A DNA stretch of 37,094 bases. Source: an uncultured Bacilli bacterium (GTDB lineage Bacteria > Bacillota_I > Bacilli_A > RF39 > UBA660). Shown here piece after piece: positions 1 through 37,094 of this stretch; the first letter of the stretch is position 1, and each line of letters starts with the position of its first letter. Location: contig CANQYK010000006.1 in the NCBI GenBank assembly GCA_947628065.1, positions 1 through 37,094 on the forward strand, given 5' to 3'. The position numbers and the translations under genes were made by a program. The notes beneath the pieces are model-generated. The model saw only the letters and a list, made by a program, of their open reading frames with translations, was not told the origin of the DNA and made no database searches.

Positions 1-1
1 A

Positions 2-2489
<2,488 letters not shown>

Positions 2490-2582
2490 TTATACCTCAC
2501 TTTCTTTATTTCAATTTCATTTTGAACTACTGCTTCGTTCTACAAACATTATATCTTAAAACTACATAATTCTGTAGCTATT

Positions 2583-2753
2583 TTAATAAAAACATTTAAT
2601 TTTTTCTTTTAGTATATAAAACTGTTTTTCAGTTATTAAGTTTAAATTTAATAAATCAAATATGATTGATAGGTTAATAGATTCATCAATCATATTATCA
2701 ATTTCTATTTGGTTTAGATTTTTTGTATCTTTTTCTTCAATTACTTTATACAA
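2583..2753 (-). CDS. small SHOCT-like protein with TTG start
   Basis: A 56-codon frame starts at TTG (2753, minus) eight bases after AGGAG; the in-frame alternatives are poor, and the nearby ATG frame stops after four codons. The protein ends in a segment (FDLLNLNLITEKQFYILKEK) that resembles the short SHOCT motif often found in small proteins next to serine recombinases of mobile elements. It lies just upstream of the integrase in the same direction. Its role is unknown; a recombination accessory or directionality function is only a guess from position. The same leader layout (GAAAGGAGAATGC, then TTG) occurs at the gene starting at 3949. Confidence 0.55.
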   Translation of the reverse strand: MYKVIEEKDTKNLNQIEIDNMIDESINLSIIFDLLNLNLITEKQFYILKEKIKCFY

Positions 2754-2840
2754 TAAGCATTCTCCTTTCTGTTTTAGGTTTTTAATTCTATTTTTTTCAT
2801 AACTAATCTCAAATTCCTTTCTATTATTTTTGCAAATAGT

Positions 2841-3275
2841 TTATTTAAAATCTTTTAATAAATTTTCCATTTCAGCAAGTTCTTTATTTGTTGGTGGAAT
2901 AGCTTCACATCTTTTGCCATTCCAAACCATTACACCATCTGGATCATATCTAATATGTGGGAAACTTCTTCCCTTAATAATTTCATTTGGATTATTAGAT
3001 ATATTAGTTACTGTAATGAAACTTTGTATCTTTTTATTTTGGTCTATATAGGAATTTAGATAACCTCTAACAAATACCTTATTACCTTTAATAAAATAAT
3101 CTTGATAGGTATTAAATAATTCTCTTGAGATATTTAAACTAACATAGACTTTTTTATCTTCATTTAAGGTATATTTATTTGTCGTTAATCCAAATTTAAC
3201 ATATTTGCCATTTGTATCAGTAATAACATTGATTATTCCTGATATTAAGACTTCATTATAATTTATATCATCCAT
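2841..3275 (-). CDS. single-stranded DNA-binding (SSB-like, OB-fold) protein
   Basis: This 144-residue protein has the pattern of an OB-fold SSB: a first strand GIINVITDTNGKYVKFGL, then VYVSLNISRELFNTYQDY, then KGNKVFVRGYLNSYIDQN and SFITVTNIS. It would bind single-stranded DNA during transfer or replication of the element. It lacks the acidic DDDIPF-type tail of chromosomal SSB; the C-terminal 40 residues (RYDPDGVMVWNGKRCEAIPP) are not recognised. AAAGGAA precedes the ATG. It belongs to the leftward gene group of the inner element. The call rests on fold pattern and is fairly sure at the level of OB-fold, less so for function. Confidence 0.65.
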   Translation of the reverse strand: MDDINYNEVLISGIINVITDTNGKYVKFGLTTNKYTLNEDKKVYVSLNISRELFNTYQDYFIKGNKVFVRGYLNSYIDQNKKIQSFITVTNISNNPNEIIKGRSFPHIRYDPDGVMVWNGKRCEAIPPTNKELAEMENLLKDFK

Positions 3276-3419
3276 TTATCAATTCCTTTCCATTTAGTTT
3301 TTTTAAGTCTTTAAATTATTTAAATATAATTAAAATATTATCTATTATACTTATTTATTATTCTTATATATTTTAGTAGAAGTATTGTGCTAGGGGGTAT
3401 AGTAGTATTCTTCCATAGG

Positions 3420-3441
3420 GTATAGCAAAACTTTGCTATAC
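3420..3441. repeat. 22-bp near-perfect palindrome GTATAGCAAA/TTTGCTATAC
   Basis: GTATAGCAAA and TTTGCTATAC flank only two bases. It overlaps the stop region of the small winged-helix gene ending at 3436 and is preceded by G-rich GGGGGTATAG and GGGTATAG units (about 3393-3425). No T tract follows on either strand, so it is not a standard terminator. It may be a protein-binding or DNA secondary-structure site of the element. The 3276-3435 interval contains no other convincing gene. Confidence 0.5.
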
Positions 3442-3693
3442 ATTACTTATTAGATAGATGTTTCTTTGATAGTTAATTGTTTCAACTCTTATATAATTTG
3501 CTTTTCTTAAATTGCTAATAGATTTTGATATTGTCCTTTTTGATAGATTTACTTTTTTAGATATATAATCATTACTTGCGTAGCAATAACCTAGATTATT
3601 TGTTAGTGCTTTAATAACTCCATATACAAGTTTATCTGTTGAATTGATAGAATCACTTTTAACTATGGAATCATCTAAAATAATGCAACCCAT
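3436..3693 (-). CDS. small helix-turn-helix protein
   Basis: The 85-residue protein has a winged-helix pattern: SINSTDKLVYGVIKALTNN, then CYASNDYISKKVNLSKRTIS as the helix-turn-helix, then ISNLRKANYIRVETINYQRN as the wing. This is the arrangement of HTH_36-like domains found in replication initiators and plasmid regulators. It starts four bases after the upstream gene stops, so the two are translationally coupled. It may bind element DNA for replication or copy control, but a full replication initiator is not visible. Function is inferred only from the fold. Confidence 0.65.
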   Translation of the reverse strand: MGCIILDDSIVKSDSINSTDKLVYGVIKALTNNLGYCYASNDYISKKVNLSKRTISKSISNLRKANYIRVETINYQRNIYLISNV

Positions 3694-3697
3694 AGCT

Positions 3698-3949
3698 TTA
3701 TAATCCTATTTCATAATCGTGTTCTTTTTGTTTTAATGCATCTTGATAAGTTACTTCTTTGGTAGCAGAATCATAGTTAAAATATAAGTGTTTATCTTCT
3801 TTATCAATTACTTTGATATTATCTCGATCAACAAGATAAATTTTAAATTCATCTATATTTAGATTTTTCTTTAAATAATCTAAAATATAATATTGTGAGA
3901 TAGTATCAATCCTGTTTTTTACAATATCTTCTTTATTTAATAATCTCAA
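3698..3949 (-). CDS. hypothetical protein, TTG start
   Basis: 83 residues, charged and apparently soluble, with no family I recognise. The start is TTG at 3949 (minus), preceded at good spacing by AGGAG in a leader (GAAAGGAGAATGC) that is shared with the gene starting at 2753. A terminator hairpin (3985-4010) sits directly upstream, so expression may depend on read-through or on control of that hairpin. It is the first gene of a coupled pair with the winged-helix gene at 3436-3693. Confidence 0.6.
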   Translation of the reverse strand: MRLLNKEDIVKNRIDTISQYYILDYLKKNLNIDEFKIYLVDRDNIKVIDKEDKHLYFNYDSATKEVTYQDALKQKEHDYEIGL

Positions 3950-3984
3950 TTGGCATTCTCCTTTCTTTTAAAAATTTAGACAAC

Positions 3985-4010
3985 AAAAAAACTTGTATCA
4001 TCTACAAGTT
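3985..4010 (-). terminator. intrinsic terminator on minus strand
   Basis: On the minus strand AACTTGTA, a 5-base loop and TACAAGTT form a perfect 8-bp stem followed by TTTTTT (complement of 3985-3990). It lies between the winged-helix gene (4224-4481) and the gene starting at 3949, so it divides the leftward operon or ends a short RNA. Confidence 0.75.
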
Positions 4011-4065
4011 ATCTTTCAAAAATAGACATAGTTATCCTAGAGGCATTATTTTAAATCTTCGCCCC
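3985..4065 (-). ncRNA. candidate short structured RNA in 213-bp intergenic stretch
   Basis: The interval 4011-4223 contains no convincing gene. On the minus strand a TATAAT box (4075-4070) is followed by AGGGGC, which can pair with GCCTCT about 20 bases later, and then by the terminator at 3985-4010, giving a possible RNA of about 80 nt. Other short inverted repeats lie upstream (ATTCTA/TAGAAT near 4150; CTTAACTA/TAGTTAAG near 4200-4231). No clear -35 box accompanies the -10. It could instead be the structured leader of the gene at 3949. Confidence 0.3.
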
Positions 4066-4223
4066 TAAGATTATATTGTTTGAAATAACACATACTATTT
4101 TTATTTTATTTGTTCTTTGAATTATGTCTTACTTCAAACTAGATTCATTCTATTACTAGAATAGGTACTATCATAAGCCTTTCATCTTACTGTACCTTAC
4201 TTAACTACGTTCCTATAAACATT

Positions 4224-4481
4224 TTAGTTAAGTGTTATTGTGTACATTCCTGTTGCATATTCTTGATATACTATATATTTTAAATGTTCTAATATATCTA
4301 AACTTTTTTTAAAACCTTTATTTTTAATTTTAATGGTTTGTTGTATTTCTCCTATATTTATATCAGTTATGATTCTATCAAACCCTTTTTGATAAATATA
4401 AGAGTAAATATATTTAGTTTCTTTTGGAATTCTTTTATCTTTCCAAATCTTCTGTGGTACTTCTAGATGTTTAATCTTCAT
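4224..4481 (-). CDS. small winged-helix DNA-binding protein
   Basis: 85 residues: an N-terminal segment with IPKETKYIYSYIYQKGFD, then ITDINIGEIQQTIKIKNKGF and KKSLDILEHLKYIVYQEYATG as helix-turn-helix and wing. The layout is like the protein at 3436-3693 and like HTH_36 domains. It is the first gene after the leftward promoter of the divergent control region (TTGACA at 4587-4582, 17 bp, TATATT at 4564-4559, minus strand). GAGGAGG precedes the ATG. It probably regulates or initiates a DNA transaction of the inner element; the exact job is unknown. Confidence 0.6.
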   Translation of the reverse strand: MKIKHLEVPQKIWKDKRIPKETKYIYSYIYQKGFDRIITDINIGEIQQTIKIKNKGFKKSLDILEHLKYIVYQEYATGMYTITLN

Positions 4482-4518
4482 TCATAGATTTCCTCCTCTC
4501 TTTTTAAATTTAATTATT

Positions 4519-4645
4519 AACATTTTTAAATCTAATGTTTCAAATAATTAACACCACTAATATACATAATAATTACTATCTTGTCAACACTTTTTGAAAC
4601 ACTTTTAATTAAAATGTTGATTTTATTTAACATATATGATATTAT
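4519..4645. promoter_or_regulatory. divergent promoters with candidate XRE operators
   Basis: Leftward promoter: TTGACA (minus strand of 4582-4587), 17-bp spacer, TATATT (4559-4564). Rightward promoter: TTGATT (4617-4622), 17-bp spacer, TATTAT (4640-4645). Two inverted repeats with AACA/TGTT arms lie nearby: AACATT...AATGTT (4519-4539) downstream of the leftward start, and AACACTTTTAATTAAAATGTT's arms at 4598-4602 and 4615-4618 around the palindrome TTTTAATTAAAA, touching the rightward -35. The second would let the adjacent XRE repressor control both operons. Confidence 0.6.
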
Positions 4646-4665
4646 TAGTGCAAGAGGTGTTCATT

Positions 4666-5166
4666 ATGCAAGAAAAAAAGATTGGTGAAATCATTGCTGA
4701 AGCTAGAGAAAAAGCAAATCTTTCACAAAGACAACTTGCCAAAATTGCGAGTATTAGTAATGCACAGCTATCTAAAATAGAATCAGGAGAAATAGAAACG
4801 CCAAACCCTAAAATGCTTAGAAAAATAAGTCAGCATATCAATGTAAATTACAATGAAATGATGTATAAAATAGGGTTAGGTATGGAAGTTAGTCCTTTAA
4901 ATCCATTTATTAAAGATTATTATAATAAAATGACTTTAGATGAATTAAATGAGGCTGAAATCAATGTTTTAGGTAGTATTACGAATCTAAAACAATTAGT
5001 TAAGTCGTGTGAAGAAAATCTAAACAAAAACATAATAGAAAGTGAAAAAGAATTACTGTTACATACAATAGAAGATACCAATTATCAAATAACAACTTCA
5101 AATGAAATTGTTAATTTAATCCAAAGTTTAAAAGTAAAGGAGAGAAACAAGAATGCAAAAAAATAA
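4666..5166 (+). CDS. XRE-family transcriptional regulator
   Basis: Start at 4666 is set by AGAGGTG and the promoter ending at 4645; an ATG at 4636 lies inside the promoter. The 166-residue protein has an HTH_3 domain in the first 65 residues (IIAEAREKANLSQRQLAKIA, then ISNAQLSKIESGEIETPNPK). The C-terminal 90 residues are helical and not recognised. It is the likely master repressor of the inner element, sitting between divergent promoters with inverted repeats. Its last codons overlap the start of the next gene, so the two products are probably made together, as in repressor plus membrane-protein pairs. Confidence 0.85.
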   Translation: MQEKKIGEIIAEAREKANLSQRQLAKIASISNAQLSKIESGEIETPNPKMLRKISQHINVNYNEMMYKIGLGMEVSPLNPFIKDYYNKMTLDELNEAEINVLGSITNLKQLVKSCEENLNKNIIESEKELLLHTIEDTNYQITTSNEIVNLIQSLKVKERNKNAKK

Positions 5167-5602
5167 AACTCTAATAAGAAATATTGGAATCGTATTATTA
5201 AATATTTTTATGGTAGTCAGTTTAGTATTAGTTTTAATGCTTAAAAATGATTATGGTTATAGATTATATTGGGTTATTACACCATTTCTAATGATACTTG
5301 TATTATTAGTAATCAAAAAATGGAGTGCAAGAGGATTAAATGCTGATACAGAAGAATCAAAAGTAATACAAAGATCCTTCGATGATACGACAACTTTATC
5401 AACTGTATTCTTTGGTATTATTTATCTATTTATTCAAGGCGTAGAATGTATTAGAAAAGATATAATAAATAATCCTTATATCATAGTTGGATTCTTTATT
5501 GTAATGATTATCTATGAAGCATTTACTTATTTATCAATATATGTAGCAAAAAGGGATACTGCAAGATTATTAGAGAAAAAATACAACCATAAAAGAAAAT
5601 AA
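5153..5602 (+). CDS. four-helix membrane protein coupled to XRE regulator
   Basis: 149 residues with four predicted membrane helices: about 9-29 (IGIVLLNIFMVVSLVLVLML), 38-56 (LYWVITPFLMILVLLVI), 80-97 (STVFFGIIYLFIQG) and 107-129 (IIVGFFIVMIIYEAFTYLS). The ATG at 5153 lies 14 bases inside the regulator gene, with AAGGAG just upstream. I do not recognise a family. A sensor or modulator of the XRE repressor is plausible from the coupling but is inference. The gene ends before the terminator at 5655-5700. Confidence 0.65.
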   Translation: MQKNKTLIRNIGIVLLNIFMVVSLVLVLMLKNDYGYRLYWVITPFLMILVLLVIKKWSARGLNADTEESKVIQRSFDDTTTLSTVFFGIIYLFIQGVECIRKDIINNPYIIVGFFIVMIIYEAFTYLSIYVAKRDTARLLEKKYNHKRK

Positions 5603-5654
5603 TCTTTTTGCTTTTCGCAAGATTAGCAATTAGGTTATTTCCATAAGAAAAAAG

Positions 5655-5700
5655 CTATCACGTTTTGTGAGTTTACTCATGAAAGTGGTAGTCTTTTTTT
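5655..5700 (+). terminator. terminator of the XRE/membrane protein operon
   Basis: CTATCAC (5655-5661) pairs with GTGGTAG (5685-5691) with one wobble; an inner TGAG/CTCA hairpin fills the loop, and a run of T (5694-5700) follows. Confidence 0.7.
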
Positions 5701-5731
5701 CTTTTTATGAAGTCGTAAGACAAATAAAAAG

Positions 5732-5863
5732 GCAACAATATTACATTATGAAATTTTGTAATATGTTGCTTAATTGGGTTTCCAAAGGATCACCTTTGGC
5801 ACACGATATCTAAGTTGGCTCTGCCGACTTAGTAGTGTGTTACCTACTTGTCATAAAGTAGGT
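5732..5863 (+). other. oriT: MobV-type origin of transfer (oriT) with hairpin array
   Basis: TAGTGTG followed by TTA at 5833-5842 matches the nick region of pMV158-type (MOBV) origins, TAGTGTG/TTA; the expected nick is between 5839 and 5840 on the plus strand. As in that family, GCACAC (5799-5804) and a hairpin (CTAAGT...ACTTAG, 5810-5832) lie immediately upstream, and an inverted repeat (ACCTACTT/AAGTAGGT, 5842-5863) lies immediately downstream. Two more hairpins precede it: a 13-bp stem with one bulge at 5732-5769 and CCAAAGG/CCTTTGG at 5782-5799. The MobV relaxase encoded at 7759-9039 would act here. It lies more than 1.8 kb from that gene, with three cargo genes between. Confidence 0.8.
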
Positions 5864-5882
5864 TATTTCCAAAATCCATTAG

Positions 5883-6377
5883 TTACAAAGTTTCTTTTGG
5901 ATTTTTGTCCTTTTCTATTTTATATTTTTTTAATTCATCATGAAATTCATTATCAGATAGTTTACTTAAATACTTATCAAAAGCTAGTGGGGAATTTGTT
6001 ATTTCTTCTCCCATCCAACTTTCTTTAACATAATTGTTCATTTTATCTAATGAATCAAATTTAACCTCTACCCTAAATAGACCATTATATTTTCCTAAAT
6101 ATTTTTTTATAGAAATATTATTGTCATTTAAAAATAGATAACTATCTCTAATTATTTCAGAATAAGATTTTTCTTTTAAACTAAAAAATTCATCTTCTGA
6201 TATACAGATTTTATCTATAATACTATTATTATCATCTAATACTTCTTTTTCATAAACATTATTTTTTCTTTGTATTCTTAAATTATCATTAATATAATAT
6301 CTTTCATATCTAATTGCTTCACTTAAATTTAAACCATCCAAAGAATTTATAATAAATCTTTTTGTTAATCCTCTCAT
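5883..6377 (-). CDS. CYTH-like (triphosphate tunnel) domain protein, degenerate active site
   Basis: 164 residues matching the CYTH/triphosphate-tunnel fold in order: FII at 8-10, RYERYYI (23-29), LRIQRK (33-38), YEKEVL (42-47), RDSYLF (77-82), IKKY (90-93), LFRVEVKFDS (100-109) and WMGEEIT (121-127). Active members hydrolyse triphosphates or make cAMP using an N-terminal ExExK motif. Here the aligned positions read GLTKR, so both glutamates are missing while most basic strand residues remain. It may bind a nucleotide or polyphosphate without cleaving it, or use altered chemistry. Its ribosome binding site GAGG overlaps the stop codon of the HAD gene, so it is coupled to it. It is the last gene of a leftward group that also includes NUDIX and MobV genes. 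Confidence 0.7.
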   Translation of the reverse strand: MRGLTKRFIINSLDGLNLSEAIRYERYYINDNLRIQRKNNVYEKEVLDDNNSIIDKICISEDEFFSLKEKSYSEIIRDSYLFLNDNNISIKKYLGKYNGLFRVEVKFDSLDKMNNYVKESWMGEEITNSPLAFDKYLSKLSDNEFHDELKKYKIEKDKNPKETL

Positions 6378-6386
6378 TCAATTTCC

Positions 6387-7184
6387 TCAATTCAGTATTT
6401 TTACTTTCTTTTTTATTTCGTCGTATCCAGTATTATTAGTACAAATAATATCATAGTTATCTTTAAATGACTGTAGTCTTTCTTCTATATTTTCATCTAA
6501 AAAGCCTAATTTAAAAACATTTTTATTACCTTCTGCCATTTTTATATCTGAAATACTATTTCCAAGAAGGATTATATTACTTCTATTTTCAATTTTGCTT
6601 TTAATATTTTCTGGTAGAAATACCTCATTTTTATTCAAAGGATGGATTAAATTATTATCTTTCACACTTTTTACAATACCATTTTCATATTCTAGGAAAT
6701 TAGAGCATATATAAATATTTGGGTAATTACAATTATTCTTAATTAAAAATTGTTCAATAATATTTCCAACACCTGCTGATATTACAATTATAGGAATATT
6801 TTTATTATTCATTGCCTCTAAAAATTTAACTGCTCCAGTTCTAAAGTCCATAATACTTTCATTATTAGAAGCATAATTTATCATTTCTTCAGTAACATTA
6901 AAATTAATTAATGTTTCTATATTTTTTCTATACCACTCATTCATAATTGAATTTTTTTTAGCAATAGATAATGATTCATCTATTTCAAATTTGTGGTAAT
7001 GATTAAATATCTTTATGCATTCATTAACAAATTTTTTTGATACTTTAGGATTTTTAAAAATACTTGACCAAGAGCTATCACTATTATCCTTAGTAATTGT
7101 TCCATCAAAATCGGTTAAAATATATAAATCATTTGTTGAAATAGAATTTAATTGATTTAACTTTTCACTATTAACTATTATCAT
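6387..7184 (-). CDS. HAD-superfamily phosphatase, UMPH-1/pyrimidine 5'-nucleotidase-like
   Basis: The 265-residue protein has HAD motif I at 25-31 (DFDGTIT, nucleophile Asp25), motif II at 135-138 (ISAG) and motif IV at 208-213 (GNSISD). The stretch SAGVGNIIEQFL followed by YPNIYICSNFLEYENGIVKS and an LIHPLNKNE segment matches the UMPH-1 (cytosolic 5'-nucleotidase III) pattern more than other HAD groups, so the probable reaction is dephosphorylation of a nucleoside monophosphate. This subfamily is better known from eukaryotes. It lies between the NUDIX and CYTH-like genes as mobile-element cargo. Substrate is unproven. Confidence 0.75.
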   Translation of the reverse strand: MIIVNSEKLNQLNSISTNDLYILTDFDGTITKDNSDSSWSSIFKNPKVSKKFVNECIKIFNHYHKFEIDESLSIAKKNSIMNEWYRKNIETLINFNVTEEMINYASNNESIMDFRTGAVKFLEAMNNKNIPIIVISAGVGNIIEQFLIKNNCNYPNIYICSNFLEYENGIVKSVKDNNLIHPLNKNEVFLPENIKSKIENRSNIILLGNSISDIKMAEGNKNVFKLGFLDENIEERLQSFKDNYDIICTNNTGYDEIKKKVKILN

Positions 7185-7214
7185 AATTTTTCACCACTTT
7201 CATATTGCTAAGCA

Positions 7215-7697
7215 TTAAATATAGTATTCTTCATCTTTAAATGTAAAATTATATTTTTCATTAGCCATTTTTATTGCGTCATCAATTAATTGATTACCTG
7301 CTAAATCTTGATAATTTAGATATTTTTTTACATTAATTTGCTTAGACATAAATCTTCCATATACTTTTCCATTATCTATATCAGGTTTAATGTTACCAAC
7401 ATTTTTAATCTTTGCAATCATTCTAACTTGTGCATACTTTTCTTGTTTTTCCTCAACTAACAAATAACCTAAGTAATGAATATTTTCTAGTTCAATATTT
7501 AATTCTTCTATATATTCTCTTTTTAAAGTGTCACAAAAATTATTATCACTATTTTCTGGTTTTCCACCTGTTAATTTATAGCTATCATTATCAATTCTCA
7601 ATAGTACATTTCCATCATTAGAGAAAACAACACCATATACTTGTTTAACCAAAAGTTCTTTTGGTACTGATTTTTTAATCCAAGTATATCTAACCAT
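7215..7697 (-). CDS. NUDIX hydrolase
   Basis: 160 residues with a NUDIX box: GGKPENSDNNFCDTLK followed by REYIEEL at 60-66, which keeps the metal-binding RExxEE core, while the first conserved Glu of the box is Asn. Preceding strands (VYGVVFSNDGNVLLRI) fit the fold. Such enzymes cleave nucleoside diphosphates linked to another moiety. The gene starts 61 bases after the MobV stop in the same direction and is followed 30 bases later by the HAD gene. Cargo with two further nucleotide-handling proteins suggests a common nucleotide-related task, not yet known. Confidence 0.85.
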   Translation of the reverse strand: MVRYTWIKKSVPKELLVKQVYGVVFSNDGNVLLRIDNDSYKLTGGKPENSDNNFCDTLKREYIEELNIELENIHYLGYLLVEEKQEKYAQVRMIAKIKNVGNIKPDIDNGKVYGRFMSKQINVKKYLNYQDLAGNQLIDDAIKMANEKYNFTFKDEEYYI

Positions 7698-7758
7698 AAA
7701 ATCACCCCAACATTTCTATTTTATTATATCAAATTTCTCGATTTTTCGATAGATGTTA

Positions 7759-9039
7759 CTACAAACTTATTTCAAAATCATCTTTATCTCTATCATTATG
7801 AGATTTTTTGCTAGTTTTTAAATAATTAGGTATATTAGCATAATCAAACAACTCATCTTCTTTTGTTGTACCTTTAGAAATATCCTTAACATCATACATA
7901 TCAAAATCTTGATTATCATAATAGTCTTTTATTTCACTTGTAGTGGCTTCTTTTGTCTTGTCATTACCAATTTGTAGTAATTCTCTAAAAAAGTGCTTAA
8001 TTGCTTCTAAAATGGCTTTAATATAGGATTTTAGATTATCATTTTCTTCTGTAAGATTATGATTTCTAGTTTTTAAAGATTTTATTTCTCTTTGCATATT
8101 TTGATTTTCTTTTTCTAATGATTGATGACTTTTAGTATAAGTATCAACTTCATTAAATAAGGATTCTAATTTTGGTTGAAATTCTATTGTTTTTTTAGTT
8201 TCTTTAATTACATTTTGCATACTATCAAAGGTATCTTTTCTAACTTTCACATATTCTTTATCAATAATAGTATTTTTAGTAGTTTTCATTTTTTCTTCAA
8301 AGTCATTCATTGCATTATCTAGTCTTTTATTGATAGTTTCAACCTTATTTTCATAATATCTAGTCGTTTTTTTAAATTCTCGTACTTTTTGATGTTTAGC
8401 ATTACTGCCTTTAATTCCTCGTTCTAGATCATAACCTTTTTCTCTTAATCTATCGTTATAAATATCTTGTAATTGTGATAGGTGCAATTTGTCTTTAATA
8501 TATTGTTTTTTAGAAATAGTGTATCTTTCAGTATTTGTTCTTTTATCTAATTTTTTAACAAGTGGTACAACAACACAATGAATATGTGGTGTTGCCTCAT
8601 CTAAGTGGAGAGTTACGTGTAAAACTTGCTCTTTAGTATAACCTAAATCGTTATAAACAAAGTCCATACAAGTATTTGCCCATTCCAAAATGAAATCTTT
8701 GTTTTTATCTTTAAAAAACTTATTTGTAGCTGTAAAAAGTAATTCATCAGCAACAACACTTTTAGATTTATTTAACATTTCACTATAACTTCTTTTTCTA
8801 TCATCACGTTCAATTTTTTGTTTTTCTTCGTGTTGTTTTCTATATTCTTTTGTAAGATTATGAAACCCTTTTACATATTTTTCTTTTAAAGGTACTAATT
8901 CTATATTATTTTTAGTTAATTCTAATTTGATGTTAGGATTGCTTTTATAAGCCTTTTTCTCACGTTTATTATGAGAACCTATTTGTGCTAAATCATTTAA
9001 AGTCATAATAGGTTCACTTCTAAATATTCCATAATTCAT
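7759..9039 (-). CDS. mobV: MobV-family relaxase (Pre/Mob)
   Basis: 426 residues. The N-terminus has the MOBV signature IGSHNKRE (His23 corresponds to the catalytic histidine region of pMV158 MobM) and the metal-binding motif HLDEATPHIH at 145-154. The C-terminal half is a long coiled coil (about 215-345), as in other MobV proteins. The enzyme nicks oriT and pilots the DNA strand during mobilization by a helper conjugation system. Its substrate should be the oriT at 5732-5863, which has the matching TAGTGTG/TTA site. GAGG lies upstream of the ATG. In the circular form of the element, the integrase gene would lie just upstream in the same direction. Confidence 0.9.
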   Translation of the reverse strand: MNYGIFRSEPIMTLNDLAQIGSHNKREKKAYKSNPNIKLELTKNNIELVPLKEKYVKGFHNLTKEYRKQHEEKQKIERDDRKRSYSEMLNKSKSVVADELLFTATNKFFKDKNKDFILEWANTCMDFVYNDLGYTKEQVLHVTLHLDEATPHIHCVVVPLVKKLDKRTNTERYTISKKQYIKDKLHLSQLQDIYNDRLREKGYDLERGIKGSNAKHQKVREFKKTTRYYENKVETINKRLDNAMNDFEEKMKTTKNTIIDKEYVKVRKDTFDSMQNVIKETKKTIEFQPKLESLFNEVDTYTKSHQSLEKENQNMQREIKSLKTRNHNLTEENDNLKSYIKAILEAIKHFFRELLQIGNDKTKEATTSEIKDYYDNQDFDMYDVKDISKGTTKEDELFDYANIPNYLKTSKKSHNDRDKDDFEISL

Positions 9040-9073
9040 TTATCATTCCTCACTTTCTTTGTTATTTATCAAT

Positions 9074-9105
9074 CAAAAAAAGATATGCTTTTTTAATTGC
9101 ATACC
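9074..9105 (-). terminator. minus-strand terminator upstream of mobV
   Basis: On the minus strand GGTATGC (9105-9099), a 10-base loop and GCATATC (9088-9082) pair over 7 bp with one G-U, followed by seven T. It lies in the 300-bp gap between mobV and attR. In the excised circle it would fall about 90 bases after the extended integrase stop codon at 9192, in the right direction to end that transcript. In the integrated form it may attenuate transcription into mobV. Confidence 0.65.
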
Positions 9106-9191
9106 TTAAACAGCTAATTTCAATTTAAATAATAATATTTTTGATATATAGTTTTATATTAGTATCTGCTTTTAGAACGAAACAGAATAAC

Positions 9192-9335
9192 TTATTTTAA
9201 AGCTGATACATATATTTCAAAACCAATATCATTTTCGTTATATAACTTTGAATTTAAGTTAATTATAGTATTGTTTATCATACCTTTATAATGTATTAAA
9301 TCTACAATATTTTTAGTTGGTGCTATTATGTACGT
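9192..9335 (-). other. 47-codon open frame that would extend the integrase across attP in the circular element
   Basis: Reading the minus strand leftwards from the core (ACC at 9338-9336), the frame continues ACG TAC ATA ATA... for 47 codons to a TAA at 9194-9192. It is in the same frame as the integrase C-terminus when the two ends are joined at GGT. The predicted segment begins TYIIAPTKNI and ends EIYVSALK. In the integrated state this stretch is separated from its gene by the whole element and has no start of its own. Confidence 0.6.
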
Positions 9336-9353
9336 GGTAGACATATTCCAGGA
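9321..9353. other. attR of the inner element (core GGT 9336-9338)
   Basis: Element sequence TGCTATTATGTACGT ends at the core GGT, and AGACATATTCCAGGACAA continues the host recombinase (RHIPGQ). With attL this gives attB AAATCA-GGT-AGACAT and attP TACGT-GGT-CAGCTT. The target codes for the conserved SG-x-IPG-x-x-PFGY motif of the host recombinase. Confidence 0.8.
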
Positions 9354-10688
9354 CAAAGACCATTTGGCTATATGAAATCAGAAGATAAGAAAATGATTGT
9401 TGATAATGCTACAAAACCCTATGTAGAAAAGATATTTGATATGTATTTAGAGGGAAAAAGTTTTCAAACAATTGCTAATTACTTTAATGAAAATAATATT
9501 TATCCTAAAAAGAAATGGAAAGATACAACAATTCAAAAAATTATTGATAATAAAATCTATATGGGTGATTATGAACAATGGAAACGAATTGTCAAAAAAG
9601 AAAATTTACAACCAATTATTTATATGAATGTTGTTGAGCCAATTATATCTCGTGCCAAATGGGAAGATTGCCAAAGACAAAAAGAAATAAATCAAAGAAC
9701 TTATACAAGAGATAGAATTTATACTTTCTTTCAAAGACTAAAATGCCCTAATTGTGGTCGTATTATGAAATGCAAAGGTTCTGGTGGTAAGAAAAGAAAG
9801 TATATGTATTACACTTGTGAACATTGTCACATTAACTTTAATGAAGATTATGTTGAAAGATTATTAAAAGATTTTATTTATGATTTATTAGAATATGATA
9901 TGGCAGTCAAAAAGTTTTTCTTGCCTATTTTAGAAGATAAAACAAATAATTTAGATACAACAACCATTGATAAAGAAATCAAAAATTTAGAAAAACAAAG
10001 AGATAGAATTAAAAATGCTTATATTAAAGGTATTGTAGAAATAGAAGATTTTAAAGAAGATTATAAACTTATTGAAGATAAAATTGCTAACCTTGAAAGT
10101 AAAAGGCTTGAACTTGTTGACCTAGAAACTTTTAACTACTCTCCTCATGAATTACTTGCAGAAAGAGATGTAGAAAGAGAAAAAATGATAAGACTTGATA
10201 CTTTAAATACTTTGTTAAAAAGTAAATGGAATAGTATGGAAAAGTTTGAAAAACAGGAATTTATATCTAAATTTATTGATACTATTGAGATTAAAAAAGA
10301 TGATAAAGGTAATTATTTACTTGAAAAAATCAACTTTAGAAAAGGCTTTATTAAAGAATTAATTAAATTTTATGAAGCAGGAATATTTGATGTTGCTATA
10401 CCTGTAATGGTAGGAAATGAAGAACAATATATTAAAGGTGGCAGAATGACACAGGAACAACTAGATAAATATTTAAATAAAATGAACGACTATTTTGAAA
10501 CATCTTTCTATGAAATGTATGAATCAAGTGATAGCAAAGATGATGAAATAATTTATGAATATACACCAAAATATAATGAAAAAATTGTTAGATTTGTTGT
10601 CATTTCTAGCGATAGTAATTTTCCTATTTCAAAGGAAAGTATTAAAGAAAAATACGGAATTGTAAGTTATAAAAAAGAAAGGATTTGA
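9336..10688 (+). pseudogene. large serine recombinase (outer element), 3' part
   Basis: From the core GGT (9336) the frame reads GRHIPGQRPFGY and continues to a stop at 10688. It contains the recombinase domain (IFDMYLEGKSFQTIANYFNE), a zinc ribbon (LKCPNCGRIM ... YYTCEHCHINF) and a coiled-coil region (about 190-250 of this part). Joined at the core with 315-779 it gives an uninterrupted 604-codon gene of typical length. No stop or frameshift besides the insertion is visible, so excision of the inner element should restore a working gene. The internal ATG at 9372 lacks a good ribosome binding site, so a separate fragment is unlikely to be made. Confidence 0.9.
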
Positions 10689-10694
10689 TAAATT

Positions 10695-11048
10695 ATGAAT
10701 ATAAAATATAAAAAATTTGGAGATTATCTATTACCAAATTTAGTAATAGATAATCAAAATAATAAACAAATTGGAAAGTATGGATATTTAAGATTGACCT
10801 ATATTAAGCAAAATAAAAAGGCGTTATATCAATCATTATTAATGAAAAATGAACTAACTAATCATCTTTTTTCAGTCAGTAATGAATGTGAAGAAAGACT
10901 AAAAACTTTAATGGATAATTATATAAAAAATGATGACAGACTATCTGAAAAAAATAAAGAAACTAATCAAATTGAATGGGTAAAATTGATGAATAATTAT
11001 AAGCTAATTGCTGAAGAAATTATCTTAAAGGAGATTGTCTATGTTTAA
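10695..11048 (+). CDS. tnpV: TnpV-like transposon protein
   Basis: 117 residues with the TnpV pattern: KKFGDYLLPNLVI near the start, KYGYLRLTYIKQNKKALYQS, and a helical C-terminus (WVKLMNNYKLIAEEIILKEI). TnpV genes follow the tnpX recombinase gene in Tn4451-like elements, and this one follows the interrupted recombinase with a gap of six bases. Function in the family is not established. Its position supports the view that the recombinase and tnpV were one operon before the insertion. Confidence 0.8.
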   Translation: MNIKYKKFGDYLLPNLVIDNQNNKQIGKYGYLRLTYIKQNKKALYQSLLMKNELTNHLFSVSNECEERLKTLMDNYIKNDDRLSEKNKETNQIEWVKLMNNYKLIAEEIILKEIVYV

Positions 11049-11100
11049 TTTTTCTCATAAGCGAGCAACGTGTTGGTACTCCCACCACATTATTTTGAAA
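11049..11100 (+). other. candidate oriT of the MOBP relaxase
   Basis: The gap before the relaxase gene holds AAGCGAGCAACGTG followed by TTGGTACTCCCACCA, an imperfect inverted repeat, which is where origins of transfer lie in related elements. The ten bases around TACTCCCAC (11077-11085) recur at 197-205 near the left edge of the window. No nick site can be assigned with confidence. Confidence 0.35.
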
Positions 11101-11115
11101 GGCTAAACCTTAACT

Positions 11116-12420
11116 ATGGCTACAACATCAATTTGGAGTATTAAAAATAATTTAAAGCAATCTATAAATTATATCATCAATCCGGAAAAAACTATCAATG
11201 AAGATTATGGGAAAATAGAAAATTATAATTATCTTGAACTTGATAAAGAATACAATTTTAAGTTAGAAAAAACTCGCTATGTAAGTTGTTTAAATTGTGA
11301 TGAAGACGATCCATATAATGATATGGTGTTTACAAAAGATATTTTCAATAAGAAAGATGGAATTCTTGCTTATCATGGTTATCAATCTTTTAAGGAAGGA
11401 GAAGTGACAGCAGATATTGCTCACGAAATTGGAGTTAAGTTTGCAGAAGAAATGTTTAAAGATTATGAAGTGGTTGTAGCAACTCATCAAAATACAAATC
11501 ATATTCACAACCATTTCATAATCAACTCTGTTTCATTTAAGAATGGAAAGAAATACAATAACAATAGAACAAATCTAGCAAAATTAAGACATATATCAGA
11601 TTCTTTATGTGCAGAATATGGATTAAATGTTTTAGATGAAGATATAGGCTATAAAAGTACCTTTAATCACAAAGTTATTGATAATGATTATTATAAAACT
11701 TTAAAAGAAGATTTAGATAATGTAATAAGTTATTCAGTTACTCTTAGACAAGTAATGGATAGAATGAAATTATTAGGATATAAAACTTATTCTCGTAATA
11801 ATGTCATAACTATTTATAGAGATAATTGTGATAAAGTACGAATTGAAAAAGTATTTGGTGATGAATATTCAAAAGATAGAATAAATGAACGACTATATTT
11901 ATCAAGGCAAATTGTATTTAAACCTATGTCACATAAATCTATATTTGAAGAATATTCTAAAAATAACAAGACTCATAAAGGTATATATGGTTTATATTTA
12001 TACTATTGTTATTTACTAGGAGTATTTCCAAAAAATCATCCAAAACAATATCTTCCTTATTCTATAAGACAAGAAATAAAAAAGTTAGATGATTTTTCTG
12101 AACAAGTTAGATTTATGGCTAATAACAAAATTGAAACAATTGAAGATTTAGAAATTTTCTCTAAAACTAACTATGAAGAATATAGAAACCTTATGGGGGA
12201 AAGAGAAAATCTTTGGAAAAGATACCATAGGGCAAAAACTACCGAAAAACAATCTGAAATACTTGCTGAAATAAATGATATTCAACCTAAAATAAAAGAA
12301 CTTCGTAAATATGATAATTACTGCAAAAACATTAGAAAACAATCTGAATCTATGCAAAATAATATTAATAATTTTGATAAAGATATCCAAAAAGAAAAAG
12401 ACAATTCTAGAATTCTCTAA
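11116..12420 (+). CDS. MOBP-type relaxase (relaxase/mobilization nuclease domain)
   Basis: 434 residues. The N-terminus MATTSIWSIK...SINYIINPEKT is typical of relaxases of Tn1549/CTn-like elements (Tyr19 in the catalytic tyrosine region). Residues 85-140 contain AYHGYQSFKEGEVTAD and the three-histidine motif HQNTNHIHNHFIIN (His129, 131, 133). The C-terminal third is helical. It would nick the outer element's oriT, probably the short gap just upstream. GAAAGG lies 14 bases before the ATG, a weak site. The stop codon lies inside the strong terminator at 12395-12435. No VirD4 or T4SS genes are in the window. Confidence 0.88.
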   Translation: MATTSIWSIKNNLKQSINYIINPEKTINEDYGKIENYNYLELDKEYNFKLEKTRYVSCLNCDEDDPYNDMVFTKDIFNKKDGILAYHGYQSFKEGEVTADIAHEIGVKFAEEMFKDYEVVVATHQNTNHIHNHFIINSVSFKNGKKYNNNRTNLAKLRHISDSLCAEYGLNVLDEDIGYKSTFNHKVIDNDYYKTLKEDLDNVISYSVTLRQVMDRMKLLGYKTYSRNNVITIYRDNCDKVRIEKVFGDEYSKDRINERLYLSRQIVFKPMSHKSIFEEYSKNNKTHKGIYGLYLYYCYLLGVFPKNHPKQYLPYSIRQEIKKLDDFSEQVRFMANNKIETIEDLEIFSKTNYEEYRNLMGERENLWKRYHRAKTTEKQSEILAEINDIQPKIKELRKYDNYCKNIRKQSESMQNNINNFDKDIQKEKDNSRIL

Positions 12421-12435
12421 CTAGATTGTCTTTTT
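12395..12435. terminator. bidirectional terminator between relaxase and nucleotidyltransferase genes
   Basis: AAAAAGACAAT (12395-12405) and ATTGTCTTTTT (12425-12435) form an 11-bp stem extended by CTAG/CTAG. With A and T tracts on both sides it serves the convergent genes on both strands. Confidence 0.8.
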
Positions 12436-13200
12436 CTATTCAGCACTACTCCTAATAACTAAATTATTAATATCAAAATTCGTAAATTGACTTAGAAAAT
12501 ATTTATATAAATCCTTTGCACAAACAAATTTTTTATCATAATTTTTTTCGTCTAAACATTTAATAACTTTTGTAATAAATTCCTGATCAGGTAATTTTTT
12601 GACATTATATTTTTTTCTATAATCATTATTTTTAAATATAATTTCTATTTTATTTAAAGGAATAGATGGTATCTGTTTATTATAAAAATAAGAATCTAAT
12701 ACCCTTTGCAAAAACATATAATAACTAAAATCTATGTCTTCATGATTATTATATTTAGCTTCTAGTTCATCAAATCCATCCCAAACAGAATAACAATTCA
12801 TTTTAAATTTAAAATCATCTATATCTGCAAGATTAGTCAACATAGAATTGTTTTTAGCAATATTAATTAATTCATTTATAGTACCATCTTTATCATATAG
12901 TATTTTAGCATTAACAAAAATCATTGTTGTAGACATATGATAATCCTGAAGTTCTTTTTCCATATAAGATAGAATTTTTTTCTTAGGATTTATAAAATAT
13001 TCAATTAAAAATCCATCTATATTTTTATTACCTCTTTCTCGCCATTTCGTGTCATCAGTGGTAACAATATAAATATCTATATCACTATTCTCGTTATTAT
13101 TACCTGTTGCGTAACTTCCAGTTAAAATAGCCCCTAAAAAGTAATCTTCATTCTTATATTTGTCTAAAAACTTTTCAATAGCTAGTTTCCATTTATTCAT
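12436..13200 (-). CDS. nucleotidyltransferase-domain protein (Pol beta fold)
   Basis: 254 residues. The N-terminal domain has the nucleotidyltransferase signature GAILTGSYATGNNNENSDID (Gly-Ser, then Asp-x-Asp) followed by IYIVTTDD, the pattern of aminoglycoside and related small-molecule nucleotidyltransferases. The rest is a helical domain of unknown specificity (YYMFLQRVLDSYFYNK). It likely transfers a nucleotide onto a small molecule or a protein. It begins 19 bases after serS stops, with AGGTG before its ATG and no terminator between, so it could be expressed from the serS T-box promoter. Whether it belongs to the chromosome or came with the adjacent mobile element is not clear. Confidence 0.75.
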   Translation of the reverse strand: MNKWKLAIEKFLDKYKNEDYFLGAILTGSYATGNNNENSDIDIYIVTTDDTKWRERGNKNIDGFLIEYFINPKKKILSYMEKELQDYHMSTTMIFVNAKILYDKDGTINELINIAKNNSMLTNLADIDDFKFKMNCYSVWDGFDELEAKYNNHEDIDFSYYMFLQRVLDSYFYNKQIPSIPLNKIEIIFKNNDYRKKYNVKKLPDQEFITKVIKCLDEKNYDKKFVCAKDLYKYFLSQFTNFDINNLVIRSSAE

Positions 13201-13219
13201 AATTACACCTAGTTTCTTT

Positions 13220-14500
13220 TTATTTTATTACTTTTAAGCCACCCAAATATGGTCTTAATACTTCTGGAACAGTTATGCTTCCATCTGCATTTTGATATTG
13301 TTCTACAATTGCAGGTACTAATCTACTTGTTGCAAGTCCACTACCATTTAAAGTACAAGCATAATGTAAATTTCCTTCTTCATCACGATACTTTGTGTTG
13401 TTTCTTCTTGCCTGATAATCTCTACTATTAGATACACTACTTACTTCTTTATAAATTCCCATACTTGGAATCCACACTTCTATATCATAAGTTCTACACA
13501 TACCTTGAGCGCAATCTCCAGCAGCAAGTTTACTAACTTGATAATGAAGTCCTAAACTTTTCATAAGTCCTTCTGCAATATTTAAAAGTTCGTTAAATGC
13601 TTCTTCAGTTTTATCTTCAGTAACATATTGTACCATTTCAACTTTATTAAACTGATGACCTCTTATAGTTCCTCTTTCTTCTTCACGAGAACTTCCTGCT
13701 TCAACCCTAAAACATTGAGTGTAAGCAAAGTATTTCTTTGGTAATTCATTAATATCCATTATTTCATTACTATGAACATTAACAAGTCCTGTTTCAGCAG
13801 TAGGTAAAAGAAATTTTTGATTTTTTTCACCAGTTTCTTCATCTTGAATCATATAAACTTCATCATTAAATTTTGGAAATTGTCCTGCGCCAAAACCACA
13901 TTCATATTTTAACATATAAGGTAACATCATAAATTGGAATCCATTTTTCAAATGAGTATCAATAAAATAATTTATTAAAGCCCATTCAAGTCTTGCTCCA
14001 ATTCCTGTGTATATCCAATTCTTTTCTCCAGCAATTTTTGTTCCTCGTTCATAATCAACCATATTTAAGTCTTTTAATATTTCATAATGAGGTTTTATTT
14101 CAAAATCAAATTTAGGTTGTTCCAAATTAGTACTTAAAACTTCATTGTTTTCTTTTCCACCAGCTGGAACATCATCATCAGGAGTATTAGGTAGTCCTGC
14201 TAAATAATCGAATATTTTTTTATCTAATTCATTATATTTAACCATTCCTTCATCTATTTTATTACCTAATTCTTTCATTTGTTCTACTATTTTGGTAGTA
14301 TCTTTTCCTTCTTTTTTCATTTGTGGAATAGTATCGCTTACTTTTCTTCTTTCAGCACGATATTCGTCCATCAAAGTACCAATTTTTCTTTTTTCTTTAT
14401 CCCACTCTAAAAGTTCATCTAAATTAACATTATTCATTCTTTTTAATAATGCTTTTTCTACTTCTTCTTTATTATTTCTAATTCTATTTATATCTATCAT
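13220..14500 (-). CDS. serS: seryl-tRNA synthetase
   Basis: 426 residues, the normal length. The N-terminal coiled-coil arm (about 25-100) binds the long variable arm of tRNA-Ser. Class II motifs are present: motif 2 (FRVEAGSSREEERGTIRGHQ, then FNKVEMVQY) and motif 3 (LNGSGLATSRLVPAIVEQYQ). It charges tRNA-Ser with serine in the cytosol. AGGAGG precedes the ATG. The gene is preceded by a T-box leader with its own promoter, so it should be induced when uncharged tRNA-Ser accumulates. The gene is intact and belongs to the stable chromosome. Confidence 0.97.
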   Translation of the reverse strand: MIDINRIRNNKEEVEKALLKRMNNVNLDELLEWDKEKRKIGTLMDEYRAERRKVSDTIPQMKKEGKDTTKIVEQMKELGNKIDEGMVKYNELDKKIFDYLAGLPNTPDDDVPAGGKENNEVLSTNLEQPKFDFEIKPHYEILKDLNMVDYERGTKIAGEKNWIYTGIGARLEWALINYFIDTHLKNGFQFMMLPYMLKYECGFGAGQFPKFNDEVYMIQDEETGEKNQKFLLPTAETGLVNVHSNEIMDINELPKKYFAYTQCFRVEAGSSREEERGTIRGHQFNKVEMVQYVTEDKTEEAFNELLNIAEGLMKSLGLHYQVSKLAAGDCAQGMCRTYDIEVWIPSMGIYKEVSSVSNSRDYQARRNNTKYRDEEGNLHYACTLNGSGLATSRLVPAIVEQYQNADGSITVPEVLRPYLGGLKVIK

Positions 14501-14599
14501 ATTAATCGTATCCTCCTCTTTTTATTTAAATAGTATAAAATTAATATGATCAGGATCGTTCAACCGTCCACAATAAAATATATTTCATTTAAAATCACT

Positions 14600-14811
14600 C
14601 TCCTAAAAATAAAAGAGGATAATACCATAGGAGTCTTATTCAAGACGGTACCATCCTCTTATTTAACTTAATTTAGATAACGGCTATTAACCGAAAATGT
14701 TTACATTTCACTCAAAGGTAGAAACTTTTAATTAATTCTATTATCTTGCACCAACCGATAACTCTCTATAAGAATATACATAAAAGTCATGTCCTCATCA
14801 AAGATTTACGA
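14600..14811 (-). promoter_or_regulatory. T-box riboswitch of serS
   Basis: The leader carries the T-box core with TGGTACC (minus strand of 14647-14653), a terminator (AAGAGGAT...ATCCTCTT, then TTTTATTTTT, down to 14605) that overlaps the antiterminator, and a stem I with AGAGAG and GGTTGGTGCAAG. A TCT codon in TTTCTACC is the likely serine specifier. The promoter is TTGACA (14845-14840) and TATCAT (14822-14817) with 17-bp spacing; its -35 box overlaps the stop codon of the upstream regulator gene. This explains the 340-bp gap between serS and that gene. Confidence 0.9.
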
Positions 14812-14841
14812 GTTAAATGATACCATATTTACACTGATTTG

Positions 14842-15336
14842 TCAATTTTTGACTATCCATTCACCTTTTTTAGTAGCACCAGTTCTTTCAATTAGTCCTT
14901 TTTCTATAAGTATTTTTATATTTCTTTGAACAGTTCTAATATTAATACCTAATAGTTTTGACAAAACCTCTTGTGTAATAGTTGGTGAATCTGACATTAA
15001 ATTAATAATGGATTTTTGAGTTTCAGTTAATTCAGCAATTTCATTTGCTTCTTCTCTAAATTTATCTTTATTAAATGGAAAAGTAACTCTAATAAAATTA
15101 GGAAAAAATTCAAATGATTTTTTATCATAACTTTGAAGTATTCTTATTATACCTGTACCCATTTGTTCAACTAAATCTAAATCATTAAATACTTTCATTA
15201 ATTCTTTATTTTTAGGTAATGAATATCCTTCTAAAAATTCTTCTTTTGTAGTAGATGGTTGAATGCCACCATTTGACGATATTACCAATTTATCACTAAA
15301 CATTTCAAATTTTGGAGCATATTCATTGGACCAATC
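14842..15336 (-). pseudogene. AlbA_2/ATP-binding regulator, 3' part (interrupted by RIT element)
   Basis: From the ATTATG duplication the frame reads DWSNEYAPKFEMFSDKLVIS, then SNGG and VEQMGTGIIRIL, the C-terminal part of the HATPase_c_4-like domain, and ends in a winged helix-turn-helix (TETQKSIINLMSDSPTITQE, then GINIRTVQRNIKILIEKGLI). The family consists of Schlafen-AlbA_2 proteins that act as regulators. The 164 codons here and the 270 codons at 18793-19602 join in frame at His-Asn to give a 434-codon gene. A separate product could start at an internal ATG (15303), but no good ribosome binding site is visible. Confidence 0.88.
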
Positions 15337-15339
15337 ATT

Positions 15340-15424
15340 ATGTTATGAGAAGAAAAAAATTATGAGAAGTTGGACTAAGAAAGTCTTTTTTTATGGACTT
15401 TTTTCTTTATTTAGCTTCTCATAA
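15340..15424 (+). repeat. left terminal inverted repeat of RIT element
   Basis: 85 bp matching the reverse complement of 18685-18769 with one visible mismatch (TTGGAC versus TTGTAC). It contains the 10-bp unit TTATGAGAAG at 15343-15352 and 15360-15369 and its inverse at 15415-15424. A small hairpin with a T tract (AAGTC/GACTT, 15381-15405) inside may insulate the element from host transcription. The inverse unit overlaps the -35 position of the recombinase promoter (extended -10 TGTTATAAT ending at 15442), which suggests autoregulation. Confidence 0.9.
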
Positions 15425-15478
15425 TAATATTATTGTTATAATATTCTTCGTGTTTCACACAAGAAGGAGATGATATAA

Positions 15479-16705
15479 ATGAATACACAAGAGTATATTG
15501 ATTTCATACCTAAATTTATTAAAAAACTTAATGATGATGGTATGAGTAAAACCGTGATTGGTACAGCAGAATGGATTACTAATCATTTTAAAAAATACTG
15601 TTTAAAAAATGGTATTAATTTTGTAGATATGGAGGTGATAAAAACATTTTATGATGAACAATATGATTTTGATATTTATGATTTAAAATATAATTATCAA
15701 ACTGTTTTAAGAAGACCTATGTTAATATTAATGGAATATTATGAAACTGGCAATTATTTTAAAACTCATCAAAAATCTGTATCATTAAATATTCCACTTG
15801 AATATTCTGATGTTTATCATTTAATACAAAAAGAATATATAAATGTTTTAGATAATTCAATTAAATCTAAGAAAAGGAAATTATGGACTGTTGCTAATTT
15901 GATGAATTATTTATACGAAAATAATATAACAGATTTCAAAGATGTACAAATTAGTAATATTTCAAACTATATTGATTTAATTTCTAAAAGATATGCAAAA
16001 GAGACTGTAAGACTTATAAAATCAGTTTTAAGGGAAGTGTTAAATTGGTTATATCAAAAAAATATTGTAAATTTTAATGGAAAACAAGCATTTCCAATAA
16101 TAAGGAAAGATACTAGAGACAAACTGTTATCAACTTATAGTGAAGAAGAAATTAAAAAAATATTAGATGCTATTGATAATTCCAATAGTTATGGAAAATG
16201 TGCTTATTTGGTTATTTCATTATTAGCTTATTATGGATTAAGGGTTGGAGATATTATAAATTTAAAATTTGAGAATATTGATTTTGAAAAAAATAGTATA
16301 AAAATTATTCAACAAAAAACAGATAAGGAGCTAGTATTACCATTAATTGACGAAGTTAAATTTCCTCTTTTAGATTATTTGAAAAATGGAAGAAATCCTA
16401 GTGTTGATGAGGAATATATACTTTCAACTATGCATGCACCATATACTAAATTTAATAACACTTCATCAATACATCGTATGGTTACTAGAGCAATGAAAAT
16501 TGCTGGAATTAATTTTGAAAATAAGCATCATGGATCACATGCTTTAAGGCATAGTTTAGCAACTAATATGATTAATAATAATGTCCCAATAAGTGCTATA
16601 AGTAATGTTTTAGGTCATTCGAGTTCTAAAACTACAAATATTTATATAACTAAAGATACAACACATTTGAGAGAATTAACATTGGAGGTACCTTATAATG
16701 ACTAA
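15479..16705 (+). CDS. ritA: tyrosine recombinase A of RIT element
   Basis: 408 residues, first of three. The catalytic domain has Arg I in YYGLRVGDIINL, the beta-hairpin lysine region IIQQKTDKELVLPL, HALRHSLATNMI (H-x-x-R), VLGHSSSKTT (second His) and the nucleophile Tyr in TNIYITKDT. The N-terminal half is a helical core-binding domain of unusual length. AAGGAG precedes the ATG, and a TGTTATAAT extended -10 lies 37-45 bases upstream. It overlaps the next gene by 8 bp. All catalytic residues are present, so the enzyme should be active. Confidence 0.88.
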   Translation: MNTQEYIDFIPKFIKKLNDDGMSKTVIGTAEWITNHFKKYCLKNGINFVDMEVIKTFYDEQYDFDIYDLKYNYQTVLRRPMLILMEYYETGNYFKTHQKSVSLNIPLEYSDVYHLIQKEYINVLDNSIKSKKRKLWTVANLMNYLYENNITDFKDVQISNISNYIDLISKRYAKETVRLIKSVLREVLNWLYQKNIVNFNGKQAFPIIRKDTRDKLLSTYSEEEIKKILDAIDNSNSYGKCAYLVISLLAYYGLRVGDIINLKFENIDFEKNSIKIIQQKTDKELVLPLIDEVKFPLLDYLKNGRNPSVDEEYILSTMHAPYTKFNNTSSIHRMVTRAMKIAGINFENKHHGSHALRHSLATNMINNNVPISAISNVLGHSSSKTTNIYITKDTTHLRELTLEVPYND

Positions 16706-17681
16706 AGATAAAGATCTTGAATTTAAAAGTATATTTAAAAAAGAGCTATCACAATTTATTATATATAAAAGAAGTAATGGATATAAATATTCAAAGCCAA
16801 TAATTTATAGATTTCATGAATTAGATAGATTTTTTTTATCATTAGATAATAATACTAAATTTATAAATCAAGAAATAGTTGATAAATGGCTTAGTACTTG
16901 CAATATTAATAATAAAGAATCTACTAAGGGTAAATATTTTTCAGTAATTTCTCAATTCTGCGATTTTTTAAGAATGAATGGATATGAAAATATAATTAAA
17001 CCAGATACAAATAAATTAAAATTTCACAGCGATTTTATACCCTATATTTTTACTGATGAAGAAATAAAAAGAATGTTTAAATTATTAAATGATAAATTAA
17101 AAATAAATAAAAATTTAGACACATATTCATTTTATATTTTGATGTGTTTATATTATTGCTGTGGTCTTAGATTAAATGAAGCTTTAAATTTAAAAATAAG
17201 TGATTATAACACTTATGAAAAAACTATTACAATTTTACAAAGCAAAAATAATATTACTAGAATTATTCCTTTATCTGATTCAATAAATAATTTGATTATT
17301 GAATATTTGAACTTTAGAAAATCAAATAATGAATATTTATTTATCACTGATAATAATGTTAAATACTATAAAAGTAAACTATATGAAAAATTCCATTGGT
17401 TATTAAAAAATGCAAAAATACCAGTTAGGTATGATGGAAAAAGGCAAAGAATACATGACCTACGTCATACTTATGCAGTAAATAGTCTAAAACAAATGCA
17501 AAAAAGAGGTTTTGATTTATATACATCATTGCCTATTTTGTCAGTTTATTTAGGACATAAAAATATTACTGAAACTGAGTACTATCTTAGACTTATTGAA
17601 AGTGAGGCTGAAAATATATCAAAAATTACAAGTAATTATTTAAAAAATATATATAATAAGGAGACATTTTATCATGAGTAA
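16698..17681 (+). CDS. ritB: tyrosine recombinase B of RIT element
   Basis: 327 residues. Catalytic motifs: YYCCGLRLNEALNL (Arg I), ILQSKNNITRIIPL (Lys region), RIHDLRHTYAV (H-x-x-R), YLGHKNITETEYYLRL (His and nucleophile Tyr). Starts within the last 8 bp of the first gene and overlaps the third by 8 bp, so the three are translated as one coupled unit. GGAG of the site lies in the preceding codons (ATTGGAGGTACC). Confidence 0.88.
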   Translation: MTKDKDLEFKSIFKKELSQFIIYKRSNGYKYSKPIIYRFHELDRFFLSLDNNTKFINQEIVDKWLSTCNINNKESTKGKYFSVISQFCDFLRMNGYENIIKPDTNKLKFHSDFIPYIFTDEEIKRMFKLLNDKLKINKNLDTYSFYILMCLYYCCGLRLNEALNLKISDYNTYEKTITILQSKNNITRIIPLSDSINNLIIEYLNFRKSNNEYLFITDNNVKYYKSKLYEKFHWLLKNAKIPVRYDGKRQRIHDLRHTYAVNSLKQMQKRGFDLYTSLPILSVYLGHKNITETEYYLRLIESEAENISKITSNYLKNIYNKETFYHE

Positions 17682-18678
17682 AAATTTGAATTATTATATT
17701 TCTAAATATTTTGCAGATTATCTTCCAAATGTAAAAGGCGTTTCAAAAAATACAATTAATTCTTATAGAGATACTTTTGTCTCATTATTAAATTATTTAA
17801 AGAATGTCAAAAAAATGAATATTAATAATAATTTACCATTAAATTCTTTGGATAATAAATTAATAGAGGAATATCTAATATATTTGGAAGAAGAACAAAT
17901 GAATAGTATTTCAACTAGAAATCAAAGGTTAGCCGCAATTCGTTCATTCTATAAATATCTAAAAAATAGAGAATTATCTTGTTTTGAAATTTGTTCTAAC
18001 ATCCAATTAATTCCAAACAAAAAAACTCATAAAAAAATATTATCATATTTTTCAATCGACGAAATAGAAATTTTGATTAATTGTCCTAATACTAAAGAAA
18101 AAAACGGATTTAGAGATTACGTGTTATTACTTTTTATGTATGAAACGGCATGTAGAGCTCAAGAATTAGCTGATTTAACTTTAAAACAACTAAATTTAAA
18201 TAATCATTCATTTGTTGTATTAAAAGGTAAAGGAAACAAAGAGAGAAATATTCCTTTAACTAATGATTTAAAGTGTTTGTTGTTAAAATATTTAAATGTA
18301 TTTTCTATAACTAATAATGATGAATATGTATTTTTGAATAAATCAAATAATAAATTTACTACAAAAGGTATAGAATATATTTTAAAAAAATATATTAATA
18401 TTGCAAAATCAAAATATCCATCAAAATTTAAAAATGAATATTCTAATCATAGTATGAGACATTCAAGAGCTATGCATTTACTTGAATCTGGAGTTAATTT
18501 AATATACATTCGAGATATACTTGGACATACATCTGTAGTAACAACGGAAATTTATGCAAAAACAAATCCAATTATTAAAGAAAAACAAATCTTAGAACAT
18601 AGCAAAAAGCTAAATGCAACTGATAAATATTCTGAAAATGAAAAAGAAGATTTATTAAAATTTTTACAAGAATTGTAA
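17674..18678 (+). CDS. ritC: tyrosine recombinase C of RIT element
   Basis: 334 residues, most similar of the three to Xer-like recombinases. The N-terminal SAM-like domain (NTINSYRDTFVSLLNYL) is followed by the catalytic domain: TACRAQELADLTL (Arg I), VLKGKGNKERNIPL (Lys), NHSMRHSRAMHLLE (H-x-x-R), ILGHTSVVTTEIYAKT (His and nucleophile Tyr). AAGGAG precedes its ATG inside the second gene. The stop lies 6 bp before the right inverted repeat. Confidence 0.88.
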   Translation: MSKNLNYYISKYFADYLPNVKGVSKNTINSYRDTFVSLLNYLKNVKKMNINNNLPLNSLDNKLIEEYLIYLEEEQMNSISTRNQRLAAIRSFYKYLKNRELSCFEICSNIQLIPNKKTHKKILSYFSIDEIEILINCPNTKEKNGFRDYVLLLFMYETACRAQELADLTLKQLNLNNHSFVVLKGKGNKERNIPLTNDLKCLLLKYLNVFSITNNDEYVFLNKSNNKFTTKGIEYILKKYINIAKSKYPSKFKNEYSNHSMRHSRAMHLLESGVNLIYIRDILGHTSVVTTEIYAKTNPIIKEKQILEHSKKLNATDKYSENEKEDLLKFLQEL

Positions 18679-18684
18679 TTATTA

Positions 18685-18769
18685 TTATGAGAAGCTAAAT
18701 AAAGAAAAAAGTCCATAAAAAAAGACTTTCTTAGTACAACTTCTCATAATTTTTTTCTTCTCATAACAT
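18685..18769 (-). repeat. right terminal inverted repeat of RIT element
   Basis: Matches 15340-15424 in inverse orientation with one visible mismatch. It holds TTATGAGAAG (18685-18694) and its inverse at 18740-18749 and 18757-18766. Unlike the left end, it is followed by 23 further element bases that include the palindrome at 18773-18792. Confidence 0.9.
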
Positions 18770-18772
18770 CAA

Positions 18773-18792
18773 TTATCAGAAGCTTCTGATAA
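18773..18792. repeat. 20-bp perfect palindrome at the right RIT end
   Basis: TTATCAGAAGCTTCTGATAA is two inverted copies of a one-base variant of the repeat unit TTATGAGAAG. It abuts the ATTATG flank. In a circular form of the element, CTTCTGATAA, ATTATG and TTATGAGAAG would adjoin, giving inverted 10-bp arms around a 6-bp centre. Confidence 0.85.
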
Positions 18793-19602
18793 ATTATGAA
18801 CTATCGCATTTACTACTGCCTCTCTTACTGCTGCAAAATCATACATTCTAATTTCTTTTCTTTCAGGATATTCTATTTTTGTAAATATCTTATTTTCAAT
18901 TTCTATCTTATTTAAAATATTCTTTGTTGCTTTAACAATAGAACAATTACCAAAATCTTCATTCTCAATTAAATCAACAGCATTAGTTCCTTCGTATTTA
19001 CCAAATCTAATAGATATTGTATTATTATCAGCAAGTAAATAAGCATTATAATTATACTTACCATCATCAGTATATAAGTCTAATTGCTTTAGGAAATTAT
19101 TATTAATATTAAAGCCTTTTTCTTCGTAATATATTTTTAGTTGGCTAAAAGTTAAGTCTTGCTTAGGGGATACTATATTTCTTAATGAAGTTCTTGTTCT
19201 TTTATTAACTCTATTATTAATCATATCATAAGGCATACTTTGTATTGAACTACCAACTCTAATAAAACAACTATCAGGTGTCATTCCCATACCTTTAATA
19301 TAATATGGATCATCACTACCACGAGCAATAATTATTTTAATATATTTTTTACTGTTTTCTTCCAATACAATAACATCATATAATCCTAATGTAGATGGCA
19401 TTATATTATCTTTTATTCTATCTTTAATAGTTCTTTGTAATAAATCAATATTACCATTTATACCAACAATGTCACCTTTATCATTAACACCAAGATAAAT
19501 ATTACCACCATTAGTATTCAAAAATGATATGACTTCTTCTTCAAATTTATCTGTTAATTTAACTTTAAATTCATTTCTTACATCTTCAATTACATCTATC
19601 AT
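18793..19602 (-). pseudogene. AlbA_2/ATP-binding regulator, 5' part (interrupted by RIT element)
   Basis: The start at 19602 is chosen from AGGAGG 7-12 bases upstream; the longer frame to 19659 runs through the promoter. Residues 1-130 form the Schlafen AlbA_2 domain (NEFKVKLTDKFEEEVISFLN, then TNGGNIYLGVNDKGDIVG, and DSCFIRVGSSIQSMPYDMI). The later part leads into the ATPase-like domain (RMYDFAAVREAVVNAIVHN). The reading then enters the RIT end and stops after eight foreign residues. A truncated protein of about 278 residues with an intact AlbA_2 domain but no winged helix could still be made. It is divergent from the nuclease gene and preceded by a repeat cluster. Confidence 0.88.
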
Positions 19603-19630
19603 AATTTTACCTCCTGATTTTTGTAATCTA

Positions 19631-19676
19631 ATTATACCATGTCGTAAGAAATGTCGCAAGAAAATGCCATAAGAAA
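19631..19676 (-). promoter_or_regulatory. regulator promoter with three direct repeats
   Basis: On the minus strand an extended -10 box, TGGTATAAT (19639-19631), precedes the AlbA_2 gene. Directly upstream lie three repeats read on the plus strand as ATGTCGTAAGAA (19639-19650), ATGTCGCAAGAAA (19651-19663) and ATGCCATAAGAAA (19664-19676). They occupy the -35 position, so bound protein would either block or replace -35 recognition. Confidence 0.75.
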
Positions 19677-19740
19677 GTTATTAAAATTCTTTGTAATTTC
19701 TTAATATTTTCACGGTGAAAATTTTTAGTGATATGATTAT

Positions 19741-19778
19741 TTGTCGTAAAAAATGCCGTAAGAAAATGTCGTAAGACA
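19741..19778 (+). repeat. second cluster of three 12-13-bp repeats
   Basis: TTGTCGTAAAAA (19741-19752), ATGCCGTAAGAAA (19753-19765) and ATGTCGTAAGACA (19766-19778) repeat the units at 19639-19676 in the same orientation. The clusters are 64 bp apart. This one lies 58 bp upstream of the nuclease -10 box. Confidence 0.85.
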
Positions 19779-19833
19779 GTATTATCGTTTTTCTAGTATT
19801 TTTCCTATTAATAAAGACTTAATTCTTAATAAA

Positions 19834-19842
19834 TGATATAAT
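19834..19842 (+). promoter_or_regulatory. nuclease gene promoter (extended -10)
   Basis: TGATATAAT (19834-19842) is an extended -10 element; no good -35 box is present. Transcription would start near 19849, only about 18 bases before the TTG start codon. Confidence 0.6.
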
Positions 19843-19866
19843 AATTATCAAAAAGAGGTGGTAACT

Positions 19867-21303
19867 TTGAAAATTAGTGAAAAGCTTAATTTAAATAAAA
19901 GTCAATTTGAACTTGATTTTGTTGATATAGATATAGATAAGGATTTACCTTTATTTATTGATTCAAATTTAATAAGAAAATACGACAGCGAGTTTAATGC
20001 AAAATTATCAGATACTATGGATTCATTTTTTACTTATTTATTAAATACTCTATCGAATGGAATGGATGAACAAGCAAAGTATCTTTGTTCACATTTAAGT
20101 GAAATAAACGAAACTCATTTAGGATTATCAAAGGGTATATCGCAAGGAAAAGGAGTTGGACCGATAAGTGCTATAAAAATATTTGAAGGATTAAAAAGTA
20201 GTCAAGCCATTGAAAATGGTGTATTAGAAAATATAGAAGATTTGAGAGTTTTAGTTCATGGATTTGATAAAGATATGCTTTCAGATATGTTAACCAATAT
20301 ACTAAAAAAACATTTGCTAGACTATACAATTGAACAATGTGAGCTTCTTAATATAACAACTACACATAGTGTTCCATCTGGCTACTTTTGGAACGAGAAG
20401 ATTTGTCAATGGGAAAACGAATATACTGATAGATTAATTATAGATAATAAGCCAATATTATTAGTACCAAAAAAAATAGTTAATTACTCTTTAGATGGTT
20501 CAAGTTATCAATATAAACAACATTTTGTGCTTAATTACCTACAAGAAGAAAATATAAAAAATAGAACTAGTTTAGTACGACAAAGAAAGAAATCAAAAGA
20601 ATTATTTGTAACAAAAAAGGATATTGTTGAAAAAGAACCGACTATGGATAAAGATTACCTTAGTAATTTTACCATGAAGTATCCAGAAATTTTTGAAAAA
20701 TTTAAAAAAGATATGCTTAACAGTTCAACACCAATGAGTGGGAATATTTTAGATACAATAGATATAAATACAATATGTAACATATTATTAAACAAATTAG
20801 AAAGTATACCTACTGGAAGTAATGCTGCATCCAATTTTCACAATTTAATGATTGGTATTTTTGAATTACTATTATATCCAAATTTAATAAAACCCAAAAA
20901 AGAATTAGAAATTAACGAAGGAAGGAAACGTATTGATATATGTTTTACAAACGTATCAGAAAGTGGATTTTTTACCTATGTTCCAGATAAAGTAAATATT
21001 CCTTGTCCATTAGTTTTTATAGAATGTAAAAATTATAGTAAAGATGTTGTTAATCCAGAACTAGACCAATTAATTGGAAGATTTAGTACACGCAGAGGAA
21101 GATTAGGAATACTCTCTTGTAGAAGTATAGATAACGAAAACACATTTATTGCAAGATGTGCTGATACATATAAAGATGGCAATGGATTAATTATCCCAAT
21201 CACTGACAAAGATATTATTAGATGTTTAAAAAAAGGAATAGATTGTACAAAAGAATTTGAAGAAATTTTATTTGAAAAAAGTCAAAATGTTATAAAAGGA
21301 TAA
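19867..21303 (+). CDS. PD-(D/E)XK-type nuclease, candidate defence effector
   Basis: 478 residues from TTG at 19867, eight bases after GAGG; a GTG at 19858 overlaps that site and is less likely. The C-terminal domain has the restriction-endonuclease pattern of Mrr-like enzymes: a helix with Glu (IGIFELLLYP), RKRIDICF (Asp357), VFIECKNY (Glu386-x-Lys388), then NPELDQLIGRFSTRRGRLGI. The first 330 residues are not recognised; they include a glycine-rich SKGISQGKGVGPISAI segment. It probably cleaves DNA, perhaps phage DNA. No methyltransferase is nearby. It is divergent from the AlbA_2 regulator and shares repeat clusters with it, which suggests regulation by that protein, now disrupted. Confidence 0.7.
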   Translation: MKISEKLNLNKSQFELDFVDIDIDKDLPLFIDSNLIRKYDSEFNAKLSDTMDSFFTYLLNTLSNGMDEQAKYLCSHLSEINETHLGLSKGISQGKGVGPISAIKIFEGLKSSQAIENGVLENIEDLRVLVHGFDKDMLSDMLTNILKKHLLDYTIEQCELLNITTTHSVPSGYFWNEKICQWENEYTDRLIIDNKPILLVPKKIVNYSLDGSSYQYKQHFVLNYLQEENIKNRTSLVRQRKKSKELFVTKKDIVEKEPTMDKDYLSNFTMKYPEIFEKFKKDMLNSSTPMSGNILDTIDINTICNILLNKLESIPTGSNAASNFHNLMIGIFELLLYPNLIKPKKELEINEGRKRIDICFTNVSESGFFTYVPDKVNIPCPLVFIECKNYSKDVVNPELDQLIGRFSTRRGRLGILSCRSIDNENTFIARCADTYKDGNGLIIPITDKDIIRCLKKGIDCTKEFEEILFEKSQNVIKG

Positions 21304-21321
21304 AATTAATGTTAAAAATGT

Positions 21322-21460
21322 GCTATAATTTATTTAGTTGATTTAATCAATCTTGGGAGTATAATTTTTCGAATATAAGTAAAGTTATCGCTCCATTGAC
21401 GAATCGGTTCGAACTTTTCGGACATTCAAATATATTCATCTCTGTTTGAGATGATTTTTT
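21322..21460 (+). ncRNA. candidate small RNA between nuclease gene and intron
   Basis: After the nuclease stop, an extended -10 box (TGCTATAAT, 21322-21330) is followed by about 120 bases without a reading frame and then by a perfect terminator. The predicted RNA can pair GGAGTATAA with TTATCGCTCC around an A-rich centre, and CGAA with TTCG in CGAATCGGTTCG. No known RNA family is recognised, and no clear -35 box is visible. Confidence 0.4.
21436..21460 (+). terminator. intrinsic terminator, group IIC intron target
   Basis: TCATCTC (21436-21442) and GAGATGA (21448-21454) form a perfect 7-bp stem followed by TTTTTT. The group II intron begins three bases later, at GTGTG (21463), the typical site choice of group IIC introns. 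Confidence 0.85.
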
Positions 21461-21462
21461 AT

Positions 21463-21922
21463 GTGTGTTGTGCATGACATATATCTAGTTGGTGAAAGTC
21501 CAAAAGATATCTGTAACTTTATATAGTAAAGTAAGTAGCTAATCGAGGAAGATATATGTCTTATCATGGAGGTCTCATAGACGAATAAGTACAAGCGGTT
21601 TCATATACCAATTTTTAATGTCGTTCGAAAAAGTTTACTTTGAGAAGTTAATAGAGGTCATAGTACTAGGAAACTAGGAATAAACCATAGAGATGCATAT
21701 GTAATAGCTAATTATAGAAAGGGATATTATCATATAGCACATACAAGAGTATTAGAAATTGCAATTTCAAAAGAAAGATAAATAAAAGAGGTCTAGTTGA
21801 TTCAATAGACTATTATCTAAAAGTACATATTATTACAAATTAAAACGCTGTATACCGAATGGTACGTATGGTGGTGTGAGAGGGAAAAGTATTCAAGATA
21901 ATTCTTGAATACTTTTCTCTAC
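21463..21922 (+). mobile_element. degenerate group IIC intron (internally deleted)
   Basis: The 5' end GTGTG follows a terminator hairpin, and TTGGTGAAAGTCC is a known element of group II domain I. The 3' part has a domain V-like hairpin with a CGC triad (CGCTGTATACC, loop GAAT, then GGTACGTATGGTG), followed by GTGTGAGAGG and a long domain VI-like stem (AAAAGTATTCAAG/CTTGAATACTTTT) ending CTCTAC. At 460 bp it is far shorter than a full intron with its reverse transcriptase; only the last codons of that protein remain. The 3' end falls next to the stop codon of the leftward membrane-protein gene. Confidence 0.75.
21644..21781 (+). pseudogene. C-terminal remnant of group II intron reverse transcriptase
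   Basis: An open stretch contains TRKLGINHRDAYVIANYRKG followed by YYHIAHTRVLEIAISKER and a stop at 21779-21781. This matches the usual end of intron-encoded proteins (AY-x-W-x-NTRKGYWRIA-x-S-x-x-L-x-x-x-L-x-N-x-R). The reverse transcriptase and maturase domains are missing, and a TGA lies just upstream, so nothing functional can be made. Confidence 0.75.
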
Positions 21923-22831
21923 TCATTTATTTGGTATTTTTTTAATAAATGTTTCAGGATTTGTTTCTGTGGTTAAAACTAGTTTTAATTCTTGATTATT
22001 TATTAATGTTTTAATAGTTATTTGATAATATGTATTATAATCTACTTTATTATAATTATTTGATACTGAATTAAATAAATTATTAAATCCACTATTACCT
22101 GTTAATTGTAGTAATGGATTTCCACCAAAAACAACTGCTGATAACAATGCACTTTTTGTTTCATTTTCTTCAACTTTCTTGTTTATATTTTGCATCTTTA
22201 TTTTGGTATCGAATGAAATATTCTTAATAGTATTAATAGGTAATTTTATAGTTTTACTATCTTTTTCGTTATTATTTACACTATATATCAAATCAAGTGA
22301 ATTATCTGGTATATTGTTAACTAATAACATCATTGTATTTAAAGGTATTTCTTTTATACCAGTAAGAAAATGTGTAAAAATGAATTTATTTTCATTGAAG
22401 TCATTATTCGGATTATTAGTCACTTGTTGTTGATTATTACTTATATTTGTATTAATTTCTTTTTTATCATTAAAGAATAACGATAAAATTAAAAAGATAA
22501 CTGAACTTAGATAAATATAAAAATGTGTTCCTATACTTATTTGCACATCAGTTACAAGAACTATCATTTGATGAACTAAATAATATGTCCATAGATATGT
22601 TAATATAGAAATGAATATCACTATATTAGCATTTTTATTAGTTAATGTCATGTACAATGAAATTGCAATAGTAGCTACATAAATATAAAAACTTTCAAAT
22701 GAAAGTAAAGATACACTTCCTTTATTTGATATAAGTATATTACCAGTTAAAGAAAAAGCAACTACAATAATTGACAAGAATATAAATAAAATTTTTATTG
22801 AATTTGAAGAACTTTTATTTTCATTTTGCAT
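21923..22831 (-). CDS. unknown membrane protein with soluble C-terminal domain
   Basis: 302 residues from ATG at 22831, chosen because AGGTGG precedes it. Four hydrophobic segments lie in the first 125 residues (ILFIFLSIIVVAFSLTGNIL, SFYIYVATIAISLYM, IVIFISILTYLWTYYLV, FYIYLSSVIFLILSLFF). An Asn/Gln-rich linker follows, then a domain of about 150 residues with FIFTHFLTGIKEIPLNTMML and YYQITIKTLINNQELKLVLT, which looks like a PH-like or lipid/ligand-binding beta-rich domain but is not assigned. The stop codon directly abuts the intron end, and the 13-bp hairpin of domain VI can act as its terminator. No function is proposed. Confidence 0.65.
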   Translation of the reverse strand: MQNENKSSSNSIKILFIFLSIIVVAFSLTGNILISNKGSVSLLSFESFYIYVATIAISLYMTLTNKNANIVIFISILTYLWTYYLVHQMIVLVTDVQISIGTHFYIYLSSVIFLILSLFFNDKKEINTNISNNQQQVTNNPNNDFNENKFIFTHFLTGIKEIPLNTMMLLVNNIPDNSLDLIYSVNNNEKDSKTIKLPINTIKNISFDTKIKMQNINKKVEENETKSALLSAVVFGGNPLLQLTGNSGFNNLFNSVSNNYNKVDYNTYYQITIKTLINNQELKLVLTTETNPETFIKKIPNK

Positions 22832-23118
22832 ATAAATAACCACCTTTATCTTAGAATGATTATAACAAATTTTAAATAATAAATACATATCATAAAGAAA
22901 AAATGTAAAAATTTATTGTAGAAAATGTAAAGACAGTGTTCTAAGGTTTATAGAGATAAATGTCTTTGGAATAGTTGTAGATACCTACGATGTTTGCTCT
23001 AATTTGTATAGTCGAACTTTTTTAATATAAAAATAATTTGTGGTCGAAAAGTGGTCAAATAAATTGATAATTCAAGATTAATATTATTAGAGATGATTTT
23101 TATTTCAAAATTAAACTG
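22832..23118. other. intergenic stretch without recognised features
   Basis: About 290 bases between two leftward genes. No convincing coding frame, RNA family or terminator was found. The sequence is AT-rich, with a somewhat more mixed stretch at 22930-23025 that could be a remnant of something deleted. Confidence 0.4.
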
Positions 23119-24309
23119 TTATTGCAATTTTATAATTCTATCAACAAACTTAAGAGCAATTGGATCATTTTCAGCAATTAATACGGTATTATTATTTTTT
23201 ACTAATTTATCAAACATTAACATGACTTGTTCTATATTTTTTTCACCCAACCCTCGTACAGGATTATCAAATATATAAATGCTTCTATCTCCAAGTTTTT
23301 TGCAAAGTAATTTGGCTAGTTTAATTCTTTGACATTCTCCACCTGATAATGAATAAGAACTTTGATTTAATTTTAAATAATCTAGTCCAATGTCTTTCAA
23401 ATGTTTAATTCTTCTAATTAATAAAGGATTGTTTTGGTAAATATTTAAAGCTTCTAATACCGTAATATCTAAATTTTCATTTTTTAAGAATTTGCTTATT
23501 CCAAAATAGGTAGCTACTGTTGATCTGGAATTTTTAGATACTGGTGAAGCATCAATAATATGTGGTCTCCTGATGTAATTTTTATTTTTAACACTAACTA
23601 AATTTTTTCTTCGCTCACTAGCTCCTGTCGATTTATCCAAAGCTTTATATATTGCATCTAAATAAGTGCTTTTTCCACTTTTTTGTGGTCCTGTAATAGA
23701 AGTGATTTGATTTAAAAAAAGTAAAACTTTATAATTTTTAATATGTTCAAATTCACTATATTCGGCACTTATTTTTTTGTTTGATTTATTTTCTATTCTG
23801 TTAATCGTTATATTTGATAACTCTTTTAAATATTTTTCTCCTGTTGTTTCTTCTAATAAATAACCACCATTAAAACCAGATTCTGGACCAAAAATTAAAA
23901 CTTTATCTGCAATATTAAATATTTCTCTTCTATGTTCCACAACCACAATAGCATTGTTATTATTTGATAATTTTTTAATAAAATTTGAATATTGAATTGC
24001 CTCATCATTTGTCATTCCGGCAAGAGGTTCATCAATAACAATTAGAGTATTTTTTTCCTCTTTTAATTTAAGTAGTTCCATGATCTTTTTACTTGTATCA
24101 AAGATCTTTTGAGAGATTGATCGAACTTTATTTGGATAATTTTTAATATTACATTTTTCTTTCTTTACTAACGTTTCATAAGCAAAGGAACTTTTCCCAG
24201 AACCACTAGGTCCAGCACATACAGTAACTTTACCAAATTCTATATTTGTCGTAATATTTTTTAAATTGTTAACATGAGCATTTTCAATTTTTATGATATC
24301 ATTATGCAT
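23119..24309 (-). CDS. minimal UvrA-like double ABC ATPase
   Basis: 396 residues instead of about 940 for UvrA. The N-terminus IENAHVNNLKNIT and Walker A GPSGSGKSS (33-41), Walker B LIVIDEP (89-95) and the H-loop VVVEHRRE (about 126) form the first half. The second half has Walker A GPQKSGKST (207-215), the UvrA hallmark IIDASPVSKNSRSTVATYFG (251-270), signature SLSGGECQRIKLA (320-332) and Walker B IYIFDNP (344-350). Zinc modules and the UvrB-binding region are absent, and the first half has no signature motif. The second Walker B has Asn349 where UvrA has the catalytic Glu. It may sense damaged or drug-bound DNA or serve resistance or defence; repair by excision is unlikely. AGGAGG precedes the ATG. 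Confidence 0.82.
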   Translation of the reverse strand: MHNDIIKIENAHVNNLKNITTNIEFGKVTVCAGPSGSGKSSFAYETLVKKEKCNIKNYPNKVRSISQKIFDTSKKIMELLKLKEEKNTLIVIDEPLAGMTNDEAIQYSNFIKKLSNNNNAIVVVEHRREIFNIADKVLIFGPESGFNGGYLLEETTGEKYLKELSNITINRIENKSNKKISAEYSEFEHIKNYKVLLFLNQITSITGPQKSGKSTYLDAIYKALDKSTGASERRKNLVSVKNKNYIRRPHIIDASPVSKNSRSTVATYFGISKFLKNENLDITVLEALNIYQNNPLLIRRIKHLKDIGLDYLKLNQSSYSLSGGECQRIKLAKLLCKKLGDRSIYIFDNPVRGLGEKNIEQVMLMFDKLVKNNNTVLIAENDPIALKFVDRIIKLQ

Positions 24310-24390
24310 AAGATACCTCCTTGAATAAATTTTATCAAAACAAATAATAGTTGTAAATTCTTTGCTTAATTAAATTGTTTTTTTATTATC

Positions 24391-24406
24391 TAAACTATGC
24401 TATAAT
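24391..24406 (+). promoter_or_regulatory. promoter -10 region of the GPP34-like gene
   Basis: TATGCTATAATCATT gives an extended -10 (TGCTATAAT) about 25 bases before the ATG at 24430, with TTGTTT about 17 bases upstream as -35. Confidence 0.5.
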
Positions 24407-24429
24407 CATTGATAGAGAAAGGAAAAAAT

Positions 24430-25101
24430 ATGGATAATTTAAATATTACAGAAAAATATGCATTGTGTATGTTAAAAGAAAAAAAGACTTTGTATGAGAA
24501 GGAATTAACACCTTATTTGATTATATCTATGATCATAGAAATGATGCTGGAGGAAAATTTAGAAATTACGGATAAAAATAAGGTGGTATTAAAAAACAAA
24601 ATACCAACAGTAAGCTATAATATAAAACTATATGATGTTATAAAGGACATGAAGAAAAGTGAAGTGCCTTTAAAAAATATATTAACTTCTATTTGTTATG
24701 GTTTTTCAAGTAAAAAATTAAAAAGTATTATAGGCATATTAAAAGAAGATATGGTCAAGGATAAGCTTATCTTTTTTGAAACAAAAAAAGGACTCTTTGG
24801 TGAGAAAGAAATTATAAAAATAGATGAAATGAAATTTACTGCTATTATTAATGAAATAAAACAAGAATTTTTAGAAAAAGGAAACTTAGAAGAAGATTTA
24901 GTTTTACTAGCATCTTTACTAGATTCTACAAAATTCTTAAAGAATATTTTTAACAAATACGAAAAAGAAACATTAGATAGTAGGTTAAAGGAAATAGAAA
25001 AAACAGAAATAGCCAAAAAAATAAAAGTAGCACAGATAGTGATAAGAAATATGTCAGCAACCGTAACAGCAATGATGATTAATGCTTCTAGACCAGTATA
25101 A
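24430..25101 (+). CDS. GPP34-like (GOLPH3-type) protein
   Basis: 223 residues from ATG at 24430 after AAAGGA. The sequence is helical and follows the GPP34 pattern: NITEKYALCMLKEKK, LIISMIIEMMLEENLEITDK, KVVLKNKIP, a helix-rich middle with LKEDMVKDKLIFFETKKGLF, and a late LVLLASLLDSTKFL segment. GPP34 proteins bind phosphoinositides in eukaryotes; the bacterial role is unclear. It is followed 28 bases later by the metallopeptidase-like gene and probably forms an operon with it. The family call is tentative. Confidence 0.55.
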   Translation: MDNLNITEKYALCMLKEKKTLYEKELTPYLIISMIIEMMLEENLEITDKNKVVLKNKIPTVSYNIKLYDVIKDMKKSEVPLKNILTSICYGFSSKKLKSIIGILKEDMVKDKLIFFETKKGLFGEKEIIKIDEMKFTAIINEIKQEFLEKGNLEEDLVLLASLLDSTKFLKNIFNKYEKETLDSRLKEIEKTEIAKKIKVAQIVIRNMSATVTAMMINASRPV

Positions 25102-25129
25102 ATGGTAAAGTATAATGGAGGAAAATAAT

Positions 25130-25900
25130 ATGATTTATCCAAAGGTTCAATTTAAAGTTCTTGCTATTGAAGAAAATCTTGAACAATTAGTATGGTATGC
25201 CAAAAAAGAAAATAGCAGCAATAGTCCGCTTGATTTTTTTGTTTTTCTTCTTAAACTCTTTCCAGATTTAAAAGGGAAAATAATAGATGGCATGAGTGAT
25301 GAAGAATTATATCAAATTTTAAAAAAAGAGGCACAACCTGTTTTAGAAGACTTGGCAAAAAATTCAAAAGATATTGAAAGATATCAGCATATTTGGAATA
25401 AAGTAAACGATGATGTCATGAGAGATTTAGAAAATAAGTTAAATATCAAGTGGCCTAGAAATAAAAAAATTGTTTGTCGAGTAGGGCTATTGCCTGTTTG
25501 TCCTAGAGACATTCAAAATTTTACGTTTGATGTTAATTATGGAATGTGTGATGATGATTTAATCGCAACAGGAATCCATGAAATATGCCATTTTCTTTAT
25601 TTTGAAAAATGGAAAGAAATTTATCCAAATTATACAGAAGAGGAGTTTGATTTTCCACATATTGCATGGTATTTAAGTGAAGCAATGATTGATCCACTTC
25701 TTAACAATGAAAGCTTTAAAAAATATACCAAAAAAGATTTGTCGTCTTATTCTGTATTTTATGAAACTTATATAGAAGATAAATCTATTATTACTACTTT
25801 AAGAGAATATGTAGAAGATTATGAAATAGAAGAAGCAATAAAAAAAGGTTATGCGTATTTTCAAAAATATGAGGAAAGAATAAAACAAAATAACATATAA
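25130..25900 (+). CDS. putative zinc metallopeptidase (HEXXH)
   Basis: 256 residues from ATG at 25130, seven bases after GGAGG (the in-frame ATG at 25115 lies upstream of that site). The centre has IHEICH (HEICH at residues 150-154), the HEXXH zinc motif, and SEAMIDPLL about 35 residues later, whose Glu184 is a candidate third ligand of the gluzincin type. No signal peptide or membrane helix is seen, so it should be cytosolic. The family is not recognised and activity is inferred from the motif only. Confidence 0.6.
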   Translation: MIYPKVQFKVLAIEENLEQLVWYAKKENSSNSPLDFFVFLLKLFPDLKGKIIDGMSDEELYQILKKEAQPVLEDLAKNSKDIERYQHIWNKVNDDVMRDLENKLNIKWPRNKKIVCRVGLLPVCPRDIQNFTFDVNYGMCDDDLIATGIHEICHFLYFEKWKEIYPNYTEEEFDFPHIAWYLSEAMIDPLLNNESFKKYTKKDLSSYSVFYETYIEDKSIITTLREYVEDYEIEEAIKKGYAYFQKYEERIKQNNI

Positions 25901-25973
25901 AGAAAATTCCTTTAAAGTTTGCGAATTGTAAAAAAATATAGTATAATATGTAGCAAATTAAGGGGGGAACTTT

Positions 25974-26879
25974 ATGCGTGTTATTAATTTAAGAATGCAT
26001 CAAGTAAGAAGATTAAAAGAATTAGAAATAGAAAAAGGAGTATTAAATACAGAAGCACTCTTATTAGTACTGAAGAAAAAACAAGCCAAGACAGAAAAAG
26101 GTGGCAGAATGGTCTTCAAATATTTGGATGCCCAAGATGATCCAAAAGTAATGGCCAGTAAAATGTATACGGTAAGTATGTTAAATAGTTCGGAACAATA
26201 TAAAAGCATTGATAAACTAATTCTTCCAGAATTTGCGGTTGCAGTGGATCAAAAAATTAGTGGTTTTGCATCCGCTTTAGAAGAAAATCATAGAAACGTT
26301 GGAAGATATCTTAATGATGATACCATTTCCTTACAAGATAAACTACCATATTTAAAACAAATAGGGGAGATCATACAAGAAGTAGAACAAGTAGATGATA
26401 ATAATTTTCGAATGCAATTTGGGGATTTGAATGAATATAACTTTATTTTAAGTGAAGATGATAAAGTAAAAGCAGTCGATCTTGATAGTTGTTATTTAGG
26501 ACAAGGAAATCCACCGATTTCTTATTATCTTAAACAAGATAAGGATATTTATTCCTTAAAAGAAAAGTATAAAACTGATTCCCATGGCGTTATCATACCA
26601 ACGGATAATACAGACTTATATTGTTATAGTATGATGATTTTAAGTACGCTTGCCAAAGAAAATATCTTTCAGTATAATCTTAATGTTTATTATGCTTATT
26701 TAAATCATTTAAAAGAAGTAGGGGTAGATATAGAATTGATCAAACAATATCATCATCTATATGTACCGATTGATAATCAAAATCCAAAAGATTTACTATC
26801 CACTATTCCAGTGGAAAAGGAAAAAGAAATGGAATTTAAAGAATTTAAGAAACAATATCAATTGAAAGAAACTTTCTAA
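25974..26879 (+). CDS. protein-kinase-fold protein of unknown function
   Basis: 301 residues. The sequence has the kinase-like pattern: a strand with Lys (RMVFKYLD, Lys49), the catalytic-loop motif FGDLNEYNFIL (Asp151, Asn156), and AVDLDSCYLG (Asp169 or Asp171) in the metal-binding position. This resembles aminoglycoside phosphotransferase and choline kinase folds. It may phosphorylate a small molecule or be a regulator. GGGGG precedes the ATG. Terminated by the hairpin at 26881-26905. Confidence 0.6.
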   Translation: MRVINLRMHQVRRLKELEIEKGVLNTEALLLVLKKKQAKTEKGGRMVFKYLDAQDDPKVMASKMYTVSMLNSSEQYKSIDKLILPEFAVAVDQKISGFASALEENHRNVGRYLNDDTISLQDKLPYLKQIGEIIQEVEQVDDNNFRMQFGDLNEYNFILSEDDKVKAVDLDSCYLGQGNPPISYYLKQDKDIYSLKEKYKTDSHGVIIPTDNTDLYCYSMMILSTLAKENIFQYNLNVYYAYLNHLKEVGVDIELIKQYHHLYVPIDNQNPKDLLSTIPVEKEKEMEFKEFKKQYQLKETF

Positions 26880-26880
26880 G

Positions 26881-26905
26881 TACAAGGATTTTCCTTGTAT
26901 TTTTC
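26881..26905 (+). terminator. intrinsic terminator
   Basis: TACAAGGA (26881-26888) and TCCTTGTA (26892-26899) form a perfect 8-bp stem followed by a T run. Confidence 0.85.
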
Positions 26906-26946
26906 GTTTTTATTTTTAATAGAATGAAAGAGAAAGGATGTCTTTT

Positions 26947-28578
26947 ATGAGAAAAAAATGTATGTTATCTTTGTTATCTTTTCTTTATTCTATTTTTATC
27001 ATCATAGGAATAAGTTTCCAAAAGTTTAAAAATTTGAATTTTCTTTTTCAAAAATACTATATTTCTATTCCTTTTTTTCTTCTTCTTTTTCTACTATTTC
27101 GAAAAGGAATAGCATTTCTTTTTTCTTATTTGGATGAAAAGAAAGAAAAAAAAGAAATCAAAAAGAAAGGAATCTTATTACTATTTGATCAAAAACCAAT
27201 AGTATTTTCTTTTCTTGTTCTTCTTATCTTTTTTCTTCCTTATATGATTGCTTTTTATCCTGCCATTTTATCCAAAGATCCTAGTTTTCAAATTTTACAA
27301 TATTTTGGTATTGATAATAAATATTCCTATTATTCTGTATTATTAGATAAAAATGTTATCATAACCAATCATCATCCAGTTCTACATACTCTTTTATTGG
27401 GTGGATTTGTTAAAATAGGTATGCTTTTTGATAGTGTTAATATGGGTTTATTTTGTTATAGTATATTTCAAATCCTAGTCGTAATATTTACGTTATCTTA
27501 TAGTGTTTTCTTTTTAAAACAGATAGGACTTAGTTTAAGATACCGTATTTTAGTACTAGGAATTTATGCCATTTGTCCTATTTTTCCATTTTATGCTTTA
27601 TCTCCTGTAAAAGATGTATTGTTTAGTTGTATTTTCTTGTTTTATGTCATTTCTTTATATTTCTTACAAAAGAGGGAAGAGAAACTAAAAAGGAAAGAAA
27701 TGTGCAACCTTTTTTCTCTTTTTCTATTGCTCCTTTTATTTCGAAACAATGGAATTCATGTCTTTGTTCTATCTTTTTTTCCTTTTCTCTTTTTAAAACA
27801 TAGAAATCGTTTTCAACATATTTTTCTTTTTGTTCTTACGGTTTGTTTTTATCTTTCCTATCAAAATATCATTCTTCCATTTTTTCATATTACACCATCT
27901 AGTAAAAGAGAGATGTTATCCATTCCTTTTCAACAAACAGCGCGTTATGTCAAATATCATAGGAAAGAGATAACACGCGATGAAAAAATGATAATTGATA
28001 AAATATTATCCTATGATACCCTAAAAGATCGCTATAACCCTGAAAAATCCGATCCTGTTAAAAATGAATTCAATAAATATAGTACCAAAGAAGATTTAAA
28101 TCGTTATTTTAAAGTTTGGTTTCAAGAAGGAATAAAGCATCCTATTACATATTTAGAAGCAACGCTTCATAATACGTATGGATATTTTTATCCTTTTCAA
28201 TTAAATTGGTATTTTTATAGTAAGTTTGAAAATACATTAAATCAGTATGGTTTTTCTTATCATTATAATCGTCTTTCTTTTTTACGAACCTTTTTTACTT
28301 ATTATGGTAATATTTTTCCCTATCTTCCAGTTCTAGGTCTTTTGGTTAATATTGGTTTTTCCTTTTGGATCTTGCTTTTTATGACGCTGTATCTTTTTTA
28401 TCGAAAGTATTATCAAGAATTACTTTTCTTTCTTCCATCTTTTATTATTTTTCTTGTTTGTATCGCATCACCTGTTAATACTTACTTTCGTTATGCACTA
28501 CCAAACATTATGTTACTTCCAACTCTTTTTGGTATCTTTCTTAGTACTATCAAAAAAGAAAAAAATTTGATACAATAA
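26947..28578 (+). CDS. polytopic membrane protein, DUF6020/glycosyltransferase-like
   Basis: 543 residues from ATG at 26947, which has AAAGG at correct distance; an ATG at 26938 directly follows that site. About ten to twelve hydrophobic segments cover the protein, with loops such as FYPAILSKDPSFQILQYFGI and NHHPVLHTLLLGG near the first extracellular loop, which resembles the acidic loop and NHHP motif of DUF6020-type, GT39-like lipid-linked glycosyltransferases. It probably acts at the membrane on a polyprenyl-linked sugar. Precise substrate is unknown. The gene starts about 40 bases after the terminator of the previous gene, with its own presumed promoter. Confidence 0.6.
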   Translation: MRKKCMLSLLSFLYSIFIIIGISFQKFKNLNFLFQKYYISIPFFLLLFLLFRKGIAFLFSYLDEKKEKKEIKKKGILLLFDQKPIVFSFLVLLIFFLPYMIAFYPAILSKDPSFQILQYFGIDNKYSYYSVLLDKNVIITNHHPVLHTLLLGGFVKIGMLFDSVNMGLFCYSIFQILVVIFTLSYSVFFLKQIGLSLRYRILVLGIYAICPIFPFYALSPVKDVLFSCIFLFYVISLYFLQKREEKLKRKEMCNLFSLFLLLLLFRNNGIHVFVLSFFPFLFLKHRNRFQHIFLFVLTVCFYLSYQNIILPFFHITPSSKREMLSIPFQQTARYVKYHRKEITRDEKMIIDKILSYDTLKDRYNPEKSDPVKNEFNKYSTKEDLNRYFKVWFQEGIKHPITYLEATLHNTYGYFYPFQLNWYFYSKFENTLNQYGFSYHYNRLSFLRTFFTYYGNIFPYLPVLGLLVNIGFSFWILLFMTLYLFYRKYYQELLFFLPSFIIFLVCIASPVNTYFRYALPNIMLLPTLFGIFLSTIKKEKNLIQ

Positions 28579-28595
28579 GTAAAGGAGGAGAGAAT

Positions 28596-28865
28596 ATGAA
28601 ATATCATTATAAGACAGAAGAAGTGTGCCCAAAAGAGATTATATTTGAATTAAACGATGGAATTTTATCACATGTACAGTTTCTATATGGTGGATGTCCT
28701 GGTAATTTACAGGCTTTACCAAGACTAGTAGAAAATATGAGTGTAGAAGAAGTTACCCAAAAATTAGAAGGCATTAAGTGTGGAAGAAAGAATACCTCGT
28801 GTGCCGATCAACTGGTAAAAGCAATAAAGAAAGCATATGAAGAAGAAAAGAAAGTAGTATCTTAA
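28596..28865 (+). CDS. TSCPD domain-containing protein (TIGR03905 family)
   Basis: 89 residues with FLYGGCPGNLQALPRLVENM and KCGRKNTSCADQL, the conserved core of small TSCPD proteins. The conserved cysteines (GGCPG, KCG, TSCAD) suggest metal or nucleotide binding as in the C-terminal domain of B12-dependent ribonucleotide reductases. GGAGGAG precedes the ATG. Function is not established. It stands alone between the membrane protein and the thioredoxin-like gene. Confidence 0.85.
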   Translation: MKYHYKTEEVCPKEIIFELNDGILSHVQFLYGGCPGNLQALPRLVENMSVEEVTQKLEGIKCGRKNTSCADQLVKAIKKAYEEEKKVVS

Positions 28866-28869
28866 TTTG

Positions 28870-28896
28870 AATTGTGATTTTTATTGCAATTTTTTT
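28870..28896 (+). terminator. probable weak terminator
   Basis: AATTG and CAATT form a short stem around an AT-rich loop and are followed by seven T. The stem is short, so read-through is possible. Confidence 0.45.
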
Positions 28897-28939
28897 CTTT
28901 TTAGGGTATTCTATAAATAGTTGAGAAAAGAGGTAGTAT

Positions 28940-29671
28940 ATGAAAAAGAAAGTATTGATGATAATACCTGTAATACTTATGGTATTATCGATTGGAATTA
29001 TTATGTATGTAAAAGGAAATGATATCAAAGCAAAAGTTAATTTGGATGCCATTAAATTTAAGGAAGATTATGAAAGCTTAAATGGTACAAAAAGAGAAAA
29101 AGATGGAAAAACCATTCGTTCTATTACAATTCCGAAAAAGAATCCTTTTGTTTATAAAGAAGCAGAAGACATTGTAAAGATGGTAGAGGAGAAAGAAACA
29201 TTTGTTGTTTACTTTGGTTTTAATGATTGTCCTTGGTGTCGAAGTGTTGTTCCAACGCTTGCAAGTGTAGCGAATGATTTAAATCTTGATACGATTTATT
29301 ATGTAAATGTAAAAGATATTCGGGATACAATGAAATTAGATGATGAGAACAAAGCAGTAACCGATGTAAAGGGAAGCAAAGGTTATTATAAACTACTTGA
29401 TACTTTTTCTAGTGTTTTAGAAGATTACACCTTAGAAGATCAAGAGGGAAACGAAGTAGAAACGGGTGAGAAGAGAATTTTTGCGCCTAATATTATTAGT
29501 GTTATTGATGGAAAAGTAACCAAATTAACGGAAGGAATTAGTGAAAAACAAACCGATGGTTATATGAAATTAACAAAAGAGATGAAAAACGATATGAAAA
29601 AGCAAGTAGAAGAAGTATTAAAACCAGTACAAGAAGCAAAAACAACATGTGCAAAAGATAAAGGTTGTTAA
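28940..29671 (+). CDS. membrane-anchored thioredoxin-like protein
   Basis: 243 residues: an N-terminal signal anchor (VLMIIPVILMVLSIGIIMYV, residues 5-24) and an extracytoplasmic thioredoxin-like domain with the active site CPWC at 97-100 in VVYFGFNDCPWCRSVVPTL. The protein ends in a CAKDKGC segment with two more cysteines. It probably exchanges disulfides on the outer face of the membrane. AAGAGG precedes the ATG. The TtcA-like gene starts three bases after its stop. Confidence 0.8.
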   Translation: MKKKVLMIIPVILMVLSIGIIMYVKGNDIKAKVNLDAIKFKEDYESLNGTKREKDGKTIRSITIPKKNPFVYKEAEDIVKMVEEKETFVVYFGFNDCPWCRSVVPTLASVANDLNLDTIYYVNVKDIRDTMKLDDENKAVTDVKGSKGYYKLLDTFSSVLEDYTLEDQEGNEVETGEKRIFAPNIISVIDGKVTKLTEGISEKQTDGYMKLTKEMKNDMKKQVEEVLKPVQEAKTTCAKDKGC

Positions 29672-29673
29672 GA

Positions 29674-30507
29674 ATGGAACAATATCAAGAAATTGAACGT
29701 AGTATTATAAAAAAATATCGAAAAGATATATGGAGTCCTTTTATGAAAGCTGTAAGAGAATACCGTCTTATCGAAGAAAATGATAAGATTATGGTTTGTA
29801 TGAGTGGAGGAAAGGATTCCTTTTTACTTGCGAAATGTTTTCAAGAAATCAAACGCCATGGAAAAGTTCCTTTTGATGTTTGTTATGTTGTAATGGATCC
29901 AGGCTATAAAGAAGAAAATCGAAAGAAAATAATAGAAAATGCTGAAAAACTTAATATTCCAATCGAAATATTCCAAAGTGATATTTTTGAAATTGTCCAA
30001 AATGTAGAAAAAAGTCCTTGTTATTTGTGTGCTAGAATGAGAAGAGGTTGTCTTTATAGCAAAGCAAAAGAACTTGGATGCAATAAAATAGCCTTAGGGC
30101 ATCACTTTAATGATGTGATTGAAACAACGCTATTATCAATGTTTTATGGTGCAGAAATTAAAACGATGCTTCCCAAATTAAAAAGTGATCATTTTGAAGG
30201 ATTAGAATTAATAAGACCACTTTATTATGTAAGGGAAGATGCTATTCTTGCTTGGACAAAATATCATCATTTAACCTTTTTAAACTGTGCTTGTCGTTTT
30301 ACAGAAGATGTTTCTTTAAAAAAAGAAGAAAGTAAGCGATTAGAAATCAAAAAAATAATTCATGTTTTAAAAAAGCAAAATCCTATGATTGATTATAATA
30401 TTTTTAAAGCCCTTGATAATATTAATTTAAACTGTGTATTAGGAGTTAAAAAACAAGGAATCTATCATAGTTATCTAGAAGAATATGAAAAAGAAAAACT
30501 TGAGTGA
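29674..30507 (+). CDS. TtcA-family tRNA 2-thiolation ATPase
   Basis: 277 residues from ATG at 29674. The PP-loop motif SGGKDS lies at residues 44-49 and activates a tRNA base as adenylate. CYLCARMRRGCLY (Cys116, Cys119) and a later CACRF supply cysteines expected to hold an Fe-S cluster, as in TtcA, which makes 2-thiocytidine at position 32 of tRNA. GHHFNDVIETTLLSMFYG is also typical. It starts three bases after the thioredoxin-like gene. Members in Bacillota are annotated as TtcA-like, but the target base here is not proven. Confidence 0.78.
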   Translation: MEQYQEIERSIIKKYRKDIWSPFMKAVREYRLIEENDKIMVCMSGGKDSFLLAKCFQEIKRHGKVPFDVCYVVMDPGYKEENRKKIIENAEKLNIPIEIFQSDIFEIVQNVEKSPCYLCARMRRGCLYSKAKELGCNKIALGHHFNDVIETTLLSMFYGAEIKTMLPKLKSDHFEGLELIRPLYYVREDAILAWTKYHHLTFLNCACRFTEDVSLKKEESKRLEIKKIIHVLKKQNPMIDYNIFKALDNINLNCVLGVKKQGIYHSYLEEYEKEKLE

Positions 30508-30524
30508 TCAGCCCAAGTTTTTTT
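30495..30524. terminator. terminator between convergent genes
   Basis: AAAACTTG (30495-30502) and CAAGTTTT (30514-30521) pair over 8 bp, followed by further T. The stop codon of the TtcA-like gene lies in the loop. Confidence 0.75.
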
Positions 30525-30530
30525 TAGATA

Positions 30531-30950
30531 TTATTCCTCCATCATTTTTTTAAAAACTAACGTATCTCGTATCACAAAATCATTTTTAAGATATAAGTGA
30601 TGAGCTGCTTTTCTTTCTTTTCGAGAAGTAAGTTCTAAGTAAGAAACATTATCTTTTTTCGCATATTTTTCTACTTCTTTTAAAAGTAGGGTTGCAATAC
30701 TTCTATTTTGATATTCTTTTTTTACACAAACGTAATTAAGAAAATAATAAGATATATTCTTGATAGTATCATCTATTTTGTCAATTGAAATATGTCCAAT
30801 CACTTTATCTTTATCAAGAGCAATCAAAGAAAAATGATGTTCATTTTCTACATATTTTAATTTTTTCGAGACACCATCAAAATTTTCACTAAGAAGTTCT
30901 CCTGTTTCTTCTGTTTTTTCTTTTGTTAATCTTTCAATTTTTATTTCCAT
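30531..30950 (-). CDS. GNAT family N-acetyltransferase
   Basis: 139 residues from ATG at 30950, five bases after AGGTGA; a GTG at 30959 overlaps that site. The GNAT fold is seen in FSLIALDKDKVIGHISIDKI, then YFLNYVCVKKEYQNRSIATL with the acetyl-CoA loop (QNRSIAT, a variant of Q/R-x-x-G-x-G/A), YLELTSRKERKAAHHLYLKN and a final strand. It transfers an acetyl group to an unknown amine. It stands alone, convergent to the TtcA-like gene. Confidence 0.8.
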   Translation of the reverse strand: MEIKIERLTKEKTEETGELLSENFDGVSKKLKYVENEHHFSLIALDKDKVIGHISIDKIDDTIKNISYYFLNYVCVKKEYQNRSIATLLLKEVEKYAKKDNVSYLELTSRKERKAAHHLYLKNDFVIRDTLVFKKMMEE

Positions 30951-31010
30951 TCTATTCACCTGATACTATAATACCATAAGGAAAAACCTTTCGTAAAGTA
31001 AATTGTTAAG

Positions 31011-31092
31011 AAAAAAATGTGATGAAAATAGTAAAATATGTGGAAAAAATGTGATATTTTTTGTAAAAGCAGTGTAAAAAACGTGATTTTTT
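31011..31092. repeat. three AAAAAA(T/C)GTGAT repeats at 32-bp spacing
   Basis: TGTGAT occurs at 31018-31023 and 31050-31055, and CGTGAT at 31082-31087, each preceded by a run of A and the last two followed by a run of T. The 32-bp period is three helical turns, so the sites lie on one face of the DNA, just upstream of a TATAAT-like box (TATATAAT, 31103-31110) and the DUF4143 gene. Confidence 0.7.
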
Positions 31093-31130
31093 AATAATAT
31101 ATGTATATAATGGAAATATGAGGTGATAAA

Positions 31131-32441
31131 ATGAATAGAAAAATTATGATGGATTTGATAAAATGGAAAAATCGAAAAAACAGAAAACCACTCATTTTAA
31201 AAGGTGCAAGACAAGTTGGAAAAACTTATATTTTGAAGCAATTTGGATTAGAAAATTATGAATCTGTCGCATATTTTAATTTTGATAATGATAGTGATTT
31301 ATATGATATTTTTGAACATACAAAAGATCCAAAAAGAATAATAGAACAGTTATCCCTTGCTTGTGGGAAAAAGATTAAAGAAAAAGATACTTTAATTATT
31401 TTTGATGAAATTGGAGAGTGTCCCAATGCACTCAATAGTTTAAAATATTTTTGTGAAGAAGCTCCCACTTATCACGTGGCATGTGCAAGTTTAAGAATAA
31501 GACTTTCGCATACATCTTTTCCTGTTGGTAAGGTTGATTTTTTAGAGATGATGCCAATGAGTTTTATGGAATTTTTAAATGCTGATGGGTATCAAAATAT
31601 TGTGGAATATTTTGATAATCTTCAAGTGATTGAAAAAATACCAGAAAATATTTTTCATTTGTTAGAAGAAAAATTAAGAACTTATTTTATTGTTGGTGGA
31701 ATGCCAGAAGTTGTTTCTTCTTGGGTAAAAAATAAAGATATTGAAGAAGTGGAAAGATTACAAGATGCTATTTTGACATCATACGAGAATGATTTTTCAA
31801 AACATACAAGTAATAGCGAAGGAAATAAAATATCTCTTATTTGGAATAGTATCGTTTCTCAATTAGCCAAGGATAATAAAAAATTTTTATTTCAAGTGGT
31901 AAAGGAAGGTGCAAGAGCAAGAGAATACGAAAATGCTCTTAATTGGTTAAAGGATGCAAATGTAATATATAAAATTCATAATGTGAAAAAAGCAGTCTTG
32001 CCTTTGATTGCATATCAAGATTTATCATCTTTTAAAATATATTTTAATGATGTAGGTCTTCTTTGTAGAAAAGCAAAAATTGATAGTCGTCTTGCCATTA
32101 GTAAAGATGAAATTTATGGGGAATATAAAGGAGCTTTAACAGAAAATTATGTATTAGAAATGTTGTCTTCTCTTTATAAAGATACTATTTTTTATTATAC
32201 ATTTGATAAATATGAAATTGATTATGTGATCCAAACCTTAAATGAAATTATTCCAATTGAAGTAAAGGCATCCAAATCGACGAATCATATTAGTTTTAAT
32301 AAATATAATGAAAAAATGAATCCAAAACTTAGAGTACGATTTTCCATGAACAATTTAAGTTTTGATGATAATTTACTTAATGTTCCTTTGTTTTTGATTG
32401 AATATCTTCCAAAATTAATTCTTATCCTATCCGATAAGTAA
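31131..32441 (+). CDS. DUF4143-type AAA ATPase
   Basis: 436 residues. Walker A KGARQVGKT (24-32) and Walker B TLIIFDEI (86-93) lie in the AAA domain, followed by SFPVGKVDFLEMMPMSFMEF, which is diagnostic for this family. The C-terminal DUF4143 domain has a restriction-nuclease-like core (YEIDYVIQ ... IIPIEVKAS). The segment CASLRIRLSH replaces the usual GSLLG-x-x-LS, a possible change in the sensor region. AGGTG precedes the ATG. The family is common and mobile, and its role is unknown. A cluster of three repeats sits in its promoter. Confidence 0.85.
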   Translation: MNRKIMMDLIKWKNRKNRKPLILKGARQVGKTYILKQFGLENYESVAYFNFDNDSDLYDIFEHTKDPKRIIEQLSLACGKKIKEKDTLIIFDEIGECPNALNSLKYFCEEAPTYHVACASLRIRLSHTSFPVGKVDFLEMMPMSFMEFLNADGYQNIVEYFDNLQVIEKIPENIFHLLEEKLRTYFIVGGMPEVVSSWVKNKDIEEVERLQDAILTSYENDFSKHTSNSEGNKISLIWNSIVSQLAKDNKKFLFQVVKEGARAREYENALNWLKDANVIYKIHNVKKAVLPLIAYQDLSSFKIYFNDVGLLCRKAKIDSRLAISKDEIYGEYKGALTENYVLEMLSSLYKDTIFYYTFDKYEIDYVIQTLNEIIPIEVKASKSTNHISFNKYNEKMNPKLRVRFSMNNLSFDDNLLNVPLFLIEYLPKLILILSDK

Positions 32442-32449
32442 GAAAACTA

Positions 32450-32478
32450 TTGGCAAAAATAAATTTCTATATTATAAT
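32450..32478 (+). promoter_or_regulatory. valS promoter
   Basis: TTGGCA (32450-32455) and TATAAT (32473-32478) are separated by exactly 17 bases and lie just before the T-box leader. Confidence 0.8.
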
Positions 32479-32484
32479 AAACAT

Positions 32485-32706
32485 GTACAAAAACGAAGAA
32501 GTCGAGGAGTATATAGAATTTTATTTTAAGAGAGTATAGGGTGGTGAGACTATATAATAAAATCTATAGAAGGTAGCGATGGAGTTTTATTTCTGAATCA
32601 GTAGGAAATAACGTCTTGACACGTTACGTCTTAAGAGATTACGAAAGTAATAATAAAGGTGGTACCACGGAGCAGTTCGTCCTTTTGGATGAATTGCTCT
32701 TTTTTG
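32485..32706 (+). promoter_or_regulatory. T-box riboswitch of valS
   Basis: The leader has AGAGAG and GGGTGGTGAGACT of stem I, the valine specifier GTA in GAAGGTAGCG, CTGAATC at the base of stem I, and the T-box core GGTGGTACCACGG (32659-32670). The core is followed by a terminator (GAGCAGTTCGTCC paired with GGATGAATTGCTC, then TTTTTT). Uncharged tRNA-Val would stabilise the antiterminator. It fills the 280-bp gap before valS. Confidence 0.95.
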
Positions 32707-32720
32707 AAAGGAGAATTGTT

Positions 32721-35258
<2,538 letters not shown>

Positions 35259-35266
35259 ACTGCTTT

Positions 35267-35644
35267 TTAAGTAAGAGCAATTTCTGTTTCTAAATCTTTA
35301 TCAAAAATAGCAATGTATAAAAGGATACATCCTCCAATTAAAATTAGGGTTGCAGCGATCAAATTTGCTTCATTAAAAAATTTTGTAGTAGAAGAGTCTG
35401 TTTCTTTCAAATTTTTAACATCCCTTAGACTATCTTCAAAGAAATAAAGATAAACCAAAAGTGCGACAGCAAAGATAAAAATATTAAGTTTTCGGTACTC
35501 TTCTTTTGCTTTTACATCATCAAAAAGAATATATTTTTTTTCTATCGAATTACTATAAAAACTTAAAAGGATTAAAACAATATAGATACTCCAAGCAATA
35601 TTTTCGTCTTGGATTTTTTGTAAAATTTCAACTTTTTTCTCCAT
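35267..35644 (-). CDS. small membrane protein of unknown function
   Basis: 125 residues with three hydrophobic segments: about 17-31 (AWSIYIVLILLSFYS), 53-68 (LNIFIFAVALLVYLYFF) and 92-112 (ANLIAATLILIGGCILLYIA). A charged loop separates the last two. No family is recognised. It is convergent with valS and divergent from the gene at 35695. Confidence 0.6.
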   Translation of the reverse strand: MEKKVEILQKIQDENIAWSIYIVLILLSFYSNSIEKKYILFDDVKAKEEYRKLNIFIFAVALLVYLYFFEDSLRDVKNLKETDSSTTKFFNEANLIAATLILIGGCILLYIAIFDKDLETEIALT

Positions 35645-35694
35645 ATTAAAATATATTCAAAGAAAAAGATTAATATAATGGGGTAGGTGGTATT

Positions 35695-35976
35695 ATGCAT
35701 CTTCCGAATGTTTCAGCCAAAACATTTTCTTTTAGTGCCGTATTACTTGGTTATTTATTAATTGATGATCTAACAGCAAACGAACAAAATGCACTTGGAA
35801 ACTGGTTAATGTTAACGGCGCAAGTATTAAGTACCAATGCCTTTTATCAACAAGTCCAACAAGAACGATCGCAAGCAAATACTTCCACAGTATCCAATGA
35901 AGATGGAATTAAAATGTTAGAAAAAATGGTCGAAGCCTTAAAGAAAGAAATAGAAGAGTTAAAAATGAAAAATTAG
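35695..35976 (+). CDS. small hypothetical protein
   Basis: 93 residues. The first 60 (FSFSAVLLGYLLIDDLTANE, then LGNWLMLTAQVLSTNAFYQQ) look helical and partly amphipathic; the last 28 form a charged helix (KMLEKMVEALKKEIEELKMK). A TATAAT box (35674-35679) and AGGTGG precede the ATG. Similar short proteins with an LTANEQNALGNWL segment occur in Bacillota without assigned function. Confidence 0.6.
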   Translation: MHLPNVSAKTFSFSAVLLGYLLIDDLTANEQNALGNWLMLTAQVLSTNAFYQQVQQERSQANTSTVSNEDGIKMLEKMVEALKKEIEELKMKN

Positions 35977-36039
35977 GATAGTTTCCTCTTTTTTCTTTTT
36001 CAAAAATATATTATACTAACAATAGAAGGAGTGATAATG

Positions 36040-36936
36040 ATGGCAAGTATCAAAAATCAGACGACAAAAACGATTCTTTCTTTTTTCTTTTTAACAATAG
36101 GATCGATTCTTGCAGCTTATGCCTTAGAAGCTTTCTTAATCCCAAATACCATTTTAGATGGCGGTGTGACAGGTATTTCTATTATCGTTTCTAAACTAAC
36201 AGAATTACCTCTTAGTTTATTGGTATTGCTTTTTAATATTCCCTTTATTTATGTTGGGTATAAAAATTTAGGATTCAACTTTTTGTTTCGAACGATTTAT
36301 ACTATGGTGTTATTTTCCGTTTGTCTAACGCTTTTTCATTCGGTAGAAGCAATAACCGAACAAATATTATTAGCAACCGTTTATGGTGGTGTTTTATTAG
36401 GGGTAGGAGTAGGACTTATTATTCGTTCTGGTGGTTGTGTGGATGGAACAGAGTCTGTCGCAATCGTCATTAGTAAAAAAACATCTTTATCGGTTGGACA
36501 AGTGGTCTTAATCTTTAATTTGATTATTTATGGAGTTGCTGGACTTATTTTTGGAATTGATCGAGCCCTTTATTCTTTGCTTACTTATTTTATTACGTTT
36601 AAAACCATTGACTTTGTATCCGAAGGCTTAGAACAGACAAAAGCAGCCCTTATTATTACAGATAATGGAAGTGACATAGCCAAAGAAATTTATAAGCGAT
36701 TAGGAAGAACCGTAACAATTATGGATGGGAAAGGATTAATTAGTGGAGAAAAAGAAATATTATATTGTGTTTTAACAAGAATTGAAGTGTTTGAATTAAA
36801 ACATATTGCAGAACAAATGGATGAAAGTGTATTTATTAGTATTTTAGAAGTATCCGATTTAATTGGAGAACATATTAAATCAACGAAAAAACTAAGAAAA
36901 GTAAGAGAAAATATAAAGAAGACTGCTAGCAAGTAA
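36040..36936 (+). CDS. YitT-family membrane protein (DUF161 + DUF2179)
   Basis: 298 residues from ATG at 36040, eight bases after AAGGAG (an ATG at 36037 is also possible). The N-terminal part has five to six membrane helices with AYALEAFLIPNTILDGGVTG and GVGVGLIIRSGGCVDGTESV, diagnostic of YitT proteins. The C-terminal DUF2179 domain (about 215-290) has RTVTIMDGKGLISGEKEILY and VFISILEVSDLIG and folds as a soluble ligand-sensing domain. Transport substrate is not known. Ends at an intrinsic terminator. Confidence 0.9.
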   Translation: MASIKNQTTKTILSFFFLTIGSILAAYALEAFLIPNTILDGGVTGISIIVSKLTELPLSLLVLLFNIPFIYVGYKNLGFNFLFRTIYTMVLFSVCLTLFHSVEAITEQILLATVYGGVLLGVGVGLIIRSGGCVDGTESVAIVISKKTSLSVGQVVLIFNLIIYGVAGLIFGIDRALYSLLTYFITFKTIDFVSEGLEQTKAALIITDNGSDIAKEIYKRLGRTVTIMDGKGLISGEKEILYCVLTRIEVFELKHIAEQMDESVFISILEVSDLIGEHIKSTKKLRKVRENIKKTASK

Positions 36937-36946
36937 CAGTCTTTTT
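36919..36946 (+). terminator. terminator after YitT-family gene
   Basis: AAGACTG (36919-36925) and CAGTCTT (36937-36943) form a 7-bp stem followed by TTT. The stop codon lies in the loop. Confidence 0.8.
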
Positions 36947-37094
36947 ATTATGAATAAAAAAGTTTGATAATTATAATTTTGATGAGAGGAAATATAGAAG
37001 TGAAAAAAGAAAAGAAAATAATAGACATCTTGCGAAACTAAAGATATAGAAAATTATCAAAAAAAATGTTAATCTTATTCTAGGTGAGATAAAA

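Follow-up and report, generated by a model that had tools for sequence, protein, structure and literature searches.

Mini-UvrA, a 396-residue UvrA-family protein with apparently one complete ATP site, encoded in a mobile-DNA-rich region of a Bacilli genome

Contig CANQYK010000006.1 of an uncultured Bacilli bacterium (RF39; UBA660) encodes a UvrA-like protein of 396 residues, and the question raised by this locus is how much of the UvrA machinery such a protein, here called mini-UvrA, has kept, whether it could still work as an ATPase and, if so, in which role. We analysed the gene and its surroundings in a stretch of 37,094 nucleotides (the window); all features are collected in Table 1.

A UvrA core reduced to 396 residues

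The sequence-only reading of this locus as encoding a UvrA-like protein is confirmed: the reading frame is intact, starting with ATG and running for 396 codons without a stop, and the best family match by far is UvrA (TIGR00630, E 2.2e-62), as is the best match in the PDB (E 2.9e-53), both in separate pieces. The NCBIfam UvrA score, 211.5 bits, lies far below the cut-off of 729.8 bits. Structure prediction, proposed earlier as a check, returned the UvrA core fold over the full length. The AlphaFold model (pLDDT 78.5, pTM 0.60), based on an alignment with two plasmid-record rows left out, could be aligned over 384–391 of the 396 residues with experimental structures of class I UvrA and of UvrA2; the best of these gave 387–391 aligned residues at Z 28–31, the first non-UvrA ABC protein followed at Z about 22, and the best 38 Foldseek rows were all UvrA. 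Chance resemblance is excluded because the fold match spans the entire protein. In the model, two ABC ATP-binding domains are placed as in UvrA, and in the sequence Q-loop II is followed by the UvrA-type RS-x-x-ATY segment (RSTVATY, 262–268). Judged by its predicted fold, mini-UvrA is an intact UvrA-family double ABC ATPase that corresponds over its whole length to the ABC core of UvrA. Stripped to 396 residues, it represents an unusual form of a known protein.

Alignment with ordinary and class II UvrAs revealed neither the UvrB-binding domain, nor the insertion domain, nor the helical signature domain I in mini-UvrA, and no CxxC cysteine pairs of the zinc modules are present. The zinc modules and UvrB-binding parts had already been called missing from the sequence; the insertion domain is now added to them. 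Some 400 UvrA residues are replaced by about 22, which form a strand, Q67 and a helix (residues 61–82) and probably, although this is uncertain, include Q-loop I. Around Q67 the AlphaFold model has a Q-loop-like strand followed by a loop, with a pLDDT of about 50 there, and the best match of the segment is the Q-loop region (NIKN-P...Q) of L023, a UvrA-like protein discussed below, with a score that alone does not separate Q-loop I from a signature I remnant.

The gene is preceded by a Shine-Dalgarno-like motif and a promoter-like site, the latter being a consensus match only, in a region with 18 such sites against 12.7 expected in shuffles. The GC content per codon position (0.35, 0.29, 0.14) resembles that of the neighbouring genes.

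Table 1. Features of mini-UvrA and of its neighbourhood, in window coordinates
Feature	Position	Strand	Basis or remark
Mini-UvrA-like ABC protein gene, 396 aa	23119..24309	minus	ORF, family match, predicted fold
Walker A I, residues 33–40, GPSGSGKS, proximal site	24190..24213	minus	alignment
Probable Q-loop I (uncertain), residues 61–82	24064..24129	minus	replaces UvrA Q-loop I–Walker B I stretch
Walker B I, D93-E94 and neighbours (residues 93–96), kept	24022..24033	minus	homologue alignment
H-loop I, residues 125–127 (E-H126-R), kept	23929..23937	minus	homologue alignment
Walker A II, residues 207–214, GPQKSGKS, distal site, Gly210 to Lys	23668..23691	minus	homologue alignment
Q-loop II and RSTVATY segment, residues 251–268, Gln to Ala254	23506..23559	minus	homologue alignment
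Signature II LSGGE, residues 321–325, completes proximal site	23335..23349	minus	homologue alignment
Walker B II, D348-N349-P350, catalytic Glu to Asn	23260..23268	minus	Glu in 19/19 homologues
H-loop II, E380-N381-D382, switch His to Asn	23164..23172	minus	His in 19/19 homologues
Shine-Dalgarno-like AGGAGG	24316..24321	minus	sequence, directly upstream of the mini-UvrA ATG
Promoter-like site TTTACA-17-TAAAAT	24329..24357	minus	10/12 consensus match, TG before second hexamer
GPP34-domain protein gene (Golgi phosphoprotein 3 family)	24409-25101	plus	flanks mini-UvrA
481-aa PDC-M36A candidate defence protein	19858-21303	plus	PADLOC E 3e-37; phrog_27295 E 3.5e-87
Three tandem tyrosine recombinases (408, 327, 334 aa) inside AlbA_2/Schlafen-type gene	14842-19659		
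AlbA_2 gene, N-terminal half	18769-19659		
AlbA_2 gene, C-terminal half	14842-15303		
Second seryl-tRNA synthetase	13220-14500	minus	35% identity with the other SerRS of this genome, on contig C65

The two composite ATP sites

Each ATP site of UvrA is composite: ATP-binding domain I pairs with signature domain II in the proximal site, and ATP-binding domain II with signature domain I in the distal one (PMC6486640). Both Walker A motifs, the IIDASP...RSTVATY segment and the single signature motif previously noted in mini-UvrA are indeed there, and so is the Asn in place of the second-site catalytic Glu, a position at which all 19 comparable homologues carry Glu. What that reading had not seen is that the H-loop His and the Q-loop Gln are replaced as well, and that the losses are gathered on one composite site. 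The distal site combines Ala254, Asn349, Asn381, the Lys in place of Gly210 and the deletion of signature I; the proximal site is intact in the alignment (Walker A 33–40, D93, E94, H126 and LSGGE 321–325), none of its confidently aligned catalytic residues being lost. Because the catalytic losses all sit on the distal site, the alignment supports, more sharply than originally claimed, a protein that would keep one complete, working ATP site and has lost the other. Of the residues with a conservation of at least 90% among homologues, mini-UvrA retains 12 of the 13 in signature II, 24 of the 32 in ATP-binding domain I and 15 of the 25 in ATP-binding domain II, but over all conserved columns the contrast between proximal and distal retention is not significant (Fisher p 0.09) and is suggestive only.

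Mutants of full-length UvrA in the distal Walker A or Walker B motif lack the burst and have low ATPase rates on lesion DNA, and a slow proximal ATPase remains when the distal Walker B Glu is mutated (PMC6486640). A lone proximal site would therefore be slow.

Relatives, origin and genomic surroundings

Searches for other short forms, with the mini-UvrA protein alone and also with alignments as queries, found no second one in samples of its own genus (35 genomes, E 1e-26), order (385), class (395) and phylum (392), or in genome contigs, viral contigs (three scans), plasmids and phages. The matches examined were UvrAs of about 750–950 aa, double-length UvrAs, plain ABC ATPases and UvrAs cut by contig ends. 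Mini-UvrA, seen in one genome only, is the smallest UvrA relative found in the samples searched. One candidate for a short full-length relative (L008) was rejected as a 766-aa class II UvrA, and short UvrA frames in small genomes are apparently UvrAs with TGA taken as a stop; L025 and L028 become full UvrAs once TGA is read through. The double-length UvrAs in viral contigs (L033:2534-8419, 1961 aa; L041:2630-8152, 1840 aa) each contain four Walker A motifs and as many signature motifs.

An unnamed group of UvrA-like proteins of about 830 aa (L023, L038 and L050–L058) turned up in about 10 of 296 Bacilli genomes, as well as in viral contigs and on a plasmid from Leuconostoc; no conserved gene neighbours were seen. 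The signature I motif of this group is LSTGE, and Ala or Ser stands in place of the Q-loop II Gln, leaving the distal site half-degenerate. Its members have in common with mini-UvrA the motif I-D-A-[ST]-P-x-x-x-N-x-RSTVATY, a Phe before the site II Walker B Asp and the lack of a UvrB-binding domain, but they keep signature domain I, the zinc modules and the distal Glu and His, all of which mini-UvrA is without, and identity is only about 30–35%. The Q-loop II segment of mini-UvrA reads IIDASPVSKNSRSTVATY and thus displays the same derived loss of Gln, for which reason the group is its likely source; the comparison further suggests that the distal site was lost stepwise, with the approximately 830-aa proteins representing an earlier state. 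The clade uniting them has a support of 80/89 with all columns and 63/64 without the motif. However, the mini-UvrA branch, at 6.4 changes per column, is very long, and a class I or class II placement was not rejected by the AU test, so the phylogeny called for earlier does not confirm the grouping. A fragment alignment (A3) was dropped, MAFFT having set N-terminal fragments on the second unit. The sequence-only reading had allowed that homologues might retain the second-site Glu and that the protein might be a recent truncation of ordinary UvrA; homologues do retain it, but recent truncation is ruled out by the divergence of mini-UvrA (about 33% identity, very long branch). The host genome also has an intact ordinary UvrA (L024, 948 aa, contig C3).

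The region carrying mini-UvrA is accessory and rich in mobile DNA, and the closeness to mobile-element remnants and to a nuclease locus, pointed out earlier, is borne out by neighbouring gene matches. To the right, the contig carries native sequence, valS showing about 71% identity throughout the genus. No other genome of the genus gave a match to the flanking GPP34 gene, and the second SerRS, with no match at E 1e-80 among 34 other genus genomes, is an acquired paralogue that possibly provides protection against a SerRS inhibitor. The three tyrosine recombinases inside the split AlbA_2 gene resemble a recombinase-in-trio insertion, and the PDC-M36A candidate carries a stretch, FIECKNYS, resembling a restriction-type nuclease. 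Positions 1–13200 are dense in mobile-element remnants (serine recombinases, relaxases), among which lie a Nudix-like gene and a HAD-like one.

Possible function and comparison with known systems

On balance, we lean slightly towards mini-UvrA being a functional, miniaturised one-site ABC ATPase switch of the UvrA superfamily. Reduced to the double ATP-binding core and signature domain II, the protein would retain its distal P-loop as a non-hydrolysing, structural or nucleotide-holding element. UvrB loading would not be possible and the modules recognising lesions or drugs are absent, which argues that mini-UvrA is no repair or drug-sensing protein of a known type; residing on acquired DNA, it would most likely be a small ATP-gated accessory switch for a DNA or protein partner. 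Such a one-site design is workable, given the slow proximal ATPase that persists in the distal UvrA mutant and the ABC exporters with one degenerate site, which are a known working design (PMC12038006). A more detailed version, which we offer only tentatively, is that of a minimal one-site UvrA that has lost its sensing modules and become a standalone ATP switch and that possibly acts on the host UvrA or another nucleoprotein; living relatives with LSTGE and the Gln-to-Ala change would then show the intermediate stage in a stepwise loss of the distal site.

The main rival, a distinct possibility albeit not the one we would choose, is a gene in decay: an acquired gene of the UvrA-like kind would have lost its signature I block and zinc hairpin through in-frame deletions, and its distal site would now be eroding unselected. 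Its presence in one genome only, the extreme branch length and odd composition of the protein and its position in a mobile-element graveyard, next to a gene cut in two, would all fit decay, whereas 396 codons without a stop, intact promoter-like and ribosome sites, a normal codon-position pattern, a nearly perfect signature II and catalytic losses limited to one of the two sites speak against it. Decay keeps some probability because selection is not measurable on a single mini-UvrA sequence. The damage- or drug-sensing clamp envisaged by the sequence-only reading, a reduced counterpart of Ecm16 or DrrC, is unlikely. The predicted UvrA fold would suit it, as would the retained signature II, which together with the insertion domain makes most of the DNA contacts of UvrA (PMC7835731). 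Nevertheless, the parts that read damage or drugs, namely the insertion domain and the Zn3 hairpin, both of which contact DNA in UvrA (PMC7835731), are gone from mini-UvrA, and Ecm16 deprived of its insertion domain fails to bind DNA or to protect cells (PMC10192343).

The defence role once suggested for mini-UvrA takes location as its basis. A phage-defence ATPase partnering the PDC-M36A candidate (E 3e-37), which lies in the same accessory region about 1.8 kb away, is very improbable: the two genes are on opposite strands and separated by a gene for a membrane protein, conserved neighbours are lacking in the UvrA-like relatives, and the match to mad3 of the MADS defence system (PADLOC) is non-specific, since mini-UvrA (E 4e-34) scores about the same as a plain FtsE/LolD-type ATPase (9e-33) and ordinary UvrA far better (2e-101). 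MADS was rejected, and no mad match was found in the four neighbours scanned. We give still less credence to a regulator that forms mixed dimers with the full-length host UvrA and damps repair to the benefit of mobile DNA; the genome does retain an ordinary UvrA, and mini-UvrA keeps the ABC core adjoining the UvrA dimer groove, but no genetic link connects the two proteins.

UvrA's two ATP sites are coupled, and the contribution of each is still being worked out; with one site deleted and the other kept, mini-UvrA would be a ready-made natural test of the proximal site alone, and the proteins to which it is probably related, whose distal site is half-degenerate, form an uncharacterised group spread over a plasmid, viral contigs and Bacilli chromosomes. 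Besides the approximately 830-aa group, three kinds of known protein come closest to mini-UvrA. Ordinary class I UvrA, such as the host's own copy, likewise has two ABC units with the same composite sites, from which mini-UvrA differs by lacking the UvrB-binding domain, the insertion domain, all zinc modules and signature I, and by its replaced distal catalytic residues. Class II UvrAs of about 750–840 aa (Deinococcus UvrA2, PDB 2vf7; Ecm16, PDB 7sh1; DrrC) share the UvrA fold without a UvrB-binding domain, but retain the insertion domain and two zinc modules, along with both signatures and both catalytic sites. Finally, MsRv1273c/72c, BmrCD and CFTR, although not related to UvrA, combine one consensus with one degenerate composite ATP site, as mini-UvrA appears to do; in MsRv1273c, according to a figure legend, Asp497 and Gln528 of the degenerate site take the places held by Glu553 and His584 in the consensus site (PMC12038006).
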